A stretch of 64,000 bases of DNA. It comes from Natrinema sp. HArc-T2. GTDB lineage: Archaea > Halobacteriota > Halobacteria > Halobacteriales > Natrialbaceae. Position numbers and translations under genes: made by a program. The stretch spans positions 186,001 to 250,000 of the forward strand of contig NZ_JBGUAZ010000001.1 in NCBI RefSeq assembly GCF_041821085.1, in the 5' to 3' direction. The notes under the pieces were generated by a model. It did no database searches, was not told the DNA's origin, and saw only the letters and a program-made list of their open reading frames with translations. Shown in pieces: positions 1-64,000 of the stretch. Within the stretch, counting starts at the first letter, position 1. Each line of letters begins with the position of its first letter.

Positions 1-198
1 ACCGAGCGCGTGCCGTTCGCCCAGTTCGCTCAGCCGCCGGGCTTTCGCGAGCGGCTGCCCGACGTACGCGAGCCAGCGGGCCCGGTCTATCTGGCAGGCG
101 ACTACATGCGGTGGTCGTCGATTCAGGGCGCGATGGAGAGCGGTCGACAGGTGGCGAAGGCGGTCATCGACGATCTCTCGCGGTCTCGCCGCCGCTGA
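1..198 (+). CDS. FAD-dependent amine oxidase/desaturase family protein, C-terminal fragment
   Basis: Only the last 65 or so codons are in the window; the reading frame is open from base 1, so the start lies upstream. The segment VYLAGDYMRWSSIQGAMESG followed by VAKAV is typical of the C-terminal FAD-binding strand and helix of phytoene-desaturase, protoporphyrinogen-oxidase and amine-oxidase-like flavoproteins, in which the cofactor pyrophosphate is held by the GD motif. The substrate cannot be deduced from this tail. The gene stops at a TGA and is followed by about 140 bases before the next gene on the same strand. Confidence 0.75.
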   Translation, partial: TERVPFAQFAQPPGFRERLPDVREPAGPVYLAGDYMRWSSIQGAMESGRQVAKAVIDDLSRSRRR

Positions 199-339
199 TA
201 CGGTCTGCTGTCACGATGTCCCGGTGGGTCCGCAGTGCGGGTCGCGGTCCCACCGGCACTGACTGACAGGAGTCCGTATGAGGACCTGATTACCAATCGT
301 TAAATCGCTGGACACCGACTTTCCAGTCTGATTTCTCGC

Positions 340-1194
340 ATGAAGCTACTCGTACTCGGAGACCTCCATCTCGGCGAGGACGGCTACACCGCTCGTCCGC
401 ATCCGTCGTGGGAGCGGTTCGACGCCGTCCTCACCGTCGGCGACGTCGCTCACTCCCGCGTGAGCGTCGCAAACGGGACGTTGCAGCAAGAGGAACTGGT
501 CGGGCTCGAGGAGGCGACGGCCTTCTTCGAGCGGCTGGACGACCTCGGTATCCCGCTCCTGACGGTTCCCGGCAATCACGACTACCAGCGACACGACGAG
601 ATCATCGACGGCGCGACAGGCGCTCAAAACCTGCATCGAGCGACGACCGACCTCGGCAGGTACAACGTGTTCGGCTTCGGGAGCGAATTGCTCGACGACG
701 GCCCGGAAGTGCGATACGATCCCGAAAACGTGACCGAAATCGACGATCCCGACGCCTGGCTCGCGCGAACCCTTGACCGTGCCGCAGGCGACGAAACGGA
801 AGCCGCCGCGTTGCGCGACAGACTCGAGGGGGTCGACCAGCAGGTTGCAACTTACACTGATGGATACGAGACGCTGACATCGCTGGCGACGGCGGAGGCG
901 GGAGCCCTCGGGACGATCGCGCTCACACACGTCCCACCGTTTAACACCACGCTCGATCGGGTCGCCGACTCCGTTCCTCGCATCGGCGGTCGCCACTGGG
1001 GGTCGATCGCACTGACGAACCTGCTTGCCGAACACGACATCTCGTTCGTCGCGTGTGGCCACATCCACGAGGCAGAAGGCGTCGAACCAGTTGCCGGCAC
1101 GCCCTGTCTCAACGCTGGCTACCGGAGTGCCTACGACGTGACACTCGAGAACGGCGACGTCTCGATCACCGACGCCGAACCACCGGTCGAGTGA
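340..1194 (+). CDS. Calcineurin-like metallophosphoesterase
   Basis: This 284-residue protein carries the metallophosphoesterase motifs in the usual order: GDLHLGE near residue 8 (D8, H10), GDVAH near 35, GNHDY near 79-81, THVPP near 195, and CGHIHE near 240. These residues normally bind two metal ions that activate water for phosphate-ester hydrolysis. There is no signal peptide or membrane segment, so it is presumably cytoplasmic. The substrate is unknown. A separate metallophosphoesterase gene lies next to it on the opposite strand, but the two differ in length and motif spacing and do not look like a recent duplication. Confidence 0.88.
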   Translation: MKLLVLGDLHLGEDGYTARPHPSWERFDAVLTVGDVAHSRVSVANGTLQQEELVGLEEATAFFERLDDLGIPLLTVPGNHDYQRHDEIIDGATGAQNLHRATTDLGRYNVFGFGSELLDDGPEVRYDPENVTEIDDPDAWLARTLDRAAGDETEAAALRDRLEGVDQQVATYTDGYETLTSLATAEAGALGTIALTHVPPFNTTLDRVADSVPRIGGRHWGSIALTNLLAEHDISFVACGHIHEAEGVEPVAGTPCLNAGYRSAYDVTLENGDVSITDAEPPVE

Positions 1195-1232
1195 GCGCGT
1201 CCGCGCGCAGCCGACGTGCGCTCACAGTCAGT

Positions 1233-1952
1233 TCACAGCAGTTTTCGCAGCTTTTCGAGCGGCGGAAACCACAGCGCCTCGCCGCTCGAGTCGTCCCAAA
1301 CGGCTGGATAGAACCCGTCGGAAAGTCGGACGAGCGGCGTCTGAAAGTCGCGACCGGCCAGCTGGTTGACGGTCGTGCCGGCGGCCAGCCGGGTAAACGC
1401 TGGGAGGACGAGCACGTCCGCGCCCTCGTAGGTGTCAGGGCCGTAGAGGACACACGGTCGTTTGCGACCCTCGATCGACAGCGCGGGATGATCGTGGCCG
1501 ACGATGTACCGGTCGGCTGTCGTCTTCGGTCGCTCGTGGCCGTGACAGGCCACCGTCTCGCCGTCGGCCAGTTCGTACTCGAGTGCTGTCTCGCCGTCGA
1601 AGGCCGTCTCGAGAATCGTGTCGTGGTTGCCCGGCGTGACGACTACCTCCGCCCCAGCCGCGTCGACGGTTTCGAGTAGTCGATCGAGATCGTGTTCGAC
1701 GCCGCGTGGCAGGCGGGCAAACGAGTGCAGTAGGTCGCCAGCGATGACGACAGTCTTCGGATCGGTCTCCGTGAGGAGTCTCTCGAGTCGCTCACGGATG
1801 TCGGCACCATCGTCGATCGGGGCGTCGACGCTCGAGGCGGCAGCCTTCCCGAGATGGACATCTGCAAGGACGAGCGTCTCGGCGGCGGGGACGAAAACAG
1901 CGCGGTCGTGGACGGCAAACGGAACGTCGATCTCGACGCCGCGGTCAGTCAT
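1233..1952 (-). CDS. Metallophosphoesterase (YfcE/PdeM-like family)
   Basis: The motifs LADVHLGK, IAGDLLHSF, TPGNHD, CHGHE and VGHDHPAL show a calcineurin-like phosphoesterase of about 239 residues. It resembles the short phosphoesterases found beside helicase or ligase genes in many archaea, but no helicase is next to it here. The frame extends further upstream; I chose the ATG at 1952 because the protein then starts MTDRGVEIDVPF and overlaps the end of the archaeosortase gene by only a few bases. That overlap puts it downstream of the archaeosortase gene, probably in one transcript. The substrate is unknown. Confidence 0.85.
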   Translation of the reverse strand: MTDRGVEIDVPFAVHDRAVFVPAAETLVLADVHLGKAAASSVDAPIDDGADIRERLERLLTETDPKTVVIAGDLLHSFARLPRGVEHDLDRLLETVDAAGAEVVVTPGNHDTILETAFDGETALEYELADGETVACHGHERPKTTADRYIVGHDHPALSIEGRKRPCVLYGPDTYEGADVLVLPAFTRLAAGTTVNQLAGRDFQTPLVRLSDGFYPAVWDDSSGEALWFPPLEKLRKLL

Positions 1953-2931
1953 CGCCCGTCTTGGAGCGTGCTGTGCGTGCTGCCGTGTCGGTCTCTCCCT
2001 GAACGTCCGTGCCAAGTGCGTCCGCGAGGTCGTACTCCGTCCCGGTCAGGATGTAGAGGACTTCCTCGAGGGGGTCGAGTACTTCGGGGAGCAGACGGAC
2101 GACGAGGTACGTAATGCCAAGCAGGGCGACGATCGACAGCGACTGGGCGATGAAGTTGTGGGCGACGAGATAGGAGGTCCGGTCGGCGGGTGCGCCCATG
2201 AACTCCGTGGCGACGTAGACAAGAGCGTCCTGCTGGAACCAGCCCCACGGAGAGGCCAGTCCGATGAAGACGTTCCGGACGAGATTCAGGAACCAGATAA
2301 CGCCGATCGAGAGCACGAAGGGCGTGACCTTCCGCTTGAGTGGCGCGTCGACGGCCGCAATAAGACCGCCGAAGATAGCCATGCTGCCGATGCCGGTACA
2401 GGACATGATGATGTAGGTCGTCCGACCGGTTACCGTCTCGTCGGGATCGAATCCGAACTTGCTCATGTAGCCGTTGCTCCCCTCGACGATGCCGGGGCTG
2501 TAGCCGAACAGTTCCATCCCGAAATGCGTCTGGGCGGCCGTCGTCTCGATCAGCCAGGTGCGAACGACGGGGATCGTCTCCGCTGGCAGATAGAGCAGGC
2601 CCATGAACGCGACGGCGTTCGACAGCACGAGTAACGATTCCCGTCCCTGGACGAGCAGATACCCGGCATAGACGGACAGCGGCAGCGCGGCGAGGGTTAA
2701 CAGCGTCTGGATCGGGCTCTTGACCTCGAGATAGTAGTGCGGGACCATCGTCAGCCAGAAGAGCCCGAAGACGACCCACGCACCGGCAGCGAGGTATCGT
2801 GCAGGATCGACGGCATCGAGCCACTTGAGGACCATCGCCAGGACGAACGCACCGATGGCGGTCCAGGCGAGGACGTCCCCGAGCGGGATCGAACCGATGC
2901 TCGTCGCAGTCGCCGCGGGTAGGGCCGGCAT
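1945..2931 (-). CDS. artA: Archaeosortase A
   Basis: This is a polytopic membrane protein of 328 residues with the archaeosortase/exosortase signature: the presumed nucleophile C178 in SCTGIGSMAIFGG, R219 in NLVRN, and H258 in YLVAHN. In Haloferax volcanii, ArtA removes the PGF-CTERM tail of surface proteins, including the S-layer glycoprotein, and attaches a lipid. No PGF-CTERM substrate is encoded in this window. A longer frame continues upstream to 3735, but it is antisense to the next gene, so the start MPALP at 2931 (or GTG at 2937) is preferred. It overlaps the downstream phosphoesterase and is divergent from a winged-helix regulator. Confidence 0.93.
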   Translation of the reverse strand: MPALPAATATSIGSIPLGDVLAWTAIGAFVLAMVLKWLDAVDPARYLAAGAWVVFGLFWLTMVPHYYLEVKSPIQTLLTLAALPLSVYAGYLLVQGRESLLVLSNAVAFMGLLYLPAETIPVVRTWLIETTAAQTHFGMELFGYSPGIVEGSNGYMSKFGFDPDETVTGRTTYIIMSCTGIGSMAIFGGLIAAVDAPLKRKVTPFVLSIGVIWFLNLVRNVFIGLASPWGWFQQDALVYVATEFMGAPADRTSYLVAHNFIAQSLSIVALLGITYLVVRLLPEVLDPLEEVLYILTGTEYDLADALGTDVQGETDTAARTARSKTGDD

Positions 2932-3054
2932 GCTCACGTCAATCCGACGGACTCTCCGGCTATCAACTTGACGCCTCGGCACGGTCGATCGACGCAGCGA
3001 TCCAGACCGGTGACCGACCGCGTCCCTTTTTGCCGCGCACCAAAATATGGCTGT

Positions 3055-3834
3055 ATGGTCGATGTCCTCGACAACAAGCGGGCCGCGACGCGGTTCCGGA
3101 TTCTCGTCCAGATCGCCGAGCGCCAGCCCGCGGTCAGTCAGGGTGAGATCGCCGAGGAGGTCGGCGTGACGAGCCAGGCCGTCAGCGAATACATCCGCGA
3201 ACTCGTCGAGGAGGGATTCGTCGAAAAGGAAGGGCGCTCGCGCTATCGGGTCACCCGCGAAGGGGTCGATTGGCTCTTCCGTGCGGCCGACGACGTCCGC
3301 CGGTTCGCCGACCACGTAACCGGTGACGTCCTCGGCGCGATGAGTGAGGATGCCTACATCGCGACCGACGACATCGAGGAGAACGAGACGGTCTCGCTGA
3401 CAGTCAAGGACGGTCTGCTCCACGCTACGCCGGGAGACGAGGGGCCCGCAACCGGGATCGCCACCAGCGATGCCGCAGCCGGGACCGACGTCGGCGTCAC
3501 CAGTTTCGAGGGCGTCATGGAACTCGAGCCTGGATCGGTCACCGTCTTGCAGGTCCCGTCGATCCGGACCGGCGGGAGCCGCGCAATTGACGACGAAACT
3601 GTCACCGGGGCCTGTGACGATGCCGATCTCGTCGTCGCAACCGGCGTCGAGGCCGTCGTCGCCTGCCGGCAGGCCGGCACCGACCCCGCGGTCACGTTCG
3701 CCGTCGGCGACGTCGCAGCCGACGCCGCGAATCACGGGCTCACGGTGACTGCTGTCGCCACGACCGACGCTGTCGGTCGCGTCACCGATGCGCTGCGAGA
3801 TGCCGACGTATCCTACGAAGTCCTCGAAGGCTGA
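3055..3834 (+). CDS. Winged-helix transcriptional regulator with conserved C-terminal domain
   Basis: Residues 1-75 form a MarR-like winged helix-turn-helix (SQGEIAEEVGVTSQAVSEYI then a wing around FVEKEGRSRYRVT). The remaining 180 or so residues are a domain I recognise only as a conserved haloarchaeal one, rich in Val, Ala and Asp and without clear catalytic motifs. It may bind a small ligand, but this is not shown. A longer upstream start exists at 2968, but the protein from ATG 3055 begins MVDVLDNKRAATRFRILVQI, a natural N-terminus for this fold. It is divergent from artA with a 123-base gap, so it could control artA or itself. Confidence 0.82.
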   Translation: MVDVLDNKRAATRFRILVQIAERQPAVSQGEIAEEVGVTSQAVSEYIRELVEEGFVEKEGRSRYRVTREGVDWLFRAADDVRRFADHVTGDVLGAMSEDAYIATDDIEENETVSLTVKDGLLHATPGDEGPATGIATSDAAAGTDVGVTSFEGVMELEPGSVTVLQVPSIRTGGSRAIDDETVTGACDDADLVVATGVEAVVACRQAGTDPAVTFAVGDVAADAANHGLTVTAVATTDAVGRVTDALRDADVSYEVLEG

Positions 3835-3949
3835 CCGCTAATCGATCCGGACGACAGAGCGGGACCGCAGCCCGTCTCACTCACGGCTCAGCGCTACTTG
3901 TCAACGGCGATGGGCACAACTGACCGAAAGAGAAATCCAAATCGCGTCG

Positions 3950-4717
3950 TTAGCCGATATAGCGCAGATCGTCGTCGGTCGGCACGTCCATGCTCTGTTG
4001 CTGTTCCATCTCCTGGATCTTGCCGATGACATCCTCCATCTCGTCAGCGCGCTCATCAAGGGAGTCGTAATCGAGTTCGAAGCCGAGTACGTCCGCAAGC
4101 ACCTCGAGCACCGCGCGGGCGCTTTTGGGATCGACGAGATAGCCGCTGGTCTCGCCCATCAGACAGGCCGCATCGAAGCCGCGGCGCTCGCCGAGCCCGA
4201 GCAAGAGCCCGGAGACGCCGACGATGCCGCCGGCGGGTTCGTCCTCACGGAACTCGACGCCAGCGTCCTCGAGTCCCTCGAGCAGTGACTCGTCGCTGAC
4301 AGCCCCGACGACGGCGTACTCGTCGATGAGTTCGCCGGTCGGGACGCCGCCGAGTGCGTACACTTCCGTCGCGCCGAACTCCTCGGCGATGTCGAGGAAG
4401 GCATCGGTCAGTGTGTAGTGACCGGCGTTGCTCTGTGCCTGGTGGTCGCCGGTCAGAAGCAGGAGATCCCGTCCCTCGGGAACGTCGACGGCGTAGAGCT
4501 CGGCACAGGTCAGCTCGGAGACGCCGTCCTCGACGCTCACCTGCGGCGGGAACTCACGGGAGTAGACCCGTCGAACGAGCGTGCTCTCACCCTCGAGTTC
4601 TTCGAGCAGGTGCTCGACGGCGAGGGTGCCGACGTGTCCGACCCCCGGCAACCCCTCGACGAGAACGGGGTCGTCCAGTTCGACCTCGGCGACTGCGTCG
4701 ATCTCGAGTTCGTCCAT
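3950..4717 (-). CDS. PAC2-family proteasome assembly chaperone-like protein
   Basis: The 255-residue protein has the PAC2-type core: VLVEGLPGVGHVGTLAVEHL near residue 18, LLLTGDHQAQS near 87, and VYALGGVPTGEL near 118. PAC2-like proteins are related to eukaryotic proteasome assembly chaperones; their archaeal role is not firmly established. The last 40 residues form a charged helical stretch (DEMEDVIGKIQEMEQQQ) ending in a short conserved tail, DDLRYIG. It is the last gene of the leftward translation operon, only six bases after nop10, which suggests co-expression with ribosome and initiation factors. Confidence 0.88.
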   Translation of the reverse strand: MDELEIDAVAEVELDDPVLVEGLPGVGHVGTLAVEHLLEELEGESTLVRRVYSREFPPQVSVEDGVSELTCAELYAVDVPEGRDLLLLTGDHQAQSNAGHYTLTDAFLDIAEEFGATEVYALGGVPTGELIDEYAVVGAVSDESLLEGLEDAGVEFREDEPAGGIVGVSGLLLGLGERRGFDAACLMGETSGYLVDPKSARAVLEVLADVLGFELDYDSLDERADEMEDVIGKIQEMEQQQSMDVPTDDDLRYIG

Positions 4718-4723
4718 ACCGTA

Positions 4724-4903
4724 TCAGCGATTGCGACGTTTAAGAGCGCGTCGGTACTCGCCGTGGGGGTCGTTGGGGTCAAAGGGTGCCGGCGCGCTGT
4801 TTTCGGCGTCGGCACCGCACTCGGGACAGACCGCAGAAAGGGTATACACCGGGCGGTCGTGGACCTCGCGCCACGCCGAACACACCCGAATGTCGGATTT
4901 CAT
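4724..4903 (-). CDS. nop10: Nop10, H/ACA ribonucleoprotein subunit
   Basis: I translated this 59-residue gene directly: it begins [20 protein letters not shown] and continues TLSAVCPECG, with NSAPAPFDPNDPHGEYRR near the end. This is the Nop10 pattern: a small zinc-ribbon module followed by a basic tail that binds the Cbf5 pseudouridine synthase in H/ACA RNPs. Only three cysteines are visible (C8, C26, C29); the position of the usual fourth ligand is occupied by Trp. Its ATG shares one base with the stop codon of the aIF2-alpha gene, so translation is probably coupled. Confidence 0.93.
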   Translation of the reverse strand: MKSDIRVCSAWREVHDRPVYTLSAVCPECGADAENSAPAPFDPNDPHGEYRRALKRRNR

Positions 4904-5703
4904 TACTCGTCGTCGGTACGTCGCTCGCGGTGGTACTCGCCGCTGCCGTCGTGGCCTTCGATCGCGGCGATCGCGCGGTCAGCGCTGTCCTCGAGCTGGG
5001 ATTCGGCGGTCTTGTAATTGGGTGCCTGCACCTCGATGCGGTACTCGGGCGCGCCGACGTAGCTCACTTCGAGGTCGACTTCGTCGGGCACCTCGCCGTT
5101 GCCTTCGGCGGCCTCGAGAGCTTCGCGGATGCCGTCGACACCGCTCGGCGACGGGTTCTCTAAGTCGACGTAGCCGGTGACGTTGACGTAGGGCACCGAG
5201 ACGTTCTCGCGGGCTGTCTCGACGAGCGAGTCGATCTCGTCGGTCTCGAGACCGGTGTTCTCGAGGGCTTCCTCGCCGTGGATCGCGGCCTGTTTGAAGC
5301 CGTCGTAGAGGCTTCCGTGGGCGCCGATCAGTTCGTTAGCGATCGCGGTGTAGGCCTCGTCGTCGATGTCGTCGCCGAAGGCCAGTTCCATCCAGTTGTC
5401 GGCCTTCTGCTCGTTTTTCCACTCCTGAATCTTGTCGGAGCGCTGGTGGTCGTTGACGTCTTTCAGCGAGAGGTCGATTTGCTGGGAGCTCTCGTCGACG
5501 TCTAGGACCTTACAGACGACGATCTGGCCCTCGCGGACGTGATCGCGGACGTTCTTGATCCAGCCGCTTGCGACCTCGGAGATGTGGATCAGTCCGCGCT
5601 TGTCCTCGTACTCCTCGAGATCGACGAAGACACCGAAGTCCTCGATTTCGTCGATCTTGCCGACGACGAGTTCGCCGGGGTCGGGCCAGCCGCTGTATTT
5701 CAT
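4903..5703 (-). CDS. eif2a: Translation initiation factor aIF2, alpha subunit
   Basis: The 266-residue product starts [20 protein letters not shown] and has an N-terminal S1/OB RNA-binding domain (residues 10-85, with [15 protein letters not shown]), a helical middle domain and a C-terminal alpha-beta domain ending around [15 protein letters not shown]. This matches full-length archaeal eIF2-alpha, which forms the aIF2 trimer that delivers initiator Met-tRNA to the ribosome. It lies between S27e and Nop10 with start/stop overlaps on both sides, an arrangement conserved across Euryarchaeota. Confidence 0.97.
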
Positions 5704-5873
5704 CGTGACTCGACTGTGTCGATGATCTCGTGTTCGATCTCGGCTTTGCCACCGGTCGGTCGCGCGAGCGTCGTGCCACAGACGGCACAGGCGACCTCCG
5801 AGGAGGCCTTGCCGAAGACGGTCTGTTCGTTCTCGCAGTCACTGCATCGAACGCTGTAGAAATTTCCTGCCAT
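5700..5873 (-). CDS. rps27e: 30S ribosomal protein S27e
   Basis: The 57-residue protein from [10 protein letters not shown] onward has four cysteines in a C4 zinc finger (SDCENEQ and CAVCGTT motifs), as in archaeal and eukaryotic S27e. The frame is open upstream to 5939, but the ATG at 5873 gives the family's length and sits five bases after the L44e stop. Its own stop overlaps the start of the aIF2-alpha gene by ATGA. Confidence 0.96.
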
Positions 5874-5878
5874 TGAAA

Positions 5879-6160
5879 TCACTCCTGGAACTCGAGTCGG
5901 CCAGCGCGCCATCCCTCGCGGAGGTGGGCCTTGCCACATTCACTGCAGCGGTACTTGAGGTCGGTCTTCTTGGTCGGCTTCTCGCCACCGGGCACCTTCG
6001 AGAAGCGACCGGAGTTACCGATCGACGCGCTGTTGCGCCGGGTACGGCGAGCGTCCCATTTCATACCGCTCGAACGGCCCGTTCGGGACTTTTCGACTTC
6101 GTGTTCGTGGTGTTCGTTGCAGTGCGGACAGTACGTATTGAATCGGCGTGGCATCTGCAT
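5879..6160 (-). CDS. rpl44e: 50S ribosomal protein L44e
   Basis: The 93-residue product begins [20 protein letters not shown] and ends [20 protein letters not shown] plus five residues, which is essentially the well-known haloarchaeal L44e with its two CxxC zinc-binding pairs. It is the first gene of the leftward operon L44e, S27e, aIF2-alpha, Nop10, PAC2. A TATA-like box lies about 39 bases upstream, giving a short leader. The second Met (6154) would also make a complete protein, but MQMPRRF is the usual N-terminus. Confidence 0.97.
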
Positions 6161-6195
6161 GGTTATCTCACTTGCTGTGGCCTATGGCTGCGCTG

Positions 6196-6203
6196 TTTAA
6201 AAA
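6196..6203 (-). promoter_or_regulatory. TATA-like box for the L44e operon
   Basis: On the minus strand the sequence reads TTTTTAAA, about 36-43 bases upstream of the L44e start at 6160. In haloarchaea a TATA box centred about 27 bases before the transcript start is usual, so the transcript would begin roughly ten bases before the ATG. This rests on sequence pattern only. Confidence 0.5.
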
Positions 6204-6332
6204 CCGTTTGATAGCCGCCGGGCCACCGCCCGCGACCGACGACGGGCTGCCGGTCGCGCTCGCGTTTGACTTGCAGACGGGGCCGCCATCTCCATCGCCC
6301 GCGTCTGCGAGGCGACAGCAGCCTCCGAAGCG

Positions 6333-6337
6333 TTTAA
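6333..6337 (+). promoter_or_regulatory. TATA-like box for the 88-residue protein gene
   Basis: TTTAA is centred 28 bases before the ATG at 6363, the spacing expected for a leaderless haloarchaeal transcript. The 200-base divergent intergenic region therefore carries promoters in both directions. Confidence 0.5.
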
Positions 6338-6362
6338 TCCGCTCTCCTGTGAAGCAGCACCC

Positions 6363-6629
6363 ATGAAGCAGCTCATCATCCACGGCGATCCCGGCATTCG
6401 AAACGGGGCCATCATCCGATACGAGGGGTCGGAAGTGGTCTGTTTCGGGATCAACAGAAACGGCGAGTACCACGGTCCCGACCGGGTCCAACTCTGGTGT
6501 ACCGTCGGCGAGGAAGACGAGTACGAGGATTACGAGAAACGGAACTACATGCCACACTTCCTCGAGGTCGACCATGTCGAGGCCGAGGACGTCGAAGTCA
6601 TCCGGGCAAAGGCCGATCTCGCGATCTGA
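6363..6629 (+). CDS. Small conserved haloarchaeal protein (HAH_0734-like)
   Basis: This acidic 88-residue protein begins MKQLIIHGDPGIRNGAIIRY and contains GINRNGEYHGPDRVQLWC. It resembles the short proteins of unknown function that sit divergently from the L44e operon in many haloarchaea. No signal peptide, membrane segment or catalytic motif is visible. The central run EEDEYEDYEKR is highly charged. A TATA-like box 28 bases upstream supports the start. Its conserved position hints at a link to translation, but that is inference only. Confidence 0.85.
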   Translation: MKQLIIHGDPGIRNGAIIRYEGSEVVCFGINRNGEYHGPDRVQLWCTVGEEDEYEDYEKRNYMPHFLEVDHVEAEDVEVIRAKADLAI

Positions 6630-6822
6630 TCGGCAGCCGGTGCGACTCACATCTTGATCCGTGTCCGGTTCGATTTCGTTCCTGACCGCCCGCATCCGCG
6701 AATTGAGTAGGTCTCTGACACATTTCTACATCTGTATATTAGTTGCTATTTTTACGCGGCGACCGGAAGATGGAAATCCAAGCCGTCGACAGTGACCGGT
6801 ACGCTCGAGACCGAACACGACG

Positions 6823-7269
6823 ATGAGTAATTCCCTGTCAGAGGCCGTTCGGATGCGGGTTCGCGCGTTGTGGTCGACGACGCGGTTCGGGCAGTTCGTC
6901 GGTGTCGGTGCCGTCGGGGCGACTGTCGACAACGTGACCCTCGTGTTGCTCGTCGAGGCGACGGTTCTCGGTCCGGTCGTCGCGAAGATGCTCTCCTGGG
7001 AGCTCGGCATTGCGGTGATCTTTGCAATCAATGAACGGTGGACGTTCGCAGACTATGGACAGACTGGCCTCTGGCCGTTAGGGAAGCGATTTCTACGCTC
7101 GAACGTGGTCCGATTCGCTGGGTTTCTCGTGACGCTGGCCGTGCTGGCCGTCCTAGTTCGCCAGTTCGAAATCTGGTATGTGACGGCGAACGTCATCGGG
7201 ATCGGGTTCGGCTTCTTCGTTAACTACACCTGCGAGAGCCTCTACACGTGGCAGGTTCATCAGGACTAA
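6823..7269 (+). CDS. GtrA family membrane protein
   Basis: The 148-residue protein has four predicted membrane helices and the GtrA core: FGQFVGVGAVGATVDNVTLV in helix 1, the conserved INERWTFADYG after helix 2, and FFVNYTCESLYTW near the end. GtrA-like proteins are linked to moving or modifying polyprenyl-phosphate-linked sugars across the membrane. The upstream 190 bases contain an AT-rich tract (near 6722-6755) that could hold the promoter. It stands alone, followed by the initiator tRNA gene on the same strand. Confidence 0.9.
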   Translation: MSNSLSEAVRMRVRALWSTTRFGQFVGVGAVGATVDNVTLVLLVEATVLGPVVAKMLSWELGIAVIFAINERWTFADYGQTGLWPLGKRFLRSNVVRFAGFLVTLAVLAVLVRQFEIWYVTANVIGIGFGFFVNYTCESLYTWQVHQD

Positions 7270-7335
7270 CGGTAGAAACCCGCATACGGCAGCCGAATCA
7301 CAACCCTTAACTAGGCGACTCGGGTATGAACAGGT

Positions 7336-7410
7336 AGCGGGATGGGATAGCCAGGAGATTCCGGCGGGCTCATAACCCGCAGACCGGTAGTTCAAATCTA
7401 CCTCCCGCTA
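7336..7410 (+). tRNA. Initiator tRNA-Met (CAU)
   Basis: A complete 75-base cloverleaf can be drawn: acceptor AGCGGGA pairs with TCCCGCT plus discriminator A at 7410; the anticodon stem GCGGG/CCCGC encloses the loop CTCATAA with anticodon CAT; the T arm is GGTAG-TTCAAAT-CTACC. The three consecutive G-C pairs next to the anticodon loop mark it as the initiator rather than the elongator tRNA. There is no intron and CCA is not encoded. Copies of its 3' end occur just downstream. Confidence 0.95.
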
Positions 7411-7485
7411 TGTTTTGGCGCGAACAAGCTCGTGAGCGCCAACCATAGCACGGTTGTCGTTTGAGCCAAAAAGCAGCTTCGCTGC

Positions 7486-7512
7486 GACCGTGGTTCAAAT
7501 TCACCCCCGCTA
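7486..7512 (+). repeat. Degenerate copy 1 of the tRNA-iMet 3' end
   Basis: The 27 bases (GACCG-TGGTTCAAAT-TCACCCCCGCTA) align with the last 29 bases of the initiator tRNA (7382-7410) with a few substitutions and a short gap. The T loop TTCAAAT and the terminal CCCGCTA are preserved, but no 5' half of a tRNA precedes it. Such 3' copies are the usual trace of an element that integrated at a tRNA gene. Confidence 0.6.
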
Positions 7513-7587
7513 CTTTTGACGAATTCAACGACGAACGACGAGTAGATTCGAGCTAGACGACGAGGGAGCAAAGCGATCGAAGTCGGC

Positions 7588-7610
7588 GTAGTTCAACTCG
7601 ACTTCCCGCT
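7588..7610 (+). repeat. Degenerate copy 2 of the tRNA-iMet 3' end
   Basis: The 23 bases starting GTAGTTCAACTCG and ending CTTCCCGCT match the tRNA T arm and acceptor 3' strand (from 7387) at most positions. It lies about 100 bases after copy 1. The two copies and the intact tRNA share orientation. No integrase or element gene remains between them. The 7411-7674 interval otherwise holds no gene that I can support. Confidence 0.5.
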
Positions 7611-7674
7611 CGAGCCGAAGACGCCCCCGCTCGAGACGGGGAGCGAACCCGACCGTGCCGTCGAAACTAACACG

Positions 7675-8163
7675 TTAGCTGACGATTTCGAGTACAGCAG
7701 TGTCAACGAGTCCACGAGCAGCAGCATCCGAACGCGTGAGGCCGACTGCGATCGTGTACCGACCGGGGTCGACCGGTCGCCACTCGTCGTCGCTGATCTG
7801 AATTCGCTGGTGCCACTGCCGCCGGAATCGTTTGCGTTCACGCCGCGCGAACGAAAACGCGGCGGGCCGGTCGGGCACCGTCCGTGGTACCTGTGAGTCC
7901 TCACGATGGCCGTCGACGGTCCAGTACCAGTAGTTCGGCGAGTCCGTCCGAATCCGGATCGGGATCGGGAGCCGATTGTGGAACGTGACCGTGATGTCGA
8001 CCGGTTCACCGGGCTCGTAGCGCCGTTTGTCTGTCGACACGTCGACGTTGATCGCCCGATGGCGCAGCGCCCGCGGCGTCACCGCGTAGCTGAGTGCTGC
8101 CCAGTCGATCGTTCGCGTGCGCTCGTCGGCCGCGCGCTCGCGTGGATTGGCGTCTCGAGTCAT
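7675..8163 (-). CDS. Unknown protein, last gene of the peptide ABC transporter operon
   Basis: This 162-residue protein has no signal peptide or membrane helix. From residue 38 onward it looks like a beta-sandwich: NVDVSTDKRRYEPGEPVDITVTFHN and later PGRYTIAVGL are typical of Ig-like or BsuPI-like domains, which carry the EPG...VTFHN pattern. The first 35 residues are charged and probably helical. Its start overlaps the stop of the upstream ATPase gene by ATGA, so it is co-translated with the transporter, but it is not a standard subunit. I do not recognise a function. Confidence 0.75.
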   Translation of the reverse strand: MTRDANPRERAADERTRTIDWAALSYAVTPRALRHRAINVDVSTDKRRYEPGEPVDITVTFHNRLPIPIRIRTDSPNYWYWTVDGHREDSQVPRTVPDRPAAFSFARRERKRFRRQWHQRIQISDDEWRPVDPGRYTIAVGLTRSDAAARGLVDTAVLEIVS

Positions 8164-9473
8164 TCGCCAGTCGATCGTGTTCCGGAGTCGGCGGTATCGT
8201 CTGTGAACCGGTCGTCGAATCGATGGCAGGCGATCGGATGGGATGCTGGTCCCGACGTTAGCACCGGTTCGGTCGTTTCACAGGGCGTCTCGAACGTCGA
8301 TGCGAGTCGAGTCCGTGCGGTCTCGAGGTTTCCATCCGCGGCGGCCTCGAGCGCAGCCGCGAGCGCGTCGTTGGCGTCCGGATCGGAGAGCCGTCGGGGG
8401 ATGTTGTAGGCGTCCCGGATCGTCGCCGGGTCGGTCTCGCGCTCGTCGGCGTGTGGAAGCAGCGCCGCGGGTCCGGCATCGGCGTCCGTCTCGGCGAGGC
8501 GGGTTCGCAACGACAGTACGGCGCGGAACTCGTCGTCGGCGAGGTCGAACGGAGCGGGCGGAAGTACCCGCTGACAGCGCGTGTGGAACGGACAGCCTGA
8601 CGGGATGTCGGTCGGCGAAGGAGCGGCTCCCTCGAGGACGATCCGACCGCCGTCCCAGCGGGGATCGGGTTCGGGGATCGCCGACAGCAGCGCCTCGGTG
8701 TAAGGATGGGACGGGGCGGCGAACACTTCGGCGGTCGTCCCCGTTTCCACGAGCCGGCCCAGATACATGACGGCCACCCGGTCGGCGAGGTGCTCGACCA
8801 CCGAAAGGTCGTGGCTGATCAGTAGGTAGGAAAGTCCGAACTGATCTTGCAAGTCGGCCAGCAGGTTGAGAATCCCAGCCTGAACCGAAACGTCAAGCGC
8901 GGACACTGGCTCGTCGCAGATGAGCACCTCGGGCTCGGCGGCGAGTGCGCGGGCGATGCCGATCCGCTGGCGCTGCCCGCCGGAGAACTCGTGGGGGTAT
9001 CGGGTCGCGTGACCGGCCCGTAGTCCGACGGTCTCGAGCAACTCCCGAACCCGTTCGTCGCGACGCGCCGGCGGTACGACATCGTGAACGTCGAGCGCTT
9101 CGCCGACGATCTCGGCGACGGTCAACTGCGGATTCAGACTCGAGAGGGGGTCCTGAAAGACGTACTGGATCTCGCTTCGCAGCTCCCGAAGCTCGGCTCG
9201 AGAGCACGCGGTGAGGTCGGTCCCGCGGTAGGTGACCGAGCCGGCGGCGGGCTCGAGCAGTCCGACGAGCGTCCGACCGAGCGTGGTCTTGCCACAGCCG
9301 CTCTCGCCGACGAGGCCGACCGTCTCGCCGGCGTGAAGCTCGAGGTCGACGCCGTCGACCGCCCGAACCGTCTCGCCGCGCCCGAGCAGTCGATCGAGAA
9401 CCCCGTCGGCAGTGGTATAGTGTGTCGAGAGGGCGTCAGCGCACAACAGCGGCTCGTCATCGCTGCCGGTCAT
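8160..9473 (-). CDS. Peptide-type ABC transporter ATP-binding protein (DppF/OppF-like)
   Basis: Residues 1-250 form an ABC ATPase with Walker A GESGCGKTT, the signature FSGGQRQRIGIARAL, and Walker B ICDEPVSALD. The oligopeptide-transporter C-terminal region follows (IPSGCPFHTRCQRVLPP), where cysteines may bind an iron-sulfur cluster in some family members. A further 110 residues, including many Glu and Asp, end near PCETTEP...ACHRF, so the 437-residue protein is longer than bacterial OppF. It would couple ATP hydrolysis to uptake through the two permeases. It overlaps both neighbours by ATGA. Confidence 0.92.
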   Translation of the reverse strand: MTGSDDEPLLCADALSTHYTTADGVLDRLLGRGETVRAVDGVDLELHAGETVGLVGESGCGKTTLGRTLVGLLEPAAGSVTYRGTDLTACSRAELRELRSEIQYVFQDPLSSLNPQLTVAEIVGEALDVHDVVPPARRDERVRELLETVGLRAGHATRYPHEFSGGQRQRIGIARALAAEPEVLICDEPVSALDVSVQAGILNLLADLQDQFGLSYLLISHDLSVVEHLADRVAVMYLGRLVETGTTAEVFAAPSHPYTEALLSAIPEPDPRWDGGRIVLEGAAPSPTDIPSGCPFHTRCQRVLPPAPFDLADDEFRAVLSLRTRLAETDADAGPAALLPHADERETDPATIRDAYNIPRRLSDPDANDALAAALEAAADGNLETARTRLASTFETPCETTEPVLTSGPASHPIACHRFDDRFTDDTADSGTRSTGE

Positions 9474-10549
9474 CGCGGCTCACCCTGCTGTTTCCGGTCA
9501 CGACAGTTACTGTCCGCATCGTCCCGTATTTTCACCTCGTAGTCTAAGCCAGTCTCGAGATCACCGGTGTACTCGAGGCAGGCGGCGGCGTGGGTGTCGG
9601 GGTCGCCGTCGGTCGGACGACCCGTCGCCGGTTCGACCAGCGCTGGCCGCTGTCTGGCACAGCAGTCTTCCGCGTACGGACAGCGGGGGTGGAACCGACA
9701 GCCTGTCGGCGGGTCCACGAGATCGGGGGTCGTTCCCGGAATCGTTGGCAGGCGCGCGCGGTCGTCTCCGAGTCGCGGCGTCGCGGCCAACAGCCCGACG
9801 GTGTAGGGGTGTTTGGGGTCGTAGTACAGTTCGTCGACCGGCGCGCGCTCGACGAGTTCGCCGGCGTACTGGACCAGCACCCGATCGCAGAGTTCGGCGA
9901 CGACGCCGAGGTCGTGAGTGACCAACTGGACTGCCGTCTCGGACTCCGCTGCGAGCTTCGCGAGCAACTCGAGGATTCCGGCCTGTACCGTCACGTCGAG
10001 GCCGGTCGTCGGCTCGTCGCAGATGAGCAACGCGGGATCACAGGACAGCGCCATCGCGATGACGGCCCGCTGTTGCATCCCGCCGGAGAACTCGTGGGGG
10101 TAGTCCGAATATCGTGTGGCCGGCTTTGGGATACCAACGCGCTCAAGGTGGCCGATCGTCCGATCGCGGGCCTCGCGGTCGGTGACGTCCTCGTGGGCGC
10201 GGATCGTCTCGGCGATCTGTTCGCCGACGGTGTAGACGGGGTTGAGTGCCGCGCCGGCGTCCTGAAAGACCATCGCGATTTCGTTGCCCCGGATCGCCCG
10301 GAGATCGTCGCTCGAGAGTTCGCGAACCTCGCGACCGCGAAAACGGATCTCGCCGGCGACGATCTCGCCAGCCCCGTCGAGCAGGCGGAGCAACGCGCGG
10401 CTCGCGGCGCTTTTGCCGGCACCGCTTTCGCCGACCAGCCCGACCGTCTCGCCGGCGCGGATCTCGTAACTGATGCCGTCGACTGCTCGGACCACACCGT
10501 CCTCGGTGTAGAACTGAACGACCAGATCTTCGACCTCGAGCAGCGCCAT
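9470..10549 (-). CDS. Peptide-type ABC transporter ATP-binding protein (DppD/OppD-like)
   Basis: From ATG 10549 the product is 359 residues: Walker A GESGAGKSA, signature FSGGMQQRAVIAMAL, Walker B ICDEPTTGLD, then the oligopeptide-transporter C-terminal motif TGCRFHPRCPYAEDCCARQRP. The frame is open further upstream, but MALLEVEDLVVQFYTEDGVV is the standard N-terminus and its ATG shares a base with the stop of the permease gene. With the next gene it forms the usual pair of non-identical ATPases. Confidence 0.93.
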   Translation of the reverse strand: MALLEVEDLVVQFYTEDGVVRAVDGISYEIRAGETVGLVGESGAGKSAASRALLRLLDGAGEIVAGEIRFRGREVRELSSDDLRAIRGNEIAMVFQDAGAALNPVYTVGEQIAETIRAHEDVTDREARDRTIGHLERVGIPKPATRYSDYPHEFSGGMQQRAVIAMALSCDPALLICDEPTTGLDVTVQAGILELLAKLAAESETAVQLVTHDLGVVAELCDRVLVQYAGELVERAPVDELYYDPKHPYTVGLLAATPRLGDDRARLPTIPGTTPDLVDPPTGCRFHPRCPYAEDCCARQRPALVEPATGRPTDGDPDTHAAACLEYTGDLETGLDYEVKIRDDADSNCRDRKQQGEPR

Positions 10550-11673
10550 CAGCGCATCCGCCTCCGATCGTCGCTGACGTTTCGGTCGGGCTCGAGTGCG
10601 TCGGTGATGCCGTCGCCGACGAGGTTGATCGCCAGGACGAACAGGAAGATCGCAAGCCCGGGGAAGACAGTGATGTGCCAGTCGCCGCGCAGCAGCGAGC
10701 TGCGGCCCTGTGCGAGCATCGCCCCCCATTCGGCGCTGCCGGGCTCGAGGCCGAGGCCAAGAAAGCCAAGCGCCGCCGCGGTGAGCACGACCGTGCCGAC
10801 GTTGAGCGTCGCCTGGACGACGACGGGCGCGACGGCGTTCGGCACGACGTGTCGCCGGATGATCGTCCGATCGGGGACGCCGAGCGCCCGCGCGGCGGTG
10901 ACGTACTCGCGTTCGCGCACCGAGAGGACTTCGCCACGCAACAGCCGGGCGTAACCCACCCAGCCAGTGACGGCGAGTGCCACCACCACCGTCCAGTAGC
11001 CGCTCCCGAGGATCGGCACCGGCTCGAGGATCGGAACGATCGCGATCGCGAGCACAAGAAACGGGAAGGCGTAGAGCACGTCGACGACCCGCATGATCGC
11101 CTCATCGATCCAGCCGCCGAAATAGCCGGCGATCGCCCCGAGCGGAACGCCGACACAGAGCGCCAGTCCGACGGCGACGAGCCCGATGCTGAGCGTATAC
11201 CTGCCGCCGACGAGCACCCGCGAGAACTGATCGCGGCCCGCCCAGTCGGTTCCGAACGGATGTGCCGGCGAGGGCGGCGCGTTCGCCGGCCCGACGAACG
11301 TCGCGGACGGATCGTAGGGTGCAAGCGAGAACGGCTGGAGCGTGATCGTCACCTCGGTGATCGAAATCTCGATCGGTCGGGCGAAGACCGCGAGCAGTGC
11401 CATGCCGACGATCACTGCCAATCCGGCCATCGCCGACCGGTTCCGACGGAACCGCCGCCACGCGTTCTCGAGGCGGCGTCCCGGCTGACGGCGCGTCGAT
11501 CGGTTCGTCGACGCTGTTGCCGCGGTTGTCGTCGGGCTGGCACCGGAATCCGCCGGCGTCGTGCGGTCTGTGTCGTAGTCACTACTCGCGTCGTCGTCCG
11601 ATCGGTTTGCATCGGCATCGTCGAAGCCGACGATTCGAATCCGGCCACGTTCGGTGGTGTGTCGGTCGTTCAT
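10549..11673 (-). CDS. Peptide-type ABC transporter permease (DppC/OppC-like)
   Basis: This 374-residue permease has a cytoplasmic N-terminal extension of about 75 residues, rich in Asp, Thr and Ser, that is longer than in bacterial DppC. The first helix follows (MAGLAVIVGMALLAVFA), then HPFGTDWAGRDQFSRVLVGG, the OppC-type hallmark, and the EAA loop EYVTAARALGVPDRTIIRRHVVPN that contacts an ATPase. It lies two bases after the DppB-like gene and one base into the DppD-like gene. Confidence 0.93.
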   Translation of the reverse strand: MNDRHTTERGRIRIVGFDDADANRSDDDASSDYDTDRTTPADSGASPTTTAATASTNRSTRRQPGRRLENAWRRFRRNRSAMAGLAVIVGMALLAVFARPIEISITEVTITLQPFSLAPYDPSATFVGPANAPPSPAHPFGTDWAGRDQFSRVLVGGRYTLSIGLVAVGLALCVGVPLGAIAGYFGGWIDEAIMRVVDVLYAFPFLVLAIAIVPILEPVPILGSGYWTVVVALAVTGWVGYARLLRGEVLSVREREYVTAARALGVPDRTIIRRHVVPNAVAPVVVQATLNVGTVVLTAAALGFLGLGLEPGSAEWGAMLAQGRSSLLRGDWHITVFPGLAIFLFVLAINLVGDGITDALEPDRNVSDDRRRMR

Positions 11674-11675
11674 CG

Positions 11676-12623
11676 TCAGTATCGAATGCGTGGGTCGAGG
11701 ATCGCGTAGACGACATCGACGAGTAAGTTCGCGAGGACGATCGCGACGGCGATGAGCAGGACGATCGCCTGAATGAGGGGGTAGTCCCGTCGGAGAATCG
11801 ACCGCACTAGCAGCCGTCCCATCCCCGGCCAGGAGAAAATCCCCTCGACGACGACGGCACCGTCGATCAAGAACGCAAGCTGGAGGCCGGCGATGGTGAC
11901 GACCGGTAGCAAGGCGTTTCGCAGGACGTGTTTCAGGACCACCGTTCGCTCCGGGAGCCCCTTCGCACGCGCGGTCGTGACGTATGGCGCATCGAGCTCC
12001 CGTCGCATCGACGATCGGAGCAAGCGCATGACGAGCGCAGTCGCGGCGGTCCCCAGCGTGATCGTCGGTAACACGAGGAACTTCGCCGTCGCAATACTTG
12101 CGAGCGGTGCGTCCGGTGGGATAACCCGAACCCAGCCGAGCCGAACGCTGAAGACGAACAACAGGATGAGACCGAGCCAGAAGTTCGGTGTCGCAATGCC
12201 GGCCAGCGCAGCGACTCGCCCGAGTTCGTCAGCCGGTTCGCCAGCCTTGACGGCAGTGACGATCCCAGCCGGGATTCCGATCGCGAGCGCGAGTAGCCAC
12301 GCCGCCCCGCCGAGTGCCAGCGTCGCCGGGAGTCGGCTGCCGATCGTCGCCGTCACGTTGCGACCGGTGACCGGCGACTCGCCGAACTCGAGGGTGACCG
12401 CATCACGCACCCACAACAGGTACTGGTTCCAGACCGGCTGATCGAGGTGATACTCGGCTCGGATCGCCGCTTCGGTCGCGGGGCTGACGTCTCGGAAGCC
12501 GACGATCGCGTCGACCGCGTCACCCGGAAGCAGGTGGACGAACAAAAACGTAAGTGCGCTAACGCCGACTAAGACCGGCACTGTGACCGCCAGCCGCCGA
12601 CTCACGTATCGACCGAGCGACAT
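11676..12623 (-). CDS. Peptide-type ABC transporter permease (DppB/OppB-like)
   Basis: The 315-residue protein starts MSLGRYVSRRLAVTVPVLVG, has six predicted membrane helices and contains the DppB-type features LLPGDAVDAI near residue 32, DQPVWNQYLLWV, and the EAA loop PYVTTARAKGLPERTVVLKH. It pairs with the DppC-like permease to form the channel. It starts five bases after the solute-binding protein gene in the same operon. Confidence 0.94.
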   Translation of the reverse strand: MSLGRYVSRRLAVTVPVLVGVSALTFLFVHLLPGDAVDAIVGFRDVSPATEAAIRAEYHLDQPVWNQYLLWVRDAVTLEFGESPVTGRNVTATIGSRLPATLALGGAAWLLALAIGIPAGIVTAVKAGEPADELGRVAALAGIATPNFWLGLILLFVFSVRLGWVRVIPPDAPLASIATAKFLVLPTITLGTAATALVMRLLRSSMRRELDAPYVTTARAKGLPERTVVLKHVLRNALLPVVTIAGLQLAFLIDGAVVVEGIFSWPGMGRLLVRSILRRDYPLIQAIVLLIAVAIVLANLLVDVVYAILDPRIRY

Positions 12624-12628
12624 CAGTG

Positions 12629-14275
12629 TCAGTTGGGACGAACGTACTCGTCTGCGATTTCTTGCTGAAACGATTCGCCCGCGTAGTCCTCGAGCAGCGG
12701 CGAGATTGGCGTATATGCCACCTGTCCGATCTCGTGATAGACGTTCTCGAGGATGCGCTCGCGTGGAATCAACATGTTACAGCCGCGGCGAACGGACGGC
12801 TCGGAAAACGGTGGGAGATAGCAGGGGTAGAGAATCATGTCGAAGCCGCCACTGACACGACGACCGACGCCATATGCGTCGTCGCGTTCGAAGTCGGCGA
12901 GACTCGCCGACGGCAGGTTGTAACTGAAATGAAGGTCACCGCGCTCGAGCGCTGCCTGTCGGGACGATTGCTCTGTGATGATCTCGAGCGTGATGGTTTC
13001 GATCGGCGCGGTCGCGGGGACCGCCTCGTCGCCTGTAAACCAGTGGTCGTCGAATCGGCGCAGTCGCCAGTGGTTGCCGGACTCGTGTTCGACGAACCGA
13101 TACGGGCCGGTCCCGATCGGTTCTTCCTGAAGATCGAGTTCGCCGTCGATCGCGGCCAGCGGGACGATCGCGACGTTGAACAGTGCTGTCTCGAACGGGC
13201 CGTACTCCCGCTTGCAGTTGATCTCGATCGTGTGGTCGTCGATGATCGTACTGCTCTCGTACCAGTCGTAGACGTCGCTCTCCCGTGTCGTTCCCTCGTA
13301 GCGTTGGAACGAGCGCTTGACGTGGGTGGCGGTAAGTTTCTCGCCGTTGTGAAACTGGACGCCTTCGCGGAGGGAGAATCGATACGTCGTCGCGTCGCGT
13401 TGCTCCCAGTCGGTCGCGAGCATCGGCTGGACCTCGCCATCGAAGTCGACACCGACGAGTTGCTCGTAGACGAGCGCTGTCGCCTGACTCGAGACGGTAC
13501 CGTTTATCTTGACAGGGTCGTAGTTGGAGACATCGCTGCCGAGATCGCCGACGAACTCAGTTTCGTCCTCGAGATCGGTGTAGACGCCAGCCCAGGGGGC
13601 GTACACCGCGTAGTACGAGCCCGGCTGCAGCGGGTACGTCTGCCAGTCGCTGACGACATCGCCATCCCAGACGTGGGTGGCCTCGCGAAACCGGACGAAC
13701 GACGCTGGCGAGTCTGCAACCAGTTCTTGTTGGAGATTCCGATAAATCTCGACACGGTCGTCGGAGTCGGTCTCGGTGAGTCCGGCGTCGATGTACTCGT
13801 CGACGGTTTCGTTTTCGTAGTGGCCGACGTTGAGCCCGTTTGGCGTCTGGTTCTCCGAGTGAAAGAGCATGGCGACGTAGTTGCTCGGGTCCCAGCCGCC
13901 GGTCCAGCTCGAAACGAAGATGGCGTTTTCCTCCGTGTCGGCCGCAGAAAGCATCGACTCGATGTGTGAGCCGAAGTCGCGCGATTCGATCTCGACATCA
14001 AAAAAGTCGGTTCCGTTGAGCGTGCTCTGGAGGAGCTGTGCGACTCGATTTCGCTCTTGGTCCTGCGTGATGGCGATCGTCGTTTCGAACGGTGGCTCGA
14101 TGTCCGCCGTGGCAAACCCCTCCTCGATCAGTTCCTCGGCCGGGCCGTCGGCCGTGGCGCTATCGAAGCTGAGACAGCCCGCCAGCCCTGCCACCCCGAC
14201 AGCACCTGCACGCGTCAGGAATGAACGCCGCCGCAACCGATTGCGTTCATTTGCCCCGACACTATTCTCTGCCAT
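12629..14275 (-). CDS. Peptide-type solute-binding lipoprotein (SBP family 5) with circularly permuted domains
   Basis: A Tat lipoprotein signal is clear: RRRSFLTRAGAVGVAGLAGC with C34 as the lipidated cysteine. The mature part has SBP family 5 motifs, but in swapped order. Residues about 46-225 (AEELIEEGF, QERNRVAQLLQSTL, WTGGWDPSNYVAMLF, DDRVEIYRNLQQELVADSP) are what normally forms the C-terminal third. Residues about 246-548 (VYEQLVGVDFDGEVQPMLA, YRFSLREGVQFHNGEKLTA, EEPIGTGPYRFVE, LIPRERILENVYHEIGQVAY) are what normally comes first, and the protein ends where the usual AEELI segment should begin. The length of 548 residues is normal. The gene leads the transporter operon. Confidence 0.9.
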   Translation of the reverse strand: MAENSVGANERNRLRRRSFLTRAGAVGVAGLAGCLSFDSATADGPAEELIEEGFATADIEPPFETTIAITQDQERNRVAQLLQSTLNGTDFFDVEIESRDFGSHIESMLSAADTEENAIFVSSWTGGWDPSNYVAMLFHSENQTPNGLNVGHYENETVDEYIDAGLTETDSDDRVEIYRNLQQELVADSPASFVRFREATHVWDGDVVSDWQTYPLQPGSYYAVYAPWAGVYTDLEDETEFVGDLGSDVSNYDPVKINGTVSSQATALVYEQLVGVDFDGEVQPMLATDWEQRDATTYRFSLREGVQFHNGEKLTATHVKRSFQRYEGTTRESDVYDWYESSTIIDDHTIEINCKREYGPFETALFNVAIVPLAAIDGELDLQEEPIGTGPYRFVEHESGNHWRLRRFDDHWFTGDEAVPATAPIETITLEIITEQSSRQAALERGDLHFSYNLPSASLADFERDDAYGVGRRVSGGFDMILYPCYLPPFSEPSVRRGCNMLIPRERILENVYHEIGQVAYTPISPLLEDYAGESFQQEIADEYVRPN

Positions 14276-14453
14276 ACGCGTGAGGTTCAGATCCTGCTAT
14301 CATATTCCTTGTGTTGGGCCGACACGGACCGATTCGACCGGCGGCGGGTCCAGACGCTATTTATCGTTCGAGCGATACGATCGCAGCCGCTAGTCAACGC
14401 TCCCGTCTGCGTGTGACCCAGCGGTGGCTGCTGGATCTGGCGTCGACGGTCGC

Positions 14454-15023
14454 TTACGAATCGCCTTCCTCGTCGATGATGACGACCTCGCCATCGACGA
14501 CATCGACGTTGATCAATGTCTTGACGTCGTAGCCGGCGTCGTCGACCTTGTTCTCCCCGCCGACTTTCTTGATGACAGCGACAGTGTCGATGACCTCCGC
14601 GCCGATGTCGTCCAGTGCGGTGAGCACTGCTGCGAGCGTCCCGCCCGTCGAGAGCACGTCGTCGATGACGAGCACGCGCTCGCCCTCGCGGACGTCGTTG
14701 ATGTACATCTCGTTTTCCGAGTAGCCGGTCTGCTGAGAGATCGCGACCTCGTCTTCGAGTCCGTACTCACGCTTCCGGATGACCGTCAGCGGGATGTCGG
14801 TCATCAGCGAAACCGCCGTCGAGATGTGAATGCCCATCGCCGCGGGCGTGACGATCCGATCGACGTTCTCGAGCTCGGCCTTGCGGATGATCCGGATGAC
14901 GATCTCGCGCAGCAGGCCCGGCTCGAGTTTGGGGAGCCCGTCGCTGATCGGATGGACGAAGTAGTGATAGCCGTTCTTCTCGATAATCGGCGCATCGAGG
15001 AGGGACTGCTTGAGCTGATCCAT
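14454..15023 (-). CDS. hpt: Hypoxanthine/guanine phosphoribosyltransferase
   Basis: The 189-residue cytoplasmic enzyme carries the PRPP-binding loop [18 protein letters not shown] near residue 118 and the substrate-side motifs [13 protein letters not shown] and [14 protein letters not shown]. It belongs to the archaeal Hpt/adenine-PRTase-like family that transfers ribose-5-phosphate from PRPP to a purine base in salvage. The exact base preference (hypoxanthine and guanine, or adenine) cannot be settled from sequence. It is monocistronic, with 125 bases to the upstream gene. Confidence 0.92.
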
Positions 15024-15149
15024 GCCGTCGGTCGGGCGGTCGGAGAGTAAAAGTTGACGATCCGCCCGAGTGAGCGCTCGAGCGGCGGGATGTGTTGGCT
15101 GCCCACACGATGGCGGTTCCGGACTGGTCGGTTCGTGCGGTGCCGGTCG

Positions 15150-15767
15150 TCACTCGGTGTAGCTGAGCTCCGGTGGCTGGTCACCGTGGCCCAGCCGCAT
15201 GTTCCGCTCGTAGTAGATGTGGGCGACCGCCGTGGCCGTGAACGTGCCCGCGATGACAGACAGCCAGGTCAGATTCGAGAGGTGGGTAAGCGGATAGATC
15301 TCCAGCCAGAGCGCGGCGGCCAGCGCACAGCTAATCGCCCCCATCGAGAGATACAGCTCCCGCCACGCGAACTCCCGACCGGGGACGATCTCGAGGTAGA
15401 CGCTGATGTCTCGCGTTCGGTCGGTCGACTCGATGAGGCCCCGATCGGAGTCGAAGCGGAGAATGCCGGTCGAGTCCATCTTCGGGAGGTGCGTCTGCTG
15501 GAGCGTCGTATAGACCCGTTTTCGCTGTTCGGGTGTGACTCCCTCGAGGGTCGTGTCGTACTCCCAGGCGGCGACCTGCTGGGCGAGGTCGCCGAGTTCG
15601 ACTGGCCGATCGTCCTGTTTGAGATACTGCACGACGTAGCGACGTCGCTGGTTCCGAAGGACTTCGAAGACGTCGCCTTTCGAGAGCGGTTCGTCAGTCG
15701 CGTCGTGGTCGTCACCGTCCGTCGTCGAGGCCTCGTCAGTCCGTAGCTGTTGTGCCATTTCAGTCAC
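15150..15767 (-). CDS. Membrane-anchored winged-helix protein (DUF7344-like)
   Basis: The N-terminal 120 residues contain a winged-helix unit: DVFEVLRNQRRRYVVQYLKQ, then ELGDLAQQVAAWEYDTTLEG and QRKRVYTTLQQTHLPKMDST. Two hydrophobic helices follow (about residues 140-158 and 165-185) and then a short cytoplasmic tail. This layout is very common in haloarchaea and usually annotated DUF7344; such proteins are presumed transcription regulators tied to the membrane. It is closely similar in plan to the proteins at 44998 and 45670. Confidence 0.82.
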   Translation of the reverse strand: MTEMAQQLRTDEASTTDGDDHDATDEPLSKGDVFEVLRNQRRRYVVQYLKQDDRPVELGDLAQQVAAWEYDTTLEGVTPEQRKRVYTTLQQTHLPKMDSTGILRFDSDRGLIESTDRTRDISVYLEIVPGREFAWRELYLSMGAISCALAAALWLEIYPLTHLSNLTWLSVIAGTFTATAVAHIYYERNMRLGHGDQPPELSYTE

Positions 15768-15882
15768 CTCGCATTGCCGGATCGACCGAGTCTCGTGCTC
15801 CCCCTTTGATCAGATCGAATACTCATTAGTTCGAACGAATGAATCCCACCCATATAATTGTCTTGACGAGCCTGTGACGAGA

Positions 15883-17055
15883 TTAGCTCTCTGTCGAGCC
15901 GGCTCCGAGCATCGCTGCGATCGAGTCGGCGATTTCGCCGCCCAACCCAGCTTTCGTCCCCTCGTAGCGAGCGGCGTCGTCCGCGTGGACGAGCAGGGCG
16001 CGTGTCGTCTCCGATCCCATCACGCTCGCGTCGTTGGCGACGACGAAGGCGAGGCCAGCCCGCTCCAAGGTCCCTCTAGCCTGTTCGATCATCGCCCCCT
16101 CGTCACCGGAGGTTTCGGTCTTGAAGCCGATGATCGGCAGCTCGGGATACTCGGCGCGGATCTCGTCGATGAGCTTCGGTGTCGGCTCGAGCTCGAGCGT
16201 GAGATCCGTCCCCGAACGCAGCTTTTCGTCGCTCGCCTCGACAGTATAATCGCTGATAGCGGCCACAGAGACGAGCGTGTCGGCATCCGCGCAGGCCTCG
16301 CGGGTAGCCGCGAGCATCTCCGCGGCGCTTTCGACCTGCTGGACTGTAGCGTAGGGCACGTCGGGACCATCGTGGACGAGAGTCACGTCCGCGCCGCGGA
16401 CGTAACAGGCCTGTGCGACCGCACGGCCCATCTTCCCCGACGAGCGGTTCGTGATGACGCGAACAGGGTCGATCGCCTCGCTTGTCGCTCCGCTGGTCAC
16501 GACGACGTGCTCGCCCGCGAGCGGTCGGTCGCCGGCCGCGCGGGCCACATCACAGACGATCGCCTCCTCGCTTGCGATCTTGGCCTTGCCTTCTTCGATG
16601 CGCGGATCGACGAAGTCGACGCCCCAGTCGGCGACGGTGTCGATCGCCTCGAGCACGCCGGGGTGGTCGTACATCGGTTCGTGCATCGCGGGGGCGATCA
16701 CGACCGGCGTGTCCGCGCCGAGTGCGGTCGTCGCACACGTCGTCACGGGTGTGTCGTCGACGGCACCGGCGATCTTGCCGACGGTGTTGGCCGTCGCCGG
16801 CGCGATGAGCAAGACGTCGGCCCAGCCGTCGTACCCACAGAGGTCGACGTGTTCGACGCTGCCCGTGATCTCCGTGACCACGTCGTTGTCAGTGGCGAAC
16901 TCGACGGCCCAGGGGTGGATGATCCCCTGGGCACTGCCGGTCATCACCCCGCGAACTGTGGCACCCTGGCGTCGCAACTCGTGGGCCAGTTCGACCGTCT
17001 TGACGGCCGCGATCGACCCCGTCACTCCGAGCGCGACGTTGACTCCCTCGAGCAT
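15883..17055 (-). CDS. coaBC: Bifunctional phosphopantothenoylcysteine decarboxylase / phosphopantothenate-cysteine ligase
   Basis: The 390-residue protein has an N-terminal flavoprotein decarboxylase domain (MLEGVNVALGVTGSIAAVKT; PAMHEPMYDHPGV around residue 120) and a C-terminal ligase domain beginning VVVTSGATSEAIDPVRVITN and SSGKMGRA. Together they join cysteine to 4'-phosphopantothenate and decarboxylate the product in coenzyme A synthesis. The length is typical for CoaBC. It follows the MoCF-type gene on the same strand with a 66-base gap. Confidence 0.95.
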   Translation of the reverse strand: MLEGVNVALGVTGSIAAVKTVELAHELRRQGATVRGVMTGSAQGIIHPWAVEFATDNDVVTEITGSVEHVDLCGYDGWADVLLIAPATANTVGKIAGAVDDTPVTTCATTALGADTPVVIAPAMHEPMYDHPGVLEAIDTVADWGVDFVDPRIEEGKAKIASEEAIVCDVARAAGDRPLAGEHVVVTSGATSEAIDPVRVITNRSSGKMGRAVAQACYVRGADVTLVHDGPDVPYATVQQVESAAEMLAATREACADADTLVSVAAISDYTVEASDEKLRSGTDLTLELEPTPKLIDEIRAEYPELPIIGFKTETSGDEGAMIEQARGTLERAGLAFVVANDASVMGSETTRALLVHADDAARYEGTKAGLGGEIADSIAAMLGAGSTES

Positions 17056-17121
17056 TCGTCTGCTAGTCTCTCTCGGGGTGTGTTAAGCGTAGCGAGGCGT
17101 CGCCGCGCTCCGTGGCGATGG

Positions 17122-17856
17122 CTACTCCTCGGCCACGAGGTCGATCCGTTCGGCCAGCCACTCGAGGGCCGCGTCAACGGTTGCGGGATCAGTGCCGGTC
17201 ACCTTCAGGCGATTTCGTCGCTCCATCGCCGGATAGCTGCCGATCGTCACGTCGAAGTGTTCTCGAACGCCGTCGATGGCCTCGGCCATCGTCCCCTCCG
17301 GCTGGGGCGTGTACGCGACCCGCGAGATCGTCTCGCCATCGAACTCCGCGGCGACCTGCTCGAACAACGCCTGCATCTCCGCTGGCACGCCCGGGAACGC
17401 GTAGACGCTCTCGAGGACACAGCCGGGGCACAGCCCCTCCGGATTGCGTAGCGGACGGCTCCCCGCGGGTAGCGCCGCCCACGCGTCGACGTCGAAGTCG
17501 AGTTCTTCGGCCGTAACCGTCTCGGGGTCGAGGTCTCGGTACGCCGCGACGGTCTCGATGACGTCCTGCCGGACGGCCTCGTCGACGACCAGCTCGCGGT
17601 CGAACGCGTCTGCGAGCGCGTCGGCGGTGACGTCGTCGTGGGTGCCGCCGAGGCCACCAGTCACGATCACGGCGTCCAAGGTGGTTGTCCACTCGCTGAT
17701 CGTCGCCGCGATGCGGTCGCGGTCGTCCGGGATCGTCAGGATTCGGTCGACGGTCGCGCCGCTGTCGGTCAGCCGGGCCGCGAGCCACTGCGCGTTCGTG
17801 TTCGCGATATCCCCGGCGAGTACTTCATCGCCGACGGTGAGGATGGCGACCTCCAT
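17122..17856 (-). CDS. MoCF/CinA-type molybdopterin-binding-domain protein
   Basis: From ATG 17856 (MEVAILTVGDEVLAGDIANT) the product is 244 residues and consists of one MoCF domain: the loop VIVTGGLGGTHDDVTADALA near residue 62 is the family hallmark. A smaller alpha/beta part follows (residues 165-244, with PQPEGTMAEAIDGV). It lacks the separate C-terminal amidohydrolase domain of bacterial CinA. Archaeal proteins of this type are often called competence/damage-inducible protein A, but a role in molybdopterin or nucleotide pyrophosphate metabolism is as likely. The seven extra upstream codons would start at 17877. Confidence 0.88.
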   Translation of the reverse strand: MEVAILTVGDEVLAGDIANTNAQWLAARLTDSGATVDRILTIPDDRDRIAATISEWTTTLDAVIVTGGLGGTHDDVTADALADAFDRELVVDEAVRQDVIETVAAYRDLDPETVTAEELDFDVDAWAALPAGSRPLRNPEGLCPGCVLESVYAFPGVPAEMQALFEQVAAEFDGETISRVAYTPQPEGTMAEAIDGVREHFDVTIGSYPAMERRNRLKVTGTDPATVDAALEWLAERIDLVAEE

Positions 17857-17912
17857 CAACCGAGTCGACGCACGCATTCAGCAAAAGGATACGGTCGTGT
17901 CGCGTGGCTGAC

Positions 17913-18701
17913 TCAGTCGTCCTCGACGCTCGGGTGCATCGTCGGCACCTCGTCTAACGGTTCCGCGAAGGCCTCGAGCATGCGCGTTCGCGCCTGTTCG
18001 TCACGCTCGCGTCGTTCCGCGTCGTCGATCTCCTCACAGCCCGGCGGTACCTCGCGGCCGCGGCCGGTAAAGTAGCCCGCGGGGACGACCCAGTCGTGAT
18101 AGAAGTTCGCGTCCGAGTCATGGATCACGGCGAGCCCGACTTTCGCGCCGTGGCCCGCTGCCACGATCGCCTGATGGGGTTCGTCCGCGAGGCGGCCCGC
18201 GGCGTAGACGCCGTCGACGGTCGTCCGACCGGCGTCGTCGGTATCGACGAAGTGTTTGCTCCCGCGCTGGATCCGGCCCACGTCCAGTGGCACGAGATAC
18301 TCGCTGTCCGACCACGAGGCCGCGATCACGCGCCGTGTTTCGATCGGGTCGCCGCCATCCGTCTCGAGGACGAAGCCCGCCTCGAGATCCGTCTCGTCGA
18401 CCGGTTCAGCACGCGTCACGCGCCCGAGCTCGAACCCGGCACCGGCGTTGCGAGCCTGTTCGCGGGTCAGTTGCAGGTATCGACGGGCGTCGACGCCGTC
18501 CGGAAAGCCGGGGTAGTTCTCGAGGCTGGCGTTGCGCGCGAGGATCGATTCGCCCCCGTCGTCGCCGGACTGCGTCCGGCTGCTCGAGGGACTTGGTCCC
18601 TCGCTGATGACGAGGGTGTCTAGTCCCGCGCGAGCGGTGAAAATCGACGCGGCGAGGCCGGCGGTGCCCCCTCCGACGATGCAAACGTCTCGCATGGCCA
18701 T
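17913..18701 (-). CDS. Minimal thioredoxin-reductase-like FAD protein
   Basis: The N-terminus MRDVCIVGGGTAGLAASIFT is a Rossmann FAD-binding motif, and VYAAGRLADEPHQAIVAAG plus HGAKVGLAV is the C-terminal FAD motif of the thioredoxin reductase family. At about 262 residues it lacks the inserted NAD(P)H-binding domain and I see no redox CxxC. A Ser/Gly/Asp-rich loop (SPSSSRTQSGDDGGES) sits after the first motif, and the final 60 residues form a family-atypical tail. The electron donor and substrate are therefore unclear. The start could be 18701 or 18695. Confidence 0.82.
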   Translation of the reverse strand: MAMRDVCIVGGGTAGLAASIFTARAGLDTLVISEGPSPSSSRTQSGDDGGESILARNASLENYPGFPDGVDARRYLQLTREQARNAGAGFELGRVTRAEPVDETDLEAGFVLETDGGDPIETRRVIAASWSDSEYLVPLDVGRIQRGSKHFVDTDDAGRTTVDGVYAAGRLADEPHQAIVAAGHGAKVGLAVIHDSDANFYHDWVVPAGYFTGRGREVPPGCEEIDDAERRERDEQARTRMLEAFAEPLDEVPTMHPSVEDD

Positions 18702-18858
18702 CGGTTGAGTGCGACGCGTATAGAAGGGTTTCCATCGTGGAGTTGCGCAACAGGGAGCGACTCGGTGTCGGGCGTCGGGAGTGGCGATCGTCACGGTCTC
18801 CCGACAACCGAAACTATATGTAGTTACTCTGGGCCCCTCACGTGACTGGTATCAATTA

Positions 18859-18865
18859 TGTTTAA
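18859..18865 (+). promoter_or_regulatory. TATA-like box for the DUF2061 gene
   Basis: TTTAAG is centred 28-29 bases before the ATG at 18891, the expected spacing for a leaderless transcript. This is why I prefer the ATG at 18891 over the one at 18858, which would lie inside the promoter. Confidence 0.5.
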
Positions 18866-18890
18866 GCCGGTAGCCGTGGTTGTCAGTGAC

Positions 18891-19127
18891 ATGGCCCACT
18901 CGACAGACGATCCATCCCGACCGCTTCAGGCGCGAAAGCGGGCGGTGATCAAGACGCTGGGCTATCGGCTCCTGATGGTCGCGATCACGATCGTCGTCGC
19001 CTGGGCCGTCATCGGCGACGCCCGGGCTGCGATCGATATCGGGCTCGTCGCCAACGTGGTCAAGACCGGTACCTACTATGGCTACGAACGGCTCTGGGAT
19101 CGCATCTCGTGGGGGGTGTTCGCCTGA
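18891..19127 (+). CDS. DUF2061 membrane protein
   Basis: The 78-residue product starts MAHSTDDPSRPLQARKRAVI and has two membrane helices: YRLLMVAITIVVAWAVIGDA and IGLVANVVKTGTYYGYERLW. The KT(L/G)xYR...YYxYERxW pattern is that of DUF2061 proteins, small membrane proteins of unknown function found across bacteria and archaea, in some organisms fused or linked to sulfur assimilation enzymes. An upstream ATG at 18858 is in frame, but a TATA-like box overlaps it. It stands alone between divergent or convergent genes. Confidence 0.88.
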   Translation: MAHSTDDPSRPLQARKRAVIKTLGYRLLMVAITIVVAWAVIGDARAAIDIGLVANVVKTGTYYGYERLWDRISWGVFA

Positions 19128-19218
19128 TCGGGATTCGAGCTCGACATCCACTGAAACCGTGCCGACGGACGGGCGGCAGTCGCGCAGAGCGCCGGATGTC
19201 TGCCCGGCACAACCGTAG

Positions 19219-19971
19219 TCACGTGTTCTGGACGGCGTGTGTTCGGAACTCGTCGTCGGAGCGATGGAGATAGCCCTTGGCGAGTCGGGCTTCGGCTTGC
19301 CGAAGCCGATACGAGACCGTCGATTGTGGAATGTCGAGAACGTCCGCGAGTTCGCTGACGGTGATGTCCCGTGGGGTCTCGTAGTAGCCGTGTTCGATCG
19401 CGGCTCGGAGCGTCTCCCGTTGTTCCTGTGGCACCGAGACGGTCGCCAGCGAGTCGTAGTTCAACTGTTCGGCACTGCCGAGGCGGTTGATCGTAAACCG
19501 GATCCCATCGTCGAGATGTGCGTCGACCTGTTCGGCGAACACGTCGACGTTCTCGTCCGACGGCATGAGCAAGCGCCACTCGTGGCAGTTCCGGCGTCGC
19601 TGTGTCTGAAAGACGACGCCGAGATCGAGATGTCTGGCTGCGAGTGCCACCACCGAGTCACAGGTATGCAGCCGTTTCAGCGCCGAGTAGAGGACGAGCG
19701 TCGTCGAGGACCGTTCGAGGGGGTCGTGCTCGCGGATCGCATCACACTCCGTCGTCGTCATCTCCTCGCCTGGCGCGTCGGCCTCGAGCCTGATGGTGTC
19801 GATCCGATCGAGCGCCGCCGAGGGGCCAACGAACCGCTCGATACACCACAGCCGATCCCGACGGACACAGCTGGCGATCGAGTCCGACGACAACGTGGGA
19901 TAATCGATGAACACATCCATCAGTGGGCTGACACCATCGCCGTACTCGAGTTCGAAGAGCAGCTCCCGCAT
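19219..19971 (-). CDS. HTH_10 (bacterio-opsin activator type) transcriptional regulator
   Basis: The C-terminal 55 residues of this 250-residue protein form the HTH_10 domain: LRAAIEHGYYETPRDITVSE followed by LADVLDIPQSTVSYRLRQAE. The N-terminal 190 residues are the variable sensor region that such regulators pair with the HTH; no PAS or GAF domain is recognisable, and several cysteines and histidines are scattered through it. It is divergent from the copper protein and molybdoenzyme genes, which makes them its most likely targets. A strong TATA-like box lies about 30 bases upstream. Confidence 0.9.
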   Translation of the reverse strand: MRELLFELEYGDGVSPLMDVFIDYPTLSSDSIASCVRRDRLWCIERFVGPSAALDRIDTIRLEADAPGEEMTTTECDAIREHDPLERSSTTLVLYSALKRLHTCDSVVALAARHLDLGVVFQTQRRRNCHEWRLLMPSDENVDVFAEQVDAHLDDGIRFTINRLGSAEQLNYDSLATVSVPQEQRETLRAAIEHGYYETPRDITVSELADVLDIPQSTVSYRLRQAEARLAKGYLHRSDDEFRTHAVQNT

Positions 19972-19993
19972 ATGGCACTAGATAACGTGGCCC

Positions 19994-20008
19994 AATAAAT
20001 ATATACTA
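19994..20008 (-). promoter_or_regulatory. TATA-like box for the HTH_10 gene
   Basis: On the minus strand the sequence reads AGTATATATTTATT, centred about 30 bases before the ATG at 19971. The 220-base region from 19972 to 20191 separates this regulator from the divergent copper protein gene and is the obvious place for operator sites; I found no long inverted repeat in it. Confidence 0.55.
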
Positions 20009-20191
20009 TTTATTTTAACACCTGTGGCGGGGCCTCCGTAACCCTCGAGATAGGCTGAAAAATCGAGCGGTGCGAGCGGCGTGGACAGCAGTCCGGCTGA
20101 CTGTCACTGCACAGTCGGACATGCCTGCCGAGGCGATTGGTCTGCACCAATTCAGGATATATGCAGACCGGCCGCTTGGATGGTCTGTACG

Positions 20192-20629
20192 ATGATCGAA
20201 CGACGCGCGTTCCTTCGAACGGCTGGGACGGTGATAGTCGGGACGGCACTTGCAGGCTGTTCTGGTGGGGACGAGCAAAACGGCACAGACGATGCTAACG
20301 GCGACACTGGTGTCACCGATGTCGACGTCGGTCCGGAGGGACGCCTCCGGTTCGAACCCGAAGAGGTCGAGATCACGACCGGAGAGACTGTCAGATGGAC
20401 CGCACTGAGCGAGGGTCACAACGTAACGAGCCACCCGGATGCATCGCCGAAATGCGAAAACCCGGACGGCGCTGAGCCCTTTACCTCCTACGAGGGCGAC
20501 GATCACTTCGCTATCATGGCCGTCGACGAGACCTTCGAACACGAGTTTACCGTCCCGGGCGAGTACGTCTACGTCTGTACGCCACACGCGGGTCAAGGCA
20601 TGGTCGGGACGGTGATCGTCTCCGAGTGA
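20192..20629 (+). CDS. Blue copper (halocyanin/plastocyanin-like) Tat lipoprotein
   Basis: The protein starts MIERRAFLRTAGTVIVGTAL and has the lipobox cysteine C23 after a twin-arginine signal, so it should be exported folded and lipid-anchored outside the membrane. A short acidic linker precedes one cupredoxin domain with the four copper ligands H76 (EGHNV), C129, H132 (CTPHAGQGM) and M137. Total length is 145 residues. It would carry single electrons at the cell surface. It lies 55 bases before the molybdoenzyme gene, which also yields a surface lipoprotein, so the two probably exchange electrons. Confidence 0.93.
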   Translation: MIERRAFLRTAGTVIVGTALAGCSGGDEQNGTDDANGDTGVTDVDVGPEGRLRFEPEEVEITTGETVRWTALSEGHNVTSHPDASPKCENPDGAEPFTSYEGDDHFAIMAVDETFEHEFTVPGEYVYVCTPHAGQGMVGTVIVSE

Positions 20630-20684
20630 GAGTTGGTATAGACCAGACGATGTTTGATATTGGTAAGCATACTCAATATGGGGC

Positions 20685-22097
20685 ATGTCACCCGAGCAAT
20701 CGGACACGAGACACAGTTCCGAGAGGGGAGCGGTACGCGACCGGTTCATCGAACGGCGGCGGTTCCTGATGGCAACGGGAGCGCTGGCCGGCGTCGGCGT
20801 TCTCGCCGGCTGTGCAGAAAGCGGCGACAGCAACGGCTCAGACGGCGGGGACGGTGGTGGCGGCCCATCGCTCGAGGAGCGGTATCCGGGCCTGCGTATC
20901 CTCTCGCCGGAGCCCGAAAACGCCGAGGCGGCAGCCAGATCGACGTACGCGGATTACATCACGCCACGCGAGGAACACTACATCCGGAACCACTACCCGA
21001 CGCCTGACATCCAGGAGTCGGACTGGACCGTCTCGCTGACCGGTCTCGTCGACGACGAGGTCGACCTGTCGATGGAGGAGCTCAAACACTCCTTTAGCAC
21101 CGAGTCGGTCACCCACACGATGCAGTGTGCCGGCAACGGTCGGTCGTACTTCGACCCGCAGGTCGGGGGCAACCAGTGGACGTTCGGTGCCGTCGGCAAC
21201 ACCGTCTGGACGGGGACGCCGGTGTCGGACATCCTCGAGTACTACGGAGCCGAGACCGGCGAAGGGTACTTCCTCACGGTGATGGGTGGCGAGCATCCGG
21301 AGGGGGAAGACGTCTTCACCCGGTCGATCCCGATGGAGAAGGTGCTGGACGACACGTTGCTGGCGTACAACATGAACGGGTCGCCGGTGTCGCCAGACCA
21401 CGGGTTCCCGGTCCGGCTGCTCGTGCCCGGCTGGTTCGGCTGTAACAACGTCAAATGGGTCAACCGGATGCACGTCATGGAGACGATGGTAATCGGCGAC
21501 GAGTGGGAGGAAGAGGGTGCTCCTGAAGACGGCCAGCGGACCTACACCCACTGGCAGCAGTACTCCTACCGGGTCGTCCCCGAGGAAGACGACGGCGCGG
21601 AACACTACGAGGACATCCCGGTCTACGACACGCGCGAGCAGATGGAACAGACCGACGCGATCAACAACGCCTACATGTACGATCAGGTCGAGAAGTCGCT
21701 CATCGGCTACCCGGGCGAGGGACAGACCGTCTCCCCGTCGCCCGCGGGGACCATCGAGGTCATCGGCGTCGCGTGGGCCGGCGACGACGGCCTCGAGACA
21801 GTCGAAGTCTCGACCGACGGCGGTGACTCGTGGGGAGAAGCCGAGTTCTTCGGCCCGGTCGACGGTAGCTCGGGCTGGCGGCAGTTCCGCTACGTCTGGG
21901 AAGACCCGTCAACGGGCGACCACACGCTCGCCTCGCGGGCGACCGACAGCCGGGGCTATACGCAGCCGGCAACGATCTCCGATCCGGACGACCAACTCCG
22001 CGGGATCGAGGACGACCAATACCCCTGGTGTCAGAGCGGCTACGGCAACAACGCCTACATGCCCCACGCCGTCGACTGCACCGTCGAGGAGTCATGA
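20685..22097 (+). CDS. Sulfite-oxidase-type molybdopterin oxidoreductase, Tat lipoprotein
   Basis: A twin-arginine signal (ERRRFLMATGALAGVGVLAGC, lipobox C43) is followed by a sulfite oxidase molybdopterin domain with the molybdenum-ligating cysteine C148 in HTMQCAGNGRS, and by a C-terminal Mo-co dimerisation domain (IGVAWAGDDGLETVEVSTDG, residues about 355-460). No heme domain is present, so an external carrier is needed; the blue copper protein encoded just upstream is the natural candidate. The substrate may be sulfite or another oxyanion or sulfoxide and is not proven. Its stop overlaps the FKBP start by ATGA. Confidence 0.92.
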   Translation: MSPEQSDTRHSSERGAVRDRFIERRRFLMATGALAGVGVLAGCAESGDSNGSDGGDGGGGPSLEERYPGLRILSPEPENAEAAARSTYADYITPREEHYIRNHYPTPDIQESDWTVSLTGLVDDEVDLSMEELKHSFSTESVTHTMQCAGNGRSYFDPQVGGNQWTFGAVGNTVWTGTPVSDILEYYGAETGEGYFLTVMGGEHPEGEDVFTRSIPMEKVLDDTLLAYNMNGSPVSPDHGFPVRLLVPGWFGCNNVKWVNRMHVMETMVIGDEWEEEGAPEDGQRTYTHWQQYSYRVVPEEDDGAEHYEDIPVYDTREQMEQTDAINNAYMYDQVEKSLIGYPGEGQTVSPSPAGTIEVIGVAWAGDDGLETVEVSTDGGDSWGEAEFFGPVDGSSGWRQFRYVWEDPSTGDHTLASRATDSRGYTQPATISDPDDQLRGIEDDQYPWCQSGYGNNAYMPHAVDCTVEES

Positions 22098-22615
22098 TCG
22101 AACCTGGTCACATCGCGATCGTCCATCTGACTGGCCGTCTCGTCGACGGTCCGGAGGCCGGACAGGTGTTCGAGACGACCGACGTCGACGTCGCCCTCGA
22201 GGAGGGGATCTACCACGACAGCCGCGACTTCAAACCCCTCGAGTTCCGCGTCGGAGAGGGACACGTCCTCCCGGGGCTCGACGAGGCCGTCGAGGGGATG
22301 GCTGCAGGCGAGACGAAAACGGTTGTCCTCGAGCCCGAATCGGCCTACGGGGCCGTCAACGAGGACGCCGTCGTCACGATCTCCCGCGACGAACTCGAGG
22401 CCCGCAGCGAGACAGTGGCAGAAGTGGGCGAACTCGTCGAGAGCGAGACCGGCGACATGGGATGGATCGTCGACGTGACAGACGAGACGGTGACCGCCGA
22501 TTTCAACCACGAACTCGCCGGTGAGCGCGTTGAATTCGAGATTCGCGTCTTGGAGACACACGCCACCGAAACCGGCCACGATGTCGATTCCGTCGACGGC
22601 GTCGGGACGCCCTGA
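22094..22615 (+). CDS. FKBP-type peptidyl-prolyl isomerase (SlyD-like)
   Basis: The 173-residue protein has an FKBP core split by an insert-in-flap domain as in SlyD: the N-terminal part includes HVLPGLDEAVEGMAAGETKT, the insert covers roughly residues 85-135, and the last strand is VEFEIRVLE. There is no signal peptide, so it acts in the cytoplasm, probably as a folding catalyst and chaperone. Its ATG overlaps the molybdoenzyme stop, which suggests co-translation and perhaps a role in folding or cofactor loading of that Tat substrate before export. That link is inference. Confidence 0.92.
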   Translation: MIEPGHIAIVHLTGRLVDGPEAGQVFETTDVDVALEEGIYHDSRDFKPLEFRVGEGHVLPGLDEAVEGMAAGETKTVVLEPESAYGAVNEDAVVTISRDELEARSETVAEVGELVESETGDMGWIVDVTDETVTADFNHELAGERVEFEIRVLETHATETGHDVDSVDGVGTP

Positions 22616-22738
22616 CCGTCCTCGTCTGGTATCGGAGTCCGTGAGTGGTGATGTCGACCGGCTGCTGGCCGGTCCGGTGAGCATCGCCTTGGAAACGCCA
22701 CTCTCGGTCGTTATCCTGTGTGCGTTGTCGCGTCCGGC

Positions 22739-22744
22739 TTTAAC
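22739..22744 (+). promoter_or_regulatory. TATA-like box for the M48 protease gene
   Basis: TTTAAC lies 14-19 bases before the in-frame ATG at 22758 and about 58 bases before the ATG at 22800. If it is the real TATA box, transcription begins near 22767, so the first ATG would not be in the message and 22800 is the start. Confidence 0.4.
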
Positions 22745-22799
22745 TCGTACTGTGCGAATGCACACCATACCTTTGGCTGGTGGTGTCGAAGTGCAGGCT

Positions 22800-23987
22800 A
22801 TGTTCGCCGTCGCCGTGTTCGTTCTCGTCCTCGCGGTCGTGCCGTTCGTCGGGTTTCGAGCGTACGCACGACGCATCGAGACGATGGAGACGCCGATCGA
22901 CGACCGTCTGCACCGCCTCAATCGCGTCCAGCAGGCAGCCGGGTTCGGCCTTCCAGCCCTCGCGATTCTGGGAGTCTATGCGTTCGGACTGATGGACCGA
23001 GCAACGGCACACATTGACACGGCAGGGCCCGAACTGTTCGGGATCGACGTCCTCGAGTTCGCCGTGACCGTGCTGGTCTCGTTTGGCGTCGTCGCCGTGC
23101 CACTCGTGGCGATGGCACTCGGCACGTACCCCACGGTTCGTTCGTTGCGCGAGACGACGGCGTCGGCGTGGCGAAGCGTCAGTCGAGTGGTCGCTGTACT
23201 GACGATTTCGATCGGCACGGCAGGACTCGGAATCGGCGGCTTCATCGCGCTCGTCTCGACCGTTAGTGTGTCGCGTCTCGTTCTCGTCGCCGCGCTCGGC
23301 GTCCTCGTCTTCGTCGGCTTCGGCCTCTCGCCGTATCTGCTCGTCTTTACGCGGACGCACGACTCACTGGAGGGGCAGCGCCGCGAGCGCGTCGAGCGCC
23401 TCTGTGAGGCGGCGGGCTATAGCCCCCGGAGGATCTACCTGCTCGATGGCGAGTCGACCAAGACCGCGACCGCGCTCGTCGCCGGTACCCTTCCCGGGCT
23501 GCGATACGTTTTCCTGACTGACTACCTCCTCGATGAGTGCGACGACGCCGAACTCCGGGCGATCCTCGCCCACGAGTTCGGCCACGTCGCGGGCCGTCAT
23601 CTCTGGCAGCGCGGCATGCTCACCGTTGCCGTCTTTGGCGTTTGGGCGCTCGTCGCCCAGCAGGTCGGGTTCGGCTGGTTGGCGGCGACGTTTGGCTTCG
23701 TCGGCTACTTCATTCCGCTCATCGGGGTCTACGTGCTGTATCGCGTCTTCTTGCTGGGCGGACTCGCACGCTGGCAGGAGTTCCGCGCGGACGCCTACGC
23801 GGCCAGTACCGCCGGTCGCGAGGCGATGGTCGATGCCCTCGAGACGCTGGCCGACGCGAACGACGTTCGCCTCGAGGCGGGATTGCTCTACAGTCTCGCG
23901 ACGCATCATCCGCCGATTGCAGCCCGCATCGCTGCGCTCCGAGATGTTGCCGACGGAGAGCGATCTCGATCGGCCTCGAGCGACTGA
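22800..23987 (+). CDS. M48 family membrane zinc metalloprotease (HtpX-like)
   Basis: The zinc-binding motif HEFGH is at residues 258-262 and a second conserved region, LARWQEFRADAYAA, supplies the third ligand glutamate. At least six hydrophobic helices lie in the N-terminal half and two after the HExxH motif, as in HtpX/Ste24-type proteases that remove or process misfolded membrane proteins. Length from ATG 22800 is 395 residues. The reading frame is open further upstream, but that part overlaps the FKBP gene and a promoter-like box. Confidence 0.9.
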   Translation: MFAVAVFVLVLAVVPFVGFRAYARRIETMETPIDDRLHRLNRVQQAAGFGLPALAILGVYAFGLMDRATAHIDTAGPELFGIDVLEFAVTVLVSFGVVAVPLVAMALGTYPTVRSLRETTASAWRSVSRVVAVLTISIGTAGLGIGGFIALVSTVSVSRLVLVAALGVLVFVGFGLSPYLLVFTRTHDSLEGQRRERVERLCEAAGYSPRRIYLLDGESTKTATALVAGTLPGLRYVFLTDYLLDECDDAELRAILAHEFGHVAGRHLWQRGMLTVAVFGVWALVAQQVGFGWLAATFGFVGYFIPLIGVYVLYRVFLLGGLARWQEFRADAYAASTAGREAMVDALETLADANDVRLEAGLLYSLATHHPPIAARIAALRDVADGERSRSASSD

Positions 23988-24053
23988 GATACTGCCAGCA
24001 GTCTGAGCAGCGACCGGTTCTACAGCAATCCTTACGTTTGAACGCCCCCTAAT

Positions 24054-24581
24054 ATGAGTGTGGACAGGATTCTCCTCAGTACGCTCGCTCACCGGTCACC
24101 CGAGGAGGTGTTCCCGCACGTGCGCTCGTTCGCCGACTACCCGCGGTACACGGACCATCTGAAAGAGGTCCGGATCAACGGCGACGGCGACGTCGGCTCG
24201 GTCTATGACCTCACGCTGACGTGGTGGAAGCTCAGCTACACCGCCCGCTCGAAAGTGATCGATATTACGCCGCCGACCTCGCTCGAGTGGCGGCTGGTCA
24301 ACGACATCGACGCCCGCGGCGAGTGGCGCGTCGAACCGGAGCCGGAGTCGGCACCGGCGGACGCCCCGACGGCGAGCCGGATCTATTTCGATGCCATCTA
24401 CAACCCCTACTCGGCGGATACGAACGCGATCGCGCTGCCGCGGTTCGTCTCGCTGGACTGGGTCATCGACAAAGTCGAGCCAAAACTGCTCGCGGAGGCA
24501 GAAACCGTCGTCGAGCGACTGGTCGCCGACATCGAGGGCCAGCGGCGTGACGTCGAATTGACGGTCCACGAGATGCCCTAA
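24054..24581 (+). CDS. SRPBCC (START-like) family protein
   Basis: The 175-residue protein matches the coenzyme-Q-binding/polyketide-cyclase branch of the SRPBCC superfamily: AHRSPEEVFPHVRSFADYPRYTDH at the start, a central strand region (YDLTLTWWKLSYTARSKVID), and a long C-terminal helix with LLAEAETVVERLVADIE. Such proteins hold hydrophobic ligands in a cavity. No ligand can be named. It is followed at 24717 by trkA on the same strand. Confidence 0.88.
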   Translation: MSVDRILLSTLAHRSPEEVFPHVRSFADYPRYTDHLKEVRINGDGDVGSVYDLTLTWWKLSYTARSKVIDITPPTSLEWRLVNDIDARGEWRVEPEPESAPADAPTASRIYFDAIYNPYSADTNAIALPRFVSLDWVIDKVEPKLLAEAETVVERLVADIEGQRRDVELTVHEMP

Positions 24582-24716
24582 TCTTCCTGGCCAGCCCGAC
24601 CGGTCGGTTCATGGGTCGAGTGCAGGGCCAACCGACTTACTGGCGGGGCCCGATACCGCTCACATGAGCCGGAGCCACGCCGTTTCGCGTCCGCGATCGT
24701 CGCGGGTGAGCCGCCG

Positions 24717-26054
24717 GTGCGCGTAATCGTCGTCGGTGCCGGACAGGTCGGATCGAACATCGCCGCTAGCCTCGACCACGATCACCACGTCGTCGTCGTC
24801 GACACCGACCCCAGTCGGATCGAGGCGATCACCTACTCCCACGACGTGCTGACCGTCCAGGGCGACGGAACCGCCATCGAGACGCTCGAGGAGGCCGGCA
24901 TCGAGAACGCGGATCTGGTCATCGCAAGCACCGACGTCGACGAGACGAACATCGTCATCTGCGGGGCGGCGAAGGCCGTCGGCGATCCGTTCACGATCGC
25001 TCGCGTCAAACAGACGGGGCTGTTGCGGACCTGGGAGCGATCCGAGGGGGCGTTCGGCGTCGATTTCATGGTCGGGACGAACCTCCAGACCGCCCAGTCG
25101 ATCGTCCGGATCGCCGGACTGCCCGGCGCACACGACGTCGAGACCTTCTCGGATGGCCTCGTTCGGATGGCCGAGTTCGAGGTGATGGCGAACAGTCCCA
25201 TCGCCGGCGAGACGGTATCCGACGCCGCTCGCTACGAGTCGCTGACGTTCGCCGCACTCTTGCGTGACGACGACGTCATCGTTCCGGCCGGTGAGACGGT
25301 CATCAAGACCGGCGACGCCGTCGTCGTCATCGGCTCCGTGGAGAGCGTCCGTGCGTTTGCCGATTTCGTGACGCCACCCCCCTCGCTCGAGGACGTCCGC
25401 GAAATCGTCATCGTCGGCGGCGGCGAGATCGCCGCACAGACGGCCCGACTCTTCGAAGCCGAAGGAATCGATACGCGACTCATCGAACGAGATCCAGCGC
25501 GGGCGCGTGAACTGGCAGAGAACCTGCCGAGAACGATGGTTTTGCAAAGCGATGCGACCGACATCGACTTTCTCGTCCGCGAACACGTCGACGAGTCCGA
25601 TCTCGTCGTCGCCACCCTCGACAGCGACGAGAAGAACCTGCTGGTCTCGCTGCTCGCAAAGCGGGTCGGCGTCGAGCGAACCATCGGCGTCGTCGATGCC
25701 GGCGAGTACGTCGACCTCTTCGAGACGGTCGGGCTCGACGTCGGCGTCAACCCGCGTCTCGTCACCGCCGAGGAGATCACCCGCTTTACTCGCGCCCGCC
25801 GAACCGAAAACGTCGCGATGCTCGAGTCGGACCGCGCCGAGGTCCTCGAGATCGAGGTCGACCGCGATAGCGTGCTCTTCGAGACGCCGATCGAAGAGGC
25901 GATGGCCGACCTCCCGGATGGAATCGTCATCGGGGCGATCACCCGCGACGGGAAGCTGATCACGCCACGCGGTGAGACCGTCGTCGAGGACGACGATCAC
26001 GTGGTGGTTTTCGTCGATACGAGAGTGGTCGACGAAGCGACCGCCGCGCTATAG
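24717..26054 (+). CDS. trkA: Trk-type potassium uptake regulatory subunit TrkA
   Basis: Two tandem RCK units are visible: the first begins MRVIVVGAGQVGSNIAASLD with a GxGxxG nucleotide-binding motif and ends with an RCK_C part, and the second begins REIVIVGGGEIAAQTARLFE near residue 224. TrkA binds NAD(H) or ATP and gates the TrkH potassium channel, a key system in haloarchaea that keep molar potassium inside. No trkH gene lies nearby. The start is a GTG; the ATG at 24664 is out of frame. The stop overlaps the convergent flavoprotein gene by six bases. Confidence 0.95.
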   Translation: MRVIVVGAGQVGSNIAASLDHDHHVVVVDTDPSRIEAITYSHDVLTVQGDGTAIETLEEAGIENADLVIASTDVDETNIVICGAAKAVGDPFTIARVKQTGLLRTWERSEGAFGVDFMVGTNLQTAQSIVRIAGLPGAHDVETFSDGLVRMAEFEVMANSPIAGETVSDAARYESLTFAALLRDDDVIVPAGETVIKTGDAVVVIGSVESVRAFADFVTPPPSLEDVREIVIVGGGEIAAQTARLFEAEGIDTRLIERDPARARELAENLPRTMVLQSDATDIDFLVREHVDESDLVVATLDSDEKNLLVSLLAKRVGVERTIGVVDAGEYVDLFETVGLDVGVNPRLVTAEEITRFTRARRTENVAMLESDRAEVLEIEVDRDSVLFETPIEEAMADLPDGIVIGAITRDGKLITPRGETVVEDDDHVVVFVDTRVVDEATAAL

Positions 26055-27092
26055 GTTGGCGTCGGCGACTCGCTCGCCGACCGCGAGGCCGTTTCGGAGC
26101 GCAGCGTGGATGCGTCCCTCGCCGGCGACCCAGTCGCCGAGACAGTACAGACCGTCGCGTTCGGCGCGCTCGAGTGGCTCGCGGGAGACCTCCCCCTCCG
26201 GAAGCGCGTACCGCCAGCCCTGGTGGTCCGTCCAGTCCGGGTCGCGCAGGCGCTCGTCGCCGACGAGGTCGGCGGTCAGCGCCGCGAGTTCCGCGAGCGT
26301 CTCCGTCGGTGGCTCGTCGTAGTGGTCGACCGACCACTCGTGGGTGGCCTGGACAACCAGCAGCGACTCGCCGTCAGGAACGTGGCCGGGTTTGCACTCT
26401 TCGCGGCCGACCCAGCCCACCGCGTGGGCCTTGTCTGCGTTTACGAGCGCGTAGTAGGGTCGCTCGAGTTCGAACGGGTAGTGGAAGATCCCGGTCCAGA
26501 CCGTTCGGTAAGGAACACCGTCGACGGTCGACAGGAGCGACTCGCGGGCGTCGCTCTCCCAATCGGCCGTCCGCAGCAGGTCGGCGGTCTGGGGGGCTGG
26601 CGGATTCAGAAGCAGGACGTCGAAGGGACCCCACCGGGTTCCAGAGGTGTCCTCGAGTTCCCACGTCTCGTCCTCAGTTCGGATAATCGTCTCGACGCGT
26701 GTCTTGCGGTGGACGGTCGCGTCGGTACGCGCAAAAAGCCGCTTTGCGATCTGGGTCAATCCCTGGCGGTAGGTCCACTTGTGCTCGTCGCGGCCATCGC
26801 CCGGCGACACCTCGCCCGTGTGGTCGAACGTCCACACTGGCTCGGTCACGTCGACCAGCCCCTCGGTGTCGAGCGTTTCCGTTAGCAACTCGACGATTCG
26901 CTCGTCGTCGGATTTGACGTAGTTCGCGCCGTAGTCGTAGACGATCCCGTCGCGGCGTCTGGTCGCGGCCCGGCCACAGAGTCCGCCGGATTTCTCGACG
27001 ACCGTCACGGTCACGTCGTTGCGCGATTCCTCGAGGGCGTACGTCGCGGCTGCTGCACCGACGCCAGCCCCGACGATCCCGATGTGTGTCAT
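26049..27092 (-). CDS. Renalase-like FAD-dependent amine oxidase family protein
   Basis: The 347-residue protein has the dinucleotide-binding motif THIGIVGAGVGAAAATYALE, then VVEKSGGLCGRAATRRRDG and YDYGANYVKSDD, the pattern of renalase and related NAD(P)/FAD oxidoreductases. The C-terminus has GLYCLGDWVAGEGRIHAALR, the second FAD contact. It is soluble and without a signal peptide. Its substrate is unknown; some relatives oxidise abnormal NADH isomers. The start is ATG 27092 (MTHIGIVG) or two codons earlier. Confidence 0.87.
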   Translation of the reverse strand: MTHIGIVGAGVGAAAATYALEESRNDVTVTVVEKSGGLCGRAATRRRDGIVYDYGANYVKSDDERIVELLTETLDTEGLVDVTEPVWTFDHTGEVSPGDGRDEHKWTYRQGLTQIAKRLFARTDATVHRKTRVETIIRTEDETWELEDTSGTRWGPFDVLLLNPPAPQTADLLRTADWESDARESLLSTVDGVPYRTVWTGIFHYPFELERPYYALVNADKAHAVGWVGREECKPGHVPDGESLLVVQATHEWSVDHYDEPPTETLAELAALTADLVGDERLRDPDWTDHQGWRYALPEGEVSREPLERAERDGLYCLGDWVAGEGRIHAALRNGLAVGERVADANL

Positions 27093-27160
27093 AGGCACAG
27101 TTTGGGTCCGACTCTACAGGAGACTGTTGGCTGACACTGTTAGGGTGCAGTGGCGAACCG

Positions 27161-27895
27161 TCACCGAAGCAAGTTGCTCAGCCACCGGTATGGCCGCGGG
27201 AGCCGGAGATATCGTTTTTGCTGGGCCTGTATCCAGCCGATCGTCGTCAGGCACCCAGCAGCAAGCGGCGCGATCGACGTGGTGCCGGGAAGCAGGACAC
27301 TGCTCCCGAGGATCGCCGCAGCCGTCGTGAACCCGGCAAGCGTATACAGACGCGTGTATGCAACGTCGGTTCCGTTCTGCCATGCACGACCGAACAGGGT
27401 CGCGCCGACACCGAATAGAGCCGTGAGAAACACCGTGTGCAGCCAGTAGCCGACGTTTGGAACGATACCGGTAACGGCAATCGAGGCGGGTGGGGTGTCC
27501 GTCACGGTCCAGTACAGCGAGTGTGTCGGGGTGGTAATCGCGAGCGTGATGTCAATCCCGGCGAGCAGGGCAACGGCGCGATAGATCTGTTGGCGGTGAT
27601 CGAGTCGCGGCGTGCTACTCGCTGTACTGGCAAACAGCAGCCAACCCAGTCCGGCCAGAACGGCACCCAGCGTCGCGATGCTGAAGAAAAACCCCTTCAC
27701 GATCGGTCGTGGATCGAGCGCCTGTGCGGCGAACAGCCCGTTCCAGACCGCGACACCCATGAGAAACAGGATATACGACAGGCCGTTATCGCGGTCGCGG
27801 TACGCGATCCCGGTCGCAAGATACGGGTAGGTCGTGAGGACGATGAGACCGGCCGCTGCAATGAGCGAGACGGACAGCAAGTGGCCGGAATCCAT
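27161..27895 (-). CDS. Seven-helix membrane protein resembling a histidine kinase sensor domain, without kinase
   Basis: The 244-residue protein is almost entirely membrane helices (about seven), beginning GHLLSVSLIAAAGLIVLTTY and ending with a basic tail KRYLRLPRPYRWLSNLLR. The arrangement resembles the N-terminal 7TM sensor domain of haloarchaeal histidine kinases, but no PAS, HAMP, HisKA or ATPase domain follows. I see no remnant of a kinase downstream, so it may be a natural stand-alone sensor or transporter, or a truncated gene. A TATA-like box lies 30 bases upstream. Confidence 0.7.
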   Translation of the reverse strand: MDSGHLLSVSLIAAAGLIVLTTYPYLATGIAYRDRDNGLSYILFLMGVAVWNGLFAAQALDPRPIVKGFFFSIATLGAVLAGLGWLLFASTASSTPRLDHRQQIYRAVALLAGIDITLAITTPTHSLYWTVTDTPPASIAVTGIVPNVGYWLHTVFLTALFGVGATLFGRAWQNGTDVAYTRLYTLAGFTTAAAILGSSVLLPGTTSIAPLAAGCLTTIGWIQAQQKRYLRLPRPYRWLSNLLR

Positions 27896-27922
27896 ACACC
27901 CAGTCCTGTTTCAAATAACTTG

Positions 27923-27927
27923 TATAT
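27923..27927 (-). promoter_or_regulatory. TATA-like box for the seven-helix protein gene
   Basis: On the minus strand AGAATATACAA is centred 30 bases before the ATG at 27895. The 149-base gap to tyrA also contains the divergent promoter for that gene, which I could not place with confidence. Confidence 0.45.
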
Positions 27928-28044
27928 TCTGACGTGCTGTCGGCACGACGAAACCGGTGACGAGCACGCCTGTGACGGGTGTCGGTGCGACTCCGTGCGT
28001 ATCGATCGAACGGCTTTTGCGATGCCGGCAGGTAGGAGCGAGCA

Positions 28045-28821
28045 ATGGACGTACTGATCGTCGGCGCAGGGTCGATGGGGACGTGGTTCGGCGACGCCGT
28101 CGACGCCGAGGTCGCGTTCGCCGATATCGACGGCGACGCTGCGGCGGCTGCGGCAGAGACCGTCGGCGGCGCTGTCGCCGAGCTCGAGGGGGAGACGACC
28201 TACGACGTCGTCTGTCTCGCGGTGCCGATGACCCACGTGGCCGAGGCGGTTGCTGCCCAGGCCACGCGGGCCAAGCAGGCGCTCGTCGACGTCTCTGGCG
28301 TGATGGAACCCGCACTCGAAGCGATGGAACGCCACGCGCCGACCGTCGAACGGGCCAGCCTCCACCCGCTGTTTGCACCCGAGCGGGCACCCGGCTCGAT
28401 CGCCGTCGTTCGCGACCGATCGGGGCCGGCAACTGACGAGCTACTCACGACGCTCGAGGCTCGTGGCAACGACTTGCTCGAGACCACTGCCACAGAGCAC
28501 GACGAGGCCATGGAGACTGTGCAGGCGGCGACCCACGCCGCGGTCCTCTCGTTTGCGCTTGCAGCAGAGTCGGTCCCCGACGGGTTCGAGACGCCGATCT
28601 ACGATGCGCTGGGACGACTCGCCAGGCAGGTCACAGCGGGGACACCGCGAGTCTACGCCGACATTCAGGCGACGTTCGACGGTGCGGACGCCGTCGCAGA
28701 CGCCGCCGCCGATATCGCCGCTGCCGATGCTGACGAACTCGAGGCGCTGTATCAAGAGGCGGCTGCGAACTGGCACGATGGACACGACGAACGACGCGAC
28801 ACTGAGGAGGAGACGACATGA
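28045..28821 (+). CDS. tyrA: Prephenate dehydrogenase
   Basis: The 258-residue protein begins MDVLIVGAGSMGTWFGDAVD with an NAD(P)-binding Rossmann motif, contains DVVCLAVPMTHVAEAV and SGVMEPALEAM, and has the catalytic-region motif SLHPLFAPERAPGS near residue 107, as in the TyrA family that oxidatively decarboxylates prephenate in tyrosine synthesis. No ACT or chorismate mutase domain is attached. Its stop overlaps the start of the Rsm22-type gene by ATGA. Confidence 0.92.
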   Translation: MDVLIVGAGSMGTWFGDAVDAEVAFADIDGDAAAAAAETVGGAVAELEGETTYDVVCLAVPMTHVAEAVAAQATRAKQALVDVSGVMEPALEAMERHAPTVERASLHPLFAPERAPGSIAVVRDRSGPATDELLTTLEARGNDLLETTATEHDEAMETVQAATHAAVLSFALAAESVPDGFETPIYDALGRLARQVTAGTPRVYADIQATFDGADAVADAAADIAAADADELEALYQEAAANWHDGHDERRDTEEETT

Positions 28822-30374
28822 GTGATCACCGCGAGGCCGTGCGCTCGAACGCGAAGTATCTGCGAAACGTCCGACCGATCGACCCCGACGAGATCGCCGA
28901 ATACATCGAGGGCGTCCCGCATCCGGCGGTCGTCAAACAGCTCCTCCGCGAGGAGGCCGCCGACCTCGGCTTGCTCGAGCGAGACGACGGGACGTTCGTC
29001 CCCGTCGACGACGACCCGGTGCGGCCTCGCCGGGGACCGGTCGAGGCGTTCCCGGCTGATTACGAACGGCGGCTCGAGGACCTGCTCGCCGACCGCTATG
29101 GCCCTAACTGGTACGACGGGGCGTCTGGCGACGTGCTCCGGTCGACGATCCGACGATTCAAAGCCGACTACCTCGATGGCCGCTCGGTCGAGTACGACGA
29201 CGACGTGGCGGCAGGCTACGCGATCTATCACCTGCCGGGCTACTACGCGGCGATTCAGTACGCACTCGACGACCTCGCAGATCGGGGACTGCTGGGACGG
29301 AAGCTTCGAGTTCTCGATGTCGGCGCTGGCGTCGGCGGTCCCGCACTCGGCCTCTGTGACTACCTCCCCGAGGATGCGCTGGTCGACTACCACGCGATCG
29401 AACCCAGCGCGGCCACGGACGTCCTCGAGGACTTGCTCGCCGAAACCGGGCGAAACGTCCACACGACGATCCACCGGACGACCGCGGAGGACTTCGACCC
29501 GAGCGAGGCCGCCAGTGACAGCTTCGACCCCACCGCACCCGACGACGGCTTCGATCTCGTCCTCACCTGTAACGTGTTAAGCGAACTCGAGGAGCCTGCC
29601 GCAGTAACACGATCGTTCCTCGAGACGGTCGCCCCCGACGGGACGTTCCTCGCGATGGCACCCGCAGATAAGAACACCAGCGTGGGGCTGCGCGAGGTCG
29701 AACGCGAACTCGAGGGCCAGCGGCTGTGGGACCAGGATGCAGTGGCACCTGCCGACGGCGGCGACAGCAGCGGTGACGAAGCGACGGGAGCCGACCGCCG
29801 GCGTGGCACGGTGACCGTCTACGGTCCAACTGTTCGGCTCTGGCCCGGCGAAACCCCGTCAGATCGTGGCTGGTCGTTCGACGTGCGACCGGATCTGGCT
29901 GTGCCGGGATTCCAGCGCCGTCTCGACGAGGCGACGCCGGCCGACGACGCCGACCACGACCCCGGCGAGTTCGTCAACGTGGACGTCCAGTTTTCCTATT
30001 CTATGCTGCGACTCGACGATCGTCGGCGGATCGACATGGCCCTCGACACCAGCAAGTGGGCGAAGATGGCTGAGATGGACCGCCACGTCACCAATCGGAT
30101 CGACCTCGTCGCGGCGAAACTCAGCCGATCGCTGAGCGACAGCGACGAGGGCCGCGGCGGTCGATCGAACCCGCTGTTCAAGATCAGCGACGGCAGCGAG
30201 GCGATCGACCACTATGCCGTCGTGACGAAGGAGACCTCGCTCAACCAAGCGCTGCTCGAGGCCGACTACGGAGAAGTTTGCTCGTTCGAGCGGATTCTCG
30301 CGCTCTGGAACGACGACGAGGAAGCCTACAATCTGGTCGTCGACGAGGAGACGATCGTCGACCGGCTCGCCTGA
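28818..30374 (+). CDS. Rsm22-family (mitochondrial-type) rRNA methyltransferase-like protein
   Basis: A Rossmann methyltransferase core starts at residue 161 (RKLRVLDVGAGVGGPALGLC) and includes DLVLTCNVLSELEEP, which resembles the Rsm22 family linked to small-subunit ribosome assembly. The N-terminal 160 residues include YATAYAxYH-like residues (VAAGYAIYHLPGYYAAIQYA), characteristic of the family. The protein has 518 residues. It is co-translated with tyrA, although no functional link is obvious. I do not see the usual cysteine cluster clearly, so iron-sulfur binding is uncertain. Confidence 0.85.
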   Translation: MSDHREAVRSNAKYLRNVRPIDPDEIAEYIEGVPHPAVVKQLLREEAADLGLLERDDGTFVPVDDDPVRPRRGPVEAFPADYERRLEDLLADRYGPNWYDGASGDVLRSTIRRFKADYLDGRSVEYDDDVAAGYAIYHLPGYYAAIQYALDDLADRGLLGRKLRVLDVGAGVGGPALGLCDYLPEDALVDYHAIEPSAATDVLEDLLAETGRNVHTTIHRTTAEDFDPSEAASDSFDPTAPDDGFDLVLTCNVLSELEEPAAVTRSFLETVAPDGTFLAMAPADKNTSVGLREVERELEGQRLWDQDAVAPADGGDSSGDEATGADRRRGTVTVYGPTVRLWPGETPSDRGWSFDVRPDLAVPGFQRRLDEATPADDADHDPGEFVNVDVQFSYSMLRLDDRRRIDMALDTSKWAKMAEMDRHVTNRIDLVAAKLSRSLSDSDEGRGGRSNPLFKISDGSEAIDHYAVVTKETSLNQALLEADYGEVCSFERILALWNDDEEAYNLVVDEETIVDRLA

Positions 30375-30512
30375 TCCTGTCTCCTCTCCAGATTCTGCGC
30401 GCGCACATGGGCGGTGAAGATCGCGGGTGTGCCGGCGCTGCGGGACGCCCGGGAAGCCGTGTCGAGTGCCGGAAGCGGTGACCTTTTCGCATCGCTGCCC
30501 GACGGAACTGAC

Positions 30513-31310
30513 ATGACCGACGACCTCGAGATCCTGCTGACCAACGACGACGGGATCAACAGCACCGGCATCCGGGCGCTGTACGACGCCCTCTCCGAAC
30601 ACGCCAACGTGACCGTCGTCGCGCCCGCCGGCGACCAGAGCGCGTGCGGGCGGTCGATATCCCACGAAGTTGAGGTCGACGACCACGAACTCGGCTACGC
30701 TGTCCACGGGACGCCAGCCGACTGCGTCGTCGCCGGCCTCGCGGAACTCGGCCCGTTCCCCGACCTCGTCGTCGCGGGCTGTAACAAGGGCGCGAACCTC
30801 GGCGAGTACGTCCTCGGGCGCTCGGGGACGATCAGCGCAGCCGTCGAAGCCGCATTCTTCGACGTCCCCGCGATCGCGACCTCGCTGTACGTCCCCGTCG
30901 ACGACACCCCGTTCGAGGACGTCGAGATCACAGCCGACGACTACGCCGAAGCCACCCGCATCACGACCTACCTCGCCGACCGTGCGCTCGAGGCCGGCGT
31001 CTTCGAGCACGCCGCCTATCTCAATGTCAACGTCCCGCTGCCCGACGGCGAGCCCGCACCGCTCGAGATCACACGGCCCTCGAAACGCTACGAGATGGAC
31101 GCCGAACGCGACGGCACACACGTCACGCTCCACGACCGCGTCTGGGACGACATGACGCCCGACGCGCTCCCCGATCCGCCGGGAACGGACCGCCGGGCCG
31201 TCGTCGAAGGGAAGGTGAGCGTCTCGCCGCTGACCGCTCCTCACTCGACGAACCACCACGAGGCCCTCGATGCGCTCGCCGACGACTACGACGGCTCTCG
31301 ACTCGAGTGA
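30513..31310 (+). CDS. surE: 5'/3'-nucleotidase SurE
   Basis: From ATG 30513 (MTDDLEILLTNDDGINSTGI) the product is 265 residues with the metal-binding NDDG motif at 11-14, PAGDQSACGRSIS near residue 40, and GCNKGANLGEYVLGRSGTIS near 89. SurE removes the phosphate from nucleoside 5'- and 3'-monophosphates with a divalent metal. The open frame reaches back to 30414, but that segment has no family counterpart. It lies 138 bases after the previous gene on the same strand. Confidence 0.95.
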   Translation: MTDDLEILLTNDDGINSTGIRALYDALSEHANVTVVAPAGDQSACGRSISHEVEVDDHELGYAVHGTPADCVVAGLAELGPFPDLVVAGCNKGANLGEYVLGRSGTISAAVEAAFFDVPAIATSLYVPVDDTPFEDVEITADDYAEATRITTYLADRALEAGVFEHAAYLNVNVPLPDGEPAPLEITRPSKRYEMDAERDGTHVTLHDRVWDDMTPDALPDPPGTDRRAVVEGKVSVSPLTAPHSTNHHEALDALADDYDGSRLE

Positions 31311-31515
31311 GCCACCGTTCGCGATGTCGGCGGACCTGTCGGTCGTCGAAAGTGATAACTGACTTGCGGGTCGCAAGGCGGCTACTATTTGATACCCGCA
31401 CCGTCACGATAGCTACGACATCTCCAACGGATACTACCCATGCCATTCATAAAACATAAAATCAAGGTAGGTGGGCGTACAAGTTGTGACAGACCCAATG
31501 GACGGTGATCAATAG

Positions 31516-31917
31516 ATGGTATTCGACGCACTCCGGACCCGTCTCTCGTCTCTCTGGCGCAGCTCGACCGACGAGTCAGCCGCGGACGAGTCCGGGACGA
31601 CACCGGACACAGACACAGACTCGAGTCCGGCAGCCGACGACGAAACGTTGAGCTATGCCGAACAGATCGAATACGGCGTCGACGAACACGACCTCCCGGA
31701 CGAAGACAAGATCCTCCGACTGCTCGTCAAACGCGGCGGTCGCGTCGATCAATCCACCATTCTAGACGAAACTGACTGGTCGCAGGAGCACCTCGAGGCC
31801 GTCATCGACCGCATGGAAGCCGACGACCAGATCAGCGCCATCACTGTCGGTCGTAAGCGCGTGATCTGTCGCCGCGGCTTCGAGCCCAAAGGGTATCGAT
31901 CGCATCTCAACGAGTAG
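31516..31917 (+). CDS. Small winged-helix protein
   Basis: The 133-residue soluble protein has an acidic, Ser/Thr/Asp-rich linker in residues 15-45 and a C-terminal winged helix: DEDKILRLLVKRGGRVDQST, then DWSQEHLEAVIDRMEADDQI and a wing (ITVGRKRVICRRG). It resembles the C-terminal DNA-binding part of the membrane-anchored regulator at 36278. Its targets are unknown. The region from 31311 to 31515 before it is AT-rich near 31440-31465 and could hold its promoter. Confidence 0.8.
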   Translation: MVFDALRTRLSSLWRSSTDESAADESGTTPDTDTDSSPAADDETLSYAEQIEYGVDEHDLPDEDKILRLLVKRGGRVDQSTILDETDWSQEHLEAVIDRMEADDQISAITVGRKRVICRRGFEPKGYRSHLNE

Positions 31918-32441
31918 TTCGCTGTCTCTCCGCCACCGTCGCCTGACCACCGGTGCTCCGCTCGCCAGTGCCTCCACGTCGCGGTGCAACTCCAGGGTCG
32001 TTTCGACGGGTCCCGGCGCAGTCCCGACTGGTGTTGGGCGGTGTTTTCGATGCTGTGTCTCGAGTCGACCATTTGTCTCGGAGGTGTACCCAGCCGATCG
32101 TGGAGTCGGAATTTCGCGACCGTCAGCGCGTGACGGCGCTCGATTGCGCGACTGAAACGGCGTTATGATCCGTATAGTGATCCCTCCAACAGTGGAATCA
32201 GTGTCTAATGAAATCTCGCAGACCAATGTCTGACGGACGGCATAACAAGCAGTGCTGCTCGATCGGGTCTCCGGATCGATCCCGACCCGACAGCGTCCCG
32301 GCTCCGATAGTAGTGGCGGATACCCAGAGCACGGAGACGACCGGCTGGTCGCCCGCTGACCGGCTCCAACCGGCATCGACAGTCGGCGAGCCGATGAGCG
32401 TGTAACTTACCGACACTATCTCAATTCCAAACTTATCGATA
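31918..32441. other. Non-coding interval of 524 bases
   Basis: Short open frames exist on both strands here, but none has haloarchaeal acidic composition, a recognisable motif or a plausible upstream signal. The interval separates two rightward genes, and the part near 32400-32440 probably holds the promoter of the surface protein gene. No tRNA-like fold or strong inverted repeat was found by eye. Confidence 0.5.
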
Positions 32442-33380
32442 ATGCGCCGCAACGCCCAACACCACCGAACGGAGACCCGATCGATTCAGCGCAGCGTCCA
32501 GATCCTGCTTACCGTCTGTGGCATCGCGTTCCTGCTTGCAGGCATGGTACTTGCCGTGAGCGGAGCCTCCGTCAGCAGCGCGGTCGGATCGGTCAGCGAC
32601 AGAATAGACGATGCCCGACAGCCGACCGACGGCGGTGTCGACACGGTCGACAGCGGATCGGCAGACGATGGCGGTACGACCGACACCGAGACGGCCAACG
32701 AAACGGAAACGACGGACGATGCTGACAATACAGATACCCGGACCGGCGAGACTGACGACGCGGACACCCAGACGGATGGGACTGACAGTACAGACACCGA
32801 AGCTGGCGGCAACGAAAGTAGCAGTACTGACGAATCGCACGTCCTGACGGCAGTCGTGGAATCGAAGAACGGTGACGTGATCGATAACGCTACCGTCTCC
32901 GTCGATACCGGATCCGCCTCGACCATCTCGCAATCAGTCGACGGGAACGGCGAGACGGAATTCGACCTCGAGGACGGCGAATACACGATTACCGCGGACG
33001 CCGACGGCTACCAGCCGTCGGAAACGACCGTCCAGATCGACGGTGCAGACGAGACGGTCACACTGACGCTCGAGCAGCAGACGCAAGCCGACAGCGGTAC
33101 CGATAGCGGCGATGGATCGCATACGCTGGCAGTGACGGTCAAAGACGAAAACGGCACCGCGGTCGAGAATGCAACCGTCGAGGTCGAAGCGGACTCCAGT
33201 TTCCTCGGCTCGAGCGACACGAAACAGGTTGGCGACGATGGCGTAGCGACGTTCGAGCGCAGCGACGGGACATACACGGTCAGCGCGGACGCGGACGGAT
33301 ACCGGCTCGCGGAGCGAACTGTCACGATCGATGGCGACGACGAAGCGATCACGCTGACACTCGAGTCGCGAGACGACTAA
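32442..33380 (+). CDS. Membrane-anchored surface protein with two carboxypeptidase-regulatory-like repeats
   Basis: The 312-residue protein has one N-terminal membrane helix (about 19-45, VQILLTVCGIAFLLAGMVLA), then a very acidic Thr/Asp/Glu/Gly stalk (residues 60-130). Two homologous beta-sandwich repeats follow: HVLTAVVESKNGDVIDNATV...DGEYTITADADGY and HTLAVTVKDENGTAVENATV...DGTYTVSADADGY. These resemble carboxypeptidase-regulatory or PEGA-type domains. N-glycosylation sequons (NAT, NES, NGT) are frequent. The second helix-free part should lie outside the cell. Function is unknown; adhesion or scaffold roles are guesses. Confidence 0.8.
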   Translation: MRRNAQHHRTETRSIQRSVQILLTVCGIAFLLAGMVLAVSGASVSSAVGSVSDRIDDARQPTDGGVDTVDSGSADDGGTTDTETANETETTDDADNTDTRTGETDDADTQTDGTDSTDTEAGGNESSSTDESHVLTAVVESKNGDVIDNATVSVDTGSASTISQSVDGNGETEFDLEDGEYTITADADGYQPSETTVQIDGADETVTLTLEQQTQADSGTDSGDGSHTLAVTVKDENGTAVENATVEVEADSSFLGSSDTKQVGDDGVATFERSDGTYTVSADADGYRLAERTVTIDGDDEAITLTLESRDD

Positions 33381-33885
33381 CTGCGACCGCTGCCAGCGCG
33401 CTGTGCCACGACGCGCGACTCATTTTGCACGCTGACCCCGTACTCCGGTGCCAGTACGGTCTCGAACCCATCCGAGACCCGGTCCCAAAGCCGAAGAGTG
33501 TAGCGTAGCCGCCGTTCGAGACGGCGCTGGCCGATTGCTCGAGCGTGCTGGACCAGCGGTGAGACGACGCCAATGTCAATCGAGACGACCGACAGGGGAC
33601 ACGCGATGACGTCAGCGAGTCGATCCGTACCTGACGAACGGCACTATCAGCAACATCGTACCCTCCTCGGCGGCCTCGAGCGGGCCACCGGGGCGGCAGT
33701 CGATCCGATAGCTCCTTTCGCACGAGCGGGACGACTCATGCGAGTCGCTGCGCCGCGTTTCGGCACTCGCCGGGTCTGTACCGCTGCACTCCGCTAACGG
33801 TGTGAGAAGACGCTACGCGGATTTGAGCCGTGAACCGGCGGCGTCGAACTGACCGCGAAAAAACGTTAGCTGTGAGACGGGACGA
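33381..33885. other. Non-coding interval of 505 bases
   Basis: This convergent interval between the surface protein gene and glmS holds two overlapping open frames (75 and 124 codons on opposite strands). Their products are rich in Arg and Ser, unlike haloarchaeal proteins, and match nothing I know. I see no RNA gene. Confidence 0.5.
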
Positions 33886-35694
33886 TCATTCGACCGTCAC
33901 GCTCTTCGCGAGATTGCGCGGTTTGTCGATCGGTCGACCGAGTTGCTTCGCGGCGTGATAGGACAGCAGCTGCAACTGGACGTTCGCGAGCAGGCCCGCC
34001 CAGACGGGATGGGTCTCGGGGACCGACAGGTGTGCGTCGGCGACGTCGACGAGGGGGTTATCGTCGGGTCCGACGGCGACGATCGGTGCCCCGCGGGACT
34101 GGGCTTCGATCGCGTTCGTCTTCGTCTTCTCGTCGTCGCTGCTCGTGTAGACCGCGAACAGCGGCGTCTCCTCAGTCACGAGCGCGAGCGGCCCGTGTTT
34201 GAGCTCACCGGCGGCGAACCCTTCCGCGTGCTCGTAGGTGATCTCCTTGAACTTCAGCGCGCCCTCGAGCGCGACGGAGTGGCCGAGCCCGCTGCCGATG
34301 AAGAAGAACGACTCGCTGTCGAGAGTGTCCCGAGCGAGCGTCTCGGCCCGGGTCGACTCGAGGACGGCTTCGACGTGCTGTGGCAGGTCCGTGAGCGCCT
34401 CGAGCATCGCCGTTCGATCGGCGGCGGGGGTCGCGTCCGGAACGTCCCCGGCGATGCGCTGGGAGAGGAGCGCGAGTGTGACCGCCTGCGAGGAGTAGGT
34501 CTTCGTTGCGGCGACGCCGACTTCCGGGCCGGCGCGGATGTAGACCGCGTCGTCGGCTTCGCGCGCGACCGTCGAACCGACGACGTTGGTGACGGCGAGC
34601 GTCCGCGCGCCGCGGTTTGCGGCGGTTCGGACCGCATCGAGGGTGTCGGCGGTTTCGCCGCTCTGCGTAACCGCGACGGTGAGCGTGGTTTCGTCGACCG
34701 GGCCGGTCGTGGCCTCGTACTCGCTGGCCCGGAGCACTTCGGTCCGGAGTCCGGCCTCGCGGACCAGCTGGCTGCCGTACATCGCCGCGTGATACGACGT
34801 CCCGCAGGCGACGAACTGAACGGACTCGATTCCGTCGAACGTCCCTGGCGGAAGATCCTCGAACGCGACATCGCCGTCCTCGACCCGGCCTTCGATCGTG
34901 TTAGCGAGGGAGGTCGGCTGATTATTGATCTCCTTGAGCATATAGTGATCGTACTCGCCTTTCCCCGCATCCTCCGGGTCCCAGTCGACGGTGTCGACCG
35001 ACCGCTCGACCGGATTGCCGGCGAGGTCAGTGATCCGGTAGGAATCGGGCTCGAGGACGACCAGATCGCCGTCTTCGAGGTAGATCACCTCGTCGGTGTG
35101 ATCGAGGAACGCCGGGACGTCGCTGGCGAGGAACCACTCCTCCTCGTCGAGACCGAGGACGAGCGGCGACCCCTTCCGTGCAGCGTAGACTGCCTCTTCG
35201 CCGTCGACGATCGCAGCGATCGCGTAGCTTCCCTCGAGCGTCTCGACAGCCCGGCGGACCGCTCGTTCGGTGTCGCCGGTCGCCTCCCGGTACTCGTCGA
35301 TGAGGTGTGGGATGACCTCCGTGTCGGTGTCGCTGTCGAACTCGTGGCCCTTCTCCTGGAGGTCCGCCCGGAGCTCGTCGTAGTTGTCGATAACGCCGTT
35401 GTGAACCACCGCGACGTCGCCCGCCGTGTCCGTATGCGGATGGGCGTTCTCGTCGGTCGGTGGCCCGTGGGTACTCCAGCGGGTGTGGCCGATCCCCATG
35501 TTTCCGTGTGGCTGCGTATTCAACGCCGATTTGAGGTCGGACACTTCGCCCGAGCACTTGTGTACCTTGACGCCGGAGCCGTTCTGGACAGCGATGCCCG
35601 CCGAGTCATAGCCCCGGTACTCGAGGTTCTCGAGTCCCGAGAGAAGCGTCTCCGCTGCGTTCCCGTGACCAATCCGTGCGATAATGCCGCACAT
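33886..35694 (-). CDS. glmS: Glutamine--fructose-6-phosphate aminotransferase (isomerizing)
   Basis: From ATG 35694 (MCGIIARIGHGNAAETLLSG) the product has 602 residues: an N-terminal class II glutaminase domain with the catalytic Cys2, then two SIS domains (SVQFVACGTSYHAAMYGSQL and FFFIGSGLGHSVALEGALKF), ending NLAKSVTVE. It makes glucosamine-6-phosphate from fructose-6-phosphate and glutamine, the first step toward UDP-GlcNAc. A longer frame exists upstream, but Cys must follow the initiator Met. It marks the left end of the glycan island. Confidence 0.97.
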   Translation of the reverse strand: MCGIIARIGHGNAAETLLSGLENLEYRGYDSAGIAVQNGSGVKVHKCSGEVSDLKSALNTQPHGNMGIGHTRWSTHGPPTDENAHPHTDTAGDVAVVHNGVIDNYDELRADLQEKGHEFDSDTDTEVIPHLIDEYREATGDTERAVRRAVETLEGSYAIAAIVDGEEAVYAARKGSPLVLGLDEEEWFLASDVPAFLDHTDEVIYLEDGDLVVLEPDSYRITDLAGNPVERSVDTVDWDPEDAGKGEYDHYMLKEINNQPTSLANTIEGRVEDGDVAFEDLPPGTFDGIESVQFVACGTSYHAAMYGSQLVREAGLRTEVLRASEYEATTGPVDETTLTVAVTQSGETADTLDAVRTAANRGARTLAVTNVVGSTVAREADDAVYIRAGPEVGVAATKTYSSQAVTLALLSQRIAGDVPDATPAADRTAMLEALTDLPQHVEAVLESTRAETLARDTLDSESFFFIGSGLGHSVALEGALKFKEITYEHAEGFAAGELKHGPLALVTEETPLFAVYTSSDDEKTKTNAIEAQSRGAPIVAVGPDDNPLVDVADAHLSVPETHPVWAGLLANVQLQLLSYHAAKQLGRPIDKPRNLAKSVTVE

Positions 35695-36277
35695 TAGCCG
35701 CTCACCTCCAGCTGCGTCGCCGGCGACCATGCCGCGCCGGCTGCGCGGTGTGCAGCGGCGCAATCGACGGTTGTGACGGACGTATCGAGTCGGTTCGAGA
35801 TCGCTGCCGTGAATGCAGTCCTGTTCCGTGTCATTGGTATCGTCGAACCCGTCCGCTCGTTGCTGTCGGATCGGGCCTCACTTCGACCACGGACAACAGC
35901 GGCCATTACTATACCACGAATAAGACGGTACGACGAACGCGACGTGAGCTATCGACTGTGTAAGACGCGTTCGTTTTCACACCCGCAGTGTCACGGGTCG
36001 TTCGCTCCCCGCTACACCAGCATAGAGTGGTCGCGTGAACACATCGGGACCGTCCGAGCGAGCGGGCTGATCCGGTGAAACGCTATACTGGCGTTCAACG
36101 ACGGAGTACACAACGCCCGATAGACGCGTCGCTGATCGGTTTACGAAGAGAGTAAACGCTGTTTTGTCGCTGAAAGTCGAAACGCAATCGGCGAAACCGG
36201 TCGCCATCGTCGTCCAATGGCTCGGTGACACCGACCGCGTTCCGGGTGGTGCAATTTGATGTCGACGGAGCGGGTGC
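35695..36277. other. Non-coding interval of 583 bases
   Basis: It lies between glmS and a membrane-bound regulator gene, both read leftward. Overlapping Arg- and Ser-rich open frames look like antisense noise. The half nearest glmS should contain its promoter, and an AT-rich stretch near 35900-35940 is a candidate. No gene can be supported. Confidence 0.5.
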
Positions 36278-36913
36278 TTACGGAAGCGGATTTTCGACGT
36301 CATCCGACTGCGTCTCGTCGTCGTCCGGTCGGTCGGCGAAGACGATGACGTTCTCCCGACCCACCGATCGCTTTTCGATCGTGCCGTCGGCATGCATCTG
36401 TGAGCAGATCCGGCTCACTTTCGACTTCGACCAGCCGGTCTCGTCTGCGATTCGGTGTTGGCGAATGCGACCGTGATTCGCGACCAGCAGCCGGACGACT
36501 TTGCCTTCGTCACTCAGGAGTTGCGGCGGTGTCTCGGCCGATAGATACGTTTCGTACGCCCGAGGGCTGTCAGTGCCTGCGTGAGGTGATTCCGCTGTAT
36601 TGCCTGCCGTATTCGCAAGGAGCGAGAGCGGCGAAATCTCGAGCTCGCGTTCCGACAACACGTCTGCCGTTCGAATCCCGATGAGCACACTGATGAGCAC
36701 GAAGAGAACCGCGACCAGGGCCACATCCCCGAATGATGTCGTACGAAGCAGTTGTAACGGCTCGCCGGATCGACCGCCGATCCAGATACCACTTGTCCGT
36801 AAGGGACTCGCGTGGACGCCCTGATGGGTTGAAGTCAGAACCGTATCGATCGAGACGGTGCTATGAATCGATGCGAGCTGGGCTCTGACTCCGATCGGGG
36901 AATGTGACACCAT
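36278..36913 (-). CDS. Membrane-anchored winged-helix regulator
   Basis: From ATG 36913 the product is 211 residues: about 60 residues without a clear signal peptide, one membrane helix (VALVAVLFVLISVLIGI, 64-80), a linker, and a C-terminal winged helix (EGKVVRLLVANHGRIRQHRI, then ADETGWSKSKVSRICSQMHA). The recognition helix and wing (IEKRSVGRENVIVFA) resemble the family often called DUF7343 in haloarchaea. An upstream TTG at 37036 would add 41 residues. It reads away from the sugar dehydrogenase gene and could respond to surface conditions and control the island. Confidence 0.75.
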   Translation of the reverse strand: MVSHSPIGVRAQLASIHSTVSIDTVLTSTHQGVHASPLRTSGIWIGGRSGEPLQLLRTTSFGDVALVAVLFVLISVLIGIRTADVLSERELEISPLSLLANTAGNTAESPHAGTDSPRAYETYLSAETPPQLLSDEGKVVRLLVANHGRIRQHRIADETGWSKSKVSRICSQMHADGTIEKRSVGRENVIVFADRPDDDETQSDDVENPLP

Positions 36914-37271
36914 GATTGACGCGGTTCTGCTGCGGTCGGTGTATGACCGAGTCACGGTGGCCGTGACCTCGCCGACCGCACTGGAGATCCGATACTCTGC
37001 ACCTTCATTATGAATCCGTATAGGAGCGTTTAACAACGGTTTAAGGGCTCATCCCGGCGTTCAGCCGTCGACCGGGCCAATGCTGCCGGCAGCGCCATTC
37101 GCCGCTCGGTTTCGCCATGCGAGACGTTTGCACTCGTTTATTCGCGGTATAGTAATCCCCCGACACCGACTTGCCGAGTTTGTAGCACGGCCCGCCGGTT
37201 GCGGGCCCAACAGTTCCGGACAGTCACCGTCGCACTCGGTCGTGTGACGGTCCAGCGACAACGCACCACCC
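36914..37271. other. Divergent regulatory interval of about 358 bases
   Basis: It separates the membrane-bound regulator from the first sugar gene. If the regulator starts at TTG 37036, the gap is 235 bases. It should contain promoters for both directions. An AT-rich site TATAGTAATCC near 37147 is a weak TATA candidate, but it is far from the start at 37272. Confidence 0.4.
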
Positions 37272-38672
37272 ATGACCACGATAATCAGCGATACGGAGAA
37301 GCAATCGGACGAGCGAGCGAGCGGCCAGTACGCGGCCGAACCGAGCGGTGAGGAGACCAGCCTCGAACGGGCGACGGAGCAACTCTCGCGCGAAGCGACG
37401 ATCTGCGTCGTCGGGCTGGGGTACGTCGGACTGCCGCTTGCAGTCGGGTTCGCACAGTCGGACTACCGCGTGATCGGATACGACGTTGACGACGTGACGG
37501 TCGGTCGACTGCAGGAGGGTATCGATACGACCGGTGACCTCTCCGACGGGGTGATTCAGGACGGCGACATCTCCTACACGACCGACGCGACCGCGATCGG
37601 CGAGGCCGACTACGTCGTCATCGCCGTGCCGACGCCGATCGACGATGACGAGCGACCGGACCTCGGCTACGTCGAGAGCGCGGCGACCACCGTCGGATCG
37701 AAGATGGATCCCGGGACGACGGTCGTCCTCGAGTCGACGGTCTACCCTGGCACGACGCGCGATGTCCTCGTACCGGCGCTCGAGGACGCGTCCGGACTGA
37801 CGGCGGGCGAAGACTTCTTCGTCGGCTACTCGCCGGAACGCGCCACGCCGGGCGACGAGGAACACGGGCTCGCGGACGTGACCAAAGTCGTCAGCGCGCA
37901 GAGCGAGACGGTGCTCGAGGACGTGGCGACGCTGTACGAGTCGGTCGTCGATGCGGGCGTCCATCGCGCCCCCTCGATCGAGGTCGCCGAAGCCTGCAAG
38001 GTTGTCGAGAACGCCCAGCGCGACCTCAACATCGCGTTCGTCAACGAACTCTCGATGGCGCTCGAGTCGATGGACGTCGACGGGCAGGCCGTCCTCGAGG
38101 CCGCAGGCACGAAGTGGAACTTCCACGACTACCGGCCAGGGCTGGTCGGCGGCCACTGTATCCCGGTCGATCCGTACTTCTTCGCGTACCGATCGGCCCA
38201 GGAAGGCTTCGAGCCCGAACTCATGCAGACGGGCCGGCAGGTCAACGAGTCCGTGCCCGACCACGTCGCCGAGTTGACGATCAAAGCCCTCAACCAGTGT
38301 CACAAGACGCTCCGCGAGAGTCGCGTGCTGGTGTTGGGACTGGCGTACAAACCAGGCGTCGGGGACATCCGCAGCTCGAAGATCGGCAACGTCATCGATG
38401 AGCTTTCCGAGTACGACATCGGGATCGAAGGATTCGATCCGTTCGCCGACAACGACACGGCCCGCGACGCGTTCGGGATCGACGTCCAGGAGCGACTCTC
38501 GTTCGAGGGGTTCGACGCGGTCTTGCTTGCGACGCCCCACGCGGAGTTCGAACAGCTGGATCTCGAGGCGGTCGCGAGCCAACTCGCTGACGAGCCCGCG
38601 CTGGTCGACGTGACCGGCACGATCGACGAGGACGCGGCCGTCGATGCGGGATTCGTCTACCGGAGGTTGTGA
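37272..38672 (+). CDS. UDP-sugar (GlcNAc/ManNAc/glucose-type) dehydrogenase
   Basis: The 466-residue enzyme has an N-terminal NAD domain (ICVVGLGYVGLPLAVGF, residues 44-60), a central domain with VYPGTTRDV and SPERATPGDEEHG, and the catalytic cysteine C296 in GGHCIPVDPYF, then the C-terminal UDP-binding domain (VLGLAYKPGVGDIRSSK). The family oxidises a UDP-hexose or UDP-HexNAc twice to the uronate. The SPERxxPG motif resembles the HexNAc dehydrogenases (WbpA, TviB, AglM relatives), but the exact sugar is unproven. It begins a rightward block of glycan genes. Confidence 0.93.
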   Translation: MTTIISDTEKQSDERASGQYAAEPSGEETSLERATEQLSREATICVVGLGYVGLPLAVGFAQSDYRVIGYDVDDVTVGRLQEGIDTTGDLSDGVIQDGDISYTTDATAIGEADYVVIAVPTPIDDDERPDLGYVESAATTVGSKMDPGTTVVLESTVYPGTTRDVLVPALEDASGLTAGEDFFVGYSPERATPGDEEHGLADVTKVVSAQSETVLEDVATLYESVVDAGVHRAPSIEVAEACKVVENAQRDLNIAFVNELSMALESMDVDGQAVLEAAGTKWNFHDYRPGLVGGHCIPVDPYFFAYRSAQEGFEPELMQTGRQVNESVPDHVAELTIKALNQCHKTLRESRVLVLGLAYKPGVGDIRSSKIGNVIDELSEYDIGIEGFDPFADNDTARDAFGIDVQERLSFEGFDAVLLATPHAEFEQLDLEAVASQLADEPALVDVTGTIDEDAAVDAGFVYRRL

Positions 38673-38729
38673 GGAGATGAGAGACCAGCGGTACCTCTCG
38701 AGCGACCGTTCCACGGAGGTGGACCGACG

Positions 38730-39803
38730 ATGCGCGTGATGATCACGATCCAGCATCCCGGACACGTCCACTTCTTCCGGCACCCGATCGCGGAACTGGA
38801 AGCGCGCGGGCACGAGGTCCACGTCTTCGCTCGCGAGAGCGACGTCGCCGTTCGGCTCCTCGAGGCGTACGATATCGATCACGAGGTGCTCGCCGGCGAG
38901 TCGGACTCGCTGGTCTCGCTGGCAGCCGTGCAGGCGACCTACGAACTGCGACTCCTCCGGCGGGCACGGCGGATCGAGCCGGACGTGATCACGGCGATCG
39001 GCGGCGTCGCCGCCGCCCACGTCGCGTCGGTGACGAGCGCGAAGAGCCTCGTCTTCTACGACACCGAACACGCGAGTCTCATCACGACGCTCAGCTATCC
39101 GTTCGCGGATACGATCGCCACGCCGGCGTGTTATCGAGACGAGATCGGGCCGAAACAGGTGACGTACCCGGGATATCACGAACTCGCCTATCTCCACCCG
39201 GATCGGTTCGAGCCCGACCCGACCGTCCTCGAGGAGGTCGGGCTGGACGCCGACGCGTCGTTCGCCGTCGTTCGGCTCAGCAGCTGGGACGCTTCCCACG
39301 ACGTCGGTCACGGCGGGTTCGACAATCCTCGAGCGGTCGTCGATCGACTCGAAGATGCGGGTCTGCAGGTCCTGCTGACGGCCGAAGGAGAGCCGCCAGC
39401 CGATCTCGCGTCGTACCAGTTCGAGACCTCGCCGGACCGGATGCACGATCTGCTCGCGTACGCCGACGTCGTCCTGAGCGAGGGAGCGACGACCGCGGCG
39501 GAAGCCGCCGTGCTCGGCACGCCGGTGGTCTATGTGAACCCGCTCTCACTGGGCTACACGACGGAACTCGAGGAGGAGTACGGCCTGCTGTTCGAGTACA
39601 CTGGCGACGAAAGACACACACGCGGGCTCGAGCAGGCCGTCTCGATCGTCGAGGAACCAGCCGAAACGTGGAAACGCCGTCGGGAGCGCCTGCTCGAGGA
39701 ACGGATCGACGTGACAGAGGTCGTCACCCGACAGATCGAAACGCTCGCGCAGGCGAGCACGGCGGATCGAACGACTCCTGCGGCGAACCCGGATCATCCA
39801 TGA
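38730..39803 (+). CDS. DUF354 protein (glycosyltransferase-B-like fold)
   Basis: The 357-residue soluble protein begins MRVMITIQHPGHVHFFRHPI, typical of DUF354, and the C-terminal half has LLTAEGEPPADL and YADVVLSEGATTAAEAAVLG followed by TPVVYVN, as in GT-B enzymes such as MurG and UDP-GlcNAc 2-epimerases. DUF354 proteins occur in archaeal and bacterial polysaccharide clusters with no firm activity. Its stop overlaps the next glycosyltransferase start by ATGA, so both are co-translated. Confidence 0.9.
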   Translation: MRVMITIQHPGHVHFFRHPIAELEARGHEVHVFARESDVAVRLLEAYDIDHEVLAGESDSLVSLAAVQATYELRLLRRARRIEPDVITAIGGVAAAHVASVTSAKSLVFYDTEHASLITTLSYPFADTIATPACYRDEIGPKQVTYPGYHELAYLHPDRFEPDPTVLEEVGLDADASFAVVRLSSWDASHDVGHGGFDNPRAVVDRLEDAGLQVLLTAEGEPPADLASYQFETSPDRMHDLLAYADVVLSEGATTAAEAAVLGTPVVYVNPLSLGYTTELEEEYGLLFEYTGDERHTRGLEQAVSIVEEPAETWKRRRERLLEERIDVTEVVTRQIETLAQASTADRTTPAANPDHP

Positions 39804-40762
39804 AGGTACTCCAACTGGTCACGTCGTCACGACCGTTTTTCGAACAGCAAGTCTCGGCCCTCGAGGACCGCGACGTCGACTGTACGGTCCTCGAGGTGCC
39901 CGGCGAACACAGCGGCGATTCGGGTCGGACGCCGACGGACTACGCGCGATACTACGCGAACGTGCTCTCTGCGGTCCGGTCGTCGTCGTACGATCTGATA
40001 CACGCGAACTACGGGCTCGTCGCTCCGTTCGCGCTCGCCCAGCCGACCCGCCCGGTGGTACTGACTCTGTGGGGGACGGACCTCATGAGCGACCGGACGT
40101 GGCTGCGATCGTGCAGTCGGTACGGTGCCCGCCGGGCGGACGCCGCGATCGTGCCGAGCCGGGTCATGTCACGCGACCTCGAGACCGACCACGAACTGAT
40201 TCCGTTCGGCGTCGACACCGACCTGTTTCAGCCGATGGCGCGGGCGGACGCGCGCGAGTACCTCGGCTGGGAAACCGAGCAGCCGATCGCGCTCTTCCCG
40301 TACGACCGGACCCGTTCGGTGAAGGACTATCCGCGGGCCCGCCGGCTCGTCGAGCGAGCCGAGGTCGACCTCGAACTGCGGACGGTCTCCGGCGTCGATC
40401 ACGACGAGATGCCTTACTACATGAATGCGAGCGACGTCCTCCTGGTCACCTCGAAGCGCGAGAGCGGCCCGATGGTCGTCAAAGAAGCCGCCGCATGCAA
40501 TCTGCCGATCGTCTCGACCGACGTCGGCTTCGTCCGCGAGACGATCCGCGGTCTGACGAACTGCACCGTCAGCGACAACGACGGGGCGCTCCTTGGCGGC
40601 CTCGAGCAAGCCGTCGAAGATGCCGGTCGATCCAACGGGCGCGAATCGATCGACGGGCTCTCCGTCGACTCGCTTGGAGAGCGCCTCCACGGACTGTATC
40701 GCCGAGTACTCGATCCGGACGCCAGGGCGAGCTATCCGACGGGGGTCAGTCATGAAGTATAG
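39800..40762 (+). CDS. Family 4 glycosyltransferase
   Basis: From ATG 39800 (MKVLQLVTSSRPFFEQQVSA) the product is 320 residues in a GT-B fold. The N-domain has YDLIHANYGLVAPFALAQPT and the C-domain has VTSKRESGPMVVKEAAACNL, followed by PIVSTDVGFV; the two glutamates (KRESG and KEAAA) are the GT4 nucleotide-sugar motif. It is shorter than many GT4 enzymes but has the full set of motifs. It overlaps both neighbours, by four bases with DUF354 and 11 bases with the large membrane protein. Confidence 0.92.
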   Translation: MKVLQLVTSSRPFFEQQVSALEDRDVDCTVLEVPGEHSGDSGRTPTDYARYYANVLSAVRSSSYDLIHANYGLVAPFALAQPTRPVVLTLWGTDLMSDRTWLRSCSRYGARRADAAIVPSRVMSRDLETDHELIPFGVDTDLFQPMARADAREYLGWETEQPIALFPYDRTRSVKDYPRARRLVERAEVDLELRTVSGVDHDEMPYYMNASDVLLVTSKRESGPMVVKEAAACNLPIVSTDVGFVRETIRGLTNCTVSDNDGALLGGLEQAVEDAGRSNGRESIDGLSVDSLGERLHGLYRRVLDPDARASYPTGVSHEV

Positions 40763-42725
40763 CTCACTGTCGGAGCTGCGGCCGCTGCGACTCGACACCG
40801 TCGCGGCGATCGGCGGGCTCGTGCTCGCGCTGGCCTTGTTCCCGCTGCGATTTCTCACATCACAGATCTACATCAATACCGTGCCGGTCATCCTCGGTAC
40901 CGCGTGCGTCCTGTATATCGTCTCCCTGTATCAGCAAGACGACGCGCGGGCAGTTCCGACGCTTCCCTCGTCGGTATCGATGGCGCTTCCGAGTATTGTC
41001 TTTGTCGGGCTGTCGGGTCTCGTGGTGTTGCCGGTCGTTCAGGGTGAACGAACGCTTTCCTTCTTCGGGCTGGCGAGTGTCGTCGGCACGCTCGTTATCG
41101 GCCAGATCGTCTTCGCGAGCGATCGCGACCTCCATCCCGGCCTGCTGTTGCTCCAGATCGTTTGCTTCGCGTTCGTCTTCCGATTCGCTGCGCTCTACAC
41201 GACGCCAGGCTACATCGGAATCGACATCTGGACCCACCGTGAACTCGTCGACGCAATTCTCACGGAGCAGTCGCTGAGCGCCATCTCCGATAACAAACAC
41301 TACGGATCGCCGTTCTACCACCTCCTGGTCGCCGCCTCGTCGTTGCTATACGACGTCCCGATCCGCGCCGCGTTGTACCTCTCCGTCGGCCTCGTGATGC
41401 CGCTGTCAGTCCTGCTCGTCTACGCGACGACGAACCTGCTCGTCACGACGCGGTGGGCAGTGCTGGCGACGGCGCTCTACGCGTTCGGCAACCACGTCGC
41501 GCGGTGGGGAATACACATCATCCCCACGAGCCTGGGGCTGGTCTTCTTTCTCGCGATGCTGTATGCGCTGATCCGCGTAATGCGGATCGAATACACGATC
41601 CGGGACTTCGCGCTGCTGCTCCTGTTGAGCGTCGCCGTCATCCTCACCCACCAGGTGTCGACGTTCATCATGCTCGTGTTGTTGCTCGCGGCGTTTCTCG
41701 CCCAGCTCGTGTTCGTGATCGGCCCGTTCGGACTCACGCGGCTCGACACGAGCGTTTTCCGGACGAAAAAGCCGGTCAACCTCGTCGGGCTCGTCGTCTT
41801 CAACCTCGGGCTGACGATCTTCGTCTGGTCGCTGACGCCGTATAATCAGGACTCGTTCCTGGGAACGGTCCTGAGCTACTTCGCGCAGACGCTCGAGGAC
41901 AGCGCCGGCTTCCTCAATACCGCAGGTGAGTCCGAGACGGCGCAAGCGGGGGCCGAAGCCGCGCCGACACTGATAGAACAGGTGGTTCCCTATGTGGACA
42001 ATCTCGGCTTCCTGCTGTTGCTCGGTGCCACGTTCGCCGGCTGTCTGTACGTCGTCCACCGGCGACGTGCCGAACAGTCGGTGTTCACGCTCCTGCTGGC
42101 GGCGGCGTTCATGCTGGTGTTTATTCTCGGGTTCCCGATGTTCGGCATTCGGACGTTCATTCCGACACGCTGGTTCGCGTTCCTCTATGCGCCGATGGCT
42201 ATCCTCGGTGCGATCGGGCTACGGACGCTCCGAGGGAGCCTGACGCCGTCGCTCGTCGTCGTCGTGTTACTGGTGGGTGTGCTCGTGTATCCGGGTTCGA
42301 TGGTCCTCGCCGCCGAGAGCAACGTCGAGAATCCGGTCTTTGACGACCAGCACGAGCGGCTCGCGTACAACGAGACGGAACTCGCTGCGGCCGAGTCGAT
42401 CGCCGAACTGACGGGGTCGCCCGACGGCGAAGAGATCCGTCCCGATCAACAACTCTACACTGATCACCCGTATCAGACGCTGTTCAGTCGGACCGGCGCG
42501 TATCCCTCGACGACGACTGCGACGGTGCCGGAAGGCGGCGTCGCGGACCACGACTACTCGGTCTATCGATCGGCCCAATCGACCGACGCGACGTACGTGA
42601 CGAACACGAACGGAACCGCGCGGATCGAAGACCTCTCTCCGACACAGCTCTGTCGCCCTGACCAGGCGACGGTCTACACGAACGGGGACGTGACGATGTG
42701 TACGCCATCACCGGCAAGTCGCTGA
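40752..42725 (+). CDS. Large polytopic membrane protein, probable GT-C-type glycosyltransferase
   Basis: The 657-residue protein has about 12-14 membrane helices and then an extracytoplasmic C-terminal part of about 130 residues. The first large loop has GYIGIDIWTHRELVDAIL and NKHYGSPFYHLLVAASSLLY, which resembles the acidic first loop of GT-C enzymes using dolichyl- or polyprenyl-phosphate sugars. No named family could be assigned with certainty. It might alternatively be a polymerase of the Wzy kind. It is co-translated with the GT4 and DUF354 genes. Confidence 0.78.
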   Translation: MKYSSLSELRPLRLDTVAAIGGLVLALALFPLRFLTSQIYINTVPVILGTACVLYIVSLYQQDDARAVPTLPSSVSMALPSIVFVGLSGLVVLPVVQGERTLSFFGLASVVGTLVIGQIVFASDRDLHPGLLLLQIVCFAFVFRFAALYTTPGYIGIDIWTHRELVDAILTEQSLSAISDNKHYGSPFYHLLVAASSLLYDVPIRAALYLSVGLVMPLSVLLVYATTNLLVTTRWAVLATALYAFGNHVARWGIHIIPTSLGLVFFLAMLYALIRVMRIEYTIRDFALLLLLSVAVILTHQVSTFIMLVLLLAAFLAQLVFVIGPFGLTRLDTSVFRTKKPVNLVGLVVFNLGLTIFVWSLTPYNQDSFLGTVLSYFAQTLEDSAGFLNTAGESETAQAGAEAAPTLIEQVVPYVDNLGFLLLLGATFAGCLYVVHRRRAEQSVFTLLLAAAFMLVFILGFPMFGIRTFIPTRWFAFLYAPMAILGAIGLRTLRGSLTPSLVVVVLLVGVLVYPGSMVLAAESNVENPVFDDQHERLAYNETELAAAESIAELTGSPDGEEIRPDQQLYTDHPYQTLFSRTGAYPSTTTATVPEGGVADHDYSVYRSAQSTDATYVTNTNGTARIEDLSPTQLCRPDQATVYTNGDVTMCTPSPASR

Positions 42726-43038
42726 TCGACGACGGGACCGGACGGTCGCTTTTTCGAATCAGTACAACCGGCCCGACAGGTATCACCGAGAGGCAGTCTC
42801 GAGCGATAGTAACGGAGACGATGAACGGCTGCTCTCTTTCGCTTCTCTGTGGCGTTAGAAACCGGGCAAGGGAGATTTACGACAAACGGGTTGTGTGCAC
42901 GTCAGATCGATCACAGCGCCGTCTCGAGCTCGAGACAACCACGGACTTGCCTGTGGTCGAGACGATGATCGACACGCACTCGAGGAGAGCAGGTGGTGGC
43001 AACGGAGGACGGTAGATCCAACAGCGACCGCTCGCCGG
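42726..43038. other. Non-coding interval of 313 bases
   Basis: This convergent interval lies between the GT-C-like gene and the leftward hydrolase-like gene. A T-rich stretch (GCTTTTTCG near 42750) follows the GT-C-like stop and may end transcription. Nothing else is recognisable. Confidence 0.4.
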
Positions 43039-43617
43039 TCACTGATGGCTTCGGGTCCGCAGGAATCGCCAGATGTCGGTAGCCGGCGGTGCGCCGTCGG
43101 AGAGCCAAAGCGCCACGACGGCGAGGCCAAGCAGCAACTGGACCGCGAGCTCGATCGTCAATCCGCCGGCGAGCAGCTGATACACGTACCGAGCGAGGTA
43201 CAGAAGCAGGTGGTCGAGGAACCCGCCGTGATCGGTACCTGGCGGCGACGCGACCGGCCAGAGAGCGATTCGAGCGTCGACGACGCCGTCTCTGAGCAGC
43301 TGACTGAGCAGGTCGGCGATCGGATGTGAAAGATACGCGATCGAGAACGCTCCTGCAATCGCTCGATTCCCCCTTCGAATGGCCACCGCGTACGCGACGA
43401 GACAGACGACCGGCGCGACGAAGATCGAGTGTCCGATCGAGTAGCCGGTCTCCGCGAATTCGACCGTCCACCCGAGCGGTTTGTCGACGAGGTCGGGGAA
43501 CTGCGACCCGACGGCAACGGCGATCGTTTCGCGACCCGAGGGAGACGCTCGAAAGCCCACGTTCATCGTCAGTGAGTACAGGACGTACGCGAACGCGAGA
43601 TGCTCCCATGGCCACAT
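43039..43617 (-). CDS. Membrane-bound metal-dependent hydrolase (YdjM/DUF457-like)
   Basis: The 192-residue protein starts MWPWEHLAFAYVLYSLTMNV, has GSQFPDLVDKPLGWT near residue 36, HSIFVAPVV and AYLSHPIADLL, which together form the conserved His/Asp set of the LexA-binding, inner-membrane-bound hydrolase family. About five membrane helices. The activity is not established; relatives are called predicted metal-dependent hydrolases. It starts directly after the DUF1616 stop with no gap, so the two are one operon. Confidence 0.85.
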   Translation of the reverse strand: MWPWEHLAFAYVLYSLTMNVGFRASPSGRETIAVAVGSQFPDLVDKPLGWTVEFAETGYSIGHSIFVAPVVCLVAYAVAIRRGNRAIAGAFSIAYLSHPIADLLSQLLRDGVVDARIALWPVASPPGTDHGGFLDHLLLYLARYVYQLLAGGLTIELAVQLLLGLAVVALWLSDGAPPATDIWRFLRTRSHQ

Positions 43618-44607
43618 CTATGCCACCCCGATCGGCAGCCGCGCGACGCGATAGGCGTTGTCGACCGTCGGCTCCGCCGGTGGGTCGCCGTCGTAGAGCA
43701 ACACCGTCAGCTGCAGGTCATCTCCCCGCATCGTTGGCGTGATCTCGAGGGACTGCCGCGTCGATTCGCCGTCGGCTACCGTCGCTGTCGTTCTGTCTAA
43801 CTCAGTCGATTCGTGAACGGTCACGTCGTCGCCCTCGTAACGTACGCGCTGGAGCAGGACGACGGTCGTATAGCGGTGCTCTTCGTGCTCCTGATTCGTA
43901 ATCGTCACCCCCAGTTCCCGGGACTCTCCTGCGGGATAGGTCGACTCGTACATCGTGTCGATGTCACCGGTGACGCTTTCTGTCTCGACTGACAGTTCCG
44001 TGAACCCATCGTGTTGGGGTGGGTTCGCCAGGGCGAATCCGCCGCTTGCCAGCAACAGGACCAGTCCACCCGCGATGGCGATGTTGTATGGCCGACAGTT
44101 GACTCGGTCGTACGGACTCAGTTGACTCCGAGTGAAAAACGGGGTGGTGGATGAGAGCGTCGGAACGAATCGTCGATCGGCCGGACAGCGGTAGCGTGAA
44201 CCGATTGCGAGAGATGCGAGGATAACGGTAAGCACTGCGAGTCCGAGAAGGACCGGTTCTAGCGTCACTCCCCCTGGGGTTACGGTCGCGAAAAGGGTGA
44301 TCGCGGGAACGAGCGCGACGCTAAAAACGACTGACAGGACAGCCCGTTCGATTGCCTCGAGTCCGCCACTGACCAGCAACGGATTGCCGAGTCCCGTTTT
44401 TTCGTCGTCGAACGACTGGTAGTCGTCGTTCGGCTTGTCCGGAAAGAGGGCCGAGACGAGCGCATACCCGGGAAGAAACAGAACGAGCGGGATCGTCAGC
44501 ACGATTCGTCCAATGCCGGTAATCCCGGAGACGATTCCGAACGTGAGAGCGCCAGTGACGGCGATACCGGCCGCCAGATCGAAAAACCACCAGTTAGTGT
44601 CGCTCAT
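43618..44607 (-). CDS. DUF1616 membrane protein
   Basis: The 329-residue protein has four membrane helices in the first 200 residues, with LVLFLPGYALVSALFPDK near residue 40 as the DUF1616 hallmark, and one more helix near 175-195. The C-terminal 130 residues (from FTELSVETESVTGDI) form an external beta-sandwich with a surface-protein look. DUF1616 proteins recur in archaeal polysaccharide and glycosylation clusters, but their job is unknown. It is in an operon with the YdjM-like gene. Confidence 0.88.
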   Translation of the reverse strand: MSDTNWWFFDLAAGIAVTGALTFGIVSGITGIGRIVLTIPLVLFLPGYALVSALFPDKPNDDYQSFDDEKTGLGNPLLVSGGLEAIERAVLSVVFSVALVPAITLFATVTPGGVTLEPVLLGLAVLTVILASLAIGSRYRCPADRRFVPTLSSTTPFFTRSQLSPYDRVNCRPYNIAIAGGLVLLLASGGFALANPPQHDGFTELSVETESVTGDIDTMYESTYPAGESRELGVTITNQEHEEHRYTTVVLLQRVRYEGDDVTVHESTELDRTTATVADGESTRQSLEITPTMRGDDLQLTVLLYDGDPPAEPTVDNAYRVARLPIGVA

Positions 44608-44997
44608 TCTATCATCGCTAGGGGCCAGTGGCGGTTTATTATCGCCCAGATAAGCCCCCGTCTTCTGGGTCGGTGTGACGGCTGTCTGACGGTGATGTAT
44701 AACGACCTCGACACTAATTTCGATCGAGTGATATCTCCCCTACTTTTGAGAGTCATGGAAGCGTGAACGGTCCAAAATTCGGACTGAGTGTCTGAAATCC
44801 GCGTAGAAGATTCTCTCGAAATAAATGGCTTTCTTGATTCAGAGATCTTGACTTTCAGTACCTCTGAACCGGTATTTGGAAGCATTGAAATAGCATAAAG
44901 AGTGAATTCCTTCTGTGAAATTGCATAAAATGAGTAATTCTCGAATACACGATTTCTATCCTTTATTACCTACTTCTGAATAGGGGAGACTGGTGCA
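44608..44997. other. AT-rich divergent interval of 390 bases
   Basis: This interval is clearly richer in A and T than the rest of the window, most strongly from 44740 to 44985. It lies between the leftward DUF1616 gene and the rightward DUF7344-like gene. TTTATTA near 44959-44965 is a plausible TATA box for the latter, 36 bases before its ATG. No coding or RNA gene is supported. Base composition suggests a regulatory region or an insertion scar. Confidence 0.45.
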
Positions 44998-45609
44998 ATG
45001 AAAGCGGAATATATCAGCTCCAATGACACAGACGATCAGGGTGTGACTGACGACGGTCAGGATGCGGATGGTGCGGCTGATCGTCCCTCTGAGGAGCCTG
45101 CATTTTCGAAAGACGAAATCTTTCATCTCCTGCAAAACGAACGGCGTCGAATGGTCCTCCGGTATCTCCGGGGCACTGAAGATCCCGTACGCATGCGCGA
45201 CATCGCAGAGCAGGTCGCAGCGTGGGAACACGATACCACCGTCGAAGAGCTCACTTCGACACAGCGCCAGCGGGTCTACATCCCGCTGTATCAGTCGCAT
45301 CTCTCGAAGCTCGACGAGGCGGGTCTCATCGAGTATCAACAGAACCGCGGCATCGTCGAGCGAAAGCCCCTCGCTGACCAAGTCGACAAATACCTGCACC
45401 TCGACTCGACCGGCGACTCGACCGACGAACAGCGCGCTGAGAGCCCCGAGTGGGAAGATTACTACATCGGTGCAACGGTCTTCTCCTATGCGGTCCTCAT
45501 CGGCGCAGTGATGGAGCTGCCGGTCATCTCGTTCCTCTCTGGAATCGGCCTGAGCGCGCTCATCCTGTCGGTCTTTACGGTGCTCACGATCAGCCGACTC
45601 ATCAACTGA
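44998..45609 (+). CDS. Membrane-anchored winged-helix protein (DUF7344-like)
   Basis: The 203-residue protein has a winged helix in residues 38-110: DEIFHLLQNERRRMVLRYLR, DIAEQVAAWEHDTTVEELTS and QRVYIPLYQSHLSKLDEAGL, then IEYQQNRGIVERK. Two hydrophobic helices fill residues 155-200. The plan and sequence are very like the protein at 15150. It lies inside the glycan island and is convergent with the related but shorter protein at 45670. It probably regulates transcription from the membrane; targets are unknown. Confidence 0.85.
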   Translation: MKAEYISSNDTDDQGVTDDGQDADGAADRPSEEPAFSKDEIFHLLQNERRRMVLRYLRGTEDPVRMRDIAEQVAAWEHDTTVEELTSTQRQRVYIPLYQSHLSKLDEAGLIEYQQNRGIVERKPLADQVDKYLHLDSTGDSTDEQRAESPEWEDYYIGATVFSYAVLIGAVMELPVISFLSGIGLSALILSVFTVLTISRLIN

Positions 45610-45669
45610 CACGGTGAATGGCGGTCTCTCGACGAACAACGATACCGCAAGAGAGACACCGCGTTTCGG

Positions 45670-46155
45670 TTATGAAATCAAGACAGAAACCGAGATCAGC
45701 GCGATCACGACGCACAGCAATCCGAAAGAGAGCGCTACGAGTACGGACGGTGAAATCACCCGCTCCTCGTTCGCGCGACCCGTAGACCGCTCGATCAACC
45801 CCTGTGTCTCGTCGAACTCGATGGCGCCGGTCGCATCGAGTGCCGGCAGTCGCTCCTGATGGAGTCGCTCGTGGACGATTGCCCACGTTTCGATCGGCGG
45901 TCGGGCCGGTTCGATCAGTTCATCGGCGACCTCGTCAACGGTGACAGGTGTGTTCATTTCATCGAGAACGGACACGAGAGCAGTATCGGATTCCGGCACG
46001 AACTCCCTCGCTCGTGTTTCGTCCGCATTGCCCGTCGGAACATCGTTCTCTGGGGAATAGACCATCGTGAATCCGGAAGTCGTCCCCGAACCCCCCGAGC
46101 GTTCTTCGCCATCCCCCTCCGACGAAGAGCGCAACCAAGACGGCGTCAGACGCAT
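45670..46155 (-). CDS. Membrane-anchored helix-turn-helix-like protein related to DUF7344
   Basis: From ATG 46155 the product is 161 residues: a Gly/Ser/Glu-rich start, a reduced winged-helix part (LVSVLDEMNTPVTVDEVADE, then TWAIVHERLHQERLPALDAT and IEFDETQGLIERS), and one C-terminal membrane helix (VLVALSFGLLCVVIALISVS). Compared with the proteins at 15150 and 44998 it has one helix fewer. A TATA-like box places the transcript start on this ATG. A GTG at 46194 and an ATG at 46065 are alternative starts. Confidence 0.72.
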   Translation of the reverse strand: MRLTPSWLRSSSEGDGEERSGGSGTTSGFTMVYSPENDVPTGNADETRAREFVPESDTALVSVLDEMNTPVTVDEVADELIEPARPPIETWAIVHERLHQERLPALDATGAIEFDETQGLIERSTGRANEERVISPSVLVALSFGLLCVVIALISVSVLIS

Positions 46156-46177
46156 ATTCCACGCTAAAATACCTTGG

Positions 46178-46184
46178 TATATAA
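46178..46184 (-). promoter_or_regulatory. TATA-like box for the 45670-46155 gene
   Basis: On the minus strand TTATATA is followed by 22 bases and then the ATG at 46155, an ideal spacing for a leaderless transcript. This supports the chosen start over the GTG at 46194. Confidence 0.6.
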
Positions 46185-46306
46185 GGTTTCTCACGGTTTA
46201 ACGGTAATGAACTGCATAAATTGCAGCGAAAGTCGGTTTCACGGCTGATAACTGTCGTGGGTCGTCCTCAAGGAACCTGTAAGACCGTAGATGTAGGATG
46301 AGTCAG

Positions 46307-48010
46307 TTACGCGATCACAGGGTTCGACGGACGAAGCCAGTGACGCAGTTGATCCGGTAACGCTGACCAGCACCCGAGCCATCCGCGGAGGTCGGTGAGC
46401 CGGAGTTTGTGTCTGGCTGATAGGCTGTGGACGTGCTCGAGGTCGCCCAACAACCGTCGATCGAAGTCGTGTCGATCGAACAGCGTCTCCCGGTCCGGCC
46501 ACGGCGGTTCGAACGACGAGAGAAACGGTGTCTTTCGACGGACGAATCCTTCGACCTCGTTGAACAGCCGCGCATCGTGCGGTCGATCGGGTGGTCTGTG
46601 TCGCAGAATGTCGTTGTCGAGTTGTTCGCACGCGCGAAGGAACGTTTCCGTTGTTCGGTGTTCCGGTGGCGTCCGGAGATGCCAGTCGATCAGCTCGCGA
46701 TCCGTCGCCAGAAACGACGTGACGAAGTGATCGGAGAGGTGGTTGTGAAACGGTATCGACGGCTGGTTCGCGATGCCAGTGCAGGTGAGCGCGTTCTGGA
46801 CCGTATCTGTGCGGCGTCGTCGCGTCTCGAACTCGTCGGCGATTGCCTCCGTGACGAACGCTTCCGGATCGACGTCGAAGGACGTCCGCTCGGCGAGTTC
46901 GAGGCTCGCCTCGCGGTTGTAGCCGAACTTCTCGAGGAGCGACTCGACGGGGTCCGGATCGGACTCGAGTCGGCCGGTCGGCACTCGTTTCCCGAGCACG
47001 TCGACGGCCTCCGAGGCGGTAAAATGGCCCCGGAAGAACGTATCACAGAGGAGGCCGTGGAACATCGTATCGACATCGATCTCGTCCGTGTAGCCGGCGT
47101 GGTGGATGTGCAAGGACTCCTTGATCCCCTGTGAGTAACGGATCTTCGACTCGTCGGGCCGGAGGTACCGCTCGTCCGGCGGGAAGGCGGTGTGGCTCGC
47201 GCCGTACTGGGCGGCGAGCGCTCGCGCACCGCGAACCTCTTGGGCGTCCAGTGAGCCGACCGTGTAACTTCGGTCAATGTCCTCGACCTGTGAGAGGATG
47301 ATCCGCGAATCGTAGCCCGCCGAGAGGAGCACACCCGTTCGGCCGGGAAGCGACGACCGCCGCCGGAACGCCCGGCCAAGGCGGTCGGCGAGCTCGTCGA
47401 CGGGATCGAACGTCCGGGACGGCTGTGGATCGTAGACGAACCGGTCGAAGGAGTCGACCGATGCGGGCGTGAGACGGCTGTCCAGCGGGAGTCGAGAGAG
47501 TTCCGTAACGGCCGTCTTCTCGCCGAGTATCACACCCAGATGCAGGAACTCGAGGACGCCGTCACGGTCAAGCGTCGGCTCCGCGATCGTGCGACCGATC
47601 GCAGCGGCGTCCGTTCCGAAGACGCGAACCCCGTGATCGTCGGTATAGAAGCACTCCCGGGAGCGGACCGGGTCCGTGGCGACGAACGCGTCGCCACTCA
47701 CTTCAGCATCGATCACGACGAGATACGATCCGTTGAGTTCTCGCAGTGCTTCGATGCCGATCGTCTCGTAGCGTTTGAGAAGCCAACGCGCGGCGTTCGG
47801 GTCGTCATCGGGAACGTACGCCTCTCCCCAGACGAGACAGCACCCCTCGTCGCCGGTGTACGTGGCGCTCCAGCCGGGCGTTCTGAGATCTGCGTCTCGG
47901 ATACCGACTGTGATGGTCGATCCGGCGAGCACTTCGTCGAAGTCGTCGCTTGATCTGAACCGCTCGAACGTGTCAATACCACCGATTACACCGAAGAGTT
48001 CCCTGTTCAT
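46307..48010 (-). CDS. Asparagine-synthase-like protein lacking the glutaminase cysteine
   Basis: The 567-residue protein has an N-terminal domain with the fold signs of class II glutaminases (ELFGVIGGI, GEAYVPDDD, LRELNGSYLVVID) and a C-terminal synthetase domain with a pyrophosphate loop VLLSAGYDSRIILSQ at residues 227-241. The usual Met-Cys start is replaced by MNRELFG, with Phe at the cysteine position, so glutamine cannot be hydrolysed in the normal way. It may use free ammonia or another amine, or have lost amidation altogether. In this island an acceptor could be a uronic acid. Divergent from the NodB gene. Confidence 0.87.
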   Translation of the reverse strand: MNRELFGVIGGIDTFERFRSSDDFDEVLAGSTITVGIRDADLRTPGWSATYTGDEGCCLVWGEAYVPDDDPNAARWLLKRYETIGIEALRELNGSYLVVIDAEVSGDAFVATDPVRSRECFYTDDHGVRVFGTDAAAIGRTIAEPTLDRDGVLEFLHLGVILGEKTAVTELSRLPLDSRLTPASVDSFDRFVYDPQPSRTFDPVDELADRLGRAFRRRSSLPGRTGVLLSAGYDSRIILSQVEDIDRSYTVGSLDAQEVRGARALAAQYGASHTAFPPDERYLRPDESKIRYSQGIKESLHIHHAGYTDEIDVDTMFHGLLCDTFFRGHFTASEAVDVLGKRVPTGRLESDPDPVESLLEKFGYNREASLELAERTSFDVDPEAFVTEAIADEFETRRRRTDTVQNALTCTGIANQPSIPFHNHLSDHFVTSFLATDRELIDWHLRTPPEHRTTETFLRACEQLDNDILRHRPPDRPHDARLFNEVEGFVRRKTPFLSSFEPPWPDRETLFDRHDFDRRLLGDLEHVHSLSARHKLRLTDLRGWLGCWSALPDQLRHWLRPSNPVIA

Positions 48011-48194
48011 CGTCGAAGACCACCTTGCAGACGACGTACGATTACAGCGTGGAAGCGCCGAGCGCCGCCCGACCTCCGTTCGCGTACGTCTTCGTGGAAC
48101 GCTCGAACGGGCACTCAATTACTATACGACCATTAAGTGCCAGAGCGGTCGCCACTAACCGTATCGGACGGTCGCCGAGCCGGCCTATCCGATC

Positions 48195-48200
48195 TATAAT
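48195..48200 (+). promoter_or_regulatory. TATA-like box for the exported NodB-type gene
   Basis: TATAAT is centred about 37 bases before the ATG at 48234, giving a leader of roughly ten bases. The 223-base divergent gap should also hold the promoter for the asparagine-synthase-like gene. Confidence 0.4.
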
Positions 48201-48233
48201 AATGGTATCGCTGTCGGTAACTCCGGCTCACTG

Positions 48234-49562
48234 ATGTCACAGAAACGCACAACGCGACGTCGATTCCTCGCACTGTCCGGCGCCGCCGGAATTACAGGCC
48301 TAGCCGGCTGTGCAGAGCGAATCGAGTCTGCAACCGACCAGCTCCGCGAGAAGTCGGCAGCCGTGACACCCGACGGATCGGACAGCTCTACCCCGGGACT
48401 CACCGACGGCGTTCCGCCGCTCGAGACCGAATTCGACAGCCGAGAACGATATCGACAGCCGGGCGACTCGCTCGACGACTTCAGCGATCTTGACGCCTGG
48501 ACCATCGTTCAGGGATCGGGTGGGGCAGACGAGGATGTCGTGTTCGACGGCGATCAGAGCTTCAGACTCCGATCGAACGGCAGCGAGAGCGTCATCGCCG
48601 AACGGAGCCTCGAGGGCGAGGATCTGACGGAAACGGACCTGTCGTTCGCGGTGCGGACGACGACGCCCGACAGCATCACGGTCAACCTGCGGGTCGTCGA
48701 CCAGTTCGGGAGCGCGAAAGTATACTCACTGCGGCAGATCCGGTACCGTGCACCCGACGTCGGCTGGTTCCGAACGAGTCCCGGCGTCTTCCAGCAGAGC
48801 GAGTACGAACCCGCACTCGACCACCTCGACCGGCTCGAGATTCAGGTGCTTCACTCCATGCCGGAGGCGGAGGTCTGGATCGACGACCTGCGAACCCATC
48901 CGACGCCCGATCAGGGGTATGTCATGCTGAGCTGGGATGACGGGACGCTCGACTACTACGAGACGGCCGCGCCGCTCCACGATGAGTACGGGTTCCCGGC
49001 GGTTCAGGCGCCGATACCGCGGTGGGCCGAACAGGGACGAGACGGGATCATGTCGATTTCGGAACTCCAGGACCGACAGGAGGCTGGCGATCAGATCGTC
49101 GTCCACGGAACGCACGAACCGATTCACGAACTCGACGACGAAGCGACGATCAACGAACGGCTCAGGCGGGACAAGCAGTGGTTCATCGACAACGGGTTCG
49201 AAGGCGCGAACTACATTGTCCATCCACACAACAGCTTCGACAAGACGAGCCTCGAGCAGGCGACTGATTACCACTACTGTGGTGGCTTCAATCAGGCCGG
49301 CAACGTCAATACGACGAGCGTCTACGGCTTCGATCCGCTGGCGTTACCGCGGACGATCGGCCACGACCTCGAGATATCGAAACGGTGTGTCGACCTCGCC
49401 GCTCGGCACAACCAGTGTACGATTCTCAACTTCCACACGTTCGAGGCAACCAACACGATGCCGAAAGCCGACTACGAGGCGTTGCTCAAGCACATCGACG
49501 GCGCCGATGTCGAGGTCATCACCTTCGACGACCTCTGGAAGCTACGGACGAGCAACGACTGA
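48234..49562 (+). CDS. Exported polysaccharide deacetylase (NodB-type), Tat lipoprotein
   Basis: A Tat signal with lipobox is clear (TTRRRFLALSGAAGITGLAG then C26). Residues 80-220 form a beta-sandwich, probably carbohydrate-binding. The NodB domain follows, with the metal and catalytic aspartates D235 and D236 in MLSWDDGTLDYY, histidines H294 and H298 in VVHGTHEPIHEL, and FHTFEA near the end. It would remove N-acetyl groups from a surface glycan outside the cell. The same domain plan is found in the degenerate protein at 52171. It is followed by a convergent aspartoacylase-like gene. Confidence 0.9.
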   Translation: MSQKRTTRRRFLALSGAAGITGLAGCAERIESATDQLREKSAAVTPDGSDSSTPGLTDGVPPLETEFDSRERYRQPGDSLDDFSDLDAWTIVQGSGGADEDVVFDGDQSFRLRSNGSESVIAERSLEGEDLTETDLSFAVRTTTPDSITVNLRVVDQFGSAKVYSLRQIRYRAPDVGWFRTSPGVFQQSEYEPALDHLDRLEIQVLHSMPEAEVWIDDLRTHPTPDQGYVMLSWDDGTLDYYETAAPLHDEYGFPAVQAPIPRWAEQGRDGIMSISELQDRQEAGDQIVVHGTHEPIHELDDEATINERLRRDKQWFIDNGFEGANYIVHPHNSFDKTSLEQATDYHYCGGFNQAGNVNTTSVYGFDPLALPRTIGHDLEISKRCVDLAARHNQCTILNFHTFEATNTMPKADYEALLKHIDGADVEVITFDDLWKLRTSND

Positions 49563-49692
49563 TTCATCACGAGTCGCCCAGCGGACTGTTTCTTGGCGAC
49601 CGCCTGCCCGCGTAGCGACGTATCGCCGGTTCCGATCTATCGCGGTGGCGATTATCGACTCTGGCGGGGACGCGCGGTCGATGACGAATCGA

Positions 49693-50862
49693 TCAACAGC
49701 CCGCCGAGAGCGTGATCCGGTCAGTGTCGGTCGTACCATCGTCGTCGACGACGCGGAGTGTGACCGGATGGTCCCCGGGTGCGCTGATCGTCACCTCGAT
49801 CGTCTCGCCCGTCCGGTCGAACGCGCCGTTGGCACCGACGCGCCACTCGTAGCGGGCGAGATTACCGTCCGGATCGGACGATTGCGACGCATCGAGCGTC
49901 ACCGTCTGACCCGGCTCGAGCGTCGTGTCTGCCAGTCCTCGCGGTCGCGTCTCGATCCGTGCGACCGGTGGCTCGCGGTCCGACGGCTGAGTGTCGCCGT
50001 CAGCGGACGTGTCCGACTCGGATTCCGTCACCGGCTCGTCGGAGACGCTGCCAGTATCGGTCCCCTCGAGCAAGAGTTCGTCCTCGAAGAGCCGTTCGAC
50101 GATCGCCCGGTGCCACTGGACGCGGGTCTCGAGTTCGATATCAGTCGAGAGCGTCTCCGCGAGGAACGCGTCGGCATTCAGATCGCGAGCGGCCTTGTGG
50201 ACGAGCAGCCCGTTCGGCTCGGTATCGGGCGAGGAAAACGGCCCGGCCTGGAACGAGAGGTCGGGATCGTCCACGTAGTTTCTGGTGACGTACTCGGCAG
50301 TGTCAGCAGCGGTCGCTTCGTCGCCGTCCGAGTAGAATATCGCCTGGCCGACGCCATCCGTAGGATCGCCCGCGTAGATACCCCTCGACTCGTGGAGGTC
50401 GACGACCACGTCGGGATCGTATTCGCTGACGACGTCCCAGATCGCTCGTGCGAGTTCTGTCTGCGGCGTCTCTCCCTCGGGGAACTGTCGGTTGAGGTTG
50501 GTCCCCTCCTCGTCGTTTCTGGTTCCGCGCTCGATCGCGACGGTGTTGGCCTCTGGGATTACGACGAGCGTGCCGGCATCGATCGTCCAGTCGGCGATCT
50601 GACCTGCGGCTGTATAACCCGCGTCCTCATTTCCGTGTACTCCGCCGACGACGACCGCCGTCGGCCCCTCGGTGTCCGCGCTCGTCACGAAGACGGTCGT
50701 TTCCTCGTCCGTTCCCTCGCGAATGGGGAACGATGTTCGAGAGACCATCCCCTCGTCGGTGGCAGTCGTGTCGCCGACCACGCTGGCGACGCCAGCGCTC
50801 GTGAGTGTACATCCAGCTGCGAGAGTCAATACGCTCCGCCGTGAGAGTATATCGCGCCTCAT
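49693..50862 (-). CDS. Exported aspartoacylase/succinylglutamate desuccinylase-like protein with PKD domain
   Basis: The N-terminus MRRDILSRRSVLTLAAGCTL is a Tat-like signal. The zinc-hydrolase domain shows H76 and E79 in GGVHGNEDAG, N124-R125 in TNLNRQFPEG, and H157 in VDLHES, the ligand and substrate residues of the M14-related aspartoacylase family. A Ser/Thr/Asp-rich linker (residues 275-300) leads to a PKD-like domain (TVTLDASQSSDPDGNLARYE near residue 333). Cytoplasmic relatives deacylate amino acids; an exported version in a glycan island probably acts on a surface substrate. Length 389 residues. Confidence 0.88.
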   Translation of the reverse strand: MRRDILSRRSVLTLAAGCTLTSAGVASVVGDTTATDEGMVSRTSFPIREGTDEETTVFVTSADTEGPTAVVVGGVHGNEDAGYTAAGQIADWTIDAGTLVVIPEANTVAIERGTRNDEEGTNLNRQFPEGETPQTELARAIWDVVSEYDPDVVVDLHESRGIYAGDPTDGVGQAIFYSDGDEATAADTAEYVTRNYVDDPDLSFQAGPFSSPDTEPNGLLVHKAARDLNADAFLAETLSTDIELETRVQWHRAIVERLFEDELLLEGTDTGSVSDEPVTESESDTSADGDTQPSDREPPVARIETRPRGLADTTLEPGQTVTLDASQSSDPDGNLARYEWRVGANGAFDRTGETIEVTISAPGDHPVTLRVVDDDGTTDTDRITLSAGC

Positions 50863-51013
50863 TCGTCCGTCCCGTCGACGTCAGTCGGTTTTACTACAGG
50901 TGAGATAACAATAGAAACGGGATACTTTCGTTTCTGCAACGGTCCGCGTCGATCGGACGCTCGTCTGCGAGACGAAGAGACCGAACCCGATCAGGCCTGC
51001 CGAAGCGGCCGAC

Positions 51014-51988
51014 TCACCGAGTGAGCGCGCGCCGGCCGAGCGTCGCGGTGACGAGCAAGAGAACGAGCACCACCACGATCGGAATCGGTCGCCGCCGGAC
51101 GCCGGTCCCGGCGACCCAGCAGACGCCGGGATACGTCCGCGCCGACACCGAAGCCGCACGGAGGTGCCACAGCCCTCGCAGGAACCGCCCCTCCGCGAAG
51201 TACTGCTTCGCGAGAACGAGTGCGTGGCTCGAGCGGATCTCGTAGCCCTGTTCCTCGAACCGTTCGACCTCGGACTCGTACGCCGAGAGATATCGCTCGC
51301 TGGCGGTCGCGACGACGTCCGCCGGCGGACTGCCGGTCTCCTCGCGGACGACGAGCTCCTCGTCGACGTAGGCGAGCTTTCCGTGCTCGAGGACGCGCAG
51401 GCAGAACTCGGGGTCCTGGAACCGGTCGAGGTCCTCGTCGAAACCGCCGGCCTCCCTGGCGACCGCGGTCCGGACGAGCAGCGTCGAGCCGGCACCCGGC
51501 TGAACGTTGTCCGCGAGGATCTCGCCGACCAGCTCGTCGTTTCCCTCCCGCGTCGGTTCGTCGTCCAGGCGTGCGAGCACGGACGCGGCGGTCGATCGGA
51601 GCCGTCCGTCCGCCCCAGACAGGTCGTAACCCGTGTCACAGTAGACGCCGACCCAGTCGCTCGAGCGCTCCTCGAGCGCCGCGAGCTGTCGCTCGAGTTT
51701 CTCGGGATGCCACTCGTCGTCCGAGTCGAGGAAGGCGACGTACTCCCCGCGTGCGTGCTCGAGCCCTGTGTTCCGGGCGACGTTCGCACCCTGGTTGGCT
51801 TCGTGGACGACCGGCCGAACCCGCTGGTCCTCGTAGGCGGCCAGCACCGACTCGGTGTCGTCGGTGGAGCCGTCGTCGACGACGACCACCTCGAGGTCGT
51901 CGATCGTCTGCGCGAGCGCGCTGTCGATCGCGTGCGGAAGCGTCGCCGCCCTGTTGTACGTCGGGATGATCACGCTGACGCGAGTCAT
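51014..51988 (-). CDS. Family 2 glycosyltransferase (AglG/AglI/AglE-like)
   Basis: The 324-residue protein starts MTRVSVIIPTYNRAATLPHA, has VVVVDDGSTDDT at residues 35-46 and the metal-binding D88-S-D90 in VAFLDSDDEWHPEK, then DRFQDPEFCLRVLEHG as the acceptor region. A basic segment and one C-terminal membrane helix (IPIVVVLVLLLVTATLG, 301-317) anchor it. It resembles haloarchaeal Agl transferases that add sugars to dolichyl phosphate. It is divergent from the degenerate NodB-type gene. Confidence 0.92.
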   Translation of the reverse strand: MTRVSVIIPTYNRAATLPHAIDSALAQTIDDLEVVVVDDGSTDDTESVLAAYEDQRVRPVVHEANQGANVARNTGLEHARGEYVAFLDSDDEWHPEKLERQLAALEERSSDWVGVYCDTGYDLSGADGRLRSTAASVLARLDDEPTREGNDELVGEILADNVQPGAGSTLLVRTAVAREAGGFDEDLDRFQDPEFCLRVLEHGKLAYVDEELVVREETGSPPADVVATASERYLSAYESEVERFEEQGYEIRSSHALVLAKQYFAEGRFLRGLWHLRAASVSARTYPGVCWVAGTGVRRRPIPIVVVLVLLLVTATLGRRALTR

Positions 51989-52135
51989 TTTCCTGAACTT
52001 CCGGTCCGGTCCGGATTATTATCGCGTGGGTAAACGGCCTCACCCGCAAGCAGTGACTGCAGTGACCCGAGTGGGCGGCGACGCGACACTCTCGAGCCAC
52101 CCGGAACCCGTCGGCGACGAACCCGCTAACGACCG

Positions 52136-52140
52136 TATAA
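52136..52140 (+). promoter_or_regulatory. TATA-like box for the degenerate NodB-type gene
   Basis: TATAA is centred about 33 bases before the ATG at 52171, so the leader would be short. The 182-base gap from 51989 to 52170 also serves the divergent GT2 gene. Confidence 0.4.
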
Positions 52141-52170
52141 GGAAGAGCGAACGGTTCGTCGACGCGGTCA

Positions 52171-53436
52171 ATGACGAATCGAAACCGACGATCGTTCGTA
52201 ACCACGGTTGCAGCGGCCGGAACGCTCGGACTTGCCGGCTGCCTCTCGCAGGTACGCGAATTGCGTGGCGCGGACGGCAAGCCGACGTCGGCCCAGTCGG
52301 GCGGTGACACCCCCGATTCCGGAAGCAGAGACCGCCTGGATCTCCCGGGCGAACCGATCGATCGCTTCGAGGACCTCGGCGAGTGGTCGGCGATGATCGA
52401 CGCTGGCGACCTCGAGTCCGGGACGGACGATCCGTACGCCGGGTCGCAGTCGGCACACCTCACCGCGTCAGAGAACGCCGAGTACGCGGCCGTCTACAGG
52501 ACGGTTCCGGACGGTCTGGACCTGAGCAACAAGAACTTCTCGCTGGCTGTCAACTTCACCGGGCGCGACCAGCTGCACCTCACGCTCGAACTGTTCGCGC
52601 CGAACTCGCGCAACGTACACGCCATGCAACGCACGCTTACCGGACCGGTCGATCGGTGGGTACGTGTCGACTTCGGCACCGATCGGATCGAGACCCAACC
52701 CGAGCTCTCGGACGTGCGCGAGATTCGGCTGATCGCCCGCCGCCGCGGTGACACGACCGGCCCGATAGACTGTCAGGTCGACGACCTCCGGGCGGTCGAC
52801 CGGCCCGACACGGGCCGTGTCATGCTCCTGTTCGATGGGACACTCGAGAGCCACCACGCGTCCGCGTTCGACCACATGCAGGCGTACGACTTCGCAGGCG
52901 TCGAAGCGGTTATCCCCGAAGCCGTCGGCGAGGGTGGCCGGCTCACGCTTGACAAACTTACCGAACTGGACGACGCGGGCTGGGACCTCGCAGCCCGGCC
53001 GCGAACCGGCTCGAAGTTCCTCCACGAGTTCAGCCCCGAGCAGCAGGAAGGGATGATCCGGCGGACGAAAGCATATCTCGAGAATCGTGGCTTCGAAGAC
53101 GGCGCGAAGCACTTCGTCACGCCGCGGAACATCCTCGGCTCGACGGCGAACGACCTCGTCCGGGAGTATCACGAGCAGGCGTTCCGGTTCGGCGGCGGCC
53201 CGAATGGGCTTCCGCTGACGGACCCCCACAACGTCGGGTTCTTCGCCGGCGACGCCGGAAACGAGACGAAAACGTACGTCGATTATGCTGCCGAGTATGG
53301 GGAACTCGCAGTCCTGCACTTCGAATACATCGGCGAGGACGGCATGAGCGAGCAGGCCTTCGACGGCTTACTCGAGTATATCGACACGCAGAACGTCGAG
53401 GTCGTCACTGCCACCGACCTCCTGGGTGACCGGTGA
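52171..53436 (+). CDS. Exported NodB-type protein with degenerate active site, Tat lipoprotein
   Basis: The signal RRSFVTTVAAAGTLGLAGC has lipobox C24. Domain order matches the protein at 48234: a beta-sandwich (residues 60-210, ending QVDDLRAVDRPDTGRVMLL), then a NodB-like domain. The catalytic region differs: LLFDGTLESHH has one aspartate (D222) where the other has two, and the usual HxxxH site reads LAARPRTGSKFLHEF without the first histidine. It is therefore likely inactive as a deacetylase and may bind the glycan or assist its paralogue. It is co-translated with the next GT2 gene (TGATG). Confidence 0.85.
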   Translation: MTNRNRRSFVTTVAAAGTLGLAGCLSQVRELRGADGKPTSAQSGGDTPDSGSRDRLDLPGEPIDRFEDLGEWSAMIDAGDLESGTDDPYAGSQSAHLTASENAEYAAVYRTVPDGLDLSNKNFSLAVNFTGRDQLHLTLELFAPNSRNVHAMQRTLTGPVDRWVRVDFGTDRIETQPELSDVREIRLIARRRGDTTGPIDCQVDDLRAVDRPDTGRVMLLFDGTLESHHASAFDHMQAYDFAGVEAVIPEAVGEGGRLTLDKLTELDDAGWDLAARPRTGSKFLHEFSPEQQEGMIRRTKAYLENRGFEDGAKHFVTPRNILGSTANDLVREYHEQAFRFGGGPNGLPLTDPHNVGFFAGDAGNETKTYVDYAAEYGELAVLHFEYIGEDGMSEQAFDGLLEYIDTQNVEVVTATDLLGDR

Positions 53437-54494
53437 TGTACCGCGACTCGAGTGTCGGCGTCGTGATCCCCGCCTACAACGAGGAAGGGTTCGTCGGCGA
53501 TGTGATCCGCGAGATGCCTGCATACGTCGATCGGATCTACGTGATCGACGACCGGTCGACGGACGACACCTGGAGCGAAATCCTCGAGGCCGCGCGGGCG
53601 GACACAAGCAAGCATGGGAGCCACGATGGCACAACCGTCCAGCAACTCGTGGCCGACGGCGGTGCGACCGCGCTGGCGAATCGGGCGACGGTTCGCGACA
53701 CCATCGGTCGAGTCGTCCCGATCGAGCACCGGGAGAACCGCGGTGCCGGCGGCGCGATCAAGACCGGTTATCTCGCCGCACTCGCGGACGGCGTGGACGC
53801 GACGGTCACCGTCGACGCGGACGGGCAGATGGACCTCTCCCAGCTGCCGCGACTCCTCGATCCGCTCGTCGAGGGACGCGCCGACTACGCGAAGGGAAAC
53901 CGGCTCCTGTCGCGTGAGTACCGGGCTGCGATGCCGCGGTTTCGGTTCATCGGTAATGCGACCCTGACGTTTCTGACGAAGATCGCCTCGGGCTACTGGA
54001 AGACGATGGATCCCCAAAACGGGTACACGGCGATCTCTCACGACGCGCTCGCGGCGATCGACGTCGAAAACCTCTACGAGTACTATGGCTACTGCAACGA
54101 CCTGCTGGTGAAACTGAACGTCCACGGAATGCGCGTCGCCGACGTGGCAATGCCGGCCGTCTACGGCGACGAGGAGTCGAGCATCGCGTACGGGGAGTAC
54201 ATCCCGAAGGTTTCGCTCATGTTGCTTCGAGACTTCCTGTGGCGGCTGAAAACGAAGTATCTCGTCCTGGACTTCCACCCGCTCGCACTGTTTTACCTCG
54301 TCGGAGCGGCAACGGCTGCCATTGGCGTCGTCGGGACGGGTGTGGCGGTGTCTGCGGCGCTCTCGAACGTCGGCACACCTGCCATTCAGGGTGCGACGAG
54401 CCTGTTGTTGTTCGTTGCCGGCACCGCATTCCTCCTGCTGGCGATGGTGTTCGACATGGCCGAAAGCGAATCGCTCGAGCAGCAGGTGCGATAG
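53436..54494 (+). CDS. Family 2 glycosyltransferase (dolichyl-phosphate mannosyltransferase-like)
   Basis: The 352-residue protein has VGVVIPAYNEEGFVGDVIRE, a middle D-x-D in VTVDADGQMDLSQLPRLLDP, and GNRLLSREYR as in DPM1/AglJ/AglD-type enzymes that transfer a sugar to dolichyl phosphate. Two C-terminal membrane helices (LALFYLVGAATAAIGVVGTG, and one near 325-345) anchor it. An insertion of about 25 residues after the first strand (ADTSKHGSHDGTTVQ) is unusual. A GTG one codon upstream is an alternative start. The ATG overlaps the upstream stop. Confidence 0.92.
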   Translation: MYRDSSVGVVIPAYNEEGFVGDVIREMPAYVDRIYVIDDRSTDDTWSEILEAARADTSKHGSHDGTTVQQLVADGGATALANRATVRDTIGRVVPIEHRENRGAGGAIKTGYLAALADGVDATVTVDADGQMDLSQLPRLLDPLVEGRADYAKGNRLLSREYRAAMPRFRFIGNATLTFLTKIASGYWKTMDPQNGYTAISHDALAAIDVENLYEYYGYCNDLLVKLNVHGMRVADVAMPAVYGDEESSIAYGEYIPKVSLMLLRDFLWRLKTKYLVLDFHPLALFYLVGAATAAIGVVGTGVAVSAALSNVGTPAIQGATSLLLFVAGTAFLLLAMVFDMAESESLEQQVR

Positions 54495-54683
54495 CGCCGT
54501 GCGAGCGCACCGTCACTCGCGTGGTCGTTCGGTGATCCCGTAACTGTTCTCGGTTCCGGCGTCAGTGCCGTCTCAGTGGGGAGTGGCTCGTTCGGCTCGA
54601 GGACTGACGAATCCTGTTTCTCCATCATCCGCGTACGAGAAGGTGACGAGCAGCGCGTACCGGCTCTGTCACGGTGTAATGGT

Positions 54684-56306
54684 CTATATCCCGGACCCCA
54701 GGATCCCCAGCGTGAGCCCCGAGACGAGCAGGGAGAGTCCGGCGACGAACAGCAAACTATGGAGCCAGTTCCGCTCCTCTCGCTTCGTCCCACTGGTCGC
54801 GAGCCAAGTCCCGATCGCGTCCGCCTTCGCGCCGAGCGGATCGGGGAACGTCGACAGCACCTCGAAGGGTTCGGCGGGGTCCAGCGCGCCGACGAGCAGC
54901 GCGAACGTGACGAAGATCACGAACCCGACGGGCGGGACGACTGCGAGTGCGAGCCACGGGTTCGTGATGGCCATCGAGAGGGCGACGATCGGCCCGGCTG
55001 CGAGGACGGTCGTCAGTATCGAACGCCCGAGTCGTGCATCCGAGAGGGGATCGAAGCCGACCAGCCGAGCGCTCCAGCAGTGGAAAACGAACATCGACCC
55101 ATATCCGATGCTGGTCGCGACGGCGGCACCGTGCATCCCAAAGCGGGGGATGAGAGCGACGTTAAGCACGACGTTGATCACGGCCGCAGCGCCGGTGGCT
55201 GCGACCGGATAGCGGAGCATGCCCTTCCCCTGTGAAATCGCCAGTACCGGGCGTGCGAGCGCGAAGCCGAGCGACCCGGGCAGTAACAGCAATAGTGGCG
55301 TGATCGCCGGCATAGCATCCTCACCGAAGTAGATCGGCACGGCGATGTCCGCCAACGCCGCGAGCCCGACCGCCATGACGGCCGTCAGCAGGAACGTGTA
55401 CCGCGTCGTCTTGGACGCGAGCTCCGAGATCTCTCGGAGCCGATTTTGTGACCACAGTTCCGACGTCGAGTGGACGAATACCGTCTGGAGGGCCATCGGG
55501 ATGAACCAGAGGAACTCGGCGAGCGTGAGCGCTGCCTTGTAATTACCGACTGTAGCGCTCTCACGGAAGCGCTGGAGCATCACGATGTCGATGTGATAGA
55601 GCGACATCAGCAGGAAGACCAGCGCGATGCTCATCGAGTTGAACGTGAGCATCTGTTTCCGGGGGAACCGCTTCGTTGGGCGGCTGAAGAGACACGACAG
55701 CGGCATGCGACGATGCACGAGGGTCAGCCCGATCACGGCGACGAGCGTACTCGCGACCAGATGCCCTGCAAGCGCGCCGATCACACCGGCACCGAGATAC
55801 ACCAGCGGCACTGCGACGACGACGAATCCAACCTTATCGAGGATCTTCAGCGGCTCCGAGTACCGCTCGAGGCCGAATCCCATGAGTGTCTTCCGCGCGT
55901 AATCGCGAAACTGCGCCGTCACGACGAGTGCGGCGAGGACGTAGAAGTAACTCGTCAGTTCGGACCCGAACGCACGACCGACGAGTCCGAACCGTGTCGC
56001 GAGCACCAGCAGGAGCGCCCCGAGGACGGAGAGCAAGATCGCCAGCCGAAAGTAAAAGCCGACGACGTGTTCGCTCCAGTTGGCCGCGGCCCGGTCCTCC
56101 GCGAGGAACTTGCGGACCCCGTCGGTAATCCCAGAACTGACGAAGATCATGTAGATCGCGAAGACGGACAACAGAAACGCGTATTCGCCGAACGCCGATG
56201 CGCCGAGAAACCGGTACAGAAGCGGCGTCGAGAGCGCAGTGACGACGAGCACGACGACTTTTGCACTGACGACCGAGAAGACGCCGCTCGCGATACTCCG
56301 ATTCAC
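54684..56306 (-). CDS. Oligosaccharide flippase (polysaccharide biosynthesis family, MATE-like fold)
   Basis: The 540-residue protein has about 14 membrane helices and starts MNRSIASGVFSVVSAKVVVL. Its motifs, such as LYRFLGASAFGEYAFLLSVF and FFVxT-like segments around VFVHSTSELWSQNRLREISE, match the Wzx/AglR-type flippases that move lipid-linked saccharides across the membrane. The right length and helix number suggest it is functional. It is convergent with the DPM1-like gene and reads leftward as a single gene. In Haloferax AglR is the related flippase. Confidence 0.92.
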   Translation of the reverse strand: MNRSIASGVFSVVSAKVVVLVVTALSTPLLYRFLGASAFGEYAFLLSVFAIYMIFVSSGITDGVRKFLAEDRAAANWSEHVVGFYFRLAILLSVLGALLLVLATRFGLVGRAFGSELTSYFYVLAALVVTAQFRDYARKTLMGFGLERYSEPLKILDKVGFVVVAVPLVYLGAGVIGALAGHLVASTLVAVIGLTLVHRRMPLSCLFSRPTKRFPRKQMLTFNSMSIALVFLLMSLYHIDIVMLQRFRESATVGNYKAALTLAEFLWFIPMALQTVFVHSTSELWSQNRLREISELASKTTRYTFLLTAVMAVGLAALADIAVPIYFGEDAMPAITPLLLLLPGSLGFALARPVLAISQGKGMLRYPVAATGAAAVINVVLNVALIPRFGMHGAAVATSIGYGSMFVFHCWSARLVGFDPLSDARLGRSILTTVLAAGPIVALSMAITNPWLALAVVPPVGFVIFVTFALLVGALDPAEPFEVLSTFPDPLGAKADAIGTWLATSGTKREERNWLHSLLFVAGLSLLVSGLTLGILGSGI

Positions 56307-56446
56307 GGTTTCACCCTGTGACAGTCACACTGATAGTCGGCAGCCACCATCGACGACGCTCGCTCGCGATCCGACGTACTCACTGTGGCGAGACAATGGC
56401 GGCTGTGCGGCGTTATTATACGGGGGTTAAACGGGGTGAGACGCGG

Positions 56447-58087
56447 CTATGCGTACGTATTCTCCCAGGTCGTGACGTTGCTCGCCCCAAGGTCACGGAT
56501 CCCGTCGACCAGCCGGTTCTTCTTGAACGCCGGGCTCGTCGATTCGTCGTAGAGGCAAACGGCCTTCTGGCCGCCCGACGACTCGAGCGTCGAGTCGCGA
56601 ACGAGTGCGTCGGCGCCGAGATCGATGAACGGATACTGGCTGGCGCGCAATTCGCTCTGGTAGACCGTCATGTCCGCGCCCGTGTTGACGAGGGCGTTTC
56701 GGTCGACGCCATCGCGTCCGTGCTGTGTGACGGTGACGTTGCTAAAGCGGCAGTTGTCGCGTTCACAGCGAATCCCGTCGCGGAAACCGCTGGCGTCACC
56801 CGCCTGCCCCGAGATCGTGAGATGTTCGGCGAGTATCTGCTCGGTCCTGTCGCTCTCCCGAATCCAGAGCGGGTAGCCGCCGGCAGTTTCGTGCGTGACC
56901 TCCGTCTCGACGATCGTCGTTTCGCCCGTGTCTGGGGAGACGACGATCCCGTGGTTGACGTCCGCCCCTCGGACATCTAGGCGAGTGTTGTCGATCCGTG
57001 CGCTTTCGCAGGTGTTCATCACCGAAATCGCGTGACTCGTTGGCATCGGCGACGTGATCTCGACGGCAGCCCCATAGATCTCGATATTCCGACCGTTCTC
57101 GATCCGAATCCCGCGCTGGGACCGATCCTCGGGTCGCGTCGAATCGACTTCGACGGTCGGCCACCGAATTTCGCTGCCCTGGCCACCGACACGGACGTTC
57201 GCACCGTTGCTGTTCCGGAACCAGCCACCGTGAACGATGATCCTTCCATCGCCGCCTGCCGCGTAGAGGCCGTTGTTCGGAAAGCCACCGAGCCAGCAGT
57301 GTCTGAACTCGAGCGTCCCCACGTTCTGGTTCGCTTCGATGCCGATCGGGCCGCGCCAGCGGTTGCCGGCGTTGGGCGTATTGTCGACCCACGCACCGCC
57401 GTCCGGCGCTCGGAACCGTTCGACGATCCCGTGACCGTCGGGGTCGGTGACGTTGAACAGACCCGGCCCCCACGTGCCGCTGTCGTGGAAGCCGTTTATC
57501 GTCACGTCGCGTACCTCGAGTCGATCGGCGGTGGCTTCGATCGTCCGGATCCCGGTGTCGGGGGCCGACTGATCGACGTCGAACCCCTCGAAGCGAAGGT
57601 GGCCGCCGGGACTGTACGAGACGCCGAGCCGGAACAGTCGATACTGCGGCCCGTCGAACTCGTGAAAATCCGCCGGGATCAGCGTCGCGTTCTCGCCGAC
57701 GACGCCGAAGTTGTCGAAGCCCGTAAACCGGAACTGTTCGTCCATGAAGTACTCCCCCTCGGGAAACACGAGCAGCGTATCGTCACTGCGGACCTCCTCG
57801 AGTACGGGTGTAATCGATTCGGTGCCAGTATCGTCCGCGCCGGCCTCGGTCACGTCTACGACGGTCGCGTAGTCGTCGTAGTACTGTCCATACGGGTCCG
57901 ACGACGCGGCGGCGGTCGACGTCAGTCCGATTCCAGCGGCACACGCCGCCACAGTTCCTCGCAAGAACCCCCTCCTCGACCGTGAAACCGATCCGTCGAG
58001 AGCTGGCCGACCGCCCTCCCCTTCGGTCGAGTGAGAACCACGAGAAACGTCACGATTCGAGCGCTGCAGATCACTTCCATCCGACAT
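56447..58087 (-). CDS. Exported right-handed beta-helix protein
   Basis: A long Tat signal is present (RSRRGFLRGTVAACAAGIGL, residues 36-55; cleavage probably after ASA near 63). The mature 480 residues are a right-handed parallel beta-helix with short repeated rungs (IGIEANQNVGTLEFRHCWLG, AVEITSPMPTSHAISVM, CRFSNVTVTQHGRDGV). Such folds are used by polysaccharide lyases, C5-epimerases and glycoside hydrolases, but no catalytic set is clear. The N-terminus, YATVVDVTEAGADDTGTESI, resembles pectate-lyase-superfamily proteins. It likely acts on the island's glycan. Confidence 0.83.
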   Translation of the reverse strand: MSDGSDLQRSNRDVSRGSHSTEGEGGRPALDGSVSRSRRGFLRGTVAACAAGIGLTSTAAASSDPYGQYYDDYATVVDVTEAGADDTGTESITPVLEEVRSDDTLLVFPEGEYFMDEQFRFTGFDNFGVVGENATLIPADFHEFDGPQYRLFRLGVSYSPGGHLRFEGFDVDQSAPDTGIRTIEATADRLEVRDVTINGFHDSGTWGPGLFNVTDPDGHGIVERFRAPDGGAWVDNTPNAGNRWRGPIGIEANQNVGTLEFRHCWLGGFPNNGLYAAGGDGRIIVHGGWFRNSNGANVRVGGQGSEIRWPTVEVDSTRPEDRSQRGIRIENGRNIEIYGAAVEITSPMPTSHAISVMNTCESARIDNTRLDVRGADVNHGIVVSPDTGETTIVETEVTHETAGGYPLWIRESDRTEQILAEHLTISGQAGDASGFRDGIRCERDNCRFSNVTVTQHGRDGVDRNALVNTGADMTVYQSELRASQYPFIDLGADALVRDSTLESSGGQKAVCLYDESTSPAFKKNRLVDGIRDLGASNVTTWENTYA

Positions 58088-58363
58088 TGAAATACAAGTC
58101 GTTGTGAGTGATGATGGGGTCCAGTAGCTATGGATTCGGATGGCAAGTTTTTAAGTTCGAACGCCGACCACCGCGACGGAGGCGGACTCGCAGTTTTGCG
58201 GTCCGAAATGATTGTGCAGGCCACAATTCGGCGGTTCGGTTGCGAGCGCAGCCGATTCGTATCACTGAGAGAGACGCATTTAACGATCTGATAAGCCTCG
58301 ATCGGGACGGTCACCGTCGGATCACAGTCGCGGTTTCGGTAGCTGACCATCGTTCGGGACGGA

Positions 58364-59026
58364 TCATCGATGGCGATCGGGCGCGCGCCCGTTTTCGACC
58401 GTCGCGGCGATCAGTTCGGAGATGGCGCGCCGAAGCCGCTGTGAGACCGCGGAATCCGAAACCTCGAGTCGATCGGCGAGGTCGTCCTGCGTGACGCCGC
58501 GTGGCACCTCGAAGTAGTCGGCATCGTACGCCGTCGTGAGGACCTCGTACTGGCGGTCGGTCAAGAAGTACGTCCGCTCGTCGGACACTGACGAGTCATA
58601 CAATTGGTTCACGCGAAACGAGACGCCGTGATCGCGGTAATGGGATCGAAACGCCGCCAACGCGTCGCGATCGGGAAGATAGACCCGCGCGATCCAGCCA
58701 CCCTCGCCGCTCGTGAGCGTGAACGCGAACACCCCGTGCTCGGCACAGCGAGCGGGGAGGAGCTCGAGGGGCGTGTCGACGACGACGCGGTAGATCGTGC
58801 GGCCGTCGAACGTGGCGATGCGGGTCGGATTCGAGACCGTCCGATCGGCAGCCATCGCTGCCTCGAGCGACGCGTCGGTGTCGCCGGAGACCGAGATGAA
58901 CCTGATGCGTCGCTCGTCGACCGTCGTCCCGTACTCGTAGCTGAACGTCACGCCGGGATACTGCGCTATCGTCGGGACCAGCGGAAGGTCGTCGTGAACG
59001 AGGTGGACTTCTGCAATAAATCCCAT
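58364..59026 (-). CDS. HTH_10 (bacterio-opsin activator type) transcriptional regulator
   Basis: The C-terminal part of this 220-residue protein has the HTH_10 pattern: LTDRQYEVLTTAYDADYFEV, then VTQDDLADRLEVSDSAVSQR and LRRAISELI. The N-terminal domain (MGFIAEVHLVHDDLPLVPTI onward) is the sensor-like part of short HTH_10 proteins, with no clear ligand motif. The open frame goes on to 59119, but ATG 59026 matches the family's N-terminus. It lies between the beta-helix and phosphatase-type genes and may regulate the island. Confidence 0.88.
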   Translation of the reverse strand: MGFIAEVHLVHDDLPLVPTIAQYPGVTFSYEYGTTVDERRIRFISVSGDTDASLEAAMAADRTVSNPTRIATFDGRTIYRVVVDTPLELLPARCAEHGVFAFTLTSGEGGWIARVYLPDRDALAAFRSHYRDHGVSFRVNQLYDSSVSDERTYFLTDRQYEVLTTAYDADYFEVPRGVTQDDLADRLEVSDSAVSQRLRRAISELIAATVENGRAPDRHR

Positions 59027-59127
59027 TGAGAGATCGATGTCGTACTCGGCCGTCGGAACCGGCGGGCCATACTTATACCGCGGATAAGCGGGTTGCAGCG
59101 ATTCGAACCGACCGCGCAAGTCGGCAG

Positions 59128-60810
59128 CTAGTTCATGTAGCCGAGATCCGCCAGCCGATCGGTCACCGCGTCGTCCGTCGCCGGCCGCTGGCCGTCGTCG
59201 CCGTCGTACTCGGGATAGGTCGTCGGTTCGATCGGGTCGACGACGGGAACGACGCTGCCGTCCATGCGGTCGCTGTATGGAACCCCCATCGCGGCCATGA
59301 TCGTCGGCGCAACGTCGAAGAGGTGGGCCCGCTCGAGCGCGGCGGTCTCGTCGATACCCTCACCCGCGGCGACGAAGACCCCGTCGAGTTTGTGATTCCA
59401 CGGTTCGGCTGGGCTGAAGTAGTCACCGTCGCCCAACTGCTCGGAGAGCATATGTTCGAAGCCAGCGGGGATCGTGACGATGTCGACCGTCTCGTCGAGT
59501 TCGTCGCCGTGGAAGTACTGCTCGCGCGGCGCGACCGTCTCGAAGAACGGCTCGCCGTCGGGCGTCTCGATGGCCTGGAGTGCCCGGATGAGGTTCTCGC
59601 GGAGTTCCTCGTACTCTTCTGGTGGAATGACTCCGTTCGGTTCTCGCCCTTCAAGATTGATTCGAACGCCGAGTTCGGTCCGTGCACGGACGTAGGCCTC
59701 CGATTCGGCGAAATCGACTTGCTCGTTGGCCGTCCGGGAGACCCCACTCGGTGCGTACTCGATGGCGATGTCGGCCAGGCCGACCCGCTCGAGGGCAGTC
59801 CTGATGCGACGGGCGGTGATGCCGAATCGGGCGGCAACCGACGCGGCGCGTGCAGCAACGCCCGGCTCCCAGGTGTCGTATTCCTCGCCCTCGCGGAGCC
59901 GTCTGCGCATCGGCGTCCACGACGGCATTCCCTTGCCGCCGGTCGTCGTCTCGAGGTAGCCCATGTCGCGCAGATACTCGTTGACCCGGAACTCGTAGCC
60001 CTCGTACCGGCCCATCCCGTGGTCGCTCACGAGGAAGATGCGGTCCGGGTCGCAGGCCTCGAGGATCTTTCCGATCTGGTCGTCGGTCGCCTCGTAGACG
60101 CGGTCGACGTGTCGTTGCTCGCCGCTGAACTCGTGGAAGACCGTGTCCGTCTTCTGGAACTGGACGAAGCCGAAGTCCGGCTCGAACTCGCTGACGAGGT
60201 AGCGAAACGCCTGGCCGCGCATCCGGACGAGGTTCCGATACTCGTCGATCTTCTCGTCGTCGGAGAGCGAGTCGTCGTCTCGCGTGTAGCTCGGGTAAAC
60301 GCGATACTCGCCGATCGCGTCGCGGACCTCGTCTAAGAGTCTAGCGGGGTGACACGGCGGATCTTCCGGGCCGAGAAATCCGGGAATCACCGCCCCGTCG
60401 AACTCGTCGGGCGGGTGGGTGACCGGCGCGTTGACGACGACGCTCGAGCGGTCGTGGTGATCCAGCAGCGTCCACAGCGACTGTTCGTGGACGTCGTCGT
60501 TGCTCGTCACGTGCCAGTCGTAACCGTCGTAGCTGACGAAGCCGACCACGCCGTGTTTTCCGGGGTTGACCCCGGTGTAGATCGACGGCCACGCGCTCGG
60601 CGTCCACGGCGGGATCTGTGACTCGAGCGGCGCGGTCACCCCCTTCGAACAGAGCCGCTCGATGGTCGGAATCCGGTCGGCTTCGAACAGCCGCTCGAAG
60701 ACCGGTAGACACCCTGCGTCGATCCCGATGAGCAGCGTGTCCAGTCCGTTCGATTCGTTCGTCGTACCCCCATTCGATGTCGCGTCATCACGGTGAAACG
60801 TCCGAGTCAT
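59128..60810 (-). CDS. Alkaline-phosphatase-superfamily phosphodiesterase/nucleotide-pyrophosphatase-like protein
   Basis: The 560-residue protein has TLLIGIDAGCLPVFERLFEA near the N-terminus, SIYTGVNPGKHGVVGFV around residue 80, VNAPVTHPPDEFDG, LVSDHGMGRYEGYEFRVNEY near 285, and ends with a pattern seen in this family (HLFDVAPTIMAAMGVPYSDR). The D, T, H motifs bind two zinc ions and form the phospho-intermediate. No signal peptide is visible, so it is predicted to act in the cytoplasm. Related proteins occur in haloarchaeal glycan clusters. The substrate may be a phosphate-sugar or nucleotide, unproven. Confidence 0.87.
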   Translation of the reverse strand: MTRTFHRDDATSNGGTTNESNGLDTLLIGIDAGCLPVFERLFEADRIPTIERLCSKGVTAPLESQIPPWTPSAWPSIYTGVNPGKHGVVGFVSYDGYDWHVTSNDDVHEQSLWTLLDHHDRSSVVVNAPVTHPPDEFDGAVIPGFLGPEDPPCHPARLLDEVRDAIGEYRVYPSYTRDDDSLSDDEKIDEYRNLVRMRGQAFRYLVSEFEPDFGFVQFQKTDTVFHEFSGEQRHVDRVYEATDDQIGKILEACDPDRIFLVSDHGMGRYEGYEFRVNEYLRDMGYLETTTGGKGMPSWTPMRRRLREGEEYDTWEPGVAARAASVAARFGITARRIRTALERVGLADIAIEYAPSGVSRTANEQVDFAESEAYVRARTELGVRINLEGREPNGVIPPEEYEELRENLIRALQAIETPDGEPFFETVAPREQYFHGDELDETVDIVTIPAGFEHMLSEQLGDGDYFSPAEPWNHKLDGVFVAAGEGIDETAALERAHLFDVAPTIMAAMGVPYSDRMDGSVVPVVDPIEPTTYPEYDGDDGQRPATDDAVTDRLADLGYMN

Positions 60811-60985
60811 CCTTTCAGTTGTCTCCGCAGTAGTTCCGTTCGACCGCAGCCGACAGCGCACGGCAGCGGTGTCGTTCGTTGCACCACGTCTCTACGCCAA
60901 CCGTAGGAGACGAGCTACTTGATTATCAGTTCGTTAAACCGCTACAGAGCCAGAATTCTGCCGCTCCGATGACGCTCGGCAGCGG

Positions 60986-62323
60986 TCACGGGCGGATTCC
61001 AGACACCGTCGCAATCGCGCTCTCGAGGAGTCCAACGGCGTCGGCTTCCAGTTGCTCGGCCCGGAACTCGTCTCGGGCTTCGGCCGTGAGGCGGACGACG
61101 GGTTCGGTGCCGCTCGGACGCAGGAGGAACCAGCCGTCGTCGGCATCGACGTAGACGCCGTCGAGCGTTTCGACGTCGTCGTAGCGGTCGCGGACGCGAT
61201 CGCGGACCTGGTTCATCACGGCGGCTTTGTTCTCGATTTTGACCGACGTCCGACAGATGGGGTACGTTTCAATCTCTCCGACGAGGCCGGACAGCGGCCC
61301 ACGGTCGGCGACGAGTTCGACGAGTTTGCACGCCGCAAGCGGGCCGTCCGGACAGAGCGTCTCGTCCGGCCAAATCCACGCCCCGCTCGGCTCGCCACCG
61401 AAGACGACGTCGGGTCGCGTGGCGCGGTCGGCCACGAAGCCGTCACCGACCCGCGTTCGGCTCACTGACGCGCCGACCGTTGCCAGCGCGTCGTCGACGG
61501 CCATGCTCGTATCGATCGGCGCGGCGATCACGTCGCCGGCAGTTGCAGTCTCACGCGCGAACAGGGCGAGGAGGACGTCTTTCGGGACGAACGACCCTGT
61601 CTCGTCGACGGCCAGCATCCGATCGGCGTCGCCGTCGTGTGCGATCCCCACCGTGGCGTCCGTCGCTTCGACGAGCGCCGAGAGATCGCCGAGCGTCTCT
61701 CGCGTCGGCTCGCTTGGCCGGCCCGGAAAGCGCCCATCTCGCTGTCCGTTCAACGTCACGACGTCACAGCCCAGGTCCGAGAGCACACATGCGGTGATCG
61801 CGCCGGTCCCGTTCCCGATGTCGACGGCGACGCTCGGCGGCTTGTCGATCGAGACGGCCTCGACCAGCGCCGCCGCGTGGCGATCCGTCGCGTCTTCGAG
61901 CGTCTCGAGCGAGCCGTGTCCGTCCCACGGGCGGAGGTCATACTCGTCGCCCTCGACGCGGGCGGCGATCGCATCGAGCTGCTCGGGATCGAAGGCCTTG
62001 CCCGAGGCCGACCAGAGTTTGAGCCCGTTGTCTGGCGCGGGGTTGTGCGAGGCCGTCACAACGATGCCTGCATCCGCGTTCGTTCGCGGGACCGCTCTGG
62101 CGATCGTCGGCGTCGGTGCGACGCCCGCCTCGAGCACGTCCGCGCCACACTCACGCAGTCCGGCGGTTACTGCATCGGTCAGGACCGCGCCGCTCTCTCG
62201 AGCGTCTCGCCCGACGACGACGCGCTCGTAGCCGTCGGACGCGACGGCGCGTCCAATCGAGAGCGCGAGTTCGGCCGTTACCGCTTCGCCGACAGTGCCG
62301 CGGATACCGCTCGTTCCGAACAT
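60986..62323 (-). CDS. glmM: Phosphoglucosamine mutase / phosphohexomutase
   Basis: From ATG 62323 (MFGTSGIRGTVGEAVTAELA) the product is 445 residues with the four-domain phosphohexomutase plan: the phosphoserine S92 in VTASHNPAPDNGLKLW, the metal site in GIAHDGDADRMLAVDETG, the sugar site VFGGEPSGAWIW, and the phosphate-binding RPSGTEPVVRLTAE. Archaeal members interconvert glucosamine-6- and 1-phosphates or glucose/mannose phosphates. With glmS at the other end of the island, a UDP-GlcNAc path is likely. The frame is open upstream, but that part has no counterpart. Confidence 0.94.
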   Translation of the reverse strand: MFGTSGIRGTVGEAVTAELALSIGRAVASDGYERVVVGRDARESGAVLTDAVTAGLRECGADVLEAGVAPTPTIARAVPRTNADAGIVVTASHNPAPDNGLKLWSASGKAFDPEQLDAIAARVEGDEYDLRPWDGHGSLETLEDATDRHAAALVEAVSIDKPPSVAVDIGNGTGAITACVLSDLGCDVVTLNGQRDGRFPGRPSEPTRETLGDLSALVEATDATVGIAHDGDADRMLAVDETGSFVPKDVLLALFARETATAGDVIAAPIDTSMAVDDALATVGASVSRTRVGDGFVADRATRPDVVFGGEPSGAWIWPDETLCPDGPLAACKLVELVADRGPLSGLVGEIETYPICRTSVKIENKAAVMNQVRDRVRDRYDDVETLDGVYVDADDGWFLLRPSGTEPVVRLTAEARDEFRAEQLEADAVGLLESAIATVSGIRP

Positions 62324-62465
62324 AGGATGGGCACTCGAGGACGCAGGGATTACTATGGAGTTATTAGGGCGGGGTAGCGTGTGTTCAGAGGCCGCTTCTG
62401 CGTGAAGGGTTCGTTCTATTGGTGGTTGCCATAGCGGTAATTGACCTTTCTCATCGATATGAGAT

Positions 62466-63275
62466 TCACTCGACGCTCGGACGCATTCTATTGAATAAGA
62501 CCAACGCCGCCTCGCGATATCCATCAACCTCAACGAACACATCCATGTGAGACTCTATTGTGAACAAAACGAATCTATAGGGGTTCAACCCTGGTATTAC
62601 TGAGAGAATCCAGAAGACAGAGAATGTGTTGACGAGCCTGATCGCTCCGGGACCAATCAATGAATCGTTCCAGACAATGACACTGACGAGTTCGGCCTTG
62701 TCGTCCGTGCGGACGATTTCCTGTGGTCCAATCACCAGTTCTTGGTTGAAGGTCTCCACGATAGTCGGGCTGACAGCGAGGGCTTTCAACCAGAGAAGGA
62801 ATGCCAATGCAAGTAATCCGAGCAGGCTAGGACCGCCAAGTGCAATTGAGATAATAACAGATTCAGCCGACTGAAGTAGCTCAAGTCCTACTCTTGCCGC
62901 GTACGAGGCGAACGTAAACCCGAAAAACGACCCAACGACAGCAATAACAAGTAAGACTGTTGTGAAGATCTCATTGAGACCAGATACTAACGATTTCGCT
63001 TGCGTAACAGGATTGCTAGGCCTGTAGCTATAGGCGACCGTCGCCCGTTTTTTCGCATCCTCCTTTAGATTAGACACAGCCATAGACTCGTACTGCTGCT
63101 GCTGCGCATAGGGGTGCTGCTCGTACGCTTCCTCAAACAGGTTGCACAAGTCATCACGGATGTCCTTGAAGACATCCATTGGTAGGAACCAACGAAGGAA
63201 CCCATTCCAAGACGGTATCCGCATTACTGCTATATTATCATTGTGTCGGGCATGAATGTTCACTAACTGCACCAA
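62466..63275 (-). CDS. Membrane protein of unknown function, AT-richer than its neighbours
   Basis: The 269-residue protein has three or four helices (FTTVLLVIAVVGSFFGFTFA, SVIISIALGGPSLLGLLALA with the following LLWLKALAV, and TFSVFWILSVIPGLNPYRFV) and a Gln/Tyr-rich region near residue 55 (EQHPYAQQQQYESM). I do not recognise it. Its codon use has more A and T than nearby genes and it lacks the usual acidic bias, which suggests recent transfer. A second start at MRIPSWNGF (63224) is possible. It sits between glmM and a tRNA gene, a common landing site for mobile elements. Confidence 0.65.
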   Translation of the reverse strand: MVQLVNIHARHNDNIAVMRIPSWNGFLRWFLPMDVFKDIRDDLCNLFEEAYEQHPYAQQQQYESMAVSNLKEDAKKRATVAYSYRPSNPVTQAKSLVSGLNEIFTTVLLVIAVVGSFFGFTFASYAARVGLELLQSAESVIISIALGGPSLLGLLALAFLLWLKALAVSPTIVETFNQELVIGPQEIVRTDDKAELVSVIVWNDSLIGPGAIRLVNTFSVFWILSVIPGLNPYRFVLFTIESHMDVFVEVDGYREAALVLFNRMRPSVE

Positions 63276-63313
63276 AAATGGTCGGTAGCTTGCTATGGAA
63301 CCGAATCATCGAA

Positions 63314-63329
63314 CGCACCTGCAGGTGCG
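63314..63329. repeat. Perfect 16-base palindrome between the unknown membrane protein gene and tRNA-Gln
   Basis: CGCACCTGCAGGTGCG is its own reverse complement. It lies 22 bases downstream of the tRNA-Gln 3' end and about 40 bases upstream of the membrane protein start at 63275. It could be an operator for that gene, or a remnant of the tRNA processing or integration region. Confidence 0.6.
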
Positions 63330-63351
63330 GGGATTCAAAACTGCGAGTTCA

Positions 63352-63455
63352 TAGTCCCGGGCGGATTCGAACCGCCGTCATGGGCTTGCTTCCGTGACGG
63401 ACTGAACCGAAACACGTCCAAAGGCCCATATGATTGGCCACTACACCACGGGACT
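63352..63455 (-). tRNA. tRNA-Gln (UUG) with a 31-base intron
   Basis: On the minus strand the acceptor AGTCCCG pairs with CGGGACT plus discriminator A. The T arm is GGCGG-TTCGAAT-CCGCC. The anticodon stem TGGGC/GCCCA encloses CTTTGG, then an intron, then A, so the spliced loop CTTTGGA has anticodon TTG (Gln). The intron (31 bases, ACGTG...AAGCA) sits after position 37, the canonical archaeal site; mature length is 73 bases. No CCA is encoded. Confidence 0.9.
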
Positions 63456-63536
63456 TCGTGGATCGCTCGCCACCCCGTCTCTCTTGCAGTGCTACGGGGC
63501 TTCACTCGCTGGATAGACTGCCATCGCACAATAGTG

Positions 63537-64000
63537 TTACTTTTCGTCGTGAGCCGGAAGCGTAATCGTCCCCGCTTCGGCGTGGCGATGACAGCTCCGA
63601 CAGAGCGTTATCACGTTGTCCATCGTGTGTGCGTCTTCGGGCTGATCGAACGACCGCACTGGCTGGCGGTGATGGACATCTGGATTTCGACCCAGTTCCT
63701 CAGCGCTCGTCCCGCAATGTTGACACTCGTAGTCGTCGCGCTCGAGCGCCTGCCGTCGAATCTGCCACCACTGTTGTCCGTAGTCGATCGAGCCTCCTTC
63801 CCACTGATGGTGATCCGGCCCGACGACGTTCTCCGACAGCCAATCGCCGTAGCACTCGAGCGTGCAAAAGACGCCGCGGTTTCGAGTCTCGAGTCGCGCC
63901 GGCCGAACCTCGAGGTCGGTTCCACAGCCTGTACAGTCGACAACAACCCGTTCTCCCTTCTCTGACGGGTTCTCGGGTAGCAATCCGCTGGCGTTCTCGA
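63537..64000 (-). CDS. HNH endonuclease, start outside the window
   Basis: The 148 or more residues contain a CxxC...C zinc-finger-like N-terminal part (VVDCTGCGTDLEV and FCTLECYGDWL) and a C-terminal HNH domain: YECQHCGTSAEELG, then PDVHHRQPVRSF and DNVITLCRSCHRHAE. The two CxxC pairs and the His-His motif bind zinc and the catalytic metal. The frame is open to the window edge, and a TTG at 63983 is not convincing, so the true start is probably beyond 64000. Haloarchaeal genomes carry many such proteins, and the substrate is unknown. Confidence 0.85.
   Translation of the reverse strand, partial: ENASGLLPENPSEKGERVVVDCTGCGTDLEVRPARLETRNRGVFCTLECYGDWLSENVVGPDHHQWEGGSIDYGQQWWQIRRQALERDDYECQHCGTSAEELGRNPDVHHRQPVRSFDQPEDAHTMDNVITLCRSCHRHAEAGTITLPAHDEK

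Follow-up and report, generated by a model that had tools for sequence, protein, structure and literature searches.

The window, a 64,000-nucleotide stretch of the Natrinema sp. HArc-T2 genome, contains on its minus strand a gene that runs from 14275 (start) to 12629 (stop) and whose open reading frame translates to a solute-binding protein (SBP) of 548 residues. The translation begins with a Tat signal peptide (residues 1–33; 14177..14275, minus strand) bearing an RRRSFL motif, followed by a lipobox, LAGC, with its cysteine at C34 (14174..14176, minus strand), both motifs being identified by eye. The gene is the first of a complete OppB–OppC–OppD–OppF operon that is conserved alongside it, all on the minus strand: an OppB/DppB-type permease (11676..12623; BPD_transp_1, Pfam PF00528 and PF19300), an OppC/DppC-type permease (10549..11673; OppC_N and BPD_transp_1, Pfam PF00528 and PF12911), an OppD-type ATPase (9470..10549; ABC_tran and oligo_HPY in Pfam, with OppD/DppD as best NCBIfam match, under its cut-off) and an OppF-type ATPase (8160..9473; ABC_tran and oligo_HPY in Pfam). 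Lipoprotein signal and operon partners together are what marks the receptor of an Opp/Dpp ABC importer. Upstream, also on the minus strand, lies an archaeal purine phosphoribosyltransferase gene (14454..15023; NCBIfam HPT_Archaea, 249 bits against a cut-off of 200), a neighbour conserved in synteny. An upstream scan for sigma-70-type promoters and terminators, a type of scan unsuited to archaea, found none.

The two halves of the encoded protein stand in the reverse of the canonical order. Residues 46–225 (13601..14140, minus strand) correspond to the closing segment of a canonical SBP family 5 (SBP5) protein, comprising the AEELI helix, the rest of lobe II and the last part of lobe I, and are placed first, as judged from a C-block HMM and from alignment to the best solved relative, PDB 5u4o. 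Residues 246–548 (12632..13540, minus strand) correspond to the opening segment, lobe I and then the first part of lobe II, and are placed second. The join between them (residues 226–245; 13541..13600, minus strand), delimited by comparison with the termini of canonical proteins L166 and L041, leads from the former C-terminal strand through a linker of a few residues into the former N-terminal strand. The chain ends in EYVRPN, immediately ahead of where the AEELI helix would come. The initial annotation had proposed a circular permutation from motifs alone, and every motif that it quoted, from the Tat motif RRRSF and the lipobox with C34 to the EYVRPN end, is present in the translation at its place.

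SBP_bac_5 (PF00496), the cluster C family of DppA, OppA, NikA and GsiB, is the sole Pfam match of the window protein. In native order this match (8e-57, 193.5 bits) falls into two stretches, with residues 281–537 on profile positions 1–260, whereas rotation of the sequence gives a single contiguous match to positions 1–366 of 368 at 202.4 bits; both scores exceed the gathering cut-off of 32.4 bits, and the match is colinear with the profile only once rotated. Window residues 247–531 align to 52–336 of 5u4o and residues 57–200 to 357–493, blocks that are out of sequence order and therefore mark the halves as swapped, and the rotated protein aligns continuously to 5u4o 91–493, spanning both lobes. 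Because rotation yields one higher-scoring Pfam match and a continuous 5u4o alignment, the permuted order is real, and because the two stretches are swapped we class the protein as a circularly permuted variant rather than a plain SBP_bac_5 member. These results confirm a circular permutation of an SBP family 5 lipoprotein, with the segments assigned as first proposed; both halves belong to one family, SBP_bac_5, and not to different ones, and the native linear alignment scores below the rotated one. The NCBIfam equivalog cut-offs for DppA, OppA and NikA were not reached (best NF045468, 144.5 of 600; DppA, 65.9 of 1005), the native order depressing whole-protein scores against these models. 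A permuted-order model was absent among the NCBIfam matches of the window protein, a permuted-order alignment was absent among the solved-structure matches listed, and no dedicated family model for permuted SBP5s was found. Because Pfam and NCBIfam models are silent on permutation, automatic annotation and domain maps can mistake such proteins for split or truncated ones.

Orthologues of the gene are present in 25 of the 29 genus genomes searched, the window's own counted and one being split, and the named records that carry them are Natrinema and Haloterrigena. The halves have the same order, at 63–89% identity, in 23 other genus genomes, some of them single-contig chromosomes; together with the split copy, these genomes exclude the assembly rearrangement that the initial annotation had considered. 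The split copy, L040 (G025:C5:154978-156592), belongs like the window gene to what we call group A and is broken into two frames by a frameshift close to where the halves meet, a draft error or decay. Although it speaks for an assembly error, a chimera of two unrelated genes or a pseudogene, the order is repeated in many independent assemblies, single-contig chromosomes among them, the frames are intact at 63–89% identity, the operon is intact and the two halves share a nearest relative; the chance that the window gene is such a product is negligible, and for the permuted family as a whole the idea is already refuted. The nearest canonical protein is the same for both halves in group A (L166), group D (L043) and group E (L204), which identifies these three as permutations and not chimeras, and a chimera of two genes was rejected on the same ground. 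The window protein is 52% identical to its best canonical relative in the N-half and 33% in the C-half, and the common nearest relative of both halves is clearest in other members of its group.

Permuted SBP5s are widespread. In the host genome three of the five SBP5 genes are permuted; the two besides the window gene, L049 and L050 (G000:C1:478992-483504), belong to group C and lie close together on the same strand. A set of 12 haloarchaeal genomes, drawn from several families, has about 74 SBP5 genes, of which 19 are permuted, a count made from result tables with a few genes unclassified; 10 of the 12 genomes have at least one. About a quarter of the sampled haloarchaeal SBP5s are thus permuted, in one of the largest receptor families of prokaryotes. 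When a profile of permuted proteins was run against 292 haloarchaeal genomes, about 150 proteins were among the matches listed, and almost all of these aligned colinearly across the permuted junction. Beyond archaea, permuted SBP5s occur on alphaproteobacterial replicons (Nitratireductor L150 and Ketogulonicigenium L151), in Bacillota (25 colinear matches among the matches listed, in 21 of 299 genomes, the fetched ones being confirmed) and rarely in Actinomycetota (L206, L211), so that a permutation confined to haloarchaea was rejected. L150 and L151 fall in one clade with haloarchaeal genes, suggesting transfer between domains. Their operons adjoin M28 peptidase genes; one also has a racemase gene, the other hydantoinase/oxoprolinase genes. 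A scan of viral contigs for further homologues found little.

The cut sites of the permuted groups are close together and distinct. In group A the cut lies immediately ahead of the helix that starts xxAEELI, a place through which the canonical relative L166 runs as ...FQAEMREKYQGYDPERARELLADGF. Group D is cut after the AEELI helix (end, ERAEELLEQVAADN), and group E, from Bacillota, is also cut after it, right behind ...KQLLREAGY. In groups B and C, found in haloarchaea and bacteria, the cut comes slightly further on, after ...AGYxWDDDGRL in the GYxWDDxGRL stretch. Every cut falls within a few tens of residues, in one helix–strand segment of lobe II. The lower domain of VcCBP comprises residues 240–488 (PMC10667598); residues 242–528 of L150 align to 45–335 of VcCBP 1zty, and residue 528 adjoins the L150 cut. 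In AliD, lobe 2 comprises residues 297–582 and both chain ends lie in domain I (PMC11192437). By these published boundaries (PMC10667598, PMC11192437), lobe I would contain the native termini, as the initial annotation had stated, and lobe II the new ones. Separately, SBPs of group D, canonical and permuted alike (L045, L042, L043, L169), have several tens of extra residues inserted in the N-half.

To count origins, we built a maximum-likelihood tree of 71 proteins from the two blocks placed in canonical order (426 columns). On this tree the permuted state needs six changes, of which at least four are forced by well-supported branches; none of the bootstrap trees (0%) needs only one, and a quick tree of 132 proteins gives eight changes of state. 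The approximately unbiased (AU) test rejects all permuted proteins as a single clade (p = 8e-35) and groups A and D together (p = 5e-51), and does not reject A alone (p = 0.27) or D alone (p = 0.22); the groups were named after the tree and cut sites had been viewed, and these p-values are best read jointly with the cut sites. On the combined strength of the tree, the AU tests and the differing cut sites, the sequences require no fewer than four separate origins of permutation (A, D, E and B/C), in archaea and bacteria and at nearly the same spot. The alternative, one ancient permutation (within haloarchaea or across all prokaryotes) from which some lineages later returned to the canonical order, gains some support from the strong clustering of permuted genes on the tree, shuffles never scoring as low, and from one big B/C clade that covers haloarchaea, alphaproteobacteria, Bacillota and Actinomycetota. 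Set against it are both AU rejections, the need for reversion to restore the native termini repeatedly, and cuts that lie before the AEELI helix in A, after it in D and E and in the GYxWDDxGRL stretch in B/C. A tree alone is blind to gain versus loss, and it is the differing cut sites that argue for separate gains over reversions. We regard a single origin as very improbable, and the idea was rejected by the tree and AU tests. The initial annotation's family-wide haloarchaeal variant of one origin is likewise not borne out, since canonical and permuted SBP5s coexist, permuted forms are also found in bacteria, and no fewer than four independent events are required.

Natural circular permutation through tandem duplication and truncation is known in other protein families, and this is the most likely route here. 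An in-frame tandem duplication would come first; copy one would then lose its first half, after the signal, and copy two its second half, so that both ends are trimmed. The join in group D retains the spacer that usually follows the lipid anchor (L045 ...DLSDLSEGGTLSLAVGAN vs L043 ...DFADLQEGGTLRGAVGAN), and such conservation of the old N-terminal spacer (DLSDLSEGGTL) as an internal linker is as the duplication and truncation route predicts. Groups A and E have the former C-terminus fused almost directly to the former N-terminus, and no tandem-duplicated intermediate was present among the fetched genes. SBP5 permutation resembles the other natural cases in this putative duplication–fusion–truncation route and in a fold that is presumably retained, and differs from them in having occurred at least four times in one family, at one short segment, in secreted receptors of ABC importers. 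Engineered circularly permuted periplasmic binding proteins and biosensors also exist; they share the moved termini, but are laboratory constructs where the SBP5 case is natural. No report of natural circular permutation in SBP5, oligopeptide-binding or periplasmic binding proteins or in haloarchaea was found in open-access full text, and PMC2588589 mentions both topics in unrelated places. The window gene represents a conserved permutation within a known family; it exemplifies a recurrent pattern that is apparently undescribed, and its interest rests on this recurrence and not on a new function.

We propose, with a probability of roughly 87%, that the window gene encodes a working SBP lipoprotein of an Opp/Dpp-type ABC importer, derived from canonical SBP family 5 by circular permutation. 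It is like DppA, OppA, NikA and GsiB in the sequence of both halves, in lipoprotein export and in the Opp-type permeases and ATPases of its operon, and unlike them in its swapped halves and in termini and a lipid anchor predicted to lie in lobe II instead of lobe I. With both native termini expected in lobe I, and both new ones in a helix–strand segment of lobe II, the protein probably keeps the ordinary two-lobe fold and its Venus-flytrap motion, and the lipid anchor would then hold lobe II instead of lobe I. A loaded receptor would hand its ligand to the adjacent OppB and OppC permeases in the usual way; an ordinary fold and a receptor role in the importer of its own operon are thus most likely. 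AlphaFold2 with the five closest orthologues gave a mean pLDDT of 35, from a shallow alignment of few close sequences, and AlphaFold with added N-half fragments of canonical relatives gave 43, again from a shallow alignment, and for this reason we read the fold from sequence alone.

One genomic slot holds receptors of more than one topology. CoaBC and the purine phosphoribosyltransferase precede the window SBP, and in most group A genomes the phosphoribosyltransferase gene immediately precedes that of the SBP. It likewise immediately precedes two canonical SBPs, L042 and L043, and two D-permuted ones, L169 and L178, each followed by homologous OppB and OppC, so that the slot CoaBC, phosphoribosyltransferase, SBP, OppB, OppC is filled by a canonical receptor (L042, L043), by an A-permuted one (the window protein, L173) or by a D-permuted one (L169, L178). 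That one slot accepts SBPs that are canonical, cut before the helix or cut after it argues that permutation leaves the basic job intact. The initial annotation had raised a new ligand geometry, which finds no support in a slot filled by canonical and permuted SBPs beside related permeases. A different geometry with a changed permease interface, or halves that pair between chains as a domain-swapped dimer, might follow from moved termini that alter the tethering of the lobes, and the W-x-x-D motif, the aspartate of which binds the amino end of the peptide in Opp-type proteins (PMC11192437), is WTGG in the window protein and WYTD in canonical L078, L080 and L084. The motif differs in many canonical members as well, however, the few-residue join links segments whose ends share a lobe in canonical proteins, and canonical and permuted versions serve the one slot; we give these alternatives very little weight beside an ordinary fold and receptor role.

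With its three receptor topologies beside related permeases, the haloarchaeal slot is a natural experiment on tethering and topology in ABC import, and it is well suited to the question of why a single site has been circularly permuted repeatedly. One possibility, which we consider doubtful, is adaptive re-tethering, in which permutation at this hot spot recurs because it moves the termini, and in lipoproteins the anchor too, from lobe I to lobe II; presentation of the receptor to the permease would then be altered with its partners unchanged. Some permuted alphaproteobacterial members (L150) are apparently soluble periplasmic proteins without a lipobox, which speaks against a universal anchor-based cause. 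The purine phosphoribosyltransferase neighbour invites the testable guess that the ligand might be a purine compound. This gene (14454–15023), with 88–98% identity between group A genomes, forms together with CoaBC (Dfp, 15883–17055) a conserved neighbourhood of the SBP operon whatever the SBP topology, and between the two genes at 15150–15767 lies a DUF7344 gene that is present or absent by genome in the same neighbourhood.

Follow-up and report, generated by a model that had tools for sequence, protein, structure and literature searches.

A nucleophile-less AsnB-like protein family of haloarchaeal surface-glycan clusters: a possible uronate amide ligase

The AsnB-like gene, its neighbours and its start codon

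The window, that is, the whole stretch of 64,000 nucleotides of Natrinema sp. HArc-T2 DNA that was analysed, contains an intact open reading frame for an AsnB-like protein, and the genes around it are listed in Table 1. The protein consists of a degenerate class-II glutaminase-like N-terminal domain and a PP-loop synthetase-like domain, and the nearest named matches found for it, from Natrinema hispanicum and Haloterrigena sp. H1, are 89-90% identical to it. As an earlier note on this DNA had stated, a sugar dehydrogenase is encoded in the same island; it is a nucleotide-sugar dehydrogenase, which scores 348 bits with the TviB model versus 177 bits with the AglM model. The membrane protein with the weak PMT_2 match is likely to be a glycan polymerase or transferase. 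Judged by its sequence, the AstE/AspA-family protein is probably an exported amidohydrolase, which perhaps acts on an amide-bearing surface glycan. Two divergent genes for DUF7344 winged-helix proteins (44998-46194) lie beside the AsnB-like gene, and both are present in most Natrialbaceae loci.

Table 1. Genes of the window considered in this work, in order of position. Fractions refer to the 40 Natrialbaceae loci described in the text.
Feature	Position	Strand	Remarks
GlmS-like glutamine-fructose-6-phosphate aminotransferase	33889..35730	-	SIS and GATase domains
UDP-HexNAc 6-dehydrogenase, TviB/WbpO/WbpA-like	37272..38672	+	Pfam UDPG_MGDP_dh; TIGR03026, 382 bits
DUF354-type glycosyltransferase-like protein	38730..39803	+	kept in 33/40 loci
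GT4-type glycosyltransferase	39797..40762	+	
Membrane protein, weak PMT_2 match	40755..42725	+	E = 0.013 only; in 33/40 loci
DUF1616 membrane protein	43618..44607	-	in 35/40 loci
DUF7344 winged-helix regulator	44998..45609	+	
Second DUF7344-like regulator	45670..46194	-	below cut-off; directly downstream of the AsnB-like gene
AsnB-like protein	46307..48010	-	567 aa; glutaminase-like and PP-loop synthetase-like domains
Polysaccharide deacetylase-like lipoprotein	48234..49562	+	twin-Arg and lipobox by eye; 34/40 loci
AstE/AspA-family amidohydrolase with PKD domain	49693..50862	-	twin-Arg-like N-terminus by eye
GT2 glycosyltransferase	51014..51988	-	
GT2 glycosyltransferase	53433..54494	+	
Wzx-type polysaccharide flippase	54684..56306	-	
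Phosphoglucosamine/phosphomanno-mutase family	60986..62542	-	Pfam PGM_PMM I-IV; GlmM-like by context

The N-terminus of the protein, MN[R/K]ELFGVFG, is kept across haloarchaea. In an alignment of 86 non-identical rows, residues 4 to 8 are E in 84, L in 80, F in 86, G in 86 and V in 85 rows, respectively. Nearly all of 83 orthologue matches, a set that includes some repeats of one gene, have the ELFGVFG motif in the same register. In several orthologues a stop codon precedes the Met by only one to three codons, and the DNA upstream of the start shows no conservation among orthologues. Together, these features show that the Met start is sound.

The earlier note held that the Cys nucleophile of the glutaminase is replaced. 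A Met-Cys start elsewhere, which would have refuted this, was not seen among the orthologues, either in the 83 matches or in the 86-row alignment, so that the replacement of the Cys is borne out. The same note placed a Phe at the Cys position, which is wrong: in both the MAFFT and the profile alignments the Cys column of AsnB is occupied by Arg3, preceded by two residues, and it is Phe5 of E. coli AsnB (MCSIFGVF) that lines up with Phe6. The nucleophile is absent from all 86 rows, which have Arg (49), Lys (29), Thr (6), Gln (1) or Asn (1) in this column.

Relationship to asparagine synthetases and changes in the two halves

The similarity of the AsnB-like protein to asparagine synthetases is low but exceeds what chance would give. 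It just missed the cut-off of the Pfam Asn_synthase model (E = 0.00096; 19.3 bits versus a cut-off of 21), and the NCBIfam model TIGR01536 matched residues 77-275 with E = 3.1e-12 and a score of 46.3 bits, which does not reach the family cut-off of 267.1. Profile comparisons were made with 86 orthologue rows, 10 canonical AsnB rows and 16 rows of haloarchaeal AsnB-like proteins of another kind, named here MVGL-type. Using hhalign, the orthologue profile matched the ten canonical AsnBs with E = 3.6e-16 over 231 columns and the MVGL-type proteins with E = 4.3e-34 over 497 columns; the MVGL-type proteins in turn matched canonical AsnB with E = 1.4e-38 over 536 columns. On these matches to canonical AsnB and, better, to the MVGL-type proteins, the AsnB-like protein is a divergent member of the AsnB fold, by sequence a real but distant homologue whose nearest relatives themselves lack the nucleophile.

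These nearest relatives by profile, the MVGL-type proteins, are unnamed and about 610-660 aa long. Like the AsnB-like family they lack the Cys, with Val at its position, and mostly lack the Glu at the Glu348 position. They differ from the family in that their glutaminase-like domain scores over the Pfam cut-off in all three proteins tested, and in that they do not have the E298/H301/H303 motif described below.

When solved structures were searched by sequence, the AsnB-like protein on its own gave no match, and the orthologue profile gave weak ones (best E = 0.017). Profile matches to 1jgt and 1q15 were weak as well; these two, a beta-lactam and a carbapenam synthetase, have an AsnB fold with an unused glutaminase. 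Among solved structures, the paralogue profile matched the hydroxyamidotransferase 7ylz best (E = 1.8e-28). An AlphaFold2 model of the AsnB-like protein built from 14 sequences had a mean pLDDT of 48 and a pTM of 0.28 and was too poor for use. No relatives were found in a scan of viral contigs, and a viral origin of the gene was rejected on this result.

A second AsnB-like protein without an N-terminal Cys, of 510 aa, was also noticed (L143:9182-10711; contig 3 of the genome of the window, near 15.6 kb). It scores 21.7 bits with Pfam Asn_synthase, and its gene sits in a second glycan locus beside flippase-like and sulfatase-like genes, as judged by a look at their N-termini.

In human ASNS, glutamine is bound by Arg48, Asn74, Gly75, Glu76 and Asp96 (PMC6748925). 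Most of this pocket is lost in the AsnB-like family: the Asn74 position is Trp61, and the stretch before Gly62-Glu63, which includes the Arg48 region, is shortened, while Gly62-Glu63 themselves are retained. With its nucleophile absent, the family does not have the class II glutaminase of the WbpS-type enzymes. The degenerate glutaminase-like domain contains two nearly invariant cysteines, C58 (85/86) and C120 (84/86), whose codons lie in 47651-47839.

The synthetase half presents a different picture. As the earlier note had recognised, the sequence LLSAGYDSR, residues 228-236, is a synthetase loop of the family pattern. The SGGxDS feature of the PP-loop is present, with G232, D234, S235 and R236 each found in 86/86 rows, S230 in 84/86 and position 231 being A in 77 rows and G in 7. 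The metal-site Asp, D323, is likewise found in all 86 rows. The counterpart of Glu348 of E. coli AsnB and Glu364 of human ASNS is Leu320 (Leu in 80 rows, Thr in 3, and Gly, Trp and Ala in one each), and that of human Glu368 is Thr324 in 84/86. Hence, of the acidic cluster Glu364/Asp367/Glu368, which corresponds to L320, D323 and T324, only one Asp is left. In human ASNS, the E364A, E364Q and D367A variants are reported to be inactive even with ammonia, and in a model the three acidic residues hold an aspartate-like inhibitor by its amino group (PMC6748925). The single remaining Asp is in keeping with an acceptor that lacks this group.

The family has also gained residues, namely E298 (86/86), H301 (85/86), H303 (86/86) and H318 (86/86); H301 aligns near Arg325 of AsnB in a region where the alignment is only moderately sure. 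No clear counterpart was seen in the family, in a weakly aligned region, of Lys449, the catalytic Lys of AsnB. The conserved PP-loop, D323 and the gained residues argue against simple decay, and we infer that the predicted site still binds ATP but that its acceptor and its catalytic groups have changed.

Distribution, gene context and coupling to the dehydrogenase

The AsnB-like family is haloarchaea-wide, widespread and conserved, and occurs in surface-glycan clusters. Within Natrialbaceae, the family to which the window belongs, matches were found in 92/125 genomes at E <= 1e-5, and in 84 of these 92 the match is strong and covers the full length (E <= 1e-100, counted by eye). In an order-wide sample of 392 genomes the gene was present in 145 at 1e-20 and in 127 at E <= 1e-100.

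An orthologue of the UDP-HexNAc 6-dehydrogenase (E <= 1e-100) is present in 144/392 genomes of this sample. It was found in 126 of the 127 genomes with a full-length AsnB-like gene versus 18 of the 265 genomes without one (Fisher p about 1e-81, without correction for kinship). The lone genome having the AsnB-like gene without the dehydrogenase, G366, is 88% complete. Counted by eye in the genus of the window, both genes are present in 21/29 genomes and both are absent from 8. The two genes may also be unlinked: G385 has them at 1.94 Mb and 0.50 Mb, 1.4 Mb apart, and in G349 (C56, C6), G183 (C2, C3) and G377 they are on separate contigs. Linkage alone is therefore not the explanation of the coupling. 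As a control we used the AglM-type UDP-glucose dehydrogenase, present in 309/392 genomes; it was found in 105/127 genomes with the AsnB-like gene versus 204/265 without it (by eye), which is no coupling. Since the gene is coupled to the UDP-HexNAc 6-dehydrogenase and not to AglM, it follows the HexNAc-uronate pathway and not uronates in general. The coupling reflects a shared pathway and by itself does not show the substrate.

A canonical AsnB scoring over the family cut-off was found in 11 of 117 sampled haloarchaeal genomes, and none in the genome of the window. That the AsnB-like gene might serve the housekeeping supply of asparagine was also considered; this is unlikely because the gene travels with glycan genes.

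Gene context was analysed in a chosen set of 81 loci, 40 from Natrialbaceae and 41 from outside (40 from the order search plus L021), in all of which the AsnB-like gene was found by tblastn. The recurring neighbours in the 40 Natrialbaceae loci are the DUF354-type transferase, the DUF1616 protein and the deacetylase (Table 1), together with a GT2 glycosyltransferase (35) and the flippase (26), counts that are not independent because synteny there is inherited. The dehydrogenase lies inside the 19-kb stretch in 22/40 of these loci. Twenty control stretches from the same genomes contained none of these neighbours except one dehydrogenase. Outside Natrialbaceae, glmS is located 5-161 bp from the AsnB-like gene on the same strand in 19/41 loci, and a gene for an MVGL-type protein adjoins it in 7/41 loci, as it also does in L053. 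These MVGL-type genes have the same orientation, as if paired (L053:6761-8683, L021:8061-9944, L124, L132, L133, L134, L208 and L219).

By context, 46 of the 81 loci were labelled glycan, 21 glmS-adjacent, 8 AsnB-partner and 6 other. Contexts cluster on a tree of the 81 copies, requiring 9 changes versus 31.6 in shuffles, and the AsnB-partner copies branch early once four paralogues are included. The earlier note had reasoned that orthologues in unrelated contexts, able to rescue asparagine auxotrophy, would refute its proposal. Unrelated contexts are few, at 6/81 loci, and the other 75/81 are glycan, glmS-adjacent or AsnB-partner loci. A few loci, for example L125 and L076, are without evident glycan genes. 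Some copies (L125, L124), which are without an evident glycan cluster, lie beside genes for KaiC-like ATPases, recognised by an N-terminal look; a phosphodiesterase gene related to that at 59128-60861 of the window is also found there.

Possible function and comparison with known systems

The AsnB homologue WbpS, whose proposed role is the amidation of UDP-HexNAc-uronates, is encoded together with the dehydrogenases WbpO or WbpA (PMC6025236, PMC7468200). Of the readings weighed here we consider it the most likely that the AsnB-like protein is a WbpS-like ligase that does not use glutamine and that amidates, with ammonia or an amine, a HexNAc-uronate of a haloarchaeal surface glycan, and we put the probability of this reading at slightly under one half (about 0.48). 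GlmS and the GlmM-like mutase would make UDP-HexNAc, which the UDP-HexNAc 6-dehydrogenase would oxidise to UDP-HexNAc-uronate. The AsnB-like protein would then activate the C6 carboxylate of the uronate in its PP-loop site as an acyl-adenylate, at the expense of ATP, and would amidate the activated uronate as WbpS does. The nitrogen would come from free ammonia, or another protein would supply ammonia or an amine; as the N-terminal Cys is absent, the nitrogen would not come from glutamine by the usual route. We thus infer that the protein is catalytic, that a uronate is its acceptor and that its nitrogen source is as proposed.

The dehydrogenase coupling, the glycan context, the retention of D234, S235, R236 and D323 and the wbpS precedent speak for this reading, as does the reduced acidic cluster. 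The Leu at the Glu364 position in 80/86 rows, the unclear counterpart of Lys449 and the 6/81 loci that lie elsewhere speak against it. The earlier note had already put forward that a uronate might be amidated with ammonia or an amine, and had pointed to WbpS as a proposed example of an AsnB homologue that amidates uronic acids. That proposal has gained strength, since the gene is coupled to the dehydrogenase (126/127 versus 18/265) and WbpS-type homologues have a dehydrogenase of this kind as their partner. It is only partly supported, because catalysis is only predicted and Glu364, which is essential in human ASNS, is a Leu here.

Other readings of the same data have to be weighed. An amino acid or some other amine might instead be coupled to the carboxylate of the HexNAc-uronate to give a secondary amide, as in the glutaminase-less beta-lactam and carbapenam synthetases, which we judge to be unlikely, if well worth bearing in mind. 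These synthetases show the same pattern of a lost glutaminase and a PP-loop that is kept, and in them an amine of the substrate takes the place of ammonia. The AsnB homologues FzmA and TsnB9 are reported to use hydrazine or hydroxylamine instead of ammonia (PMC6133997), and the wall polymer of Halococcus is described as containing glycine together with uronic acids (PMC4187196). The match of the paralogue profile to 7ylz and the AstE/AspA-family amidohydrolase encoded nearby are also in line with such a coupling. The amine donor or acceptor remains hypothetical, however, and the Glu348 position is Leu in the AsnB-like family (80/86), not the Tyr that beta-lactam synthetase has there.

The alterations in both halves of the protein, with the nucleophile gone, Asn74 changed to Trp61 and Glu348 to Leu320, would also be in keeping with a pseudoenzyme that regulates or assembles the pathway without catalysis, perhaps together with GlmS or an MVGL-type partner, whose genes adjoin the AsnB-like gene in 19/41 and 7/41 loci outside Natrialbaceae. 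We hold this to be improbable, as D234, S235, R236 and D323 are retained in 86/86 rows and E298, H301, H303 and H318 in 85-86/86, an unusual degree of conservation for a site that no longer has to catalyse a reaction. Enzymes of the PP-loop fold act on a wide range of acceptors, and the protein might adenylate or amidate another one in the same glycan, such as a carboxylate on another sugar or a pyruvyl group. The few family loci without evident glycan genes agree with this, but the gene follows the HexNAc-uronate dehydrogenase rather than AglM, which makes this reading quite improbable.

A broader version of the amide-ligase reading would be that the proteins form a haloarchaea-wide family of glutamine-independent PP-loop glycan amide ligases in which a conserved Glu-x2-His-x-His motif stands in for the catalytic Glu of AsnB, which produce HexNAc-uronamides or amino-acid amides of these uronates on the surface polymers of archaea, and which in some lineages are paired with a second nucleophile-less AsnB-like protein encoded next to them. 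We propose this tentatively and think it rather unlikely to hold in full.

If HexNAc-uronates are amidated as proposed, such amides are predicted in the coats of many haloarchaea, for which no report was found in literature searches; nor was a published description of this haloarchaeal AsnB-like family recognised in them. Archaeal polymers are reported to contain HexNAc-uronates (PMC3191746, PMC4187196). The genome paper of Natrialba magadii lists glycan genes, and the word 'asparagine' is absent from its text (PMC3403918); the paper on the Haloarcula hispanica exopolysaccharide does not mention asparagine synthase (PMC9943897). If the proposal holds, the AsnB superfamily would also gain a branch that naturally has no glutaminase and whose synthetase site is altered, which would test how much drift such a site tolerates before amide formation is lost. 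The tight coupling of gene and dehydrogenase provides a genome-based marker for the whole glycan pathway.

The AsnB-like family shares the two-domain architecture, the PP-loop and the metal Asp with AsnB and ASNS, but differs from them in that it lacks the Cys nucleophile and has lost the glutamine pocket and most of the acidic cluster. With the beta-lactam and carbapenam synthetases, whose glutaminase is unused, the family has the AsnB fold in common; it lacks the glutaminase Cys, and its synthetase site is putatively active. These synthetases perform small-molecule beta-lactam chemistry, unlike the AsnB-like family with its glycan setting.

The closest parallel to the proposed role is WbpS of Pseudomonas aeruginosa O6, Helicobacter pullorum and Porphyromonas gingivalis, which has a surface-glycan setting and the same kind of dehydrogenase. 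In H. pullorum, wbpO and wbpS contribute to a single glycan, and the N-glycan of a wbpS knock-out is reported to be cut short at the uronate (PMC6025236); in P. gingivalis, glucuronamide is reported to be lost upon deletion of wbpS (PGN_1234) (PMC7468200). WbpS has been described as a glutamine amidotransferase (PMC3684757), whereas glutamine-dependent chemistry is not expected of the AsnB-like family, which is without the N-terminal Cys. Lacking a glutaminase, the family is not WbpS by definition, yet it may work like WbpS, and would then represent a novel form of an already described type of sugar-modifying enzyme.
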